Shown one piece after another: positions 1 to 50,689 of a stretch of 50,689 nt of DNA. The position numbers and the translations under genes are program-made. Source of the stretch: Haloarcula sp. DT43 (GTDB taxonomy: Archaea > Halobacteriota > Halobacteria > Halobacteriales > Haloarculaceae); NCBI RefSeq assembly GCF_037078405.1, contig NZ_JAYMGZ010000008.1:1-50689 (forward strand), written 5' to 3'. The notes beneath the pieces were generated by a model. That model was not told the DNA's origin. It was given only the letters and a program-made list of their open reading frames with translations, and searched no databases. Positions within the stretch are counted from its first letter, which is position 1. Each line of letters begins with the position of its first letter.

Positions 1-70
1 CGGTAGCCGCCGCATTCAAGAAGTCGTCTACCGAAGCTACGTCTTGCAGGGCGTTGGTACTGCTGGACAC
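1..70 (-). CDS. Partial transposase N-terminus (IS copy, runs off the left edge)
   Basis: On the minus strand a GTG at 70-68 opens a frame reading VSSSTNALQDVASVDDFLNA and continuing off the edge. The pattern with FLNAAAT resembles the N-terminus of haloarchaeal IS5-type ISH transposases, which usually continue into a DDE domain of about 300 aa. This family assignment is from memory. Only 23 codons are present, so neither activity nor exact family can be judged. The identical frame occurs at the right edge. Confidence 0.6.
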   Translation of the reverse strand, partial: MSSSTNALQDVASVDDFLNAAAT

Positions 71-119
71 AGTTTCCAAACCCTGCGGCCTCCCTTGGGA
101 GGCTTTCTATGACACGCTC
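1..119 (-). mobile_element. Left IS copy, outer end only (inverted with respect to the right end)
   Basis: These 119 bases are the exact reverse complement of 50571-50689. Identity stops abruptly at 119/120, as expected at the edge of a mobile element; read outward, the element would begin with gagcgtgtcatagaaagcc. The start of a transposase-like reading frame lies inside (minus strand, 70 down to 1). The insertion lies 21 bp upstream of the recombinase start at 141 and may have cut off that gene's original promoter. A repeat of this length at both contig ends could equal an assembler k-mer size, so the IS very likely continues beyond the window. Confidence 0.8.
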
Positions 120-140
120 AACGGAAAAAAAGTAATCGTA

Positions 141-737
141 ATGCGAATTGAATCGACCGCTGGAAACGAACACAAAGTCTGGCTCACGGACAGTGAGATC
201 GAGGACCTCCGCCGAGCCACCAACAGCCAACGCGACGACATCATCATTCAACTCGGGGCGTTCGTCGGCCTGCGGGCATTCGAGATCCCACAGGTCCGCC
301 CTGCCGATGTGAAAGAAACCGAGAGCGGCCAGTACCGGCTGCGTGTGCAGGCCGGGAAGGACACCAGCGGGAACGGTGGGAAGCCTCGCGACGCCTACCT
401 CCCAGACAACGTCGAGCGCGATCTCCAGCGCTTCCAGAACGAACACAACATCGCACCCAAGGACCCCTACATCGACCTGTCGCAACCGGGCGTCCGGGCC
501 GTGGTTCGGCGGACAGCTACGCGGGCAGCTGAGGCGACTGGCGACGAAGACTTCGAGAAGGTGAGTACGCACGACCTTCGCCGCCGCTTCGCCCAGCGGC
601 TGCTGGTCGACGAACAGATGAACCCACGCGTAGTCATGGCCGTTGGCGGGTGGGATAGCTTCGCCGCGATAGAACCCTACCTGAACGCGCCCAGCGAAGA
701 CGTGATTGACGAGGCGTTTGCGGGAGCTGACCTCTGA
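141..737 (+). CDS. Short tyrosine recombinase / integrase
   Basis: A 198-aa catalytic-domain-only tyrosine recombinase. Catalytic residues are visible in order: Arg in GLRAFEI (about residue 44), Lys in GKDTSGNGGKPRD, His-x-x-Arg in THDLRRRF (about 143), Trp in the GGWDS position usually held by His or Trp, and the nucleophile Tyr in EPYLN (about 178). The separate N-terminal core-binding domain of full-length integrases is absent. I chose the ATG at 141 because an upstream start at 54 would lie inside the IS end and read through its inverted sequence. The TumE-like gene pair follows convergently. It may serve plasmid resolution or element integration; the sequence does not tell which. Confidence 0.82.
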   Translation: MRIESTAGNEHKVWLTDSEIEDLRRATNSQRDDIIIQLGAFVGLRAFEIPQVRPADVKETESGQYRLRVQAGKDTSGNGGKPRDAYLPDNVERDLQRFQNEHNIAPKDPYIDLSQPGVRAVVRRTATRAAEATGDEDFEKVSTHDLRRRFAQRLLVDEQMNPRVVMAVGGWDSFAAIEPYLNAPSEDVIDEAFAGADL

Positions 738-748
738 CTCAAGGAAGA

Positions 749-1153
749 TTACGGTGCAACAGCGCCGGTATTCTCGTTCGATCCAGGAAATGGAATATCG
801 ATTTCGAGACCATCATACGCTAGCAGTGGCTTCTTCGCCTGGCCCGACCCGCCGGGTTCAAACTCAATAACGCCGATATCTTCCAGTTCGGAGAGGTTCC
901 GGTGGACCTGCTTGTAATCACGGTCGACCAGGTCAGCAGCCTCGCGGATGCTCGCTGGTTCATGCTCGGATATCGCCTCCAACAACTCCAGATTCTTCGG
1001 ACTGAGCAGTCGGCTAAGTTCTGTGTACGAGTCGAAGTTCAGCACCGGCTGTGCCTCATCAAGATCTGCACCGTCCTGGGCGGCCTTGATTCGGTTACGA
1101 GTGCGCTGCTTGAGATGCTCGCTATTTCCGACGGTGACTTTGAGTGTGGCCAT
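749..1153 (-). CDS. HTH antitoxin-like protein (HVO_A0114-like)
   Basis: A 134-aa protein starting MATLKVTVGNSEHLKQRTRN. The C-terminal half is a winged helix with segments NLELLEAISEHEPASIREAA and DYKQVHRNLSELEDIGVIEF. This resembles the haloarchaeal HVO_A0114-type putative DNA-binding proteins often found next to TumE-like toxins. I set the start at ATG 1153 because a strong Shine-Dalgarno (aggaggg) sits about 6 nt upstream. The gene follows the toxin-like gene by 23 bp, so the two form one minus-strand operon, and the antitoxin probably represses it through the repeat at 1505-1524 (inference). Confidence 0.75.
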   Translation of the reverse strand: MATLKVTVGNSEHLKQRTRNRIKAAQDGADLDEAQPVLNFDSYTELSRLLSPKNLELLEAISEHEPASIREAADLVDRDYKQVHRNLSELEDIGVIEFEPGGSGQAKKPLLAYDGLEIDIPFPGSNENTGAVAP

Positions 1154-1176
1154 GGTGTATCCCTCCTGGTTGCGTC

Positions 1177-1482
1177 CTACGATGACCAGTTCCACGAGAC
1201 AGGCGATAGCTCGTTGGCCTCCGCCTTGAAGCGGTCGTAGAGCGTGAGCATCCCTGGAAACTCGATGTATTCAACATCGTCATTGATGTGGCGCTCGTGC
1301 CCTTGTGTCCGTTCGTGAGCGTTGTCGTATCGGAGGATCGTGTCTCCGCCGACCTCTCCAAGATGGAGACTGTAATCCCATCCACACGGGTATTGCTCAT
1401 CGTCCGTCTGTCGGATGGTCACAGCAACGACGTAACCGTCTTTGACATCCCTCCAGTCTTCGATGGTAGTGTAGGACGCCAT
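1177..1482 (-). CDS. TumE-like toxin (DUF6516 family)
   Basis: A 101-aa protein with the typical core of TumE/DUF6516 toxins: a hydrophilic N-terminus, the stretch PCGWDYSLHLGEVGGDTILR, then YDNAHERTQGHERHIND and a C-terminal YDRFKAEANEL helix. The conserved RYDNAH and GHERH residues are the family signature as I recall it. Toxin-first order followed by an HTH antitoxin matches known pairs. Its target is not evident from sequence. Upstream lies a short inverted repeat that could be the operator. Confidence 0.7.
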   Translation of the reverse strand: MASYTTIEDWRDVKDGYVVAVTIRQTDDEQYPCGWDYSLHLGEVGGDTILRYDNAHERTQGHERHINDDVEYIEFPGMLTLYDRFKAEANELSPVSWNWSS

Positions 1483-1504
1483 CCGCTACCCTATGTTATT
1501 GCCT

Positions 1505-1524
1505 CCATAGCCATAAGCCTATGG
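1505..1524. promoter_or_regulatory. Inverted repeat upstream of the TumE-like operon
   Basis: ccatag (1505-1510) and ctatgg (1519-1524) form a perfect 6-bp inverted repeat with an 8-bp spacer, 22 bp upstream of the toxin start on the minus strand. Position and symmetry fit an operator for the HTH antitoxin. This is inference; no promoter was mapped. Confidence 0.4.
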
Positions 1525-2235
1525 ACCATACCACACAGTACTCATGTCTTGTCTGGAATTCCGCGCGCGCGAAAAATTATGGCCAGACGCCGCGAAATCG
1601 GCGCGAGGACCTGTTTCCGTCGGTCCGACCCCCTGGGTTCGTCTTCAAGGTTTGATAGGTTTCAGCGAAGCACTGACTCGGGTTGGACTAGTCCCACAGC
1701 GCTGGAGTCGGCAGGGTCGGACGTTGGTATGAAGCCGACGGAGGTGCCGGCCGTCAGATCATCTCCGATTACCACCGGTCCACTACTGGCTTCCAGAATG
1801 GGGCACGAAATCCCAGTTCCTGTGGGTCGTGTACCTCTGGTATGATCACATCATTCGCGGGGGGTTGACTCGAGACGCCTCGACAGCACCCATCAACTCA
1901 TCTGCTGACTCTTTCACTGGCATGATCCCTATTGGATATCGTGTCTGCAGTCTCTAGGTTCGTCCGTCAATCGTAGTATTGAGACATGAGTTAGTCACCG
2001 CTATCACAAGCACGCCCCGACCAGACTGGAGCCACTCAATTGGGGTAACAGGGGGTCCCCCCTTCCGTTCCTGTTCCAGATACGCGCGCGCACCGAACGG
2101 ACATTTTTGTCCGTGCCAGAGTGAAAGTGGTCCAGCAGCGGCACTCACCCCCAATTGCCGTCCATAATCTCGCCGGGACTATCGGGTGTCAATCACGGGA
2201 CTGCCAACGGTCAGGCGAAAAATCAGCTGGTGCCA
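1525..2235. other. Non-coding or decayed stretch with hairpins
   Basis: I find no convincing gene in these 711 bp; the open frames are short and show no domain. It contains a perfect 7-bp hairpin with a TTTT loop (acggaca 2097-2103, tgtccgt 2108-2114) and a G5/C6 inverted run near 2050-2060. It may be old element debris between the toxin-antitoxin pair and the zinc-ribbon gene. Confidence 0.4.
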
Positions 2236-2580
2236 TTACTCGGCGACCAGGGCGGCAAACGCATCGTCGCAATGATCGGTCGTCGAGTCCTGTATGGTCG
2301 GCAGCTGCTCACGCATCTCCTCGAGTGTGAGGCGATCTTCGTCGGCCTTAGTGTCGGACTCTGTCTCGTGGAAGACAGCCTTGACTGGTTCGTCGACGTC
2401 AGGGCGGTGAACCAGCGGCGTCCCGTCTCGATCTGCGTCGACGGCGGCGCCGTTCGCAATAGCGCCCTGCGTCGAACAGTTCCGACAGGCATGGACTTCG
2501 GTTTCTTCGTTTCCGAACACACGGGCGTACTGTGCGTCGACGTGGGCTCCGCAGTTCTGGCAGGTCACGGCCGATACCAT
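2236..2580 (-). CDS. Zinc-ribbon protein (DUF7563-like)
   Basis: A 114-aa protein. The N-terminus carries a zinc ribbon with CQNCG (residues 7-11) and CRNC (32-35) around an ARVFGNEETEVHAC segment, which matches small haloarchaeal DUF7563 proteins. The rest is acidic and low in recognisable structure. Unusually, an extra tail of about 70 residues follows the ribbon, whereas family members are mostly short. It is divergent from the AbrB-like gene at 2730, with a long inverted repeat between them. Confidence 0.65.
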   Translation of the reverse strand: MVSAVTCQNCGAHVDAQYARVFGNEETEVHACRNCSTQGAIANGAAVDADRDGTPLVHRPDVDEPVKAVFHETESDTKADEDRLTLEEMREQLPTIQDSTTDHCDDAFAALVAE

Positions 2581-2616
2581 GGGTCAGCGTGAGATGGGAT
2601 CGCTAGTAAAACACGA

Positions 2617-2658
2617 GCCCATTGTGACACCTGTCAGTGTAGTGGTGTCAAAATGGGC
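2617..2658. promoter_or_regulatory. Long imperfect inverted repeat between divergent genes
   Basis: Left arm gcccattgtgacacc (2617-2631) and right arm ggtgtcaaaatgggc (2644-2658) pair at 14 of 15 positions across a 12-bp spacer. It lies 37 bp upstream of the zinc-ribbon start and 72 bp upstream of the AbrB-like start. It is probably a shared operator, perhaps for the AbrB-like product itself (inference). Confidence 0.55.
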
Positions 2659-2729
2659 TATGTTTTTACGCTGGATTCCACCGAACGGCAAGAGTGTAGC
2701 CATCAACTGACGATGGCGGTGACAGACAC

Positions 2730-2984
2730 ATGCCAAATATCAACAAGCTCTCCGTCCGCGGCGGTTCTGGTATGGTGACGATTCCGAAAGACGAACTCGA
2801 GATGTGTGGCCTGCTGGCTGAGGATGGGACCCCAGATACCGACGTTCAGTTGCTCGTGAAGATGGAACGCCCTGGTGAGTGGCGGATTTCTGTCCTCGAC
2901 GAGTCCTGTGTCGACGATTCGTGGTACACTGGCGACACCCCCGAGACCGGTGTCCAGGTCGGCGCTGGTGGCGGGAAACAGTAG
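2730..2984 (+). CDS. Small AbrB/SpoVT-like DNA-binding protein
   Basis: An 84-aa protein beginning MPNINKLSVRGGSGMVTIPK. The RGGSGMVTIPKDELEMCGLL segment resembles the swapped-hairpin AbrB fold of archaeal transcription factors and antitoxins, in which a VTIPK-type strand is typical. The second half (PGEWRISVLDESCVDDSW) is not recognised. No toxin-like gene follows directly, so it is more likely a stand-alone regulator. The repeat at 2617-2658 lies in its upstream region. Confidence 0.5.
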   Translation: MPNINKLSVRGGSGMVTIPKDELEMCGLLAEDGTPDTDVQLLVKMERPGEWRISVLDESCVDDSWYTGDTPETGVQVGAGGGKQ

Positions 2985-3196
2985 TAGTGAAGGACAGTCA
3001 AGAACGCACCACCCATCGGGAATCACCACCGAAGGAGCATCAAGCGTCTATACAGCAGAACACCTATCCACGGCCCTGGTGTGATATCTTCGAGTTTGCG
3101 ATGAGATCTCAAAGTGTCCATACGCCAACAACCCTATAGTACAATCTCGGCTTGGTCGTACAGGTGGTTTTCTACCCGTTCAAGCACTATCGGTAA

Positions 3197-3472
3197 TCAC
3201 TCTCCAGTTGTGGTTACACGGGACGACAGAGGCAGTTCTACAGTCAGACAGTATGTAGCGATGACCAGTCCCGTCAGTGATTGCCTGCTCACTTCATAGA
3301 TTCCTGCCCATGGATCAAGAACGAATCCGTTGGCTCGCAACACGAGGCCGAACCAAGCCAGCAGCGGCGTTGCAATTACGAGGAAAGAGAAAACAGCGGT
3401 ACGAGTCGAGCGTTTCAACACATTTCCGGGGAAGATACCTATTTTGTCATTCCACAGTCTTACGATTGACAT
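3197..3472 (-). CDS. Possible small membrane protein
   Basis: A 91-aa frame with two hydrophobic segments, around TAVFSFLVIATPLLAWFGLV and SLTGLVIATYCLTVELPL. Base use is more AT-rich than the copper genes, like the neighbouring lipoprotein gene. No family is recognised and there is no clear ribosome binding site. It may be real but could be chance. Confidence 0.3.
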   Translation of the reverse strand: MSIVRLWNDKIGIFPGNVLKRSTRTAVFSFLVIATPLLAWFGLVLRANGFVLDPWAGIYEVSRQSLTGLVIATYCLTVELPLSSRVTTTGE

Positions 3473-3595
3473 CGATATTTTCTCTCCGACCGCATCGACT
3501 TTCTTAGAGTACGGTACCCACGTTGATTTGACGATAATGGGCCATTCGTAGGAATCTCAGGTCGAAACCACCCTTCCAGTTCCGCGCTGTATCAG

Positions 3596-4774
3596 CTATG
3601 AGCCTGAATTTTGATCCGTGGAAATTTCGAAACCTGACACACTGCTCCCGTCTCCTACAATGACATGGTTACCGGTCGCAGCGATATTCTCTATGCTATT
3701 CTCTGCGAGTAGCTGTTCAGACAGGATGCTACCGTCCTCGATATCTACCGCAATTAGTGTTCCATCATCTAGTGGTATCCAAGCACTCCCACGGTGAACG
3801 GCAAACCTGCCTGCTGGCTCTGTTGAGAGACTAAGGCTCCACTCTGACTCTTCAGTATCCGTATTAATCCGAACAAAGTCGAGGTCGGTAAGCACATACA
3901 CTGAGTTGTCTCCATCGTAGATGCTGCTCTCCACTGTGGATAGTCGGTCAAGCGACCAGTCGCTCCCACCTGACGAAAGCGACATCGCCTCAAACCCGGC
4001 GAAGATAGTATAATACAACCAATCACCATCGGCGGATATGTGGATATCCGTAGGTGGATAATTCGAGATCTGTTCAAACCCTTCACCAGTGTCTGTATCA
4101 ACAGTATACAGGTTGCTCGTTGTTCCGATATAGGCGACTTCCTCAACAGATTCAACGTCAATAATCGGATCTGTAATCGACTCAGAGATGGTCCACTCAA
4201 CAGACCCATCCTCTGCATTCACACCTCGAAGAACAGTGGCATGATAATCAGATGTGCATACCACAATCCCGCCCGATGTGACTGTCTGGGGGATGAGTAA
4301 GGCATCATCAACAGTCTGTGAAAATTCCACGTCTCCGGTTGCCCGACTGAGTTTGTGCAGGGCTTGGCCCGTATTGGCAAACACATACTCTGAATCAAAC
4401 GCTATCCCCGGTATGTAATCTTCATTCGCCTCTTCGTCGCTCGTGTAGCTCCACTCCGAATCTCCTGTTGCAGGGTTTATCTGGTCAATCGATGTGGGAT
4501 TACTAACGTACACTTCTCCTTCAGCAGTGGTTATTCGACTCTCAATAGCAGCAATTTCGTCTCGAGACCATTGCAAGGATAGGTCGGTCGCCCCCGAGGT
4601 ATCTCCTTCCTCTTCTGTCTCGGTTTCACTCTCTGGCGTGGAAGTGTCCGTCTCTGTTTCTACAGATTGGCCAGTTCCGGTCGGTCTGTTTTCATTCGAT
4701 GCCGCAAGTCGAAGACACCCGCTACTCAGAAGAACAGTACCTATAGTTACAAGGGCAGACCGTCTAGTAGCCAT
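3596..4774 (-). CDS. Tat-exported lipoprotein with PQQ-like beta-propeller repeats
   Basis: A 392-aa protein. The N-terminus has twin arginines (ATRRSALV), a hydrophobic stretch and the lipobox LLSSGC, so it should be Tat-exported and lipid-anchored on the outer membrane face. A Thr/Glu-rich linker (residues 35-65) follows. The remainder is a series of short beta-blade repeats with motifs such as INPATGDSEWSY, LSRATGDVEF and VNAEDGSVEWTI, typical of PQQ-like/BamB-type propellers. A substrate is not predictable; these often act as scaffolds or binding proteins. It starts at ATG 4774 with a TATA-like box about 20-30 nt upstream. It stands alone, with IS debris upstream. Confidence 0.85.
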   Translation of the reverse strand: MATRRSALVTIGTVLLSSGCLRLAASNENRPTGTGQSVETETDTSTPESETETEEEGDTSGATDLSLQWSRDEIAAIESRITTAEGEVYVSNPTSIDQINPATGDSEWSYTSDEEANEDYIPGIAFDSEYVFANTGQALHKLSRATGDVEFSQTVDDALLIPQTVTSGGIVVCTSDYHATVLRGVNAEDGSVEWTISESITDPIIDVESVEEVAYIGTTSNLYTVDTDTGEGFEQISNYPPTDIHISADGDWLYYTIFAGFEAMSLSSGGSDWSLDRLSTVESSIYDGDNSVYVLTDLDFVRINTDTEESEWSLSLSTEPAGRFAVHRGSAWIPLDDGTLIAVDIEDGSILSEQLLAENSIENIAATGNHVIVGDGSSVSGFEISTDQNSGS

Positions 4775-4788
4775 ATTGTAGCTTTCAA

Positions 4789-4803
4789 ATTCCCATTATT
4801 ATA
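4789..4803 (-). promoter_or_regulatory. TATA-like box for the PQQ lipoprotein gene
   Basis: On the minus strand the sequence aaaagtatataataa sits about 20-30 nt upstream of the ATG at 4774. This spacing fits a haloarchaeal promoter with a leaderless or near-leaderless transcript. Confidence 0.5.
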
Positions 4804-4820
4804 TACTTTTGACTATACCG

Positions 4821-4890
4821 GCCTTGTTGAAACCTTCAAACGGTGATCGGTTTCAGGCAGCATGCTGCATACACAGCGCGAATCTTGCAA
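4821..4890 (+). mobile_element. IS-end or MITE-like remnant (copy A)
   Basis: This stretch starts ggccttgttgaaacc and aligns by eye over about 65 bases with the reverse complement of 41305-41371; the shared blocks include ggtgat.ggtttc and acagcgcg. A third, more diverged relative lies at 11286-11339. Shared sharp ends and lack of coding sequence suggest remnants of one IS family. Down to 5096 I see no gene. Confidence 0.5.
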
Positions 4891-5096
4891 GGTCGCTGAT
4901 CGCGGATGGAGCGGTAGATAGACCCGCATCTTTACCTCTCGTGGTGGCAAAACCGAGATCATCGTCCCACACCGACGGTGGATGCGTCTTTTTGGAAATT
5001 CGTGCAGTATCGTGTCGAGTTCGCTTTCGAGCTAGACGTCCCCTGAATTACGGGGACTCGGGCACGATTCCACAACTCCTCGACCCACTACGATCA

Positions 5097-5705
5097 CTAC
5101 GGAACGACGAACGCTTCCTCGAGCTCCATGTACGGGTGCCCGTACCCGCAGTATTCGAGGCAACTGACCGTGTAGTCACCCCGCTGGGACGCCCGTATGC
5201 CGGTGACTGTTGGTTGGGTGGCGAATCGTGGGAGTGGGATTGGGTGAAGCATCATCCCGCCGCCCATAGGCCCTCGCATGTGATTCCATCCCGAGGGCAT
5301 CACCGCGAGGCTGTGATTCGGATATTGCTCGTTGGCTTCCTCGAGTGCGTCGTGCATCGAACCCGAGGGTGGCGATGGGATGCGGGCTTCGTTCCGCTCT
5401 TCGAGTTCCTCGTGGTCTGGCACCGCGTCCTCTACCGCTTGAGGCAGCTGTGAGATCGCGTCTCCGGCGCTGGTATTGAAGCCGACCAGTCGAACGCTCG
5501 TGTCCGGATCGAGGACCAGTTGTTCGTGTTCGGTTCCGTCCTCGTCAAGGAGGACGAACCCCCAATGGTAAGCGCCGAGGTAGACCGACCGGTCCGGGGC
5601 GCCACCTCCCCCCGGGAAGCCCGTCCCGACACAGCCAGCTGTGCCGATTAGGCCGGCGCTTGCTGCGAGAATCGACAGGAACTGTCGGCGTGGCACCTGA
5701 GTCAT
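5097..5705 (-). CDS. CuA-domain lipoprotein (cytochrome c oxidase subunit II-like cupredoxin)
   Basis: A 202-aa Tat lipoprotein (PRRQFLSILAASAGLIGTAGC, lipobox TAGC). The C-terminus carries CLEYCGYGHPYM, an exact C-x-E-x-C-x3-H-x2-M binuclear copper (CuA) site, and an upstream His in MLHPIPLPRF could be the remaining ligand. It lacks the two N-terminal membrane hairpin helices of a respiratory subunit II and has no oxidase subunit I nearby. A His/Met-rich segment (around HMRGPMGGGMMLHP) precedes the core. It is more likely a surface copper-binding or electron-transfer protein of the copper cassette than an oxidase subunit. The SHOCT gene lies 12 bp upstream, suggesting one operon. Start at ATG 5705. 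Confidence 0.75.
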   Translation of the reverse strand: MTQVPRRQFLSILAASAGLIGTAGCVGTGFPGGGGAPDRSVYLGAYHWGFVLLDEDGTEHEQLVLDPDTSVRLVGFNTSAGDAISQLPQAVEDAVPDHEELEERNEARIPSPPSGSMHDALEEANEQYPNHSLAVMPSGWNHMRGPMGGGMMLHPIPLPRFATQPTVTGIRASQRGDYTVSCLEYCGYGHPYMELEEAFVVP

Positions 5706-5717
5706 CACGTCCGCCTG

Positions 5718-6074
5718 TCACTCCCCGTCGAGTTTCGATCGGCGCTGTTCGTACTCCTCTTCGGATATGTCGCCCCGAGCGTACGCGATTCGGAGTTCCT
5801 CGAGGGCGGGGTCAGCGGTTAGTCCACCGCCTCCCGACAACCACCGGTAGACGAGGTAGCCGCCGCCGATGAGGATGACCAGCCAGAATAGCATCATGCC
5901 GAAGCCCCAGGTCCAGGAGCCACCGTACATACCATATCCCCCCATCATCCCGCCGCCCCACATCCCCATGAGCGGGAACGCCAACACCATCATCAGCATC
6001 GGCCCGAGGACGAGGATGGCGAGGACGACGAGTATGAGCTTGACCGTGCCGTCAGTCGTGCGTAGATTAGACAT
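5718..6074 (-). CDS. SHOCT-domain membrane protein
   Basis: A 118-aa protein with two predicted membrane helices (about residues 11-36 and 55-78) separated by a Gly/Met-rich loop (MWGGGMMGGYGMYGG). It ends in a SHOCT domain, DPALEELRIAYARGDISEEE followed by YEQRRSKL. SHOCT is a short C-terminal module that often accompanies membrane or oligomerising proteins. The Met-rich loop next to copper genes may bind Cu(I) (inference). It is co-oriented with, and 12 bp upstream of, the CuA-like gene. Confidence 0.8.
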   Translation of the reverse strand: MSNLRTTDGTVKLILVVLAILVLGPMLMMVLAFPLMGMWGGGMMGGYGMYGGSWTWGFGMMLFWLVILIGGGYLVYRWLSGGGGLTADPALEELRIAYARGDISEEEYEQRRSKLDGE

Positions 6075-6218
6075 TATTATTATTGAATCGTTTGTATTTC
6101 TGCGTCTATAAGCCTATGCAATGGGGAAGCGACCTCAATCACGGGTCGATCGGTTCTGGCGTCGTCAAACTTCGCTGTGGGTCTCTTCTTCGTGGTGGCC
6201 CTCTTCAGTGCTGGTACT

Positions 6219-7052
6219 CTACTCGTGGTGGCCGTCTTCTTCGGTGTGGGTCTCTTCTTCGTGGTGGCCTTCCTCAGTGGTGGTCCCTTCTTCGTGATGG
6301 CCCTCTTCTTCCTCGTGATGCCCCGCTTCAGTAGTGGTGCCTTCCTCGTGATGACTCTCTTCCTCTGCGTGGTGGCCCTCTTCCGTACTGCCGCCGTCTT
6401 CGTGGTTGCCCCCGCTCAGTATCTCTCGGCACATCCCGTTGAGTTCTTCGAGCTTCGCGTGGACTTCTTCGGGCTTGTCTTCCGGCATCGTCTGGAGCGC
6501 CGGCTGGTCCTCGAGGTGTGGCTCCCCGACGATGACGGTAGCGATCATCCCGAACGACTCGTGGGGCGTACAGAGGTAGTGGTAGACGCCCTCGGTCTCG
6601 AACGTGTGCTCGAACGTCTCGCCTTCTTCGGACAGCGTCCCGCTGTCCCAGGCTTCGGTCCCCTCTGGCACGAGTCGCGGCTGGTCGTTGCCCGGGTGAT
6701 ACGCGGTCGCGGTGTGCGTCCCGCTCTCGAGCACCCACGTGACCGTTCCGCCGGGCTCGACCCACGTGACGTGCGGGTTGAAGTGGTACTCGGTCGAGTC
6801 TCCGGTTCGGGCCGTGTTGACCGCCACTTCGCGGGCGGCCTTGGGTTCGCTCACCGTGTCGTGGCCGTGGGCCTCGTCCCCGTGGCCGGCGTGGCTGTCC
6901 CCGCCAGACTCACCGCTCTCTGCGGAAGAGGAGCCGCCGATTTGCTGTTGGTTCGAGCTGCCAGGAGCGGCGGTACACCCGGCCAGTCCAGCAGCGGCCA
7001 GACCGGCGGTTCCTGCGATCAGTTTCCGTCGAGTGAGTCGTGGTTCGGTCAT
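6219..7052 (-). CDS. Halocyanin-like blue copper lipoprotein with His/Glu-rich tail
   Basis: A 277-aa Tat lipoprotein (LTRRKLIAGTAGLAAAGLAGC). A His-containing linker (DSHAGHGDEAHGHD) precedes a cupredoxin domain at residues 75-175, with ligands His in SGTHTATAYH and Cys, His and Met in YLCTPHESFGM, the type 1 copper set. After residue 205 comes a low-complexity tail of HHEE/EEGHHEE/GTTTE repeats (about 70 aa) that could chelate several metal ions. Halocyanins normally carry electrons at the outer membrane face; here the tail and the divergent HTH gene suggest copper sequestration as well. It starts at ATG 7052, divergent from the HTH gene at 7183 across a perfect inverted repeat. Confidence 0.85.
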   Translation of the reverse strand: MTEPRLTRRKLIAGTAGLAAAGLAGCTAAPGSSNQQQIGGSSSAESGESGGDSHAGHGDEAHGHDTVSEPKAAREVAVNTARTGDSTEYHFNPHVTWVEPGGTVTWVLESGTHTATAYHPGNDQPRLVPEGTEAWDSGTLSEEGETFEHTFETEGVYHYLCTPHESFGMIATVIVGEPHLEDQPALQTMPEDKPEEVHAKLEELNGMCREILSGGNHEDGGSTEEGHHAEEESHHEEGTTTEAGHHEEEEGHHEEGTTTEEGHHEEETHTEEDGHHE

Positions 7053-7109
7053 AGTTCAGGTCACCGTACAGTTCGAGATACGAGAGGCAGGGAAATAGGG
7101 GGGAAGCCT

Positions 7110-7130
7110 GTTTTGCACGCCACGCAAAAC
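7110..7130. promoter_or_regulatory. Inverted repeat between halocyanin and HTH genes
   Basis: gttttgc (7110-7116) and gcaaaac (7124-7130) are perfect 7-bp arms with a 7-bp spacer, in the divergent promoter region of the halocyanin gene and the winged-helix regulator. A TATA-like ttgttttaag follows at 7137-7146. Best guess: operator of the HTH protein (inference). Confidence 0.5.
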
Positions 7131-7182
7131 GGTCCTTGTTTTAAGTAGGTTCGAAGAAGTACACGTAGTGCGGGGAACAGCC

Positions 7183-7533
7183 GTGTCAACCGACGACCAC
7201 GCCGACGACCTCCTGGAACTGCTGGGCCAAGAGCGCGTCCGGCAGATCCTGGCCGCGACGAGCCGCGACCCCAAGTCGGCCAAGGAACTCGCCGAGGCGT
7301 GTGACGTCGCCCTCTCGACGATCTATCGCCGGGTCGAGACCATGATCGAGAGCGACCTGCTGGTCGAACGGACACGGATCGAGTCGGACGGCAGTCATCA
7401 CAGCGTCTACGAGGCGAACGTCGACCACCTCGACGTCGACATCGACGACGGAACCATCGACGTCAGCGTCCACGTCCGCGAGGACGCAGCCCAGCGCTTC
7501 TCGCGCATCTGGAGCGACATCCGGGAGAGTTGA
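7183..7533 (+). CDS. ArsR-like winged-helix transcriptional regulator
   Basis: A 116-aa protein starting at GTG 7183 (MSTDDHADDLL); an in-frame GTG at 7168 would add five residues. The winged helix is clear: QERVRQILAATSRDPKSAKE, then AEACDVALSTIYRRVETMIE as recognition region and a wing at LVERTRIESDGSHHSVYEAN. The C-terminus is Asp-rich (DHLDVDIDDGTIDV). It has no obvious Cys metal-sensing pair, so how it would sense copper is unclear. The gene is followed by two DUF7521 genes in the same direction (7 bp gap, then a 4-bp overlap), a common haloarchaeal set. Confidence 0.8.
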   Translation: MSTDDHADDLLELLGQERVRQILAATSRDPKSAKELAEACDVALSTIYRRVETMIESDLLVERTRIESDGSHHSVYEANVDHLDVDIDDGTIDVSVHVREDAAQRFSRIWSDIRES

Positions 7534-7540
7534 ATCAACC

Positions 7541-7840
7541 ATGCACATCGAACTCGTCATCGCGAAGCTCGTTACGGTCGGACTGGGACTGTTGATAACC
7601 TACCAGGCGTACAAGGGGTATCGAACGTACGGTAGCGAGCCGATGCTCTACGTCGCCATCGGCTTCTTTTTCATCAGCGTCGGCTCGGTCATCGAAGGGG
7701 TCCTCTTCGACGTCGTCGGCCTCTCGATCTTCCTGGCCGGGACCATCCAGACGGCTATCGTCGCCATCGGGATGCTCGTCATCCTCTACTCGCTGTACGG
7801 GCAGATGCCACAGCGATCGACGGGTGAGGAGGATCCATGA
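7541..7840 (+). CDS. DUF7521-like membrane protein (first of two)
   Basis: A 99-aa protein with three hydrophobic helices (about 5-24, 37-62 and 65-87) and polar, basic turns (YQAYKGYRTYGSEP). It resembles small haloarchaeal DUF7521 proteins, which sit next to HTH regulators. Function unknown; a sensor or partner of the upstream regulator is possible. The stop overlaps the next start (ATGA, 7837-7840), so the two are translationally coupled. Confidence 0.65.
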   Translation: MHIELVIAKLVTVGLGLLITYQAYKGYRTYGSEPMLYVAIGFFFISVGSVIEGVLFDVVGLSIFLAGTIQTAIVAIGMLVILYSLYGQMPQRSTGEEDP

Positions 7841-8112
7841 CCGGCCACTGGGACCTCGCGCTGGTCGGCGTTCGCGTCCTCCTGCTCCTCATGGGGCTGG
7901 CGACGACCGCGATTAGTTTCCGCGCCTATCGGCGGCAGGGAACCCGGTATCTCCGTGATGCGACGGTCGGCTTCGGTTGTATCACGCTCGGCGTCCTTCT
8001 CGAAGGGTTCCTCTTCCAGTTCACCGGACTGACGCTCACGCAGGTCCACATCGCCGAATCTGTCGCACTCGTCGTCGGACTAGGTGTTCTGCTTCGCTCC
8101 TTCCTCCAGTAG
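7837..8112 (+). CDS. DUF7521-like membrane protein (second of two)
   Basis: A 91-aa protein with the same architecture as its upstream neighbour: three membrane helices and a conserved pattern around ISFRAYRRQGTRYLRDA and LGVLLEGFLF. The two are likely a tandem paralogue pair that could form a heterodimer. It overlaps the preceding gene by 4 bp and closes this small operon. Confidence 0.65.
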   Translation: MTGHWDLALVGVRVLLLLMGLATTAISFRAYRRQGTRYLRDATVGFGCITLGVLLEGFLFQFTGLTLTQVHIAESVALVVGLGVLLRSFLQ

Positions 8113-8128
8113 CCCGGCAGTCGGCGTG

Positions 8129-8338
8129 TTAGTGCGCGTGGTTCTCCTGCAGGTCGTCGCTCGGATAGATCCGGTAGGTTCGCCCCTGGAGCTCGCTGTA
8201 CAGCAGGCCGTGCTTCTGGAGGTCGCTCGCGGTCTGGCTCACCTGGCTCTTCGAGAACTCCGAGCGCTCCCGGAGTTCGATTTGCGTTACTAACGTATCT
8301 TGCACCCTCGGCTTCGTTTCCAAGGTTTTGGATGGCAA
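8129..8338 (-). CDS. Short HTH protein, MarR-like, perhaps N-terminally truncated
   Basis: A C-terminal helix-turn-helix is clear: VTQIELRERSEFSKSQVSQT then ASDLQKHGLLYSELQGRTYR, ending in an acidic/His tail (SDDLQENHAH). No ATG start exists; TTG 8338 or GTG 8305 are the only options. A second frame just upstream (MWVIAIQNLGNEAEG, from 8355) looks like it could be the original N-terminus, which would mean a frameshift near 8300. It is divergent from copZ. Confidence 0.5.
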   Translation of the reverse strand: MPSKTLETKPRVQDTLVTQIELRERSEFSKSQVSQTASDLQKHGLLYSELQGRTYRIYPSDDLQENHAH

Positions 8339-8396
8339 TCACCCACATATTCGAAGGGGAAATCCGAATAAGACGAGGGAGCGTAGGTATGCGTAT

Positions 8397-8594
8397 ATGT
8401 CAACGACTATCACCGTCGAGGGTATGAGCTGCGACCACTGTGAACAGACAGTCGAGGAAGCACTTCGAGAGGTAAGCGGCGTGACGGGCGTGACCGCCGA
8501 TCGAGATACGAAACAGGTGACCGTCGATGGCGACCCTGACGTACCGGCGCTCGTTCGAGCTGTCGAGAACGCCGGATACAACGCTCACGCCTGA
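8397..8594 (+). CDS. copZ: Copper chaperone (HMA domain, CopZ-like)
   Basis: A 65-aa single HMA domain. The metal site [15 protein letters not shown] sits at residues 8-22, with the beta-alpha-beta pattern continuing to [12 protein letters not shown]. The start at ATG 8397 ([10 protein letters not shown]) removes an upstream extension that has no HMA features. It delivers Cu(I) in the cytosol, most plausibly to the ATPase encoded just downstream. A tattcg/cgaata inverted repeat (8348-8370) lies upstream and may be part of the promoter or an operator. Confidence 0.9.
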
Positions 8595-8718
8595 TACCTC
8601 CCACGGAACGTACACCGACGAACGTACTGCCGTTCTCGTTCGATTCCGACCCCCCGACTTTATCGCTCAGAGTCGGGGCCTGGACACGATACTGGGGGAC
8701 GGCACCAATACCCACACA

Positions 8719-10812
8719 ATGAGAAACCATCCAGACCACGGGCAAGCCGAAACCGAACGCACTCACCACGAAGAAGCCGAGCACGACAACGGTGCAGACG
8801 TTCACGAAGGGGCACCACACGAGAACCACCGCACACATACAGACCACACGGGCCACGAAAGGATGTTCCGCCGGCGGTTTTTAGTGTCGCTGGTCCTCTC
8901 GGTACCGGTCGTCTTCTTCAGCGAGTTTGTCCAGGACGTCTTCGGCTATACTGCGCCGACGTTTCCTGGGAGCCTCTGGATCACGCCCGGCCTCTCGGTG
9001 ATCGTCTTCGCGTACGGTGGGGTACCGTTCCTTTCGATGGCACGGACGGAACTCGAGAACCGCGAACCGGGGATGATGATGCTCATCTCGCTTGCGATCT
9101 CCGTCGCGTTCGTCTATTCCATCGCGAGTCTGTTCATAGAGGGCACGACCCCGTTCTTCTGGGAACTGGTCACGCTGATCGACATCATGCTGCTTGGCCA
9201 CTGGATGGAGATGCGCTCGGTCCGGCAGGCCTCAGGCGCACTCGACGAACTGGCGAAGCTCATGCCCGATACCGCCGAACGGCTCACCGAGGGTGGGGAG
9301 ACGGAAGAGATTCCCGTCTCCGAACTCGGCGAGGGTGATGTCGTCCTCGTTCGCCCGGGGGCGAGCGTCCCTGCGGATGGAGAAGTCGTAGCGGGCGAGT
9401 CGTCGGTCGACGAATCGATGATCACTGGCGAGTCCCGACCTGTGGACAAGGAACCCGAGTCCGACGTCGTCGCTGGCACGGTCAACCAGGACGGCAGCCT
9501 CCGCGTCCGCGTGACGAAGACCGGCGACGAGACGACGCTAGCGGGCATCATGCGACTCGTCGACGAGGCCCAGCAGTCCAAATCTCGAACGCAACTCCTG
9601 GCCGACCGGGCAGCCGGCTGGCTGTTCTACGTGGCACTCGGCGTCGCGGCGATTACGGCCATCGCGTGGGTCGTCGCGGTCGGGTTCAACGTCGGCGTGC
9701 TCGAACGCGTCGTCACCGTCCTCGTCATCGCCTGCCCGCACGCACTCGGCCTGGCCGTCCCACTCGTGGTCGCGATCAACACCTCCACGGCTGCCCGGAA
9801 TGGGATGCTCATTCGCGACCGCATCGCCATGGAAGAGGCCCGGAACCTCGATACGGTGATGTTCGACAAGACTGGGACACTCACGAAGGGTGAACAGGGC
9901 GTCGTGGGCGTCGAGACAGCAGACGACTGGGACGAAAAGCAGGCGTTCGAGGTCGCCGCGGGCGTCGAGGGCGACTCCGAGCACATGATCGCTCGTGCCA
10001 TCCGGAACGCCGCCCAGGAGCGGGACATCCAGCGAGCGAGTGTCTCGAATTTCGAGAATCTCCGCGGGCTCGGCGTTAGAGCCACCATCGACGGTGAATC
10101 AATGCACCTGGGTGGTCCAAACCTGATCGAGAAACTCGGCATCGACCGACCTGACGACATCGCCGACTTCGCTGAGGAAGCCGGCGTGAACGCACAGACG
10201 GTTATTTACCTGATTCACGACGAATCCGACGTCGTCGCGGCGTTCGCACTTGCCGACGTCATTCGAGACGAAAGCAGGCAGGCCATCGAGGCACTGCACC
10301 AGATGGGCATCGAGGTGGCGATGCTGACCGGTGACTCCGAGGACGTCGCGAAGGCCGTCGCCGCGGAACTCGGTATCGACCAGTACTTCGCGGAAGTTCT
10401 GCCTGAAGAGAAAGATACGAAGGTCGCACAACTCCAGTCCGAGGGAAACCTCGTCGCGATGGTTGGCGACGGCGTCAACGACGCGCCAGCGCTAACGAGA
10501 GCAGACGTCGGCATCGCTATCGGGTCCGGGACAGACGTCGCCATCGAGTCGGGCGACATCATCCTCGTCGACAACAACCCGCTGGACGTCGTCCGCCTCG
10601 TAAAGCTCTCGAAGGCGAGCTACCGGAAAATGCAGGAGAACCTCGTCTGGGCGACTGGCTACAACGTGTTCGCGTTGCCACTCGCAGCGGGTATCCTCGC
10701 TCCAATCGGTATCCTGTTGTCGCCGGCAATCGGTGCCGTGTTCATGTCCCTGTCGACGATCATCGTCGCCATCAACGCCCGCCGACTCCGGGGGGTCGAC
10801 CTCTCGGCGTGA
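8719..10812 (+). CDS. copB: CopB-type P1B copper-transporting ATPase
   Basis: A 697-aa P-type ATPase. The N-terminus is His-rich ([19 protein letters not shown] and HTDHTGHE, residues 1-47) in place of an HMA domain. It has the actuator motif TGES (about 237), the membrane metal site CPH (about 338, where CopA proteins have CPC), the phosphorylation motif DKTGT (about 383) and the hinge GDGVNDAP (about 582), with two C-terminal helices. CPH together with the His-rich N-terminus defines the CopB subclass, thought to export copper, but its Cu(I)/Cu(II) preference cannot be read here. I chose ATG 8719; earlier in-frame codons overlap copZ and look non-coding. It sits 124 bp downstream of copZ, likely under the same control. 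Confidence 0.93.
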
Positions 10813-10966
10813 CTGGTACATCCCAGATCACCGTGACCAATTGGTCACTCCACCTGTACTAAATTTCTGCGTAAACCTCACCGGTCTTCTCGTCGCCAAG
10901 TGTGTACACGATGTACGTGGTGACGAGTGCTGCTAAGTGTCTGTTTCGCTAACAGAGACTACTGAA

Positions 10967-11032
10967 TTACCCTCTGTATCTTGCACGGCAGTCCTGACAG
11001 AGCCCGGTGAGGTTTTCGTGGCCGTGCTGCAT
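10967..11032 (-). CDS. Possible 21-aa Cys/His microprotein or gene remnant
   Basis: Just after the small membrane-protein gene on the minus strand, ATG 11032 opens a 21-codon frame, MQHGHENLTGLCQDCRARYR plus one residue. HGHENL followed by CQDC looks like half of a zinc-binding site. It could be a genuine metal-binding microprotein or the C-terminal leftover of a zinc-ribbon gene. Between 10812 and 10967 a second fragment (LVTTYIVYTLGDEKTGEVYA, minus strand) also reads like a gene tail. Confidence 0.25.
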   Translation of the reverse strand: MQHGHENLTGLCQDCRARYRG

Positions 11033-11041
11033 GCAGAACGT

Positions 11042-11212
11042 TTATTCAGATTGGTAATCCCGAACCTCCCTGATCAGGAGGAGGGCGGACAGGATACTAC
11101 CAGCGAGAAGCGCGACCCATAGCCCAGAAAGCGGTTTCTGCGCGTCAGCCGCTCTGAATAGTCCTCCCGTCAGAAGTGCGGCAGCGATGAGGCGCACCCG
11201 CGGAGAGACCAT
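11042..11212 (-). CDS. Small two-helix membrane protein, unknown
   Basis: A 56-aa protein from ATG 11212 (MVSPRVRLIAAALLTGG) with two hydrophobic segments and a basic/acidic tail REVRDYQSE. An upstream in-frame start would add 39 residues without features and run into the IS remnant, so I prefer 11212. It is adjacent to, but convergent with, copB. Function unknown. Confidence 0.4.
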   Translation of the reverse strand: MVSPRVRLIAAALLTGGLFRAADAQKPLSGLWVALLAGSILSALLLIREVRDYQSE

Positions 11213-11285
11213 ACCAACCCCTCTCGCTGAATCCACAAGAGGATGCTCCCTCTGAACTAACCGAAGCACGCTGCTGCATACACCC

Positions 11286-11339
11286 TCTGTATTCAGCACG
11301 CTTCTCTTATCAGGTTGTGTGGATTTCAACAGAGCTCAG
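11286..11339 (-). mobile_element. IS-end or MITE-like remnant (copy C, diverged)
   Basis: This 54-bp stretch (tgtattcagc, then ggatttcaacagagctcag) aligns loosely with the IS-end sequences at 4821-4890 and 41305-41371, sharing the tgtattcagc block and the tttcaaca end. It is much decayed and only tentatively assigned. Confidence 0.3.
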
Positions 11340-11410
11340 GATGTCTATTCAAGAGTGGAGCGAGATCACTGCCAGCGCTTGTCGTTTCCTATTAAGACTC
11401 AATCAGCCAA

Positions 11411-11452
11411 GCTAACCAACACCACAGCGTATTCACCGTCCCGTTGGTTAGC
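11411..11452. repeat. gctaaccaac inverted repeat (origin-associated family, copy 1)
   Basis: Arms gctaaccaac (11411-11420) and gttggttagc (11443-11452) are perfect 10-bp inverted repeats with a 22-bp spacer. The same repeat occurs at 12730, 28617 and 31186, always next to orc1 genes or their relics. Here no small gene follows it. Confidence 0.75.
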
Positions 11453-11463
11453 ATCGCTGTCAA

Positions 11464-12245
11464 TCAAACGTACGACATCAGCCGGGCCTGCTGGGCCTCG
11501 TCGGGATCAGGGACGAGGTCGTAGCGCTCCAGCGTCGATTCAGACCCGTCCTGATCCTGTTTGAGCCCCTCAAAAACGAGTTCCGGTGAGACTTCCAGCG
11601 TGTGGATGTACGAGCGGCCGCCGGCACGACCAAGGTTACGCTCATCGCGTTCCAGCAAGCCATAGAGGCGAATCGAGTCAAGAAAGTCGTTGACACGCCG
11701 CTTCGAGCGCGGTTCGTAGCCACAGACATCACAGATGTTCTCGTAGACCTGGTAGATGTTTTTCGCCCGGGGGGAGGCCTCGTCGTCGATATTGAGGAAC
11801 GCGGTGGCGAGCAGTGCGAGTTTCATCTGGGAGGTGAGCTGTTCGCGAACGATTGTGAGGACACGCTGTTCCTCAACGCGGCTGCCAGCCTCTTCGACGT
11901 GGGCTTTGGTGACCTGGTCAGCGTCATGTTTGCGCGCGATATTTCCGGCCGTTTCGAGCAGATCGAGTGCCTCACGAGCGTCGCCCTGTTCCTGGGCGGC
12001 CCGGGCAGCACACAGTTGGATGACGCCCTCGTCAATCGTCCCGTCCCGGAATACAAGGTCAGCGTAGTGCTGGAGGATATCGGTGAGTTCGGTGGCATCG
12101 TATGGTGAAAAGAAAATTTCGTACTCACAGAGGGTGCTTTTGACCCGTGGGTCGAGCGAGTCTTTGAACATGTGGTTGTTCGAAATTCCGATGACGCCAA
12201 CACGGGTGTCCTCCAGTGTGTTGAGCTGACTAGACGGTGCTGTCG
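11464..12245 (-). pseudogene. Truncated Orc1/Cdc6 replication initiator
   Basis: The C-terminal half of an Orc1/Cdc6 protein, recognised by VGVIGISNNHMFKDSLDPRV followed by STLCEYEIFFSPYDATELTD, the sensor-1/sensor-2 region, and a winged helix (KSKRRVNDFLDSIRLYGLLE region). The intact paralogue at 28992 shows the same run (VGVIGISNDFKFRDQLDPRV). Walker A and B are missing; upstream of about 12245 the frame degenerates into stops. A shorter product could start at ATG 12171, but it would not bind ATP. It is a remnant of a second replication module. Confidence 0.85.
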
Positions 12246-12283
12246 TTTTGTACGCTGTATTTATTTCTTTCTACTAGATAACG

Positions 12284-12303
12284 TTAGTAGTAGTAGTAGT
12301 AGG
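12284..12303. repeat. Short trinucleotide repeat (tag)n
   Basis: About six consecutive tag triplets lie just upstream of the truncated orc1, between it and the origin-box-like repeat. Slippage-prone; no function inferred. Confidence 0.6.
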
Positions 12304-12322
12304 ACGCTCACTCCTCAGATAA

Positions 12323-12351
12323 ACACTCGAAACGGGGGGTGTGTGTGGTCC
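12323..12351 (+). repeat. Origin-recognition-box-like repeat at the decayed origin
   Basis: acactcgaaacggggggtgtgtgtg matches the repeat found around the intact orc1 (consensus ttcacttgaaacagtggtgt followed by gtc). It lies between the truncated orc1 and the small gene at 12362, in the same arrangement as at the main origin. Confidence 0.6.
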
Positions 12352-12361
12352 CGGATTCCCC

Positions 12362-12727
12362 TCAGGCTGGATCAACCGGTCCGATATACTGGCTTTTGAT
12401 GCTGTCGCCGTCTCGCCACTGCAGGTAGTAGTAGTCACGGCCATCGATGGTTTTCGTCGTGAGAGTTCCTTTCGTTTGTGGAATCTCTGCCTTCTCACGA
12501 GCCTCGGCAAGCTGGTCCTCCCAGTCTTCTTCGTCCCAGTCCTCCGGTGTGTCGGGTTGCTCTGTGGCCTGATCGTCAGGTTCCGTCGCCGCTTCCAGAT
12601 CGACACAGAGTGTATAGACATCCTCGAGTGCTCGGTCGTATGTCTCGGTCAGCGCTGCTGGGATCGAGTCACACTCGATGGCTCGGAGTTCTTCAAGCGC
12701 TGTCTTGGCATGTGAGCGGTCGGACAT
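12362..12727 (-). CDS. Small origin-associated protein (YYYLQW family, DUF6788-like), copy 1
   Basis: A 121-aa acidic protein. The N-terminal half is helical (AKTALEELRAIECDSIPAAL), a variable acidic linker follows (DTPEDWDEEDWEDQLAEARE), and the C-terminal motif is KGTLTTKTIDGRDYYYLQW with IKSQYIGPVDPA. The G-x-L...YYYLxW...SxYV pattern recalls DUF6788 proteins. The C-terminal 40 residues are nearly identical to the protein at 30820-31182. Both copies, and a decayed third, sit next to an orc1 gene with the same inverted repeat just upstream of the start, so a role in replication control or copy number is plausible (inference). Confidence 0.7.
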   Translation of the reverse strand: MSDRSHAKTALEELRAIECDSIPAALTETYDRALEDVYTLCVDLEAATEPDDQATEQPDTPEDWDEEDWEDQLAEAREKAEIPQTKGTLTTKTIDGRDYYYLQWRDGDSIKSQYIGPVDPA

Positions 12728-12729
12728 AC

Positions 12730-12773
12730 GCTAACCAACACACTCGTGATAGTTGTCGGTTGTGTTGGTTAGC
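12730..12773. promoter_or_regulatory. gctaaccaac inverted repeat, copy 2, upstream of the YYYLQW gene
   Basis: gctaaccaacaca (12730-12742) and tgtgttggttagc (12761-12773) are perfect 13-bp arms with an 18-bp spacer, ending 2 bp before the gene start at 12727. Position suggests an operator or translational control hairpin. Confidence 0.75.
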
Positions 12774-13055
12774 TTCGTGGAGCTATGATCACGGTTGGTT
12801 CCAAACCAGCGTCAGCTCTGTTCTGGCAGCTGGTCAAGTTCTCGAAGATACTACGGCCTCACGTGGGTCAGCTCACACTGCCGATTCGGCTTCGGAGAAC
12901 TGCCGTTGAAGTCAATCAGTGAAAATCATTAAGAACTGGAGAAGTGTCGACTAACAGACAACCAATGGAACACCAGAATCAAAATAAATCGGGCGAAAAA
13001 ATTCAGCGATACGGCTAAATAACGAAATCGTATTACTGACAACTGTTATACCGAA
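12774..13055. other. Non-coding stretch
   Basis: I see no gene or clear repeat in these 282 bp between the inverted repeat and the end of the 1592-aa surface protein gene. The last 150 bp are AT-rich. Confidence 0.5.
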
Positions 13056-16000
13056 TCAGTCATTACTATTTTCATTCTTTTTGAATTGCTCATGATACGT
13101 CTGTTCAAGTTCCAGTCGCGTCTCGCGACTGAGTTCGTCACCCTCTAGTCCGTACTTCTCATTTGCAATTTCCTCACGAGTCTGGATATTACTGGGTGAG
13201 ATCCCATCTGCGAACGGCTGCCTGTTGTACAACTCCTCAACCTGGCCGGCAGTCTCGGTACTCAGTTCACTGAAGTTGTATCCATAGTACTTGGCTCGCG
13301 ATATTTCGTCACGCGTGTATGTGGTGTTTGCGCCCGTATCACCGAACTGCGCGTCGAAATCCGACTGGATCTCGATGGTCGTTTCGCGGCTCAGGTTCCC
13401 GAAGTCCTTGCCATAGCGGTCCTCTGCAATTTCCTCACGGGTCTTCACATCTTCAGGTTGGGCACCTTTAGCGAATGGCTGCCGGAGGTACAGTTCTTCA
13501 ACTTGGCGTGCCGTCTCGTTGCTCAGTTCGCTGAAATTGTACCCATACTTCGCTTTGGCGATTTCGTCCCGCGTGTACTTTTCCTCTGGAGACGCTTTCG
13601 AAATGACTGTAACCGACGTAGTTTGGTTACTGTCGGACGTGAATAGACCGCCAGTATACTGTCCGGTTGACAGGTTAGCTGGGATGGTTCGCGTGGTAGT
13701 AACGGTTGTGTTCTCACCACTAGCAAGCGTGACAGACTCCGTCTGAATCACCTCTTGTGTCTCATCATTGTTGGCGTCCACACGAGCTTCAACGAGTTGC
13801 GTTCCTTCAGCATCACCCGTGTTAATAATGTTCGCTGAGATGGTCAGTGAGTCTCCTTGAGTGACTTTATCCGGGACGCTCAGATTCGTCACAGCAAAGA
13901 ACGCTTCACCTTCGGTGACAGGCTCTACAGTTACTGTAACGTTCTCGGTATCGGTCTCTCCTTGACCATCGCTAACCACCACTTCGAAGGTTAGATCGGT
14001 TGCCTGGTCGACCGCTGGTGAGGTGAATGAGGGAGTCGCGGTGCTTCCATCAGAGAGCGGGACATCTGGACCGCTAGTTTGCGTCCACGTGTACGCAAGT
14101 GAATCACCGTCTGGATCAGACGAACCAGTGGCGTCCAGCGTAGCAGTACTTTCTCCAGGGACGGTTTGATCCGGTCCAGCATCAGCCACCGGTGGCTGAT
14201 TCTCTGCAGGCTGTTCAACTGGTTCGATTCTGACATCGACGGTATCAATGTCAGTGGCACCGTTCCCATCCGAGACCGTGACTTCGAATGAGAGGATCGT
14301 CTCTACATCAACATCTGAGGCATTGAACGAGGGCGTTGCCGTGTTTGCCTCTGAGAGTGTCACATTCGCTCTCGACACTGGCTCCCACTCGTATGAGAGC
14401 GTATCTCCCTCGGGATCAGTCGATGCACTAGCATTCAGCGTGACCGCTGTACCGCTGTCAACCGTCTGGTCTGGGCCTGCATCAGCACTCGGTGGGTCAT
14501 TCACCGGGCGCACAGTGATGTTGACCGTATCCGTATCGGTTCCACCGTTCCCATCACGTGCTCTCGTCTGGAACGTGAGCGTCGTCTCTTCGGTCACTGT
14601 CGGTGCAGTAAACGTTGGTGCAGAGAAGAGCGACTCAGAGAGCGTTACCGATGGGCCCGCAGTCTGTGTCCAATTGTAAGTGAGTATGTCTCCATCTGGG
14701 TCCGTCGATCCATCTGCATATAGCTGAACCGTGGAATGCTCGTCGACGGTTTGATCTGCCCCAGCATCCGCATCCGGCGACCGATTATCCGGTTCGGGTG
14801 CGATATCGTTCTGGACAGTGATGGTCACTGCATCGGTGGCAGTCCCGCCGTTGCCGTCAGAGACGGTGACTTCGAAGACGAGGTCCGAGTCTGCGTCTAC
14901 CTCCGGAGCTATGAACGATGGCGTCTCTGTACTGGGACTTGAGAGGTTAGCGGGTGGCCCAGTAGTTTGTGTCCACGTGTACGAGAGAGTATCTCCATCA
15001 GGGTCGGATGAACCGCTCGCATTGAGGGTCACAGATGCCCCTTCTTCGACAGTCTGACTCTCCATAGCATCAGCTGTCGGTGATTGATTGGCGGCTTCGA
15101 TGAGGATTGTAGCGATTTCGCTGTCATCGTCGGTGACGATACCGTGGGTGTAGTTCCCTGGCGCAAGAGGGTCAGTGTCGAGACTTTCGAAGGTGACCTC
15201 AGTCGTTTCCTCAGCATTTAGTGAGACGTTTTCTGAGGCCAGAACTTCGTCAAACTCGAGCGCCCCGTTCCCATCGGTGTCAACTCGGAACTGGACAGTC
15301 TGTATGCCGGTTCGGTCGCCTTCGTTGGAGATTTCAGCGGAGACAGTAAGCGAATCGCCTTGCGTGGTTGCGGTTGGAGCATTTAGACCACTGACACTGA
15401 AGTTTGCTGGTTCTGGCGGCGATGAGATTGTGATTGTGGCAGTTTCACTGTCATTGGAGGTGATGACACCGTGAGTATAGTCTCCTGGCTCAACCGAACT
15501 GGTATCGAGATTCTCAAATGCGACTTCAGTCGTTTCCCCAGCGTCTAGCGAGACGTTTTGTGAGGCGAGAATCTCATCAGCTTCAAGCGCTTCGCTTCCA
15601 TCGGTGTCTATCCGGAACTCAATGGTCTGTGTGTCGGCTTGGTCACCCTCGTTGGAAATTTCGATGGAGACCGTGAGTGAATCGCCTTGTGTTACTGCGG
15701 CTGGTGCCGTCAAGTTCTCGACGCTGAAGTTTGCTGGCTCCGGTGGCGATGAGATAGTAATCCTGGCTGTCTCACTGTGGTTTGCGGTAAACACACCGTG
15801 AGTATAGTCCCCTATTGTGAGGGGATCAGTTTCGAGGCCATCGAACGTGATCTCAGTTGTTTCTCCAGCATTCAATGAGACATTTTGTGAGGCGAGGGTC
15901 TCCTCGGTTTCGATGGTTCCGTTTCCATCGGCATCTAGCCGGAACTCGATGGTCTGCGTGTCTGCTTGCTCCCCCTCGTTGGCGATCTCAGCAGAGACTG

Positions 16001-17834
16001 TAATCGTCTCACCTTGGGTTACCGAACTCGGTGCGTCCAGATTCTCGACGCTGAAGTTTGCCGGCTCCGGTGGCGATGAGATGGTGATTGTAGCGGTTTC
16101 GCTGTCGTTACCGGTGACAATCTCGTGAGTATAGTCTCCTGGCTCAACCGAGTTGGTATCGATATTTTCGAACGTGACTTCAGTCGTTTCCCCACCGTCT
16201 AGCGAGATGTTTTGTGAGGCGAGAGTCTCATCAGCTTCGATGGTTCCGTTTCTATCGGTGTCTAGTCCGAAGTTGACGGTCTGCGTGCCAGCTTGTTCAC
16301 CTTCATTGGAAATATCAGCCGAGACAGTAAGGGAATCGCCTTGGGTAGCTGTAGTCGGAGCGTTCAGATTGTCGACACTGAAGTTTGCTGGGTTCGGTGG
16401 CGACGAGATGGTGATTGTAGCAGTTTCGCGGTCATCAGCGGTAAACACCCCGTGTGTGTAGTCCCCAGGAGCGAGGGAGTCAGTTGTAAGATTCTCAAAA
16501 GTGACTTCGGCCGTTTCACCACCGTCTATCGACACTTCTTGTGAAGATAGAACCTCACCGTCTCCAAGCGTTCCATCTCCATTGGTATCGACTCGGAACT
16601 GGACGATTTGAGTGCCGGCTTGGTCACCGTTATTCGAGATTGCAGTTGAGACAGTAAGCGCATTGCCCTGAGTGACTGTGGTCGGGGCGGTCAGATTGTC
16701 GACGTTGAAGTTTGCTGGGTCTGGTGGCGATGAGATGGCGATTGTAGCGGTTTCGCTGTCGTTGGCGCTAAAGATGCCGTGGGTATAGTCTCCGGGCTCA
16801 AGTGAGCTGGTCTCAAGATCTTCGAAGGTGACTTCTGTTGTTTCCTCAGCACCTAACGAAACCTCTTGAGAGGCTAAAATTTCATCGGTTCCGAGTGTAC
16901 CGTCGCTGTTGGTGTCAACCCGGAACTGAACAGTCTGTGTGCCGACCTCATCGCCATTATTGGAAATCGTAGCGGAGACAGTAAGGGAATCATCTCGAGT
17001 GGCCGTGTTTGGAGCATTTAGACTGTTGACACTGAAGTTTGGTTGACTAAGTGGCTGAACAGTTATATTTACAGTATCAGCGTCGATGCCTCCGTTCCCG
17101 TCCGTGGCCGCTACTCGGAATGTTAGCGTAGTTTCACTACCAGTTGCTGGTGCGGTAAATGAGGGAGTTACCGATGTAGCACCATTCAAATCCACTGATG
17201 GGCCCGCAGTTTGCGACCAATTGTATGAGAGAGGATCCCCGTCAGGGTCACTGGAACCACTTGCATTGAGTGTGACATTAGTCTCTTCATCAACAAGTTG
17301 ACTATTGCCTGCGTCAGCAGTCGGTTGCTGATTAACAGAAACGGTTGTGTTCTGTGTTCGGGCCACTTCGTTCGCGCCAAATCCGTTGGCCGCCTCAACC
17401 GTCAGTGTTCGATTGCCAGAGATTGTAGCATTGGCTTGAACGGTAAACGTGACTGTCGCATTCTCTCCGGGCGATATTGTCGGAAATCCAACAGCATTTT
17501 GTTGGTCAGAAATGAAGGTTGCATCAGCACTTGAGATACTTGTTATTGTGAAGCCGTTCGGGACTTCGGTTGCCTGAAGACCGAGAGAGTTCAGAGCCGT
17601 GGACCCAGTGTTTTCTATAGTATACGTGACTGTGAACGAATTTCCTGGTGCAACCGTGGCTGGGCTCTCAGAACTGAGCGAAAACGTTTCTGAGGTAGTT
17701 TGGGCTGAAGTATTTTGAACTGGTGAACTGTTCGGAACACCAACTCCGATTCCGCTCACCACAACCAACGCGACGAGCCCGATCGCGAGTACTTTTCTGC
17801 GCGGACGTGCTGCGGTTTGGATTGTCTGTATCAT
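13056..17834 (-). CDS. Secreted multidomain surface protein with CARDB and PKD-like repeats (1592 aa)
   Basis: A Sec-type signal (PRRKVLAIGLVALVVVSGIG) opens the protein. Then come an N-terminal immunoglobulin-like domain, one PKD-like domain (about 170-265), six tandem CARDB repeats of about 110 aa (starting NFSVNSL, NFNVDNL, NFSVDNL, NFSVENL, NFSVENL and NFSVSGL), four PKD-like domains (each starting ADAG or ADAM and containing SSDPDGD or a close variant), a seventh CARDB, and four helical repeats of about 37 aa at the C-terminus (TRDEIAKAKYGYNFSELSNE). No PGF-CTERM or other membrane anchor is visible, so it is probably released or held by partners. Each CARDB repeat has an EF-hand-like DTDGNG loop, suggesting Ca2+ stabilisation. 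It lies 24 bp downstream of the 2364-aa gene and is surely co-transcribed with it. Confidence 0.85.
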   Translation of the reverse strand: MIQTIQTAARPRRKVLAIGLVALVVVSGIGVGVPNSSPVQNTSAQTTSETFSLSSESPATVAPGNSFTVTYTIENTGSTALNSLGLQATEVPNGFTITSISSADATFISDQQNAVGFPTISPGENATVTFTVQANATISGNRTLTVEAANGFGANEVARTQNTTVSVNQQPTADAGNSQLVDEETNVTLNASGSSDPDGDPLSYNWSQTAGPSVDLNGATSVTPSFTAPATGSETTLTFRVAATDGNGGIDADTVNITVQPLSQPNFSVNSLNAPNTATRDDSLTVSATISNNGDEVGTQTVQFRVDTNSDGTLGTDEILASQEVSLGAEETTEVTFEDLETSSLEPGDYTHGIFSANDSETATIAISSPPDPANFNVDNLTAPTTVTQGNALTVSTAISNNGDQAGTQIVQFRVDTNGDGTLGDGEVLSSQEVSIDGGETAEVTFENLTTDSLAPGDYTHGVFTADDRETATITISSPPNPANFSVDNLNAPTTATQGDSLTVSADISNEGEQAGTQTVNFGLDTDRNGTIEADETLASQNISLDGGETTEVTFENIDTNSVEPGDYTHEIVTGNDSETATITISSPPEPANFSVENLDAPSSVTQGETITVSAEIANEGEQADTQTIEFRLDADGNGTIETEETLASQNVSLNAGETTEITFDGLETDPLTIGDYTHGVFTANHSETARITISSPPEPANFSVENLTAPAAVTQGDSLTVSIEISNEGDQADTQTIEFRIDTDGSEALEADEILASQNVSLDAGETTEVAFENLDTSSVEPGDYTHGVITSNDSETATITISSPPEPANFSVSGLNAPTATTQGDSLTVSAEISNEGDRTGIQTVQFRVDTDGNGALEFDEVLASENVSLNAEETTEVTFESLDTDPLAPGNYTHGIVTDDDSEIATILIEAANQSPTADAMESQTVEEGASVTLNASGSSDPDGDTLSYTWTQTTGPPANLSSPSTETPSFIAPEVDADSDLVFEVTVSDGNGGTATDAVTITVQNDIAPEPDNRSPDADAGADQTVDEHSTVQLYADGSTDPDGDILTYNWTQTAGPSVTLSESLFSAPTFTAPTVTEETTLTFQTRARDGNGGTDTDTVNITVRPVNDPPSADAGPDQTVDSGTAVTLNASASTDPEGDTLSYEWEPVSRANVTLSEANTATPSFNASDVDVETILSFEVTVSDGNGATDIDTVDVRIEPVEQPAENQPPVADAGPDQTVPGESTATLDATGSSDPDGDSLAYTWTQTSGPDVPLSDGSTATPSFTSPAVDQATDLTFEVVVSDGQGETDTENVTVTVEPVTEGEAFFAVTNLSVPDKVTQGDSLTISANIINTGDAEGTQLVEARVDANNDETQEVIQTESVTLASGENTTVTTTRTIPANLSTGQYTGGLFTSDSNQTTSVTVISKASPEEKYTRDEIAKAKYGYNFSELSNETARQVEELYLRQPFAKGAQPEDVKTREEIAEDRYGKDFGNLSRETTIEIQSDFDAQFGDTGANTTYTRDEISRAKYYGYNFSELSTETAGQVEELYNRQPFADGISPSNIQTREEIANEKYGLEGDELSRETRLELEQTYHEQFKKNENSND

Positions 17835-17858
17835 TGGTTTTGATTAGTTTTAGATTCT

Positions 17859-20800
17859 TTAGACGGCGGCTCCTGTGTTGAACGCCTGAAGAACGCGCCG
17901 GAATTGGTCGAATGTGATGGCACCGTTGTTGAACTCACGCAAGGCGAACCGAAGCTCGTCGAAGCCAATTTGACCATCGTCATTACGGTCATATTGGGCG
18001 ACGTTGAATCCGTCAGCGACGGTGATAGTTACCGATTGAGTTGATGTTACACTGGCATTGTTCGCTACCTGTATCTCGATCGTGCGGTTCTCACTTTGCT
18101 CCAAGCCGGTGAGTTGGTAACTAGCATTGTTGGCATTGATTTGAGCCTCTCCGGTGACGTCAGTTCCATCCTCAGTGATTACGACCGAATCAGGATCGAT
18201 GCCCGACTCTGTATCATTGTAGCTGAATGTGACTTCCGTGCTGTTCACATCCGAATCTACAGTGGTATTCGCCGTTTCCACGCTCACGGATGGAGCCGAG
18301 TTATCGATGAGCAGCCCTTGGGTCGTGACGTTTCTGACGCCGCTTTCAGAAGTCGTCACAACACCGAGTGTGTAGACCCCGTCATCCACGGACTGTCCAT
18401 CGAGAGTCGTGTTCCACGTGACTTCCTGCTCACTCGTGAACGCCTCCGGCACGTCCTCTTCGAACACGATGCTACTCCCGTTAGATACCAAGACCGTGGC
18501 TTCGCCGGGGTTGGGATGATCGGCTGCGACAGATACCGAGAGTGACTGGTTCCGACTGATGACGCGGTTCTCTGTTGTCACCGTCAGACTCGGTTCTGTC
18601 AGGGCCGTCTCGGGTGGCGTCGCGTCGGTCGTCACGTTCGATTCGCTTGTTGCCAACGTCGCAGAGGCGACATACGACCGATCACCGGTGAGCGCGTAAT
18701 CGAGCACGGCATCGTGGAACTCCGTAGTCCCTGGTTCGAGCCCTGCGTTCGTGGCGATTTGGATGGCCTCCTCGCGCTCGCCTGCTGGCAGGTCGTCGAT
18801 AGTCACTTGCTCAGAGGGATAATCAGGGTCGTAGAACCCAGCCGTGCTCTCGCCGTCGTCATAGTCGAACAGCGAAGTGTCGGCCGTCACGCGCCAGTCG
18901 TCGCGGTACTGTCCGTACAGTGCGTCAAATGACGGAGAGGTTGACAGTGTCGTGCCATCTGCGCGAGCAAGGTCGTTTTCGGCGCTACCGTCGGGGCTCC
19001 CTAGCAGACCGCTCATGGAGTCGACCGCGTTCCGATTCGGTTTGACCACCACATCCATCCGGTCATCAAATATGGTCGCCTCAAGCCGTGAGTCACCGTC
19101 ATTAACCTCGTCATCTTCACCGGGATAGACCACGATGTACTTCTGCGGTGTCCGGAATATTTCACCGTCACCCACAGTCAGCGACTCACCGATCTCGAGC
19201 GTCTGCGTCGTACCGTTGACCGTCAGCATCTGCTCATCACGGGCGTCAATGGTAATCTGCTGGCCATCTAGTTCCGTTGCAACGGCCGTGGTTTGGCTCA
19301 CGTCACGGTCGCTGACTGGTTGGAATCTGGCTTGGATCCGCGGACTGCCGTCGGTGTCACGTGCGAGAACGAACTCGCCAGCGGCCTGGAAGTCGTAGCC
19401 CACACCGTCGAACGTTGAGAGGTGCGGGTCGCCAGTGGACATTCCGGGTGTACTGGCACTCGGTGATAAGGGGATTTCTTGTCTAGGCTCATCAGTCATC
19501 CCCAGACGTTCCGATTCCCCCTCTAAGAATTCTTCCAGTGCTTCCAACTGACTGAGAGCTATTCGTTTACTTCCTTCTTTGTCTTCGGCCACCTCCATAT
19601 CTTCGAGTTCGGCTCTCCATCTGCGGACATCGTCAAGCGCGTATCGTATTTTCCCCCGAGCTTGCTGTTCGTTCCCATCCTCAAGATCATCTGGAATCGA
19701 CTTAACCGACTGGCTGAGTTGGGTTGGATTGACGTTGGCTCTGTTTGCTGACTCAGACAGTAACGCTCCAGTCTGTGCCCGATCGACTGAATTTAGTAGT
19801 GGGAGTACTCGGTTGATTCCGATTTCGATCAGCGGCTTGAGTCCAGCAGTAATTTCTCCATTGAGGGCATCCTCAATCATTCCTTTCGATGTTTCAAGAC
19901 TATATCGTACTGGATCCTCAATGCCAGTTTGAGCAATTACTGGGATCATAGACTGGTCTAACCACCATCCTGGTCTGATTTTAGTACTGAGTGATTGATA
20001 CGCGATCGTCCGCGCACCGTCCTTGGAATTTGAAACAACTTCCACACTATCTCCACTTTCTCGGACAATATCCCCGGACTTAGTGTGGCCTCTAATCTTA
20101 AATGTATGATTCCCGGTATTCAGCTGCTCCGTTTCGATAGTCAATGTAGATATATATGCGTTCCCCCGGACTGTACCGAGAGTCAGCGGAACAGTATAGA
20201 GCAGATTCTGTGATGACTGCGAAAGACTATACTGGTCCTCTTCCAGTCCCTTTACTTCGAGAGATACCTCTGGCATATCTTTAGGAGGGTCTGACTCGAA
20301 CCCGTTTGGCACGTACACGACGATGTGATATCTGGCAGGCGTCCCCTGAGTTACTGTATCGGTCGATGGGACTACTCTCACTTTGTAATCAAACGGACGA
20401 AGATTTGGATTCACCTGAATAAGATACGGATTCTCCTCCAAGGTTGTGTGGGGCTCATACATCTCGCTGCCCGCGTATTCTGCGAATACTTCCACATCGT
20501 CCGAACCACCAAACTGGCGTGGGGACCACTCTACCTCGAAGCGACCGTTTTTGTCGGTGGTCGCTTCAGTGACCTTATTAGGGTCTCCATCTAAGTCGTC
20601 TAAAGGCCCATCCTTGTCATAAATTGTCACGGTCTCGTCTGCTATCCCTTCCCCTTCATTGGAGACGAGATAGCCAGCAAAGACCACATTGCCGTTTCTC
20701 GTTTTCGTAGGCAACTCAAGATGGATTCCGGGTTCACTTGGATTAGACGGGGCAGTTGCTTCTGTTGCGTCTATGATATTATCACGATCAACCTGACATG

Positions 20801-23800
20801 CAGAGGCAATATAAGATGAGTCGTCAGTCAGAGCGACATCGAGCAACGCGTCTCGATATTGCGGTGTCCCAGGTGTGAGACAGCTGTCCGCAAGCGCTTC
20901 CTCCGCACGAGTTCGTTCCTCTTCAGAGAGGTCGTCAACGGTGACGGTTTCCTCGGGGAACGTATCGACGTAGTAGTCCTCTGCGAACAGGTTTTCGTCA
21001 CCGGTAGCCCGCCAATCTGAACGGAACGCACCGTACAGCTTGCCAGAGTCAAGGGGTCGGTCAAGAGCAGTGCCGTTGTTGAACGCGATGTCGTCACCCG
21101 CGTCACTGTCGGTATCCCCGAGCAGTCCCTCAACCGCGTTCGCGCGGTCAGGATGTAATGAGAGTTCAAGATCTAGGCGGTCGCCAACAATGTTGGCGGT
21201 GAGATGCTCATCGCTCGTGGTGGCTTGACCGTCATCGCCGGCGTAGTAGACGGTATAGGTGTTCCCCTGTCGGGTGATTTTCCCCGCTCCGTCGGCCACG
21301 GCCACGCTTTCACCACTGTCGACTGAAACTGGTTGGCCATCAACCGAAACCGGCGTGCTGGACTCTGCACGGATAATTACTGTGGAGTCACCGACAATGG
21401 TGGCGGTTGCATTGTTGTTTGAAACCGAGTCTCCAACCGGCACTTGTCGAGCCACGACCAACAGGTCACCCTGTGGTTCACGCGCCAAGACGAAGTCACC
21501 AGCAGCCATGAACTCGTAGGAGGCACCGCCGAAGGTGGTGATGTGCGGGTCACCAGTGCTTTGACCGCTGATGAATTCTTGACCGACGACCTCAACAGTC
21601 GCCTGTTCAACATCGTCATCGGTCGACACCGCAGCACTACGTGGACCCGGCGTATCTGCCGCCGTTGTGAATGCAAGCGTTCTAGTTTCGCCAGCATCCA
21701 ATGTGATCGCCCGTGATCCAACTTCTTCACCAGCGAAGTTGGCAGTAACGTTCTGTGTACCCTGTTGGTCACCGGTATTGGTGACTTCAGCAGTATACGT
21801 GATTGGGCTCCCAACGCTAGCGCTGCTGGGTGCTGTCACACCAGTCACTTGGAAGTCTGGCTCGTCGGCTGTATCCGTCCGACTCGTGGTGACGGTGAGG
21901 TTGTACTCAGTTACGCCGTTGAATGACTCTGATCTAACGTTTTCAAGCCCCTTTGCGCGAATGTAATATGTTCCCGCTTGGCTCACCCGGGCCTGTTGTT
22001 CGGGAGAAAGATATGGCGTGAGCTCAAATGTCGACTCGTTGTAATTGTAATCTGGTGCTGTAGTCGGGAGCTCTCTGCCGATCTCCCCGACTGGATTGCC
22101 AGCAGCATCATAGATTTGGAGGCCCAAATGACCAGCTGATGCCTGATTAGTGTCAGGCAACATCACTCGACTAGAAGCGTTGATGACTGCCGGGCCATCA
22201 ACAGTGACAGCGTACCAATCAACTGGGTCGTTGTCTGTGAGTGTTAAGCCTGTGACTGTATCACCCGACTCTAATCGAGTCGCTGTCGATTGATTTTGAT
22301 TCGGCTCAAACGACTCTGAGTCATAAATATAAGGTGTCACACGGGTAGTACCGACCCCTGTTCGAGGGCTGTTTCTTAAATTATTCACAGCAACGTAGTA
22401 GGTCCCATTTTGCTGGACAGTTGTGCCAAAGAGGTTCCCCCTTCCGGCCACAACTTCGGATTGGATTAAACTTCCATTTGAATCATAGAGGAGAACTTCA
22501 CCACTTACGTCAACATTCCCAGTCCCAGCCAACCCGATAGACTGGCCCTCAGAAAGAGCAATTCTGCGGACATCGCTGTTCTGAGTGCTAAATCCATTAC
22601 CGAGTGGCGGGACATCAGCAAATGTCGGTTCCACAGTCACGTTGGTTGTCCCGTTGTACTGGGATTTATATCGAGACCCGTCGTCACTCAACATAGTGAC
22701 AGAGACGGTGTAGGTTCCAGATTGGACAAAAGTGTACCTAGCATTCGTGTCATTCTCCTCAGAATAGTTACCGAAATCCCAGACATATCTGTTGACTGTA
22801 ACGTCATCAGGCACTCCAGCAGGTTCCGCTTCGAATTGCACCTCCTCCCCGATCTCGATTTTGCCATCTGGGCCTGCGTCAACTGATACGGTAATGTCCT
22901 GCGCTGGTTCCGAAATGGTGATTGTTTTTGTAACTGAATCAGTCACTCCATTGTTGTCGGTCACGGTCAAATTCACATCGTACTGACCGGGACTGTCGAA
23001 TGACCGCGTCGTCCGTTCGCCTGTACTTTCGGGTTCTCCGTCTCTATTGAAATCCCAGTCATACGAGCGGACTGATCCATCCGATGAACCCGATGCATCA
23101 AATGTAATCTGGGTGCCTGTCGTTAGATCCTGAGTTGTGACTGAGAACGCGGCAGTTGGTGAGGACTGATCTGTGAGTGGTGCGTTTCGTTGCATCCTAA
23201 TTTGCCACTCATAGGGAACGGTGGCATCCCGCCGGTCGTTAACGGTTATTATGAACGCTCCGTCCGTTTCGGCTTGGATCTCCCAGTTGGCCGGAATTCC
23301 CCCTTCGATTTGATCGATGCTCTGGAAAGTATCAGCAGTTGTTGCTCCATCAGCATTAGAGACGTTTTTTATAGAGAACTGTCCGTCGTTGACCGACTCG
23401 ACAGAAATCTCGAAATCATCTTCTGCTACAGGTGCTACCGCGTCCATATTGACTCTGTCACCTTTAGAGAGTAGAATCTTGAAGCGATCCAAATCGTCAG
23501 GTGTTCCAATAACACCGTTCTGTGTACTGTTTGGAGAGACAACAGGGGCACTATCTTCAGAGTCAGGATAATCGTCAGACGGAGACGGTGTATCTTTATT
23601 CATTGATACACTCCACTCATAAGGAACGGTGGCATCCCGCCGGTCGTTAACGGTTATTATGAATGCTCCGTCTGTTTCGGCCCAAACCTCCCAGTCGGCC
23701 GGAATACCTCCTTCGATTTGATCGATGCTCTGGAAAGTATCAGCAGTTGTTGCTCCATCAGCATTAGAGACGTTTTTTATAGAGAACTGTCCGTCGTTGA

Positions 23801-24953
23801 CCGACTCGACAGTAATCTCGAAATCGTCTTCTGCTTCAGGTGCTATCGCGTCAATCTTGACTCTGTCACCTTTAGAGAGTAGAATCTTGAAGCGATCCAA
23901 ATCGTCAGGTGTTCCAATAACACCGTTCTGTGTACTGTTTGGAGAGACAACAGGGACATTATCTTCAGAGTCAGGATAATCGTCAGATGGAGGCGGTGTG
24001 TCTTTATTCATTGACACACTCCACTCATAGGGAACGGTGGCATCGCGGCGGTCGTCAACGGTAATTATGAACGTTCCGTCTGTTTCGGCCCAAACCTCCC
24101 AGTCGGCCGGAATACCTCCTTCGATTTGATCGATACTCTGGAAGGATTCAGCAGTTGCTGCTCCATCAGCATTAGAGACGTTTTTTATAGAGAACTGCCC
24201 GTCGTTAACCGACTCGACAGTAATCTCGAAATCGTCTTCCGCAACAGATGCCAACGCGTTCATATTGACTCTGTCGCCTTCTGAGAGTTGAACTTTGAAA
24301 CGATCCACGTCACCAGGTGTTCCAAGAGTACCAGTTTGTGTACTGTTTGGAGAAACGACAGATGCCTCAGAATCAGAGTCGGGGTAGTTATCAGGGGTCT
24401 GACCCGGTTTAGCATCAGTAGTTATATTCCAGTTGTACGGCGTGTCTGCATCATCGTTATCTGAGATTCGAAAACAGAGTGTGGTATCCGTTTCGGCCCA
24501 AACCTCCAAGCTAGCTGTAATACCACCGTTAATTTCGTCGATTCTTTCAACAGTAGTTTCGGTTGCTCCCCCCGCAGCATTGGAGACGTTCTTTACTGAA
24601 AACCGCCCATCATTAACCACACTAATACGCATCTCGAAATCTTCCTCTTGAATGGCAGCGTTCGCGTCCAGGTCTATGTGATCGCCTTCCTCCAACGAAA
24701 TTTTGAATGCATCTGTATCTTCTCCTGAATCCATAGTACCATTCTGCGCCCCCGTTGCATCCACAAGTGCGGCACTTGAACAGTCATCTGATATATCAGC
24801 CACCGATGAGGTAGTTGTGAGATCGTTGACGACTGCACGGTCATCCGTAGAGATTGTAGGTGCAGCCGAAGCGATGACCGCCGTCTGGGATACAACTAGT
24901 ATAGCTATAAGTAAGGTAGCTAACCCACCTTTGATTCTATACCTATATGTCAT
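17859..24953 (-). CDS. Giant secreted protein with PPC-like repeats, PKD, CARDB, two vWD-like domains and EF-hand (2364 aa)
   Basis: After a signal peptide (LATLLIAILVVSQTAVIASA) come four PPC-like repeats (about residues 50-600, copies 2-4 almost identical), two PKD-like domains (about 600-790), another PPC-like region, and a CARDB domain (about 1030-1120). A von Willebrand D-like domain follows, starting STGDPHITTFGG (about 1130). After an Ig-like domain and a helical linker comes a second vWD-like domain starting STGDPHLSTFDG (about 1840). The C-terminus has one EF-hand/dockerin-like loop, DRNDDGQIGFDE. Both vWD domains end with a conserved helical segment (LADSCLTPGTPQYRDALLDV). No catalytic motif is visible; adhesion or matrix building is the likely role. 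First gene of the two-gene surface operon. Confidence 0.85.
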   Translation of the reverse strand: MTYRYRIKGGLATLLIAILVVSQTAVIASAAPTISTDDRAVVNDLTTTSSVADISDDCSSAALVDATGAQNGTMDSGEDTDAFKISLEEGDHIDLDANAAIQEEDFEMRISVVNDGRFSVKNVSNAAGGATETTVERIDEINGGITASLEVWAETDTTLCFRISDNDDADTPYNWNITTDAKPGQTPDNYPDSDSEASVVSPNSTQTGTLGTPGDVDRFKVQLSEGDRVNMNALASVAEDDFEITVESVNDGQFSIKNVSNADGAATAESFQSIDQIEGGIPADWEVWAETDGTFIITVDDRRDATVPYEWSVSMNKDTPPPSDDYPDSEDNVPVVSPNSTQNGVIGTPDDLDRFKILLSKGDRVKIDAIAPEAEDDFEITVESVNDGQFSIKNVSNADGATTADTFQSIDQIEGGIPADWEVWAETDGAFIITVNDRRDATVPYEWSVSMNKDTPSPSDDYPDSEDSAPVVSPNSTQNGVIGTPDDLDRFKILLSKGDRVNMDAVAPVAEDDFEISVESVNDGQFSIKNVSNADGATTADTFQSIDQIEGGIPANWEIQAETDGAFIITVNDRRDATVPYEWQIRMQRNAPLTDQSSPTAAFSVTTQDLTTGTQITFDASGSSDGSVRSYDWDFNRDGEPESTGERTTRSFDSPGQYDVNLTVTDNNGVTDSVTKTITISEPAQDITVSVDAGPDGKIEIGEEVQFEAEPAGVPDDVTVNRYVWDFGNYSEENDTNARYTFVQSGTYTVSVTMLSDDGSRYKSQYNGTTNVTVEPTFADVPPLGNGFSTQNSDVRRIALSEGQSIGLAGTGNVDVSGEVLLYDSNGSLIQSEVVAGRGNLFGTTVQQNGTYYVAVNNLRNSPRTGVGTTRVTPYIYDSESFEPNQNQSTATRLESGDTVTGLTLTDNDPVDWYAVTVDGPAVINASSRVMLPDTNQASAGHLGLQIYDAAGNPVGEIGRELPTTAPDYNYNESTFELTPYLSPEQQARVSQAGTYYIRAKGLENVRSESFNGVTEYNLTVTTSRTDTADEPDFQVTGVTAPSSASVGSPITYTAEVTNTGDQQGTQNVTANFAGEEVGSRAITLDAGETRTLAFTTAADTPGPRSAAVSTDDDVEQATVEVVGQEFISGQSTGDPHITTFGGASYEFMAAGDFVLAREPQGDLLVVARQVPVGDSVSNNNATATIVGDSTVIIRAESSTPVSVDGQPVSVDSGESVAVADGAGKITRQGNTYTVYYAGDDGQATTSDEHLTANIVGDRLDLELSLHPDRANAVEGLLGDTDSDAGDDIAFNNGTALDRPLDSGKLYGAFRSDWRATGDENLFAEDYYVDTFPEETVTVDDLSEEERTRAEEALADSCLTPGTPQYRDALLDVALTDDSSYIASACQVDRDNIIDATEATAPSNPSEPGIHLELPTKTRNGNVVFAGYLVSNEGEGIADETVTIYDKDGPLDDLDGDPNKVTEATTDKNGRFEVEWSPRQFGGSDDVEVFAEYAGSEMYEPHTTLEENPYLIQVNPNLRPFDYKVRVVPSTDTVTQGTPARYHIVVYVPNGFESDPPKDMPEVSLEVKGLEEDQYSLSQSSQNLLYTVPLTLGTVRGNAYISTLTIETEQLNTGNHTFKIRGHTKSGDIVRESGDSVEVVSNSKDGARTIAYQSLSTKIRPGWWLDQSMIPVIAQTGIEDPVRYSLETSKGMIEDALNGEITAGLKPLIEIGINRVLPLLNSVDRAQTGALLSESANRANVNPTQLSQSVKSIPDDLEDGNEQQARGKIRYALDDVRRWRAELEDMEVAEDKEGSKRIALSQLEALEEFLEGESERLGMTDEPRQEIPLSPSASTPGMSTGDPHLSTFDGVGYDFQAAGEFVLARDTDGSPRIQARFQPVSDRDVSQTTAVATELDGQQITIDARDEQMLTVNGTTQTLEIGESLTVGDGEIFRTPQKYIVVYPGEDDEVNDGDSRLEATIFDDRMDVVVKPNRNAVDSMSGLLGSPDGSAENDLARADGTTLSTSPSFDALYGQYRDDWRVTADTSLFDYDDGESTAGFYDPDYPSEQVTIDDLPAGEREEAIQIATNAGLEPGTTEFHDAVLDYALTGDRSYVASATLATSESNVTTDATPPETALTEPSLTVTTENRVISRNQSLSVSVAADHPNPGEATVLVSNGSSIVFEEDVPEAFTSEQEVTWNTTLDGQSVDDGVYTLGVVTTSESGVRNVTTQGLLIDNSAPSVSVETANTTVDSDVNSTEVTFSYNDTESGIDPDSVVITEDGTDVTGEAQINANNASYQLTGLEQSENRTIEIQVANNASVTSTQSVTITVADGFNVAQYDRNDDGQIGFDELRFALREFNNGAITFDQFRRVLQAFNTGAAV
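23196..24420 (-). repeat. Three tandem 408-bp repeats inside the giant gene
   Basis: The block containing cttcgatttgatcgat followed by ctctgga recurs near 23300, 23708 and 24116, a 408-bp period (136 codons), and long runs of neighbouring bases are identical between the first two. The repeats encode PPC-like domains 2-4. High nucleotide identity points to recent duplication or gene conversion and to possible copy-number change. Confidence 0.85.
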
Positions 24954-25559
24954 GAGATTAATCTGATGTGTTTAATATATTGTTATTAATCCGTTATTGT
25001 ATTTTGCCTAGAGTTACTCAGGTGGTGGAAATCGGTAATTTCAGCGTTCCTTATTTGGCCAAGACTTCAATGGATGATTGTGTATTAATATATCTTACTT
25101 TACTTACAGCAAATTCACGTCATAAACTCATAGTCACATAATTGTTAGCGAGACATCATTATAGCGGGACTGGCGCAGTAGATTATAATCAGTATATGGC
25201 CCTGAACAAGAGCTAATTTATTATTGACAAGTATTCGTTACTTATACGGAATATGAAAATAAAATCATTCTGACCATATATATCTGTATTGCTCATGTCG
25301 AACTTCTAAGGCTCATACTGTTGGCTGTAACTATTGTAAGATATACGCCACCCGGGGCGGCGAAATTCGTTACAGACTTACAGCCGACAGTATCATTCCT
25401 CCTATTCATTATACGCGATGTTCCTCGCGAGACTCCTGACGTCACCACTAATTTGGTGCAGTAACACAACTCTTACCTTCACGATAAGCGAACGAGATCG
25501 GGAGCGCCCCCCTCCCATGGGGGTCCGACTGAGTTAATGATTATATGCCACTTCTGCAG
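24954..25559. other. AT-rich non-coding region, promoter of the surface operon
   Basis: Some 600 bp with no plausible gene. It is strongly AT-rich next to the giant gene's start, with several TATA-like runs (for example gtgtttaatatattgtta at 24967-24984). It contains the MITE-like inverted repeat at 25315-25393 and a G/C run near 25500-25525. Strong and probably complex control of the surface operon is likely. Confidence 0.5.
25315..25393. repeat. 79-bp MITE-like inverted repeat
   Basis: Left arm atactgttggctgtaa (25315-25330) pairs with ttacagccgacagtat (25378-25393), with one mismatch in 16. The core contains a GC-rich inner palindrome (cgccacccggggcggcg). Size, arms and lack of coding sequence fit a miniature inverted-repeat element or IS-end pair. 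Confidence 0.5.
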
Positions 25560-25850
25560 CTAACCCTGATTAACACTGACCTGCTCGCTAACGTCGAACT
25601 CTAACCCACGGACGGAGAACTCTTGTGCAATCTCTTGTTTCTGTGCCGGTGTCAGATCGTCACGGGCAAGGACTGTCTCGACGGCGCTTGCCAGTGTGGG
25701 TACATTGTCGCAAGCATAGGCCACGGCGTCACTCCGGTTACAATCGTAGAACTCTGCGGCCTCTTCCACGGCGTGATACCGATACTCGTTGCCTTCGCCT
25801 GTCCGAATCCGAACACTCTGGGGTATGTCGTCGTCCATGTTCGTGAACAC
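25560..25850 (-). CDS. DUF7692-like small protein
   Basis: A 96-aa protein; the likely start is MDDDIPQ at 25838, giving 92 aa. The pattern PQSVRIRTGEGNEYRYHAVE, AEFYDCNRSDAVAYACDNVP and LTPAQKQEIAQEFS recalls small haloarchaeal DUF7692 proteins, with a ribbon-helix-helix-like middle (NRSDAVAYACD). It may be a DNA-binding accessory protein. It stands alone, upstream of the AT-rich region. Confidence 0.55.
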   Translation of the reverse strand: MFTNMDDDIPQSVRIRTGEGNEYRYHAVEEAAEFYDCNRSDAVAYACDNVPTLASAVETVLARDDLTPAQKQEIAQEFSVRGLEFDVSEQVSVNQG

Positions 25851-26218
25851 GGCCCCCAGAAACCTAGTTATTTCGCCCAGGTCAAACCGCTATTTCGCTG
25901 GTAAAGTAGGGTGAAGTGTTTGGTAGATTATAGTACAGGCGGCTTGAGTGACGGCCCAGGTGTGAATATGAACACGAGATTTCAGCGGTCGTGTTCATAT
26001 TGGTCGAAGCGATTTCGTAGACGTGCAACCCCGTGTAGTCGCGCCGAACCCCGTCGAATAACTTTCTGGCAACTACGAGACTCTCATCGAACACACTGGA
26101 ACAGCGGTATCTGCCTGTTCATTGGTAGGTGAGCCAGTGCAAAATATAGAGTGGCATCCGTCAAATGGGGAACAGATATAGTCTCGAGCGCTGAATTCAA
26201 CTGTGTCAAGTGGTAACA
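25851..26218. other. Non-coding stretch with a perfect inverted repeat
   Basis: Between the DUF7692-like gene and the polytopic membrane protein. It holds a perfect 13-bp inverted repeat (aatatgaacacga 25965-25977, tcgtgttcatatt 25989-26001) with an 11-bp spacer. A 70-codon minus-strand frame (25882-26094) has partly protein-like sequence (LVVARKLFDGVRRDYTG), but I cannot assign it. Confidence 0.45.
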
Positions 26219-27067
26219 ATGACTGCACAGAAGGCAATTCTTCGAAGGTGGATGGGTACCTCAGCCCGTGACGGGCAGGTCCTTCCGATCACCCGATGGG
26301 TCGCACGCTTCATTATCCCGTTTCTAGCTGCGGCGTTTCTGGTCCTCTACGGACTGCCCGATCAGACCACTACGTACTTCGCGTGGACTATCCGACCCGA
26401 GATGACGCCAATCATAATGGGCGCAGGCTACGGGGCTGGCGTGTATTTCTTTTATCGGGTTTCCGCCGTTGACGAGTGGCACACGGTCGCCCCGGTCTTC
26501 CTCGGGATCGCCACATTCACGTGGTTGATGGCTATCGCCACTGTGCTCCACTGGGAAAACTTCAACCAGAGTCACTTCACGTTCGATCTCTGGGTTTTCC
26601 TCTACGCAGTCACTCCCGTCCTCATTCCAGCTATTTGGGCACTCAATCGACGAACCGAACCTGAGGAACTAGACAGAGGCGAGCTCCTTCTTCCACAAGC
26701 GGTGCGGATGCTCGGTGGTGCTTTAGGAGTTATCGTCACTGTCAGTTCCGTCGCCCTGTTTGTTGACCCGGAACTCATGGTAGGTGTGTGGCCATGGACC
26801 GTCTCCCCCTTCACGGCGCGAATTTTAGCTGGATGGTTTGCGCTCTTTGGCGTCGTTAACGGCGTCGTCGTGCTCGACCCGCGCTGGAGCGCCGCCAGAA
26901 TACTGGTCCAAAGTCAAATACTTGGCTTCACGATGGTCCTGATCGGTGTCGTCCGTGTTTGGACCAACTTCGACCCATCGAACGTACTAACGTGGGGCGT
27001 CGTCGGAGGGATGGCGCTGTATCTGATCGCTATACTTCTCCTGTATATCCGGATGGAAACTCGCTAA
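26219..27067 (+). CDS. Polytopic membrane protein, unknown function
   Basis: A 282-aa protein with about eight hydrophobic helices: FIIPFLAAAFLVLYGL, MGAGYGAGVYFFY, VFLGIATFTWLMAIATVL, FLYAVTPVLIPAIWAL, LGVIVTVSSVALFV, ILAGWFALFGVVNGVVVL, FTMVLIGVVRVW and MALYLIAILLLYI. No transport motif is recognised. ATG 26219 is preferred over GTG 26210. Single gene; the region upstream contains the perfect inverted repeat at 25965-26001. Confidence 0.7.
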   Translation: MTAQKAILRRWMGTSARDGQVLPITRWVARFIIPFLAAAFLVLYGLPDQTTTYFAWTIRPEMTPIIMGAGYGAGVYFFYRVSAVDEWHTVAPVFLGIATFTWLMAIATVLHWENFNQSHFTFDLWVFLYAVTPVLIPAIWALNRRTEPEELDRGELLLPQAVRMLGGALGVIVTVSSVALFVDPELMVGVWPWTVSPFTARILAGWFALFGVVNGVVVLDPRWSAARILVQSQILGFTMVLIGVVRVWTNFDPSNVLTWGVVGGMALYLIAILLLYIRMETR

Positions 27068-27433
27068 TTTCCCCTCGGATCGAATCAATTCGTGTTGATG
27101 GACACGCGGGTTGTCTCTTGCACGTTAACGGCTGACACTATCACCTGTCCAATAGCTGTTTGACCAGATTGTGCCAGAGTTGGGTCTGGGAACGTTGCCA
27201 GACCATTCTGTTACGATTAGTCAAGTAACCGTTACCCAGACTACCGATACCGCCAGCCACACACCAGGTTTCGAGTGTAAATTGGGAGGTTTGTTACGAC
27301 TTGTGCAACAAGTCGGTACACAACCAGATCTTGGTCTAACTGATGTCGCATGGGTCTCGTGCTCGCAATGATAGGCTCACTGGCACTCCGCCGCAATTCA
27401 TATAATGTATGCAGAGTTAGAAGCTAGTAAGCC
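27068..27433. other. Non-coding stretch upstream of the PIN toxin-antitoxin pair
   Basis: No gene is supported in these 366 bp. The only clear signal is the TATA-like box ttcatataat at 27397-27406, about 28-37 nt before the antitoxin start at 27434. Confidence 0.5.
27397..27406 (+). promoter_or_regulatory. TATA-like box for the UPF0175/PIN operon
   Basis: ttcatataat lies about 30 nt before ATG 27434, a spacing that would give a nearly leaderless transcript. Confidence 0.5.
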
Positions 27434-27760
27434 ATGTCTCGAACCACTGCCACCATTCCGGATGATCTAACGGACCTCATGGAGGGGGCGGTCAAAGCGG
27501 GCATCTTCGAAAATAAGAGCGACGCAATCCGCCATGTACTCCGGGAATACTTCGAGGAACACGAGAATGCACGGGTTGCGGCTGCTGTCTCATTGTATGA
27601 AGAGGAGCGAATTACGCTCGGGACTGCTGCTCGGCTTGCTGGGTTTAACCGCTTCGAGATGCGAGACATCCTTCGTGAGGAGGGTGTTGAACTTCGATTT
27701 GGACCGGAGGACATGGACGCCGCACGCGATGAAATAGACGTGGCTCGGAATCTCGAATGA
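27434..27760 (+). CDS. UPF0175-family antitoxin
   Basis: A 108-aa protein. An N-terminal ribbon-helix-helix-like part (TTATIPDDLTDLMEGAVKAG, NKSDAIRHVLREYFEEHENA) is followed by the UPF0175 core (AAVSLYEEERITLGTAARLA, FNRFEMRDILREEGVELRFG). UPF0175 proteins are antitoxins of PIN-type toxins. The stop overlaps the toxin start by 4 bp (ATGA), giving translational coupling. It likely neutralises the PIN protein and represses the operon. Confidence 0.85.
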   Translation: MSRTTATIPDDLTDLMEGAVKAGIFENKSDAIRHVLREYFEEHENARVAAAVSLYEEERITLGTAARLAGFNRFEMRDILREEGVELRFGPEDMDAARDEIDVARNLE

Positions 27761-28263
27761 CAGGTGCGCCTGCTAACGCGACCGTTCCCAATACAACTGT
27801 TCTATCGAACTTCGCGCAGGTGGATCATATCGAACTCATAGCGGACCTGCCACGACTCGTCACGGTTCCTGCTGTCCAGATGGAACTCACCGAAGGAGTT
27901 GAAACACATCGCTATCTCGAACACGCATTAACTGCGCTTGAAGGAGATATTCCTGTCGTTGAGCCATCAGCGGAGGCACACCAAATCGAGCAGTCTCTCT
28001 TGGAAACGCTTGACCCAGGTGAGGCTCAAGCACTGGCAGTTGCAGACGACGTTGCTGGAACGGTGATCACCGATGATGGTGATGCACGTGCGACTGCGAA
28101 TCACCGGGGCATCGAACTAACTGGCTCGATTGGGTTGCTTGTCCGTTCTGTTGAGGATGATCGAATTACAGCAACGACCGCAGACACGTATCTTAAACGC
28201 TGGATCGACGAGGCTGGGTTTCACTCACCCGCTCGGGATCTCGATGTGTTCCTCGACGAATAG
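27757..28263 (+). CDS. PIN-domain toxin (DUF3368-like)
   Basis: A 168-aa PIN-like nuclease. Visible acidic and fold positions: PNTTVLSNFAQVDHIELIAD (where most PIN proteins have a D at the first strand, here NTTVLSNF), LDPGEAQALAVADD and TVITDDGDARATANHRG (the DD of the third acidic cluster). The first Asp appears to be Asn (PNTT), as seen in some DUF3368 members. Expected target is RNA. It pairs with the UPF0175 gene and lies next to the origin, fitting a plasmid-stability module. Confidence 0.8.
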   Translation: MTGAPANATVPNTTVLSNFAQVDHIELIADLPRLVTVPAVQMELTEGVETHRYLEHALTALEGDIPVVEPSAEAHQIEQSLLETLDPGEAQALAVADDVAGTVITDDGDARATANHRGIELTGSIGLLVRSVEDDRITATTADTYLKRWIDEAGFHSPARDLDVFLDE

Positions 28264-28319
28264 CGTCAGCATGAACGACTGATATCCCGATCACGCTTAG
28301 TGCAGATCTGGGCGGTGGC

Positions 28320-28613
28320 TAGGTTCGAGTTGCGGTAGTTATTCTCTCAATCGTCGATAATTGTCACTGTCAGCGTTCTCTTCGACCGTGAAATCTTGGC
28401 CTGCTCGTAGGGTTGATCGGTCTTCCTATCCTACCCGTCTGCGTCGTCAGCCCATTGCTCGGCCGCGTCGACGGCGATCGCGTTGTTGGCGATGCCGACT
28501 CTATTCTCAGCGAACGCAACAACGACCCAATGGCGGTTTCGGCAGCGTGCAGCGCAAGACCATCCCAGTCTACCACGAACTGGGCAAGTCGTTCACTAAC
28601 TACCCCAACAAAT
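28320..28613 (-). pseudogene. Decayed third copy of the YYYLQW (DUF6788-like) gene
   Basis: On the minus strand, fragments in different frames match the intact paralogue at 30820: NNAIAVDAAEQWADDADG resembles its DDAVAVEAPEECEDDEDD region, and YEQAKISRSKRTLTVTIIDD matches its YEQAEIARSKGTLTTKTIDD. It then hits a stop where the intact protein reads REYYYLQW. Frameshifts and stops show it is dead. The gctaaccaac inverted repeat sits just upstream, as for the intact copies. Confidence 0.8.
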
Positions 28614-28616
28614 GTG

Positions 28617-28658
28617 CTAACCAACAAATCGTCGGTTTCGGGGCAGACTGTTGGTTAG
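28617..28658. repeat. ctaaccaaca inverted repeat, copy 3 (upstream of the decayed copy)
   Basis: ctaaccaaca (28617-28626) and tgttggttag (28649-28658) are perfect 10-bp arms, spacer 22 bp. It marks the left edge of the main origin region, mirroring copy 4 on the right side. Confidence 0.75.
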
Positions 28659-28698
28659 TCTGGAGTCGGTGTCGGGGTGAAGCCGGGGAACCCGGAAG

Positions 28699-28725
28699 AG
28701 AGACACACCACTCTTTCACGTGAAG
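28699..28725 (-). repeat. Origin-box-like repeat 1
   Basis: The reverse complement reads cttcacgtgaaagagtggtg followed by tgtctc, matching the consensus seen around orc1. It is inverted relative to the repeats directly upstream of orc1. Confidence 0.65.
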
Positions 28726-28902
28726 CTGGTGAACGGCGGAGACCCCTGTCGAACTCCGGCAGTCAGTCAACTATCACGAATCGGTGATTGACAGAAGTAC
28801 AAGACCGTTACCATCTGAACCAGTATTTTGACCTATTAGAATAGTGTCAACGCTTTAGATGAAATAGTGGACTGTTGTTCTAGTAATTACTCTACTCTAG
28901 TT

Positions 28903-28960
28903 CTTCACTCGAAACAGTGGTGTGTGTGAGTGCCTTCACTTGAAACAGATGCAGAGGTGG
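28903..28960 (+). repeat. Origin-box-like repeats 2 and 3, upstream of orc1
   Basis: cttcactcgaaacagtggtg (from 28903) and cttcacttgaaacagatgca (from 28934, only the first half conserved) lie in tandem immediately before the orc1 TATA box. Orc1 binding here could also autoregulate the gene. Confidence 0.7.
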
Positions 28961-28970
28961 TTTTATATAC
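28961..28970 (+). promoter_or_regulatory. TATA box of orc1
   Basis: ttttatatac ends 21 nt before ATG 28992, predicting transcription start within a few bases of the start codon (leaderless mRNA). Confidence 0.65.
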
Positions 28971-28991
28971 ACCTCTTGTGAAAGATTGCCT

Positions 28992-30218
28992 ATGCGTCGG
29001 TTCGAGCGGAAGCAGAATATCTTCCGGAATAAAGACGCCCTGGGGGAGTCCTACCAACCGGAACGGATTGAGGAACGGGATGAAGAAATTGAGGAGTATA
29101 TGAACGCTCTCCAGCCAGTAATCGACGGGTGGGAGCCAAACAACATCTTTCTTTACGGGAATACCGGTGTCGGAAAAACGGCCGTCACTGACTTCCTTCT
29201 CGACAGACTCCAAGACGACGTCGCTGCATACGATGATATCAACCTCTCCATCATCTCCCTCAATTGTAAAACGCTCAATTCCTCGTATCAGGTCGCTGTG
29301 GAACTCGTAAATGAACTCCGACCGTCCGGTGGCGAGATCAGTTCAACCGGGTATCCACAGCAAACTGTGTTTAAAAAGCTCTATCAGGAGCTTGAGGCCA
29401 TTGGTGGGACCATTCTCATCGTGCTTGATGAGGTCGATTCAATCGGTGATCGGGATGAGCTACTCTATGAGCTCCCTCGAGCCAGGGCCAATGGGAATCT
29501 CGAGTCGGCAAAGGTCGGCGTTATTGGCATCAGCAATGATTTCAAATTTCGCGACCAGCTCGACCCCCGTGTTCAGGACACACTCTGTGAGCGGGAACTC
29601 CAGTTCCCCCCATACGATGCGACAGAACTGAAAAACATCCTCGAATCACGTGTCGAAGTCGCTGTCACAGATGGGTCAACCGATACTGGTGTGTTGCAGT
29701 TGTGTGCTGCCCTCGCGGCAAGAGACAGTGGCAGTGCCCGGCAGGCCCTTGATCTCCTTCGGTTAGGTGGTGAAATCGCGGAAAACCGGGAAGCTGAGAT
29801 GATCAGGGAAGAGCACATCGAGGATGCCCGCTCACAACTCGAACAAGAACGGGTCGAAGAGGGAATGCGCGAGTTGACCACGCATGGCCGTCTAGCTCTT
29901 TTGGCAGTTGTGTCGAAAGCAGCCAAAGAGGAAACGCCCTGTCGGACTCGTGACCTCTATGAGGAGTATCGGTCACTCTGTGAGTCGTCTGAAACCGATG
30001 CGTTAGGCCAGCGGTCGCTTCATAACCACCTTTCAGACCTGCGAATGTTAGGCATCCTCTCAGCGCATGAAAATCGAAGCGGTTCTCGTGGGAACTACTA
30101 CAATTACGAGGTTGACGTTCCGTTTACAAGTGCTGTTGAGGCGATGTCAGACGTCCTTCGATTGACAACAGAGATCGAGACAATCCGTGACATTGCCGCC
30201 ATGAACAAGGTTGGATGA
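28992..30218 (+). CDS. orc1: Orc1/Cdc6 replication initiator
   Basis: A 408-aa AAA+ initiator, normal length for the family. Walker A GNTGVGKTAV (about residue 56), Walker B LIVLDEVDSIG (about 148), sensor 1 VGVIGISNDFKFRD, and the arginine-finger/sensor 2 region near PYDATELKNILESRV and SARQALDLLRLGGEI are visible. The C-terminal winged helix follows (RDLYEEYRSLCES, LHNHLSDLRMLGIL). ATG 28992 fits the TATA box; an in-frame TTG at 28986 would add two residues. Flanked on both sides by origin-box-like repeats, it is the initiator of this replicon. Confidence 0.95.
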   Translation: MRRFERKQNIFRNKDALGESYQPERIEERDEEIEEYMNALQPVIDGWEPNNIFLYGNTGVGKTAVTDFLLDRLQDDVAAYDDINLSIISLNCKTLNSSYQVAVELVNELRPSGGEISSTGYPQQTVFKKLYQELEAIGGTILIVLDEVDSIGDRDELLYELPRARANGNLESAKVGVIGISNDFKFRDQLDPRVQDTLCERELQFPPYDATELKNILESRVEVAVTDGSTDTGVLQLCAALAARDSGSARQALDLLRLGGEIAENREAEMIREEHIEDARSQLEQERVEEGMRELTTHGRLALLAVVSKAAKEETPCRTRDLYEEYRSLCESSETDALGQRSLHNHLSDLRMLGILSAHENRSGSRGNYYNYEVDVPFTSAVEAMSDVLRLTTEIETIRDIAAMNKVG

Positions 30219-30220
30219 GG

Positions 30221-30369
30221 GGACACCACCGTTTCAAGTGAAAGTACGAATTAAGACTGGCAACGTTCTTCACTTGAAAGAGTGGTGTGTCTGACGGAAG
30301 ACGTTTCACTTGCAACAGTGGTGTGTCCGACGGCAGGTGGTTCACTTGTAACGATGGTGTGTCCTCACC
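30221..30369. repeat. Origin-box-like repeat cluster downstream of orc1 (four copies)
   Basis: Copies at 30221-30244 (inverted), 30267-30297, 30303-30333 and 30340-30369 share ttcacttg-aacagtggtgtgtc, and two continue into ygacgg. Spacing of the three direct copies is about 36-37 bp. They begin right after the orc1 stop codon. Together with copies upstream they define the origin; a melting region was not identified. Confidence 0.75.
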
Positions 30370-30537
30370 AGAACTGGCTCCTGCCACAATGAATAGCGCC
30401 GCTAAGTATCACGGTATCAGTCCGCGAGAAAAGACGGACGCCCGCAAACTCTTGCTTGGCTACGCCTGCCTCAAGGTCAAGAACAGAGATCGGTGAGATG
30501 ACTCTGGGCTCTTATCGTGGCATTCACCAACACTGTC

Positions 30538-30567
30538 GTTTCAGACGAACCCATGTGGGATTGAAGC
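30538..30567 (+). repeat. Solitary CRISPR repeat of the haloarchaeal type I-B kind
   Basis: The 30-bp sequence begins gtttcagacgaaccc and ends gtgggattgaagc. From memory this differs at only one position from the repeat of Haloferax/Haloarcula type I-B arrays. No second copy occurs within one or two spacer lengths on either side, nor elsewhere in the window as far as I can see, and there are no cas genes. It is therefore a lone repeat and not an array. Confidence 0.75.
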
Positions 30568-30580
30568 TATCTATACGAAT

Positions 30581-30662
30581 AGGGCTCACGCCCTGTCCCC
30601 TGCTGAGAGCTGTGCCGGCGCCGCGGCAGGTGCTGCCCAGCGGTAGCACCAAGGCCCTTGGT
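30581..30662. other. Cluster of hairpins next to the CRISPR repeat (possible structured RNA)
   Basis: Within 82 bp: agggc/gccct (30581-30594, loop 4), cctgc/gcagg (30599-30630), and accaag/cttggt (30648-30662, loop 3). No credible protein is encoded. It could be a structured RNA, or the 3-prime end of an IS200/IS605-type element, whose guide-RNA region is structured. Both readings are inference. Strand undetermined. Confidence 0.4.
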
Positions 30663-30787
30663 TCAGCGCGTTTTCTCTCGTCTCTCGACAATACCGCTCT
30701 TGGAGACCTTGCCTTTCTGGCGATAATCAACACGTGGATTGGTTTCAGGTGTTGCGTTGGTTAGTTTGCTCATCCTAGTTTGAGTGT

Positions 30788-30816
30788 TCACATACACCAC
30801 TGTTTCCGGAGTAACA
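30788..30816 (-). repeat. Origin-box-like repeat, inverted
   Basis: The reverse complement reads ttactccggaaacagtggtg followed by tatgtg, matching the origin-box consensus, just past the end of the YYYLQW gene. Confidence 0.6.
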
Positions 30817-30819
30817 TCC

Positions 30820-31182
30820 CTACGCTGGGCTGACCGGCGCCACGTACTGGCTCTTAACTTTCTCTCCGTCGCGCCACTGGAGGTAGTAGTACTCCCGATC
30901 GTCGATTGTCTTCGTCGTCAGCGTCCCCTTCGAGCGTGCGATCTCTGCCTGCTCGTACGCGTCGTCTATCTTCTCCTCCCAGTCGTCCTCGTCGTCTTCG
31001 CACTCCTCGGGCGCCTCGACGGCGACCGCGTCGTCCGTCTCGCTTGCTCCGAGCGCCACAGCCAGCTCGCTGACGGCGGCGACCGCCTGTTCGTACGCGT
31101 CGCGATCGTCTTGGCCGAGGGCCTCGGCGTCGATCCGCTTCAGCGCCGACAGGGCTTGGTGGGCGTATTCTTCGTCGCTCAC
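30820..31182 (-). CDS. Small origin-associated protein (YYYLQW family, DUF6788-like), copy 2
   Basis: A 120-aa acidic protein. Helical N-terminus (EYAHQALSALKRIDAEALGQ), acidic linker (EECEDDEDDWEEKIDDAYEQ), and the family C-terminus KGTLTTKTIDDREYYYLQW with VKSQYVAPVSPA. It is the best preserved paralogue of 12362-12727 and of the pseudogene at 28320. Origin-box-like repeats lie on both sides (30788, 31254) and the ctaaccaacacaa inverted repeat ends 4 bp before its start. Conservation limited to the C-terminus suggests this part binds the common partner or DNA site. Function unknown. Confidence 0.75.
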   Translation of the reverse strand: MSDEEYAHQALSALKRIDAEALGQDDRDAYEQAVAAVSELAVALGASETDDAVAVEAPEECEDDEDDWEEKIDDAYEQAEIARSKGTLTTKTIDDREYYYLQWRDGEKVKSQYVAPVSPA

Positions 31183-31185
31183 ACG

Positions 31186-31227
31186 CTAACCAACACAATC
31201 CAGAATAATAGGGTTTGTGTTGGTTAG
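31186..31227. promoter_or_regulatory. ctaaccaacacaa inverted repeat, copy 4
   Basis: ctaaccaacacaa (31186-31198) and ttgtgttggttag (31215-31227) are perfect 13-bp arms, spacer 16 bp, immediately upstream of the start at 31182. A half site gttggttag also occurs at 30756-30764. Confidence 0.75.
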
Positions 31228-31253
31228 GCCGAACCCGCCACTATCGATGTGTT

Positions 31254-31280
31254 CGCACACCCCACTGTTTCATGTGTAAC
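31254..31280 (-). repeat. Origin-box-like repeat, inverted, outermost
   Basis: The reverse complement reads ttacacatgaaacagtgggg followed by tgtgc. It is the right-most copy; together with 28699 it brackets about 2.6 kb. Confidence 0.6.
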
Positions 31281-31323
31281 AGCCGAAAAGAACGCCGCTA
31301 TTACCGTTTGGCGACTTATTAGC

Positions 31324-31584
31324 TTAGGCGTCGATGTCGCCCAGGACTTCCTCCAGCGTATCGCGTAGGGCTCTAGCCTCTTCGATGTCTAACTTCGCGC
31401 CCATTGTCTCGTCGTACGCGAGGGGCTTTCGAACAATAGCTTCGAGAGTGACTGTCTGTGATTCGGTTCCGACGTTGATATCGATCGGGAGTTCGGACTG
31501 CTGACTGCCGTTATCGACGTAGCCTTCAATCTCTCGCAGCGTCGTGTGGTTGTGTGCCACGCTGGCGGGGTTAGGCGTTGACAC
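31324..31584 (-). CDS. Small conserved-looking protein, unknown
   Basis: An 86-aa acidic protein (MSTPNPASVAHNHTTLREIE; ends ALRDTLEEVLGDIDA) with alternating beta-type segments (PIDINVGTESQTVTLEAIVR) and a C-terminal amphipathic helix. Base composition is typical of the surrounding genes. No family recognised. It is divergent from the par operon, with a 16-bp palindrome in the shared upstream region. Confidence 0.6.
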   Translation of the reverse strand: MSTPNPASVAHNHTTLREIEGYVDNGSQQSELPIDINVGTESQTVTLEAIVRKPLAYDETMGAKLDIEEARALRDTLEEVLGDIDA

Positions 31585-31617
31585 TTAAGAACGTTCGCTT
31601 ACCCTGCATATTGCAAC

Positions 31618-31633
31618 TATATTCGTACGAATA
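31618..31633. promoter_or_regulatory. 16-bp perfect palindrome upstream of the par operon
   Basis: atattcgtacgaatat at 31618-31633 is fully self-complementary and lies between the divergent gene at 31584 and parA (31691). Probably an operator. Confidence 0.5.
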
Positions 31634-31659
31634 TCGAATCAGTGTCTGACATACTTATT

Positions 31660-31703
31660 TGTATCTCGGATATGTATACAGTATCTGTATATGGTATCGG
31701 TGA
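31660..31703. repeat. par iterons, left cluster
   Basis: Repeats of the type tgtatct.g.atat (tgtatctcggatat, tgtataca, gtatctgtatatgg) run into the parA start codon. The same words recur downstream of the operon at 32948-32986. This is the expected layout of a centromere-like site or autoregulatory operator bound by the second par protein. Confidence 0.6.
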
Positions 31704-32530
31704 AACGAGCGGCCACGTATGTCGAAAAAGGCGGCGTTGGAAAGACGACCAGCGCGGCCCATATCGCCGTTGCAGCGCACGAACAGGGCGAAAACGTCCT
31801 GTTGGTTGACCTCGCTGGAACACAGAACGACCTCGCGACGCACTTCGGCCTCGATCTCGGCGAGGACGCCGAACGGATCGACGCGCCGATCTCCGCAGTC
31901 TTCGGCGACGACTGGGAGTTCCTCAAGGACAACGTCGACGACTTACTCGACCGCATGACCTTCGACACGGACGAGGGCCCCGACCTGATCCCCGCCGACC
32001 CAGGCCTCGGCGGCGCCGACAACAACCTCGCCAACGTCCCCCTGGAGGACCGCTTCGACAAGCTCGACGACTTCGTCGACGACCTCGTCGCGCCCGAGTA
32101 CGACCTCGTCATCTTCGACCTCCCCGGGAAGGAGGACAACATCGCCCTCAACGGGCTCTTCGCGGCCCGCGATGTCGTCGCGCCACTGAAGCCCGGCGCG
32201 TTCGAGCGCGACCAGCTCCGCAAGCTCGACGCGACGCTCGACGAAATCAGCGACGACCTCGACGTGGACCTCGGCCTGACGCTGGTCATCCCCACAATCA
32301 TCAACCAAAGCGAGAACCTCTCCGAAGAGTTCGTCGCGTACGTGCGCGAAGAGTTCCCTGAGGTCGTCGGCCACCCTGTCACGAAAACCGCCGACATCGG
32401 CAACAACCAGGACGAGGGCCGCACGCTCTACGCCGTCCCCGATGACGAGCTGTACTCGACAGGCGAGCGTGCCCGTGAATCGTACACCGCGAACACCGAA
32501 CAACTACTCGACACCCTCACCGAACGATGA
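31691..32530 (+). CDS. parA: ParA-family partition ATPase
   Basis: A 279-aa ParA/MinD-type ATPase. Deviant Walker A EKGGVGKTTSAAHIA (residues 12-26), Walker A-prime region VLLVDLAGTQNDLATHFG (usually a D-P there, here L-A-G), Walker B-like YDLVIFDLPGKEDN, and a C-terminal helix bundle (NLSEEFVAYVREEFPEVVGH). It should drive plasmid segregation by nucleotide-dependent DNA binding. First gene of a two-gene operon with a 4-bp overlap, flanked on both sides by iterons. The start lies inside the left iteron cluster, implying autoregulation. Confidence 0.9.
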   Translation: MVSVKRAATYVEKGGVGKTTSAAHIAVAAHEQGENVLLVDLAGTQNDLATHFGLDLGEDAERIDAPISAVFGDDWEFLKDNVDDLLDRMTFDTDEGPDLIPADPGLGGADNNLANVPLEDRFDKLDDFVDDLVAPEYDLVIFDLPGKEDNIALNGLFAARDVVAPLKPGAFERDQLRKLDATLDEISDDLDVDLGLTLVIPTIINQSENLSEEFVAYVREEFPEVVGHPVTKTADIGNNQDEGRTLYAVPDDELYSTGERARESYTANTEQLLDTLTER

Positions 32531-32931
32531 CTGATGATAAAGACCCCGAGGAGCTACTTGCCCAGTCCAAAGAACAGAAACGCCACACCAGTGAACCATC
32601 ATCCCCGGAGGATGGTGAGGGGCCATCACTCGAACAAGAGATAGCGAACTACTACCAGGCCATCGACGACGGTGAGGTTCCGCACAACCTCACGATGAGA
32701 GACGAATCGCTCGCAGCGCTGATGCGGGCCCTGGAGTCGACCGGACAACTTGACGATCTCGGTGCTGACGTTCGCGACCGACTCGACAGGACGCCCCGAG
32801 ACGATGAATCACGCGGCCCAGTCCTTGCAATGCTTGTTCGTGTTGGCCTACAAGAAGTTAGGCCGGATCTGCTTGAATCCGGGAAATCTGGATTCAAGAT
32901 ATACCAGCAGAATCAAGATATCGAATTTTAA
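32527..32931 (+). CDS. Partition partner protein (centromere-binding candidate)
   Basis: A 134-aa acidic protein with a disordered N-terminus (residues 1-45) and a helical C-terminal domain (LTMRDESLAALMRALESTGQ, GADVRDRLDRTP, PVLAMLVRVGLQEVRPDLLE). It is not a canonical ParB but holds the position of the small centromere-binding protein of plasmid par operons, overlapping parA by 4 bp (ATGA). It presumably binds the flanking iterons (inference). Confidence 0.65.
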   Translation: MTDDKDPEELLAQSKEQKRHTSEPSSPEDGEGPSLEQEIANYYQAIDDGEVPHNLTMRDESLAALMRALESTGQLDDLGADVRDRLDRTPRDDESRGPVLAMLVRVGLQEVRPDLLESGKSGFKIYQQNQDIEF

Positions 32932-32947
32932 TCTCTAATACCCATAT

Positions 32948-32986
32948 TGTATCTGCATCCTGTATCTGTATATTGTATACAAGACA
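32948..32986. repeat. par iterons, right cluster
   Basis: ttgtatctgcat, ctgtatctgtatat and tgtatacaa follow each other directly after the par operon. They match the left cluster at 31660-31703. Confidence 0.6.
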
Positions 32987-32996
32987 CCAAAACAAA

Positions 32997-33248
32997 ATGA
33001 ACAAGACCAAACGCCGCGTGCTGAACACGCTGCTCGCACAGGACAACGAGTACTAGGGCGAGTGGACGAGTCGCCGCTCACTGTTCACGGTGGCCGTCGC
33101 ACACACTGACCGCTCGCCGGAGGAAGTCCAGGGCGCGCTGGAGGACCTCGTTGACGACGGACTGGTCGAGGATCAGGGCGAGCGCTACCGCCTCACTGAC
33201 GACGCCGAACGCGTTCCGCACCCGGGCGAGATTACGTCTCGGGATTAA
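32997..33248 (+). pseudogene. Winged-helix protein interrupted by one in-frame amber codon
   Basis: ATG 32997 starts MNKTKRRVLNTLLAQDNEY, then TAG at 33054-33056. The same frame continues perfectly to 33248 (GEWTSRRSLFTVAVAHTDRS, EEVQGALEDLVDDGLVEDQG, ERYRLTDDAERVP). The whole reads as an 83-codon winged-helix protein with strong GC-rich codon use on both sides of the stop. One base change (probably tgg to tag) or a sequence error would explain it. It lies right after the partition operon and may have been a regulator of it. Confidence 0.75.
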
Positions 33249-33291
33249 TTGCCACTGTTATTAGTTCGCATATCTTGAATAATGGCTTGTA

Positions 33292-33537
33292 ATGTCAGAT
33301 GAGTCAATAACGCCGGACGATATTATAAAAGATAAACGAACAATAGAAACTACTGTTGAAATTGAAGCCCATCAGGAAATACCCATAACAGCAGTTGGTG
33401 AACTGGAAAACGAATTCACCCAAAAGCTACTTCAATTGGTTAGAGATTTTGATGGGTACCAAATCGAATTAGAATCTACTGATGTGGAGAATGAGGAGAC
33501 TATTGCAGATGTCTCATTGAGCGCCAAGACCGAGTAG
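33292..33537 (+). CDS. Small acidic protein, unknown
   Basis: An 81-aa protein (MSDESITPDDIIKDKRTIET; ends ETIADVSLSAKTE), clearly AT-richer than its neighbours, with beta-type alternation in the middle (TTVEIEAHQEIPITAVGELE). No family recognised. The different base composition suggests separate acquisition. Confidence 0.5.
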   Translation: MSDESITPDDIIKDKRTIETTVEIEAHQEIPITAVGELENEFTQKLLQLVRDFDGYQIELESTDVENEETIADVSLSAKTE

Positions 33538-33801
33538 ATATAACCGGAAAATCGATTTTCGACTGTCTGACCATCTCTAGAGCCTATTCCTGTCAGAAAG
33601 AATCTATGGAAAGAAGTTGAGACTACACCGAGGTTAGCGGGGCAGTGATGCGTGGTTTCGGACGAATATGTGAGTAGAAACTACTTCAGATCGTCTCTTG
33701 AGCACCCATTCTTGTTATATTAGAAACCAATCCGGGATTCCCCGGGGCTGCACCCAGCGTCGCCACTGAGAAAACGGTGGTCGGTCGGACTGAGTGGCTT
33801 T
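33538..33801. other. Non-coding stretch before the transposase
   Basis: No gene found. A short GC hairpin, ccggg/cccgg (33732-33745), could be a terminator or part of the transposon end; I could not define terminal inverted repeats or a target duplication. Confidence 0.4.
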
Positions 33802-35478
33802 CTACCCGATTCCAGTCTCCTTCTTCAGCAGCGTCAGTGTGTTGTCCGCCGTCACCAGCGGCGAGTGTTCGTACTCACCGGTCAGCTCGACCTGTACCAG
33901 CAGATCGACTGCTCGCCAGATGGAGCACAACAGACACGCGAACGCGAAGTAGAAAAACCGAAGTACGAAATCCTTCGATGTCGTCGCGGCCATAAATCGC
34001 TTGATGGACTTGTAGCCGCTCTCGATCTCCCAGCGGTAGCCGTACTCCGTGAGGTGTCCGCTCCCCCGATTCGTCATGAACACCGAATACTGCCGGTGAT
34101 CGTCATGCTCTGAGTCCTCTTTCCGACGGTAGATCAGCGTCGTCTTGTGCCACTCGTTCTTCCCGAGATGGAGCTTCCGATCGGTCTCATACCGATCCTG
34201 GTCGCGCTGGAGCAATCGCTTAGCCTGGGCTTTCTCGCTGGTCTGCATCCGCTTGGGCACAACGTAGGAGAGTCCCCGCTGGCTAATCATCTCCAAAACG
34301 TGTTGACTGTCAAATTCTCGGTCCATCAGCACGTTATCGACGTGAACCAGGTCCTCGGCAGAATCAAGCAAGTCCTCTACGATCTCTTTGCGAGTCTCGC
34401 CTTTCCGTACCGGACGGGCATCAAGGACGAGCGGGACTGCGTTCCCGACCAGCTGGACTGTCGCCCACTGATAGGCGTACTCGTCGGTGTTCTCTTTCGT
34501 TCCGATGATCTCGTCCTCGTGGCCGGTTCGGTCGCCTGTGAAGGGATCGGCTTTGGTGATGTCGATGGCGACGATTCCTGCGCGGAAGAACTCCTCTGTC
34601 TCTGCGACCTCGTCAATGAGTTGCCGGACCGCCTGTCGATACATCTCTCGAATCTGCTCGGTAGAGAGATCACGAATGTGGTCGCGATGAGCGTGCCCGA
34701 GTGGTGTCCGCTCCCGCGTCGACTCGTGGACGAAGCTGCGAGCGCCTTCGTTGGCGGCCAAGTTCTCACGAAGCCCGAGATACGTCTGTAAGCTCCAGTA
34801 GGCGTTCTCGTGGATCTCACAGCCACCGCCACGATTGAGCGAGAACGCGGGGAAGACGACGTGGCTGACATGGTCAGTGATCTCCTCAGCCTGTTTTAGG
34901 ACTAATTGGTCGTCGGGGTCTGAGTCCTCTCGATCGTCATCGTGGTGCCGAAGCTTTCGCTCCGGGTCACGTGGAACCGCGACACCTGCATTCTGGGCTT
35001 TGATGAGGATTGTTCGAGCCGCCGTCTCGACTGTCTCTCGGAGGTCAGCGGTGAAACGCTCGTGCCAGCTGCGCCACAGCGTCGACTGGTCTGGAATCGT
35101 CTCGAAAGCCAGTTGCTCGTAGAGGTCAGAGCGATGATCGAGGTAGTCGACGAGTGCTGTTTCGTGCTCCCACCCGTGGAGTTCCTTCAGAACAAACACC
35201 CGAAAGAGGGATTTCATCTTGTATCGTGTCGCGCCCCCATAACGGTCGTGAGCGGCGAACCGGAAGTAGGCCAGTGGGTATTGACATACAAAGTTTTCCA
35301 CCGACCCGTGATGGTCGTGTTTGAACCACCGCTGCCCAACCGCTCGGATATCCTCCTGAAGCGCATCGAGTGAACCCCGATTGTAGAGTGGCGTCGAGTC
35401 GTAGGCAGGCCACTCAGTATACGGAGCCTGTGCAATATCCCGAAAGACGGCACGTCGAGAGTCAGACATTAGAACCAT
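33802..35478 (-). CDS. DDE-type transposase of a haloarchaeal IS
   Basis: A full-length 558-aa transposase (ATG 35478 or 35469). DDE features: AGIVAIDITKADPF (first Asp), VDNVLMDREFDSQHV (second Asp) and YRWEIESGYKSIKRF (final Glu, in a Y-R-x-E...K signature of IS4-like elements). Its length exceeds that of most IS4/IS5 transposases. The reading frame is intact, so the element could be active. The IS family name is not certain, and IS ends were not found by eye. Confidence 0.85.
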   Translation of the reverse strand: MVLMSDSRRAVFRDIAQAPYTEWPAYDSTPLYNRGSLDALQEDIRAVGQRWFKHDHHGSVENFVCQYPLAYFRFAAHDRYGGATRYKMKSLFRVFVLKELHGWEHETALVDYLDHRSDLYEQLAFETIPDQSTLWRSWHERFTADLRETVETAARTILIKAQNAGVAVPRDPERKLRHHDDDREDSDPDDQLVLKQAEEITDHVSHVVFPAFSLNRGGGCEIHENAYWSLQTYLGLRENLAANEGARSFVHESTRERTPLGHAHRDHIRDLSTEQIREMYRQAVRQLIDEVAETEEFFRAGIVAIDITKADPFTGDRTGHEDEIIGTKENTDEYAYQWATVQLVGNAVPLVLDARPVRKGETRKEIVEDLLDSAEDLVHVDNVLMDREFDSQHVLEMISQRGLSYVVPKRMQTSEKAQAKRLLQRDQDRYETDRKLHLGKNEWHKTTLIYRRKEDSEHDDHRQYSVFMTNRGSGHLTEYGYRWEIESGYKSIKRFMAATTSKDFVLRFFYFAFACLLCSIWRAVDLLVQVELTGEYEHSPLVTADNTLTLLKKETGIG

Positions 35479-35705
35479 CAGTACTGGCTATGTGAAACCT
35501 CGAAGTGTGATACAAACGGTGTGCTGAATATAGTGGATGAGTTCAGCAGAGAGACTTCGTTTCTTTCGGATACTTCCTGCTGAATTACCAGAGGGGGTGC
35601 GAACTGGTCAATTTCGTCTCCGGTCCATTGTCCACCGTCGGTGACGAGTCGACACTCGGGCTGAAGTGCGACATGGTTATCCCTGTCTGGAGAGAAGGTA
35701 AGGGA

Positions 35706-35888
35706 ATGGCGCCCTCTATTTCCACAACTGAGCGACAGCCGATCGGCAAGGTGTTGCTCTATTGCCCTGGGTGTAGTCACGAAAGTCGCATTAATGACGA
35801 CTGGCTCATCCGCGTCCTCGCTGATTCTCAGACCTACGAGTGTCCGAATTGTGGTACAATGATACCCGCTCAAATCAATAAGAATTGA
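35706..35888 (+). CDS. Small zinc-ribbon protein (DUF8106-like)
   Basis: A 60-aa protein from ATG 35706 (MAPSISTTERQPIGK). Zinc ribbon YCPGCSHESRINDDWLIRVL followed by YECPNCGTMI, i.e. two CxxC knuckles about 25 residues apart. This pattern occurs in very small haloarchaeal proteins of unknown role. An upstream frame extension (from 35628) looks non-coding. Confidence 0.65.
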   Translation: MAPSISTTERQPIGKVLLYCPGCSHESRINDDWLIRVLADSQTYECPNCGTMIPAQINKN

Positions 35889-36116
35889 CCAAGCGGAGAG
35901 GTGAATCCCTTCAGAGGGAGTAGCGTAAGCCCTCTATCTGCCAAATGTGACGAAACTCGGAGGTATTGAAATCGGTGTGCAAGATTGAGCAGCTGAAACA
36001 GCCGCTCGGTATGACTGCTGTACTGACCGACTCGCCCACCCCTGAAACAGTCTACTCCACCGACCCGAGTGTGTGCCAACACGCGGGTTCGGCCCCTCAA
36101 TGTGAACCTTATTCTG

Positions 36117-36446
36117 ATGATTCGGGTGAAAAACTTCGGGGCTTTTCGTCGTGGAGCACGAATCAGACCTGTGGAGTACGAAATCGGGGCGGAGGAATCG
36201 GTCAGCACGGCCGTCGTACGCGCGGTGAGCGCTGTCGAAGGCCGTAAACCGTGTTCCCTGCGACCACTGGCGGACGTCGTCGATCCGACTGCGCTAGATT
36301 CGTTGTTCGACCCGCGGTACGACGGAACTCCTCGGACGGGCGGACGTCTCTCGTTCGTGTACAGCGATTGTTGCATCACGATCGACAATGGCGAGTATCT
36401 CACGCTCCAGTTACTCGGAGACCGTTTCCGCGACGAACGCGATTAA
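36117..36446 (+). CDS. HalOD1 output-domain protein
   Basis: About 109 aa. The HalOD1 domain is visible as ESVSTAVVRAVSAVEGRKPC, LADVVDPTALDSLFDPRYDG and GGRLSFVYSDCCITIDNGEY. The N-terminal start is uncertain: ATG 36117 and GTG 36069 are in frame. Stand-alone HalOD1 proteins are very common in haloarchaea and are thought to act as output modules in signalling, but the mechanism is unknown. It lies just before two TrmB genes. Confidence 0.75.
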   Translation: MIRVKNFGAFRRGARIRPVEYEIGAEESVSTAVVRAVSAVEGRKPCSLRPLADVVDPTALDSLFDPRYDGTPRTGGRLSFVYSDCCITIDNGEYLTLQLLGDRFRDERD

Positions 36447-36503
36447 GAATCCGCTGACAGTCGCGTCCGCTAACGGAGTAGCCAATAGCCGCTCGTCGCG
36501 AGA

Positions 36504-37304
36504 TTACTGCTTGGGATCACGAGCGGTCAGCAACCCCTGGGCCATGAGTCGCCGGGCGATGACGACCAGCCCATTCCCGAATCCTTCGCCGAAGATCGCT
36601 TGTTCCTCCTTGGTGCCTGGCATGAGCGAACTCACGAGAATCGTCGAGCGGTCGACCAGCAGGAGCCGGCCGATCGCCGTCTCGTTTTCAGTAGCGTCCT
36701 CACCGTGTAACCACTCCAGGCCAGAGACGAACGTCATCGCGTCCGGCACGGCCGTCTGGATCTGCTCTTGCAGCGATTCCGTCAGCGCGCCGATGAGAAG
36801 GTCGACCCCGTTACCGACGTCGTTGAGAGTGGCAACGAGATCATCGGTCAGCAGTGACTCGTCGCCGACGACAAGAACGACCTCCTCGGCCGCGTTCTCG
36901 ATGAGTTGGTCCGCCCGATTTTCGATCGCGTCCCGCCCGGACATCGCCCATATCTGCTGGACGGGGGTCTCGTCTTCCTCGACGATTTCGACCATATCCA
37001 GCGCATCGTGGAGGCGCTCGACCCGGTCTTCGTACTGGTCGCGCAGGGTCTCGGTCGCCTCGTCGAGCGGAACCGCCCGGAACTGCTGCGGGCTCGAATG
37101 CTGTATCTCGACCAGCCCTTGCGCCTCCAGTACTCGAATCGCATCGTACACCCGCGTTCGGGGAACCTCCGTCATCTCACTCAATTTTTTTGCTGTTCCC
37201 GTGTGGAGGCGGGACAGGCCGACGAAGCATCGCGCCTCGTATTCTTTCAAGCCGAGTTGCTGGAGGACCTCGATCGCTTCCTCCAGACTATCATTGGTAG
37301 TCAT
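36504..37304 (-). CDS. TrmB-family transcriptional regulator (1)
   Basis: A 266-aa protein from ATG 37304 (MTTNDSLEEAIEVLQQLGLK). N-terminal winged helix of TrmB type (GLKEYEARCFVGLSRLHTGT, VPRTRVYDAIRVLEAQGLVE, SSPQQFRAVPLDEATETL), a coiled linker, and a C-terminal sensor domain (DAIENRADQLIENAAEEVVL, VDLLIGALTESLQEQIQ). Ligand unknown; family members often sense sugars. It is paralogous to, and divergent from, the gene at 37694. Confidence 0.88.
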   Translation of the reverse strand: MTTNDSLEEAIEVLQQLGLKEYEARCFVGLSRLHTGTAKKLSEMTEVPRTRVYDAIRVLEAQGLVEIQHSSPQQFRAVPLDEATETLRDQYEDRVERLHDALDMVEIVEEDETPVQQIWAMSGRDAIENRADQLIENAAEEVVLVVGDESLLTDDLVATLNDVGNGVDLLIGALTESLQEQIQTAVPDAMTFVSGLEWLHGEDATENETAIGRLLLVDRSTILVSSLMPGTKEEQAIFGEGFGNGLVVIARRLMAQGLLTARDPKQ

Positions 37305-37693
37305 GTGTCCCAACCTCACAGGGTATATTCCAGTGAGTCTCTAATTAGTTCGCTCCCGACACGGATATGCATTGTCACTCAGTTCATGACTTCGAACTCG
37401 GACAGTGTGCGTGATGGGTGGTAATGTCGTCCAAAACCGCTTCAGGAACGAGTTTCCAAAACCTATTGTGAGTCTCCCAGTGACTACAGGTCGATACAAA
37501 TTTCACTCGACGGAGGCGCCCACGAACGGACTTTTTGAGATTCACTCGCTTAATCACAAAAAATATTTATCGGGCGAGACCGATTTCGCTCCTAGTACGC
37601 GGTCCAGTTCTGTCTCCCGACCACCACACTACTGCGTGCCGACTCGGTCACTCCCCGTGGCTGGGCTCACAGCGACCCACATTCGCCAGATCG
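37305..37693. promoter_or_regulatory. Divergent intergenic region between two TrmB genes
   Basis: A 389-bp region with no gene of its own. A TATA-like aatatttatcg (37562-37572) points toward the rightward TrmB gene and would give a leader of about 100 nt. No clear palindromic operator was found by eye. Confidence 0.4.
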
Positions 37694-38491
37694 ATGACCA
37701 ACAATCCAGACGAGGACCCACAGTCCGTCGCAATCGAGCAACTCGAACGGTTCGGGTTGAGTGCCTACGCCGCGCGGACGTTCGTCGCGCTCGCTAGTCT
37801 CGGCACGGGGACAGCCAGAGACGTCAGCCAGGTTTCAGCGGTACCGCGAACTCGGGTGTACGACGCGATCGACGAGCTACACGACCGGGGGCTCGTCGAT
37901 ATCCTCCAGTCGTCGCCCAAGCAGTTCTGGGCGATCTCCGGCGAAACCGCGAGTCGGACGTTCGAACACGAGCTACAGCACCGCACGGAACTCCTTCGGT
38001 CGGCGCTGAGGGAACTCGAACCCATCGAACAACGAGCCGAGCAGCGCGGCGTCTGGACGGTAGACGGGCAGACGTCAGTCACGGAACGAGTCCTGGAGTT
38101 CTTCGCGAATGCGGAAGAGGAGATCGTCTACATGACCGTCGAGGACCTCCTCACCGAGGACCTGATAGAGGGGTTAGGCGAGGCCGCAGAACGGGGCGTT
38201 TCGATAAAGCTCGCCGGAGTGTCGACGGATGTCCAGGAACGCATTCAGGACGATATCCCCGGCGCGACGATGTTCGAGTCGCTGTGGGTCTGGTCGGACA
38301 CGTCGGCAGGACGACTCATGATGGTCGACGGTCGGAAGACACTCGTGAGTGCGCTCGTCAACGGTGCGGACGCGAGTCCGTCCGATCCGCGGTCCGAAAC
38401 CGCCATCTGGGGCGAGGGTGAGGCGAACAGTCTGGTCGTGGTTCTGAAAGCGATTTTCACCTGGCGACTCGAGACGGAGGAGCGATCTTGA
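37694..38491 (+). CDS. TrmB-family transcriptional regulator (2)
   Basis: A 265-aa protein from ATG 37694 (MTNNPDEDPQSVAIEQLERF). Same architecture as the neighbour: winged helix (GLSAYAARTFVALASLGTGT, VPRTRVYDAIDELHDRGLVD, SSPKQFWAISGETASRTFEH) and sensor domain (EEEIVYMTVEDLLTEDLIEG, GEGEANSLVVVLKAIF). The two share long identical runs in the helix-turn-helix, implying an old duplication and similar DNA sites. An upstream extension to 37535 is open but not protein-like. Confidence 0.88.
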   Translation: MTNNPDEDPQSVAIEQLERFGLSAYAARTFVALASLGTGTARDVSQVSAVPRTRVYDAIDELHDRGLVDILQSSPKQFWAISGETASRTFEHELQHRTELLRSALRELEPIEQRAEQRGVWTVDGQTSVTERVLEFFANAEEEIVYMTVEDLLTEDLIEGLGEAAERGVSIKLAGVSTDVQERIQDDIPGATMFESLWVWSDTSAGRLMMVDGRKTLVSALVNGADASPSDPRSETAIWGEGEANSLVVVLKAIFTWRLETEERS

Positions 38492-38516
38492 CGGAATCCA
38501 GTGGGAGACGTTGACC

Positions 38517-38852
38517 TCAGGGAGTCGACAGCGACACTTCTTCAGGGAGCGAGTCGAGCACCGTTTCGAGCTGTTCGTCGGGAGTGTACCGGACGGAACC
38601 GCTTCTGTGTTCGAATTCGAGGACGCCGTGCTCTGCCAACTTCGGCAGGTGGACGTGGTGTAGTTGGATGGCGAGTGCTTCTCGGTCCTGCGCTGGGCCG
38701 TCTTTTGAGTCAGAACCACTACTGTGGAACTGTTCGACGAGTTCGTCAACCGTGGTAGTCCCGGTAGCCTCGTGGCGCAAGTGGTGGATGATCCGGCGTC
38801 GGTGCCTATCGTCGACGAACTGGAGCCATGCGTCGAGACTGTGGGTCGTCAT
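38517..38852 (-). CDS. DUF7344-like winged-helix protein
   Basis: A 111-aa protein (MTTHSLDAWLQFVDDRHRRR) with a DUF7344-type winged helix: RRIIHHLRHEATGTTTVDEL, then IQLHHVHLPKLAEHGVLEFE and a wing ending RSGSVRYTPDEQLETVL. Probably a DNA-binding regulator. It is convergent with the second TrmB gene (25 bp apart), a frequent haloarchaeal arrangement. Confidence 0.75.
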   Translation of the reverse strand: MTTHSLDAWLQFVDDRHRRRIIHHLRHEATGTTTVDELVEQFHSSGSDSKDGPAQDREALAIQLHHVHLPKLAEHGVLEFEHRSGSVRYTPDEQLETVLDSLPEEVSLSTP

Positions 38853-39000
38853 ACTGCCTTACTCTCTACCCATGTACATTAACTGTAGAGATTTTTACGA
38901 TTGAGAAGATTTTGATTATGTGAGTGACGCCCGAACCCTGTACATCCCTGCGTCACTGGTCACTTGGTTGCTGTACTCTCTCACTACGTCACCCGGTTAA

Positions 39001-39264
39001 TCAGAACTCATCTGATCGGTAAGATGTCGTCACTCGAATCCTCCGTGAACCGCACATTACGGCTCTACCAGGGTGCAGATAAAGCTGTGTCAACACCAGT
39101 TCTTTTCGGCTTCGTTGAAATGCGTTGATGATTATCGGTTCCCCCAGTAGTGTGACCGAATGCAGGCCCTCCCGAAGTCGCCGTTGCTCCGACTTGGCTC
39201 GGCGAACTGTTGCTCGGTACTCTCCGAAGTCCTCGAACCGATGGTAGTACCGGATCTCGACCAC
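39001..39264 (-). CDS. Hypothetical protein
   Basis: An 87-aa basic protein (MVEIRYYHRFEDFGEYRATV), rich in Arg. No family recognised; being basic is unusual for a haloarchaeal cytosolic protein. Its end (tctgattaaccgggtga on the minus strand) is nearly repeated at 43720-43736, suggesting a duplicated remnant. It may not be a working gene. Confidence 0.35.
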   Translation of the reverse strand: MVEIRYYHRFEDFGEYRATVRRAKSEQRRLREGLHSVTLLGEPIIINAFQRSRKELVLTQLYLHPGRAVMCGSRRIRVTTSYRSDEF

Positions 39265-39297
39265 GGGACTATCCGTCTGGAGACCCTATGCTAGAGG

Positions 39298-39897
39298 ATG
39301 GCAGATAATAGGAGCGGTCGAGACAAGCAAGCGCGAGACGCTGAGAGACGCCAGCAAGAGCGTGACGTCGCCACGGAACTGGAGCGAGGAGACGAAAAAG
39401 AGCCACCGGTCGAGGCGGCGGAACTCGGCGATTTCGAGGTGGAGCTCGAAGCAATGAACTTCCCGGCGACTGGGGCCGAGATCGTCGAGACGTTCGGCGA
39501 CCACACGATCGAATCGGTCACGGGGAGCTACACGATCGAGGATCTCGTCCCGGAGACGGACGAGGAGACGTTCGACTCCCCGGCTGCCGTGCGAGTGCAG
39601 GTACAGCGGCCGACAGTTGCTGCGGCGATGAAACGAGTCGTCGAATCCAGTAAGACGCTTCGAAATACGGAGTTCAGTTGGACACAGCGCAAAGCGTACG
39701 AGATGACCTTCAAGGAACTCGAATCGATCGACGCCGATGACGACGACGAAGGGATCACAGCCATCAGCGACTGGATCGTCGATCAAATCCACGAGAAGGA
39801 AAAACTCCCGGCATCCCGGGCTGTGCGCCGACAAGCGGCGAAGTTCTGTCGTGGGAACGGCTACCAGGTACGGGTCGACGAGTGGCTCGGCATCTAG
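39298..39897 (+). CDS. DUF5789-like protein
   Basis: A 199-aa protein. The N-terminus is charged (ADNRSGRDKQARDAERRQQE) and probably coiled. The middle matches the DUF5789 pattern: FPATGAEIVETFGDHTIESV, TIEDLVPETDEETFDSPAAV. The C-terminal third is helical (WTQRKAYEMTFKELESIDAD; ISDWIVDQIHEKEKLPASRA). Function unknown. Divergent from the hypothetical at 39001. Confidence 0.65.
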   Translation: MADNRSGRDKQARDAERRQQERDVATELERGDEKEPPVEAAELGDFEVELEAMNFPATGAEIVETFGDHTIESVTGSYTIEDLVPETDEETFDSPAAVRVQVQRPTVAAAMKRVVESSKTLRNTEFSWTQRKAYEMTFKELESIDADDDDEGITAISDWIVDQIHEKEKLPASRAVRRQAAKFCRGNGYQVRVDEWLGI

Positions 39898-40073
39898 AGC
39901 GACGGTCACGGGCACCCGTGGAAGCGACTGCTGGAACGCGCCAGGCGTGATCGATACGCATACCTCTCAAACGGCTGTTTCAACAGTTTCGAGGCGGAGC
40001 CCCCGGCCTCAAGACAATGGCCACAGGAAGGGGTATTCGGGATCAAGATCACCAATACCCACGCATTCTGTTG

Positions 40074-40471
40074 CTAGTCGTCTTCAGCTGTTGAAGACGT
40101 GCTGGCATGCAGGGGCTTGACCTTGATACTGCCAGAGCTACTTGCGGTGACTTCGCACCCCTGATACTCGAAGGTGAGGTGTACATCACCGACAGCGGCT
40201 CTACGAGGGGTGACGAGTGAATCGAGAGCGTCCGGGTCTACGCTTGCGTGCAGTGGGTCCATGTCGGCGGGTCCGTATCTGAGGCTGCTGCGACGACGCT
40301 TACGACAGCCATACTCGCGACTTCATCGGTAACGCTGAAATGGGCCTGGTAGAGTTCCTCCTCCGCGTGGTATTCTATCGACTCAAATTCACAGAGACCC
40401 CGCAAGCGAGCGAGTGTTCGGTCTGGGATTCTGTTCTTGGTGGAGTGCGGAGAGTCATCATCGATCATCAC
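40074..40471 (-). pseudogene. HalOD1 gene with a single-base frameshift
   Basis: The first half (from 40471) reads VASMAVVSVVAAASDTDPPT and runs off into a stop. The second half, in another frame, reads MDPLHASVDPDALDSLVTPR, DVHLTFEYQGCEVTASSSGS and IKV. Joined, they form one normal HalOD1 domain (the N-terminal helix, the DPDALD turn, the FEY strand). A one-base deletion near 40260 explains the break. Either a recent pseudogene or a sequence error. Confidence 0.75.
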
Positions 40472-40546
40472 CTACTATGCTCGTCCAACTTGGGTGACGT
40501 TGGCCATTTCATACACAATAGAGTATTTAAGGAGCACGCGAGGAAG

Positions 40547-41191
40547 TCAAGAGCGCGACTCGGTGAGTGCTTGTTCGATGAGTCGGCGATTCCCTCGTCG
40601 CAGGCGGGCACCGAGGGCTTGCTGTGACACATCGAGTTCATCAGCCATCTCTGCCAGCGTCGTGTCTCGCGGTGAATTGAAGTACCCGCGGTCATACGCC
40701 AGCGTCAGGGCTTCACGTTGGCCATCAGTCAGGTCCAGCTTCGCATCCAACGGGCGGAGTGCGTGGAGTTCCGTCAAGGTGACCCGGACGCCGTGGTCGT
40801 GACAGTAGTCTCGAAACGCCGCGATGGCCTCTCGGCTTTCGCCGCGAAGTTCGAACGTCCACTCTTCTGCTGTCCCGATCGCTGATAGGAGGACGATTTC
40901 AGGCACGTTCAGGGCGTCGAGTACGCTGTCGTACCCCGAGGTCCACTCACACCGCAACAGATACTCCGATTCGACGTGATCGATAGCGCGGATGTCTCGG
41001 ACGCCCGGGTGCTCAGAGAACTGATCGACGATCGAATCGGACTCCGTACCGCGGACCCAGAAGTAGGGCACCACACCTTTTGTAACCGGAATAACCCGTT
41101 CGAGTTGCACGACCACGTCTGGTAACTCAGTGAAGACGGTACCTAAAGGGAACTCGTTAGATGGGAGTGTGAATTCGGCGTCAGTAGCCAT
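40547..41191 (-). CDS. Bacterio-opsin activator-type HTH regulator (HTH_10)
   Basis: A 214-aa protein from ATG 41191 (MATDAEFTLPSNEFPLGTVF). The N-terminal domain (to about 140) has the beta-rich pattern of Bat-type regulators (DHVESEYLLRCEWTSGYDSV, EEWTFELRGESREAIAAFRD). The C-terminal HTH_10 reads LTDGQREALTLAYDRGYFNS, DTTLAEMADELDVSQQALGA, RLRRGNRRLIEQAL. This large haloarchaeal family regulates light, oxygen and stress genes; its target here is unknown. An upstream start at 41233 adds 14 residues and is less likely. Confidence 0.85.
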   Translation of the reverse strand: MATDAEFTLPSNEFPLGTVFTELPDVVVQLERVIPVTKGVVPYFWVRGTESDSIVDQFSEHPGVRDIRAIDHVESEYLLRCEWTSGYDSVLDALNVPEIVLLSAIGTAEEWTFELRGESREAIAAFRDYCHDHGVRVTLTELHALRPLDAKLDLTDGQREALTLAYDRGYFNSPRDTTLAEMADELDVSQQALGARLRRGNRRLIEQALTESRS

Positions 41192-41204
41192 GCACCCAGA
41201 TAGG

Positions 41205-41371
41205 TGCTGCGTAGGTATGAGTGCGTTCTTCAATTGAGGTTGATCGTCGTAGCAACTGAATACCGGCGATTTCGAACCAGAACATCTTCGATGCTTTTCT
41301 GTAATCCAAAAGCGCGCTGTATTCAGCAGAGTCGGCGAAACCTATCACCAGCTGAGGGTTTCAACAAGGCC
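41205..41371 (-). mobile_element. IS-end or MITE-like remnant (copy B)
   Basis: Read on the minus strand from 41371 this begins ggccttgttgaaaccctcag and continues through gaatacagcgcgc. It matches copy A at 4821-4890 over about 65 bp. It ends abruptly next to a broken gene for an RCK_C domain, so the insertion probably destroyed that gene. Confidence 0.5.
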
Positions 41372-41389
41372 GAACTAGTGACGATCACG

Positions 41390-41588
41390 GGCCGACGCAG
41401 CACCGTTCGTGGGTGAGTCACTCGCGACCGTTCGTCGCGATTCTGAGCGCGGGTTGACCGTAGTCGGGCTGGTTCGTGACGGAACAGTCTCCACAGACGA
41501 ACACGCCATAGTTGAGCCGGGGGATGAGGTGTTCGTCGCCGGCAGCGACGAGGGGATACAGCGGTTCGAGCGAACCGTGCATCCTTGA
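41390..41588 (+). pseudogene. C-terminal RCK_C (TrkA-C) fragment
   Basis: The plus-strand frame reads APFVGESLATVRRDSERGLT, VVGLVRDGTVSTDEHAIVEP and GDEVFVAGSDEGIQRFERTV before a stop at 41586. This is the typical RCK_C domain of K+ uptake or channel regulatory subunits. No start or N-terminal Rossmann domain remains; the IS remnant B sits directly upstream. Confidence 0.7.
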
Positions 41589-41710
41589 GAATCGAACCAA
41601 TTCGACTGACGCACTCCGCTGCTCTCGATATGTCGGTCGTGTCTTAGTTTTGTGTTTGCTGCCCGAGGGTGACGGACTGGTGGTGACTGGTTACTGAACT
41701 CAGGATACAC

Positions 41711-42964
41711 CTACAGTAGCAAACTGAAGAGGAGATAGGAGCCGATGACAGAGAGCGAGGGTGCCAAAATCCAGAGGATGACGATTCGGCGTGTGGCGGC
41801 CGGGTCGAACAAGCTCTCTGCGCTGAGCTCGTCGATGTGTTCCTCCCCGATCGGGGGAACCGGTCTGTCTCTGTCCCGTCGCCCCGTCCGCTCGCCAGCC
41901 GTACTGCTCGCCAGCTCGCCGATGGTCGGGCTCGTCGGTCTGTCATCCGACCCCGTAGACGCCGCGAGGGCACCCGTGGTGAGGCCCGCAGCCAACTCAC
42001 GCTCGGTACGTCGGGTGGCGATCTCCGCGAGCGTGGCGGCGCGACTCGCTCGTCCCCAGCCGAGTCCGATGATACAGCAGGTCGTGCTCACCGCGAGACT
42101 CGCCGGAATACCGAGATACGAGAGGACCGTGATGATGGTCGCCCCGATGCTCGAGACGACGAGTGCGGCCAGGATGGGCAGGTCGGTGATCCCATCACTG
42201 ACCGTCGCGAGCGTCCGCCGGGCGATCGTGAACCCACCGAGGCCGATAGTAGCGACGGCGAGCACGATGCCTTGCTCGATGGTGATCGACCCGTTGCCGA
42301 CGAGCGGCGCGACCGCATTCGCGGCGTTCGACGCCCCTGCACTGAACCCCATGTAACACGCGATTGCAATGACCAGAAACGAGCCGACGAGGTCACGGGG
42401 GGCTGCGTTCGTATTGAGGCGGAGGCGCGGAACCCTCCCCGAGCGATCGAGCTGGACGAGGTGCCGCTCGAAGCGCGTGAACGACATATGGGCCTCTAAC
42501 TGGGGGTACAGATATCGGCCGACGATGGCACCAGTCACGAATCCGAGGAGTGGCGCAACGATCCACGCGGAGACGATCGTGAACATCAACGCCTCGTTGA
42601 GCGAGTCCGTTGCCAGACCGAGCCCGACGATTGCACCCACGGCAGTCATCGACGTCGAGGCGGGAACCCCGTAGAGATTCGAGAGCAAGAGTGCCAGACC
42701 GCTGAAGAACAGAACACCGACGGTCGCTATTGGCGAGAACTGCACCGCCGGAACGATGCCGTCGCTCATGGTGACGATGACGTTCCGACCGACCGTCCAC
42801 GCACCCAGAAACGCGAAGAGCGTGAACAGGGTTGCGGCAGTGGCCTTTCTGACGAGGCGACTCCCGACAGCAGGTCCGAACGCGACACCGGTCGACGACC
42901 CGCCGATGTTGAATCCGACGAAGGCAGCCACGAGCAATCCCACGACAACGAGTGTAGATACCAT
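41711..42964 (-). CDS. pitA: Inorganic phosphate transporter (PiT/PHO4 family)
   Basis: A 417-aa membrane protein from ATG 42964 (MVSTLVVVGLLVAAFVGFNI). Two inverted PHO4 halves: FNIGGSSTGVAFGPAVGSRL (the N-terminal GxN...GxxxG signature) and GFSAGASNAANAVAPLVGNG in the second half. About ten helices, and a cytosolic loop of about 75 residues near the C-terminus (about 315-390). PiT proteins import phosphate with a cation. Single gene; upstream lies an aldehyde dehydrogenase fragment. Confidence 0.9.
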   Translation of the reverse strand: MVSTLVVVGLLVAAFVGFNIGGSSTGVAFGPAVGSRLVRKATAATLFTLFAFLGAWTVGRNVIVTMSDGIVPAVQFSPIATVGVLFFSGLALLLSNLYGVPASTSMTAVGAIVGLGLATDSLNEALMFTIVSAWIVAPLLGFVTGAIVGRYLYPQLEAHMSFTRFERHLVQLDRSGRVPRLRLNTNAAPRDLVGSFLVIAIACYMGFSAGASNAANAVAPLVGNGSITIEQGIVLAVATIGLGGFTIARRTLATVSDGITDLPILAALVVSSIGATIITVLSYLGIPASLAVSTTCCIIGLGWGRASRAATLAEIATRRTERELAAGLTTGALAASTGSDDRPTSPTIGELASSTAGERTGRRDRDRPVPPIGEEHIDELSAESLFDPAATRRIVILWILAPSLSVIGSYLLFSLLL

Positions 42965-43090
42965 ATTCAAGCGGTCCGTGTTCCTATAGTTCGGCGCGGA
43001 GACGTAATTCCGTGTCCCCCCTGGATCGTCGATGGACGTCGATGTATTCGACCCGGCGGCTGATACCGATACGGACCGGTCTCTCACTCA

Positions 43091-43410
43091 GTGGTGGGTC
43101 CCATCGGGAGCGGTGCTGTTCGCGAAGATGGCTTGACTTGGCCATCTACATCTCTCGTCATCTGCGAGCGCTTGCGAGACCGGTTTTCCCATCTCGCGGG
43201 TCATCGTTTCGGCGTACTTGCGCTTGTTCTCTCGCAGGACCTCACCGGCAGTTGCAAGCAGTTGTTCGCGTTCCCGAACCGGCCGGAGGCGCCGGTCTTC
43301 GAACGCTGGCGACGGACTCGGTCGTGAGCGCGACCGCCATCTGGTTCGCCGTGTCCAAGTCGCCGGGTCGAGGGGTACGTGTATCACCGTTGGAGTAAGT
43401 CTACAGGATG
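43091..43410 (-). pseudogene. Aldehyde dehydrogenase N-terminal fragment
   Basis: Two frames of the minus strand carry family sequence: DTANQMAVAL, then after a shift RPVREREQLLATAGEVLREN, KRKYAETMTREMGKPVSQAL and ADDERCRW. MTxEMGKP...A...xxKCxW is the classic N-terminal signature of succinate-semialdehyde-type dehydrogenases. The catalytic half is absent and the frame is broken. Confidence 0.75.
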
Positions 43411-43619
43411 AACGTGACAATGGCAAGAACGACGAAGATGATGACCAGCCATTTGGCGATATCCATACTGATCCCAGCGACACCTCGGGCACCGAGCACC
43501 GCTGCGACGATCGCGAGAATCAAAAAGAGGACTGCAAGCTCAATGAAACCACCCCCGAACTGCAACGGCACCGCCTGGATCGAGACCGCGCTATCCAGAA
43601 CTCCGTATGAGGTTACCAT
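43401..43619 (-). CDS. DUF1328-like small membrane protein
   Basis: A 72-aa protein with two hydrophobic helices: [20 protein letters not shown] and [20 protein letters not shown], with the [13 protein letters not shown] loop diagnostic of DUF1328 (YtjA-type). Function unknown; bacterial relatives are stress-linked membrane peptides. It overlaps the end of the ALDH remnant. Confidence 0.8.
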
Positions 43620-43793
43620 AGCATATCTACGGCTCTGGAGTATGTTAAACCCCCGACATATTCATTCCTATCCTGTTTTTGAATAACCGGGTGACTCTGT
43701 CCGGGTAGACTCAATTCACCCGATTAATCAGAATACATTCTTGTTCGGAAAATCGGGGCTACTATTCTGTCGTCAGCCGTATTGAGCTGTACT

Positions 43794-44291
43794 GTGTCCC
43801 GAGACGACTACGAAGCGGAACTGTCTGCCGGTCGAGAGGAGATCGCATCCATACTAAGCGGTGTGGCGGAGGGAATCCGCACAGGTGCCGTTCGGTTAGG
43901 CGAGAGCCCGGATGCCGTGACTGTCGATACACCAGACGAACTCACGCTGGAAATCGAACTCGAAACCGAAGAGGACGCGATGAGTCTGGAACTGGAGCTG
44001 GAGTGGACCGTATCGAGTGAAGCGTCTCCTGTTTCGTCCCTCGACGTTACTCCAGAGGGAGAGGACGAGGAGGTTGCGCTTTTGGGAGCCACTGATGGAG
44101 CACAATCACTGGCTCGATTCGAAGTCTACCGGGCTCGAGATGAGGAATGGCGCTGGCGACTCCGTCATCGAAACGGGAATATCATTGCGAGCAGTGGCGA
44201 GGGGTACACTCACAAACACAATGCCCTGAAAGGCCTCCGGAGTGTGATAGCGAATTCGGCAGACGCAGCAATAACTGAAGAGATATGGTAG
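43794..44291 (+). CDS. Amphi-Trp plus DUF1508 (HVO_2922-like) protein
   Basis: A 165-aa protein from GTG 43794 (MSRDDYEAELSAGREEIASI). Residues 5-75 fit an amphi-Trp domain (LSGVAEGIRTGAVRLGESPD, ELTLEIELETEEDAMSLELE, LEW). The C-terminal part is a DUF1508 repeat (ARFEVYRARDEEWRWRLRHR, NGNIIASSGEGYTHKHNALK). Domains of this kind occur in small haloarchaeal proteins that may bind other proteins or surfaces; fusion of the two is common. Function unknown. Confidence 0.8.
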   Translation: MSRDDYEAELSAGREEIASILSGVAEGIRTGAVRLGESPDAVTVDTPDELTLEIELETEEDAMSLELELEWTVSSEASPVSSLDVTPEGEDEEVALLGATDGAQSLARFEVYRARDEEWRWRLRHRNGNIIASSGEGYTHKHNALKGLRSVIANSADAAITEEIW

Positions 44292-44370
44292 AGATAGGTA
44301 ATCTCATACTTGATCGACTGAATACGAGGTCCGCCGATGGGTCGCTGGCGCCTGGCCACTTGGCCGAACG

Positions 44371-44709
44371 TTGGTCAGCGAGGATGGCGGGACGGAGGAC
44401 GAAACCACCACGGACGGTTCTGACACCGTCTCACCACCGCACATGTATGAGTGCCGAACGTGTGATCGAGTCTATGTTGCCACCGACAAACGCACGTGTT
44501 CTACGTGCGACAGTGCCGTCGAATGCCGACGAACAGACGATCTTCCCTACGCTGAGTGGATAGGTGCTCGTCACATGAGCGCACTGGAAACCTCGACCCG
44601 CGAAGAAGTGGTCGCGGCGATCACACTCAGCGAAGAAGACGGACGAGTTACCGTTTTTACTGACGGCACATTCGACGATTCCCTAGCGACGTCCCTGGTG
44701 ATTGATTGA
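44371..44709 (+). CDS. Rubredoxin-like zinc-ribbon protein (DUF7130-like)
   Basis: A 112-aa protein, or 88 aa if it begins at ATG 44443 (MYECRTCDRVYVATDKRTCS). The four-Cys knuckle pair CRTC and CSTC looks rubredoxin-like. The C-terminal part (TREEVVAAITLSEEDGRVTV) is a second small fold. No Met or ATG start exists for the longer form (TTG 44371). It precedes the antiporter gene by 22 bp and may be co-transcribed. Confidence 0.65.
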   Translation: MVSEDGGTEDETTTDGSDTVSPPHMYECRTCDRVYVATDKRTCSTCDSAVECRRTDDLPYAEWIGARHMSALETSTREEVVAAITLSEEDGRVTVFTDGTFDDSLATSLVID

Positions 44710-44731
44710 CCAACGGGGGGTAAAGACACGC

Positions 44732-45982
44732 ATGGTTGTTGAGTCGGATTTGCTACTTCCGTTTCTTGCCGGGCTAACACTCGTTTTGGCCGTTGCACAT
44801 ACGCTTGGAATCGTCGCTGATCGACTCGGGTTTGCACCGGTCGTCGGTGAACTCCTCACCGGGTTGGTGCTTGGCCCCTCGGTTCTCGGGGTCGTTGCTC
44901 CTGCGGTCACGGCTATCGTCGTCCCTGTCCCCGATCGACTGGCAGCCATCGCGTCGCTCGGGCTCATTCTCCTCCTCGTACTGGCCGGAACGGAAGTTGA
45001 CGTTCAGACGGTGAGTCGCTATGCCCGACCGACGATAGCGCTCGCTACCGGAGCCTCCGTCGTGCCGTTCCTTCTGGGGTTCGCGTTGGGATGGGCGCTC
45101 CCCCCGAGGTTTCTCGTCACCCCCGGGCAGCGACTGCCGTTCGCACTGTTCTTGGCGACGGCGCTGAGCATCTCGGCGGTCCCCGTCGCCGTCCGTGTGC
45201 TGATCGACCTCGACGCGATGGACCGAACAGTGGGCCAACTCACCCTCACCGTCGCTGTCGTTATCGATGCAGCTGGGTGGGTTGCGCTCACGATAGTTTC
45301 TGACATCGCTCGTGAGGGACAGATAGAGCCGTTTGCGGTCGGCCGAACACTCGTCGTCCTCGGTGTATTCGTCGGAGGTGCCGTTGTTCTCGGGCCGCGA
45401 ATCGTCGATACGCTCTTCGATGTCACCACATACGTTCGATCGCCGGTGTTGACCGGATTTTCGATCGTCATCGTCGTCGGGCTTGCGATGGCCGGGGGGT
45501 CGCTCGCAGTTGGATTGGAAGCCGTTCTCGGCGCGTTCCTCGCAGGCGTTCTCGTGAGACATCGACTCGACGCGGAGACCGAACGAGTATTTCAGATGGT
45601 GGCGCTCGGACTGTTCGCACCCATCTTCTTTGCGACGGCAGGGTTACGGGTTGACCTGAGCGGACTGTTCACGCTGGATACGCTTCTGGTCGCAGGCGTC
45701 ACACTCGCCGTTGCAGTGCTGGGAAAGGCACTTGGCGTGGTACTCGGAGCGAGATTTACTGACCTCTCCCGAGCAGAAACCGTCTGCCTTGCCATCGGAC
45801 TCAACGCTCGCGGCGCAATGGAACTCGTCGTGGCAGCCCTGGGCTTGGCAATCGGAATCCTCACGCCCACCATCTATGCCGTCATCGTGCTCGTCGCCAT
45901 CGTCACGTCCGTCATGACGCCGCCACTGCTCCGGCGTGCGCTCGTGAACCTTCCAGACGACGTACCCTCTGGGACGGTGTGA
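44732..45982 (+). CDS. Cation:proton antiporter (CPA2/KefB-like)
   Basis: A 416-aa protein with about 12 helices, starting MVVESDLLLPFLAGLTLVLA (ATG 44732). Family features: VVGELLTGLVLGPSVLG in helix 2-3, GLILLLVLAGTEVD, SISAVPVAVRVLIDLDAM and VVIDAAGWVALTIV (the Asp of the ion site), and GLNARGAMELVVAALG near the end. It exchanges Na+ or K+ for protons. No C-terminal RCK domain, although an orphan RCK_C fragment lies at 41390. Co-oriented with the zinc-ribbon gene and convergent with the Ca2+ antiporter. Confidence 0.9.
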   Translation: MVVESDLLLPFLAGLTLVLAVAHTLGIVADRLGFAPVVGELLTGLVLGPSVLGVVAPAVTAIVVPVPDRLAAIASLGLILLLVLAGTEVDVQTVSRYARPTIALATGASVVPFLLGFALGWALPPRFLVTPGQRLPFALFLATALSISAVPVAVRVLIDLDAMDRTVGQLTLTVAVVIDAAGWVALTIVSDIAREGQIEPFAVGRTLVVLGVFVGGAVVLGPRIVDTLFDVTTYVRSPVLTGFSIVIVVGLAMAGGSLAVGLEAVLGAFLAGVLVRHRLDAETERVFQMVALGLFAPIFFATAGLRVDLSGLFTLDTLLVAGVTLAVAVLGKALGVVLGARFTDLSRAETVCLAIGLNARGAMELVVAALGLAIGILTPTIYAVIVLVAIVTSVMTPPLLRRALVNLPDDVPSGTV

Positions 45983-46000
45983 TTTCTCTTATCAGATTGC

Positions 46001-47152
46001 TCAGTGACCGGCGGCGACGCCGAGGACCACGACGTGGTAGACGACGACGGCGATGAACACGACGTAGAGAAGCCCGGCGAGGAGGAACGGGGCTGGACGC
46101 ATTCGATTCGTGGCTGTGAACTGCGTTCGCAGTAGGACCGCCCCACCACCGATGAGCGCGAGAACCGCTGACAGCGTGTTCAGGAATCCAATCGTCCCCC
46201 ACGAGACACCGAGGTCCCAAGAGGTAAACAGGATACCGAGCGTGGCAGGAAGCGTCCCCTGGAACACCATCGCGCCCGTGATATTTCCGATCGCGAGGGT
46301 ATCCTTCCCCTCACCGATCCAGATGACGGAATTGAATTTCTCGGGGAGTTCGGTGGCCAGCGGTGCTAACAGGAGGGCAATCAGCGCTGCGGGAACGTCC
46401 AGCACCTCCGTCGAGAAGAACTCGACCTCGGTCACGAACAGATGGGCACCAGCGATGATCACGAGCAGCGCACAGACGGTCTGCGTGACCACCATCCACA
46501 GGGGAGGTTCGTCGATGGGGACGATGGCCGATCCGAACGCCGGGAACGGTCGCTGGCCCTCGGTTAGCAATCCCCTGAGGTGCAGCCGATCGAGTTCTTC
46601 CCCGACGATCAGCTGGCCGGCTGCGAGTGTTTGCTTGACGTACAGGGCATACAGGGCGACGAGCCCGAGGGCAATACCGATACGGAACCCGCGGGTTGGA
46701 ACGAACGCGGCCACCACCGCGACCGTGTATCCGACGAGGAAAAACGAGAGGTCACGTCGGAGGGCCGGCACGTCGGCCTCGAAAATCGGGCCGGCGTCGC
46801 GACGGCTGCCGAAATAGAGCACGCTCGCGCCGACTAAGGTCATCGCAATAGTCGCAAGCATAAACGGCGCACCGAGGATAGCCCCCACACCGATCGCGTC
46901 GGCAGCGGCCTGGTCCCCCCGACCGAGGAGGACCGAAACGATGGCAATCACGGGGATCATCGTCTCGGGTAACGCCGTCCCGACTGCGGCCAGGATGCTT
47001 CCGGTCGCGCTCTCGCTCACACCGAGGTGATATCCGAACCACTCGACCGAATTCGTGAAGATCTCCGCGCCACCGAGGAGTAATGCAAACGCGCCAAGGA
47101 GGAGCCCGAGGTTCAGCAGCGGAATCGAGAAAACGTCTACCGTTTGGAACAT
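46001..47152 (-). CDS. Sodium:calcium antiporter (CaCA family)
   Basis: A 383-aa protein with about ten helices. The two alpha-repeats are visible: AAVGTALPETMIPVIAIVSV with GVGAILGAPFML in the first half, and APLATELPEKFNSVIWIGEG with IGNITGAMVFQGTLP in the second. These carry the acidic residues that bind Ca2+. A cytosolic loop of about 50 residues separates the halves. It exports Ca2+ (or another divalent ion) in exchange for Na+. Convergent with the CPA2 antiporter, 18 bp between stops. Confidence 0.9.
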   Translation of the reverse strand: MFQTVDVFSIPLLNLGLLLGAFALLLGGAEIFTNSVEWFGYHLGVSESATGSILAAVGTALPETMIPVIAIVSVLLGRGDQAAADAIGVGAILGAPFMLATIAMTLVGASVLYFGSRRDAGPIFEADVPALRRDLSFFLVGYTVAVVAAFVPTRGFRIGIALGLVALYALYVKQTLAAGQLIVGEELDRLHLRGLLTEGQRPFPAFGSAIVPIDEPPLWMVVTQTVCALLVIIAGAHLFVTEVEFFSTEVLDVPAALIALLLAPLATELPEKFNSVIWIGEGKDTLAIGNITGAMVFQGTLPATLGILFTSWDLGVSWGTIGFLNTLSAVLALIGGGAVLLRTQFTATNRMRPAPFLLAGLLYVVFIAVVVYHVVVLGVAAGH

Positions 47153-47167
47153 GGAGGTGTGTTCAAT

Positions 47168-47974
47168 TCAACTGTCGTCCTGTTCGTAGGCATCGAACCA
47201 GCTAGTGACGGCCTGCTTGAGTGCCCCGGTCGTGCTCCCGAGGTTCAGCATCTGGTAGCCGTTCGTCGCTTTTTCGTTGACATCGTCCATTCCGAACCCG
47301 AGACCCGCAGCGGGGACACCCGCATCGATAGCTTTCGATCGAACCGTCTCGACGGCTTCCTGCACCATCGGATGATCGATCTCACCGGGGTGACCGAGCG
47401 ACACTGAGAGGTCGAACGGGCCGATGAAGACGAATCCCAGGTCCGGGACGGCCAGGATGTCGTCCAGGTTCTCGATGGACGCCTCGGTCTCGATGGTCAC
47501 ACCGACGAGGGTTTCTCTGTCTTCGGTCGCAATGTAATCGTCAGCGAGACCCCAACGAGACGCCCGTGGCGAGGCCAGTCCTCGATCACCGGGACCATCG
47601 TCGTAACGGAACCGTGCGGATCGAACCGCATCGCGGACTTCGTCGGCGGTTTCCACGCGGGGGAGGAACACGTTTCTCACACCGAGGTCCAGCGCTTTCC
47701 GGACGAGCGTTGGATTCGTATCGGGAAGGCGGAGAAGTACTTCCACCCCAGTCCGTTCGGCTGCGCGGAGCAGGTCTTCCAACTGACGTGCATCCCACGG
47801 GTCCGGTCCACCGTGTTCGAGATCCACCCAGACGAAATCGACGCCGAGTTCACCGTAGAACTCCACGAGCGTCGGGCTGTACGTATTGTCGAGGACACCG
47901 AGAGCGATACCGCCGTCGTTCAGGGTCGCGGCGAGGTCGTTGGCTGGCTGTGAAGCTCTCTTTTCGTTACTCAT
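47168..47974 (-). CDS. HpcH/HpaI-type aldolase
   Basis: A 268-aa protein from ATG 47974 (MSNEKRASQPANDLAATLND). The HpaI fold features are present: GVDFVWVDLEHGGPDPWDAR, VLLRLPDTNPTLVRKALDLG, RNVFLPRVETADEVRDAVRS, VTIETEASIENLDDILAVPD, FVFIGPFDLSVSLGHPG. The Glu-Asp metal pair (IETE, GPFDLS) is intact. Class II pyruvate aldolases of this family cleave 2-keto-3-deoxy acids or 4-hydroxy-2-oxo acids; the exact substrate cannot be read. It sits 15 bp downstream of the Ca2+ antiporter start, same strand. Confidence 0.85.
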   Translation of the reverse strand: MSNEKRASQPANDLAATLNDGGIALGVLDNTYSPTLVEFYGELGVDFVWVDLEHGGPDPWDARQLEDLLRAAERTGVEVLLRLPDTNPTLVRKALDLGVRNVFLPRVETADEVRDAVRSARFRYDDGPGDRGLASPRASRWGLADDYIATEDRETLVGVTIETEASIENLDDILAVPDLGFVFIGPFDLSVSLGHPGEIDHPMVQEAVETVRSKAIDAGVPAAGLGFGMDDVNEKATNGYQMLNLGSTTGALKQAVTSWFDAYEQDDS

Positions 47975-48403
47975 CGCAAGCGGAGCATTCGGGACACTCG
48001 TATAAAACAACCAACAGTTTTCACCGCACACGCGATTGTGATTAATCGAGAGAAAGGTGGTAGTCGGACGACCGCTGAGTGGGTACGCCTCACGTCCACC
48101 GAGGGTCCGTCGTGGAATCGGAATCGGTACAACCCATCGTCGTCGTCGGATTTGTTGTCGGTAAATGCAGAGCCCTCAACGGCTATGGAATACTGGTTTG
48201 ACAATCCGACGCTGAGTCACCTACCGTTCGACATCGCACCCGACCGGCACGGCCGTCTGACTCAGTTGCTGATGGACTCGATTGATCGTCCGGTTCGTCG
48301 GTGAGGGTGAGCCCACCCCCAGACGAGCCGTGATGAACACGTGCAGAGGCTTCTGACGTAGTCGGTCAACAGGCACTCACTCTCTGCGGCTACGACGCAT
48401 TCT
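47975..48403. other. Unassigned stretch
   Basis: Two overlapping frames exist: plus 48038-48304 (88 aa, MEYWFDNPTLSHLPFDIAPD) and minus 47971-48204 (MSNQYSIAVEGSAFTDNKSD). Neither shows a recognised domain, and base use does not choose clearly between them. The plus-strand frame has better codon use in its second half and might be a small HalOD1-neighbour protein. Low support for either. Confidence 0.3.
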
Positions 48404-48709
48404 TCAGAACGACACGTCGGCTTCGTCCGTGGGCCCCACCGCTGCCGGGGAGGGGTTCGTACCACGATCGTCGTAGTATTTACGGCCAATATACTCATCG
48501 CTCACGTTCCCGATGATGGTCGTGAACAGCTCGTCGGCCGTGGTGTACCTCTCTTGACCGACGTGACCGATGATCGTCGAGATCGTTTCGGTCTCCTGGG
48601 TGTCCGGGGCCTCGATTTCGGTCGCTCCGAGTTGCTCGATGACCGAGTGTTGATCGATCGGAAAGCTGAGTTCGTCTTCGAGGAATGCGAGTACGGTACG
48701 TATCTTCAT
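48404..48709 (-). CDS. DUF5789-like small protein
   Basis: A 101-aa protein from ATG 48709 (MKIRTVLAFLEDELSFPIDQ). Pattern FPIDQHSVIEQLGATEIEAP, ISTIIGHVGQERYTTADELF, IIGNVSDEYIGRKYYDDRGT matches DUF5789 proteins, as in the larger protein at 39298. Longer starts up to 48802 run into AT-rich, less protein-like sequence. Function unknown. Confidence 0.7.
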   Translation of the reverse strand: MKIRTVLAFLEDELSFPIDQHSVIEQLGATEIEAPDTQETETISTIIGHVGQERYTTADELFTTIIGNVSDEYIGRKYYDDRGTNPSPAAVGPTDEADVSF

Positions 48710-49159
48710 CAGATACCCGGATACCCGTTCCCCACCCACATAAAGTGACAATAACTTACAAATAAGTCGTTTTTTGATTAACTGAGATACTGTACTTGAC
48801 ACACCGTTGGCAGTGACACGTTCGCCCTTGGTTTGCTCAACACGGTGTACCCGGTGAACTTCGGTGAGAGTATCTCAGAGATATCCATGGATAACTCTCT
48901 AGGGTGGGGGGTCGGGAACGGTTATGCCTGTCCCTGCCCTGATATTCGAGGGAGGGACGCGAGAAGTGATGTTTGAGTGGGGGATCTAACTGTATCGGCC
49001 ATATGCATTGAGAGAGCCAGTCTCAACTACAGTCTATGGACATTCCATACAGCGACATCCAGTTTAAAGCAACATTTGCCAAACTACCGTAGAGCCATAA
49101 GTCTGGCGTGGGTCTGCTGTCCCAACAAAATTATCAAGTAGTAGTGAGATTGGTTCAGT
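48710..49159. other. Non-coding stretch with a 22-bp palindrome
   Basis: No gene supported in 450 bp upstream of the recombinase at 49160. A near-perfect palindrome at 48877-48898 (core tatccatggata, then one mismatched pair and four matched pairs on each side) is the only clear structure. It could be a recombinase or regulator binding site. Confidence 0.5.
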
Positions 49160-50470
49160 ATGCCGAAATCGGCTGATTCAGATTCAGAACCCGGAAAGCA
49201 CGACGGTTCCCCCGGGATTGAGCGGACGAAGCCCTGGCACTCCGCCGACGACGTGCCTTGGACACTCCTCACCGAGTCCCAGCTCGCCGACGCCTACGAG
49301 GCCGTCGTCGTTCCGGCGCTGCGCGCGGACGGCCAAAACCCCGAAACCGACCGGCCATCGTACGAGTGGCTTTCGAACAACGGCTTCCGCGGGCTGACGT
49401 ACGCGCTGAAAGAGTACCACGACACGACGTTCGCCACGTTCTGGTCGGAGACCCTGGGCTACGACACCGAATCCAGTGGCTACGACTGGGATATCGAACA
49501 CGACGAGACACGCGAGTCCTTTCAGGAGTATCTCGAGGCCAAGCAATCGGCCGCGGACGACTGGACGGACAGTACTCGTGAAACGATTCGATACCGGCTT
49601 GCTCGCTATGCTCGATCCTACCGAGAACGCCACGGCACCGACGATCTCCTCTCACCCGTGGATGCCGACAGCGACATCACGGAAACCGAAGCCGTCGACC
49701 GCTGCCGGGAGACCTTCGCCTACATGTCGAATGAGTACGCTGAGTCCACCATCGCACGTGTGCACGATGCAATCCGCACGTGGTATGGCTGGCTCGTGGA
49801 ACGCCGTGTGGCGACTGTCAACCCGACTAACGGCGCTGAGGATTGGTTCTCGTGGACTCGCTCGTCGGACAGTGACCCGGTCGCCCTTGAGCCCGAGCAC
49901 GTCCGGGCGATGTTCGACGCCGCCATCACCAGCCGCGATCGGATGCTCATCATCGCACTCGCGGGCTGGGGCCTACGGGCCGGCGAGGTCGCGGCGCTGC
50001 ACCAGGACCAGCTCCATCTGGATGCCGACGAACCGTATATCCAGTTCGACGAGCGAAAGAACGGGCCGGGGACCGTCGCCATCGTCTTCGGCAAAAAAGT
50101 CGCCCAGCGGCACGTCTCTCGGGTGGATAGCTATCTGTTCCCCTCGGACCGCTCGAAAACCGGCCACGTCGACGGAACCACAATCGCCGGGTGGTTCCAC
50201 GACCTCGCCGACACGGCTGGGGTTCCCGAGGAGATCGACGGTGTCGCTCGGAAGCCACATATGGGCCGCCGGTTCTGGTACGACGCCTATTCAGGCACGA
50301 CGCAGGACCTGCTAGAACATGTTCAGGATATCGCGGACGAACAGGGCAGTGCAAGTGCGAAAGTCGTGTTCGAGGACTATCTGACTGACGAGCGAAAGCG
50401 AGAACTCCGACGGGAGTTCATGCGAGAAAAACTAAGTGTGGCCTTCGACACGAGTAATCAGAGGATGTAG
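49160..50470 (+). CDS. Full-length tyrosine recombinase / integrase
   Basis: A 436-aa recombinase with an N-terminal core-binding domain (DSTRETIRYRLARYARSYRE, FAYMSNEYAESTIARVHDAI) and a catalytic domain: Arg in LAGWGLRAGEVAAL (about 272), Lys in FDERKNGPG, His-x-x-Arg in KPHMGRRFWYDAYS (about 367) and Tyr in FEDYLTDE (about 406). The HMGR box differs from the more common HDLR. It is longer than the left-end recombinase and clearly a different subfamily. It ends 100 bp before the right IS copy. Confidence 0.88.
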   Translation: MPKSADSDSEPGKHDGSPGIERTKPWHSADDVPWTLLTESQLADAYEAVVVPALRADGQNPETDRPSYEWLSNNGFRGLTYALKEYHDTTFATFWSETLGYDTESSGYDWDIEHDETRESFQEYLEAKQSAADDWTDSTRETIRYRLARYARSYRERHGTDDLLSPVDADSDITETEAVDRCRETFAYMSNEYAESTIARVHDAIRTWYGWLVERRVATVNPTNGAEDWFSWTRSSDSDPVALEPEHVRAMFDAAITSRDRMLIIALAGWGLRAGEVAALHQDQLHLDADEPYIQFDERKNGPGTVAIVFGKKVAQRHVSRVDSYLFPSDRSKTGHVDGTTIAGWFHDLADTAGVPEEIDGVARKPHMGRRFWYDAYSGTTQDLLEHVQDIADEQGSASAKVVFEDYLTDERKRELRREFMREKLSVAFDTSNQRM

Positions 50471-50570
50471 TGGAGCATTCCATAACTTTCCAGTAAATCC
50501 ACTCAAAATTGCCAGAACGCTCTTCGGAAGCAGGTTATTGGTCAGGTAGAGCGGTTGCTCTAGAGTAGCG

Positions 50571-50689
50571 GAGCGTGTCATAGAAAGCCTCCCAAGGGAG
50601 GCCGCAGGGTTTGGAAACTGTGTCCAGCAGTACCAACGCCCTGCAAGACGTAGCTTCGGTAGACGACTTCTTGAATGCGGCGGCTACCG
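50571..50689 (+). mobile_element. Right IS copy, outer end only (inverted with respect to the left end)
   Basis: Identical to the reverse complement of 1-119. Starts gagcgtgtcatagaaagcc and contains the partial transposase start. Together with the left copy it brackets the interval 120-50570. Confidence 0.8.
50620..50689 (+). CDS. Partial transposase N-terminus (right IS copy)
   Basis: GTG 50620 opens the frame VSSSTNALQDVASVDDFLNA, which runs off the window edge. Same sequence as the left-edge copy. A TTG at 50611 is an alternative start. Confidence 0.6.
   Translation, partial: MSSSTNALQDVASVDDFLNAAAT

Follow-up and report, generated by a model that had tools for sequence, protein, structure and literature searches.

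A single type I-B CRISPR repeat in the origin region of a Haloarcula replicon is very probably the deletion scar of a plasmid-borne type I-B CRISPR-Cas locus, which lay between the Orc1/ORB origin and parA. The repeat is identical to those of an array on a sister plasmid, pHsi540, and occupies the same position in its replicon; it lies beside the relic of a gene that borders the pHsi540 array, and the window holds no other array or cas remnant. We infer from this that a complete locus was once present on the plasmid's ancestor. The DNA analyzed here, referred to as the window in the following, is a stretch of 50,689 bp from Haloarcula sp. DT43 and represents the entire contig C8 of a 3.75-Mb genome in 19 contigs.

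The repeat (GTTTCAGACGAACCCATGTGGGATTGAAGC, 30 nt, plus strand) aligns with the curated Rfam family CRISPR-DR24 (RF01337) over its full length, covering model positions 1-30 of 30 with 38.1 bits at a gathering score of 35, and thus belongs to the type I-B haloarchaeal repeats. The near-identity to these repeats asserted in the original prediction therefore does not break down on alignment, but is borne out far beyond chance: it is the sole Rfam match in the whole window and the only window site with three or fewer mismatches to this sequence (expected 0.00 in 100 shuffles). The further claim that it occurs just once is likewise correct, as no second copy is found in the window even if up to 10 substitutions are allowed. 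Within 100 bp on either side, neither a partial nor a second repeat is present; the best scores in these flanks, 13-15 of 30 positions, correspond to the level of shuffled sequences.

The exact 30-mer is rare. It is found in one of the 392 genomes of the order, the window's own, so that we rejected the end of an insertion sequence conserved in many genomes, or another mobile repeat, as its source. No exact copy exists in the genome_contigs records, and just one of 72,556 plasmid records, pHsi540 of Haloarcula sinaiiensis, contains it at full length; the other two plasmid records with at least 99% identity are bacterial partial matches of 17-18 bases and are not counted as full-length.

The surroundings of the repeat identify the locus as the origin region of a plasmid-type replicon, as originally predicted, since it is enclosed by an orc1/cdc6 gene, ORB-like repeats and a ParA gene (Table 1). 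The contig as such is not demonstrably a closed plasmid, because a perfect 119-bp inverted repeat forms its two ends (1-119 and 50571-50689). Behind a tyrosine recombinase gene (49160-50470), homology to pHsi540 breaks off exactly at the start of the second copy. In comparison with this plasmid, a 15.4-kb insertion (33609-49032) follows parA in the window, with a transposase, a TrmB-like regulator, a PHO4-family transporter, and Na/H and Na/Ca exchangers; its edges share the motif TCTATGG, close inside of which lie the inverted sequences GTTGAGACT and AGTCTCAAC. Just upstream of orc (27434-28263), a gene pair resembles the PADLOC candidate defence family PDC-S70 (best E 1e-20) and looks, by its layout, like an antitoxin and a PIN-like toxin.

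Table 1. Features of the origin region around the lone repeat (window coordinates)
Feature	Position	Strand	Evidence
orc1/cdc6 replication initiator gene	28986..30218	+	TIGR02928, 470.7 bits
ORB-like origin repeats, one inverted and three direct, 36-bp spacing	30223..30376		Repeat search; conserved after orc in pHsi540, pNG500 and pNYT2
Relic of the 3' end of the small gene located between ORBs and array A in pHsi540	30491..30529	+	31/39 identical, ungapped
Lone type I-B CRISPR repeat	30538..30567	+	Rfam CRISPR-DR24; 30/30 identical to array A repeats of pHsi540
210-bp stretch between the lone repeat and resumed homology, source not found	30568..30777		No match beyond chance
Block of resumed homology to pHsi540, pNG500 and pNYT2	30778..31294		77.1% to pHsi540
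ParA-type partition ATPase gene, right-hand landmark	31691..32530	+	Pfam AAA_31, CbiA

The plasmid with the identical repeat, pHsi540 of H. sinaiiensis ATCC 33800 (NZ_CP073368.1), is also the one whose Orc protein is closest to that of the window (97.1% identity), followed by pNG500 (96.8%) and pNYT2 (96.6%). It harbors a type I-B locus at 410-426 kb and, read in the direction of the window, displays the order orc, ORB repeats, small gene, array A, cas operon, array B, homologous block and ParA. Array A runs on the minus strand and consists of 22 repeats, 18 of which are identical to the lone repeat; array B runs on the plus strand and consists of 57 repeats, most of them one mismatch away from it. 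The cas operon between the two arrays is complete (cas6-cas8b-cas7-cas5-cas3-cas4-cas1-cas2). About 54-55 bp after the last array B repeat begins the block that is homologous to positions 30778-31294 of the window, and it is followed by a ParA gene in pHsi540 as well as in pNG500. The arrays and cas genes of pHsi540 thus fill the very interval between the ORBs and the pre-parA block that holds the lone repeat in the window.

Consequently, both features by which we define a relic of a pHsi540-type locus, the same repeat variant and the same position between homologous flanks, are present, and the suggestion of an array remnant, one of several in the original prediction, is supported, as the corresponding place of the sister plasmid has the identical repeat in an array that adjoins a full cas operon. 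The two loci share the 30-nt repeat, the replicon family, the interval between ORBs and parA, and the small gene on the left; they differ in that pHsi540 has two arrays and eight cas genes, whereas the window lacks cas genes and is left with a single repeat and 39 bp of the small gene.

The left-hand landmarks that the window has in common with pHsi540 end at about position 30393, and only the 39-bp gene relic precedes the repeat thereafter. This relic also aligns with pNG500 and pNYT2, with scores that none of 300 shuffles reach. As the repeat starts just 8 bp after it, one end of the deletion appears to lie inside the small gene. For the same reason, the repeat is preceded at promoter distance by old coding sequence and not by a CRISPR leader, and the upstream DNA has no similarity to the leader regions of pHsi540. 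On the right, the 210-bp stretch does not resemble array, leader or cas DNA, and searches with it against plasmids, phages and 342 haloarchaeal genomes returned nothing beyond chance; weak matches of 22-47 bp to the flanks in these genomes are short words at unrelated places and were judged to be chance. The block that follows contains the right-hand ORB-like repeats and an open reading frame on the minus strand (30820-31182). The repeat itself is spanned by a mechanically called open reading frame of 102 residues (30456-30764), and we regard it as intergenic on account of its neighbours and the lack of homology.

Three observations speak against a scar: the lone repeat runs opposite to the array that it matches in sequence, as described below; the 210 bp to its right match nothing; and pNG500 and pNYT2, two sister plasmids, are free of CRISPR at this place and have different cargo there. 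The second of these, together with a small cluster of decayed repeats elsewhere in the host genome (C6:22790-22946), would suit a scenario in which a plasmid without a CRISPR-Cas history captured a short array fragment at a break, so that the repeat was transplanted alone. In this case, however, it would be an accident that the exact repeat variant and the exact locus are shared with pHsi540 and found nowhere else in the collections searched, so we consider such a transplantation very unlikely.

As to the sister plasmids, the replicon of the window branches outside pHsi540, pNG500 and pNYT2. Therefore, either the locus is ancestral and underwent repeated losses, or it was repeatedly acquired at this spot, and in both cases we would still interpret the lone repeat as a remnant. 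In this one plasmid family, a defence locus seems to come and go between the origin and parA: pHsi540 has CRISPR-Cas, pNG500 and pNYT2 have different cargo, and the window has a scar. Arrays beside origins are not confined to pHsi540, either, since a CRISPR array is found less than 1 kb from a different orc1/cdc6 gene (C1:864678-868508, 869318-870511) in a further genome of this genus.

If the lone repeat is a scar, the following course of events can be envisaged. An ancestral plasmid of this Haloarcula family would have carried the type I-B locus between origin and parA; one breakpoint of a deletion would have cut the small gene that adjoins the array, the other would have left a single intact repeat, and the 210-bp stretch of untraced source would fill the rest of the gap. 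One further step has to be accommodated, as the lone repeat combines the sequence of array A, which lies on the minus strand, with the plus-strand orientation of array B, and thus runs opposite to the array that it matches. An orientation in agreement with the sequence-matched array would be expected of a simple deletion, but is not strictly defining for a relic. An inversion or a changed array B must therefore be assumed: recombination between the oppositely oriented arrays A and B could have inverted the cas cassette and moved A-type repeats to the plus strand. This inversion would explain the orientation, although no intermediate was found.

The preservation of the repeat is compatible with such a loss. 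Between the window and pHsi540, 12% of sites differ in the orc region, 18% in the ORB block and 23.5% in the right-hand block, yet the repeat is identical. If only the branch of the window had drifted, the chance of zero change in 30 bases would be about 0.16 to 0.03, depending on the rate used. This fits a loss some time after the split from pHsi540, with the array still kept uniform until then, and the identity of the repeat does not require selection on the lone copy.

The original prediction had also described the repeat as being without array or cas genes. This holds for the window, where tblastn searches with eight Cas proteins detected no cas remnants, but not for the host, which encodes type I-B cas6, cas8b, cas7, cas5, cas3, cas4 and cas1 on contig C5, together with an array of 62 repeats (GTTTCAGACGAACCCTCGTGGGGTTGAAGC) and another of 26 (GTTACAGACGGACCCTTGGGCGGTTGAAGC). 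A functional type I-B locus, understood as at least two repeats with spacers and cas genes beside the array, is accordingly not found in the window, which has one repeat and whose host keeps its cas genes on C5. A look at the host's own repeat sequences, as had been proposed, reveals three mismatches between the lone repeat and the repeat of the first array (27/30 identical) and more to that of the second. With at least three base differences, the lone repeat was not recently copied from the host's arrays, and we rejected these as its origin. Among the matches listed for the 86 host spacers against the window, there is nothing beyond chance words. Elsewhere in the host genome, at C6:22790-22946, two degenerate type I-B repeats are separated by 97 bp that include a third copy in a more decayed state, which makes this cluster a second CRISPR relic.

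The presence of a type I-B system in the host raises the question of whether the repeat might act on it. By sequence, the lone repeat would qualify as a solitary repeat unit as defined for SRUFinder, i.e. as an intergenic match with at least 90% identity and coverage to a known repeat, at least 41.1 bits and no second or partial repeat within 100 bp: it matches the pHsi540 repeat at 30 of 30 positions with 60.0 bits. Some members of this class are proven RNA anti-CRISPRs (Racr; Camara-Wilpert et al., 2023, PMC10651486), and a Racr-like element in the window would be a small RNA mimic that ties up host Cas6/Cas7 and thereby protects the plasmid. Like the published units, the lone repeat is a single full-length, intergenic repeat on a mobile element in a host of matching subtype, and it is intact. 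It differs from them in that synteny explains it as a remnant: the full array with an identical repeat at the same place in a sister plasmid accounts for it without selection. Furthermore, its match to the lost plasmid array (30/30) is better than that to the main array of the host (27/30), the 50 bp upstream, where the promoter of a Racr would be expected, contain the relic of coding sequence described above, and we found the combination of this lone repeat and its flanks in no relative. A Racr-like role is therefore improbable, and as the scar that we take it to be, the lone repeat presumably has no specific function today.

A scar might nevertheless acquire such a role secondarily. Haloarchaeal Cas6 accepts the repeats of sister species (PMC9458426), so that host Cas6 could probably cut the lone repeat if it were transcribed. 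In principle, the surviving repeat could have turned, or be turning, into a plasmid-borne decoy whose transcript is cut by chromosomal Cas6, which would weaken the type I-B immunity that acts on the plasmid. A decoy of Cas6/Cascade had been among the readings of the original prediction, but has no positive evidence in its favour. Our searches returned neither promoter evidence for the repeat nor a protospacer match for its flanks, and we give this conversion little credence; if true, it would show that RNA anti-CRISPRs can arise from lost immune loci.

Another possibility raised in the original prediction, a mini-array or single-guide unit that uses host Cas proteins to make one crRNA-like RNA against a competing plasmid or virus, has virus-borne precedents in archaea (PMC11656645). 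Such a unit should contain a spacer that lies between two repeats and matches a competitor, but there is only one repeat here, and when the flanks were taken as spacers and compared with plasmids, phages and haloarchaeal genomes, much as had been suggested, neither of them gave more than chance matches. We thus regard this possibility as very doubtful.

Still less probable is a relationship to the CreTA modules of haloarchaea, in which a CreA-like RNA would use a spacer-like stretch after the repeat to guide Cascade to the repression of a toxin RNA. These modules are known from Haloarcula, where one or two ectopic repeats are located beside type I-B cas loci (PMC9458426), and the lone repeat resembles them in being a repeat outside an array in the same genus. 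However, the repeats of CreA are of degenerate sequence, and both cas genes and a toxin RNA are linked to them (PMC9458426), whereas the repeat of the window is identical to a functional array repeat and has no linked cas locus. Moreover, positions 29500-32000 offer the 36 bp after it neither a target next to a TTC PAM nor a seed match that exceeds shuffles; the best creT candidate in this range has a seed run of 8 and the PAM CAG, which is within the range of shuffled sequences.

As a deletion scar, the lone repeat represents a case of gene loss and not a new device, and its general interest is modest. It does suggest that a sequence that passes the published criteria for solitary repeat units, the source pool of RNA anti-CRISPR candidates, can turn out to be nothing but a deletion scar when a sister plasmid with the intact locus comes to light. 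For surveys of solitary repeats, a comparison of synteny with relatives is an inexpensive control, to be made before candidate anti-CRISPR RNAs are counted.

Solitary repeats are also found outside this plasmid family. In our scans of haloviruses, two records contained arrays, one contained a short array and another a true single repeat, all unrelated to the locus in the window. The 70,466-bp viral contig IMGVR_UViG_3300025333_000002 contains a single repeat of the haloarchaeal type I-B kind (GTTTCAGACGTACCCTCGTGGGGTTGAAGC, 2727-2756 of the piece examined) and no other full repeat within the 7.7 kb examined, which makes it a better candidate for a virus-borne solitary repeat unit than the repeat of the window. 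The plasmid NZ_CP132295.1 of Natronococcus sp. AD-5 has a single repeat (GTTACAGACGAACCCTCGTGGGGTTGAAGC, 3001-3030 of the piece) with no second copy in the 6 kb examined. Finally, the plasmids of Natribaculum breve and N. luteum, which are 93% identical over 2.7 kb, carry the same solitary repeat (GTTTCAGACGAACCCTTGTGAGGTTGAAGC) in the same place (3001-3030 of the pieces examined), so that a solitary repeat has been kept in two species.
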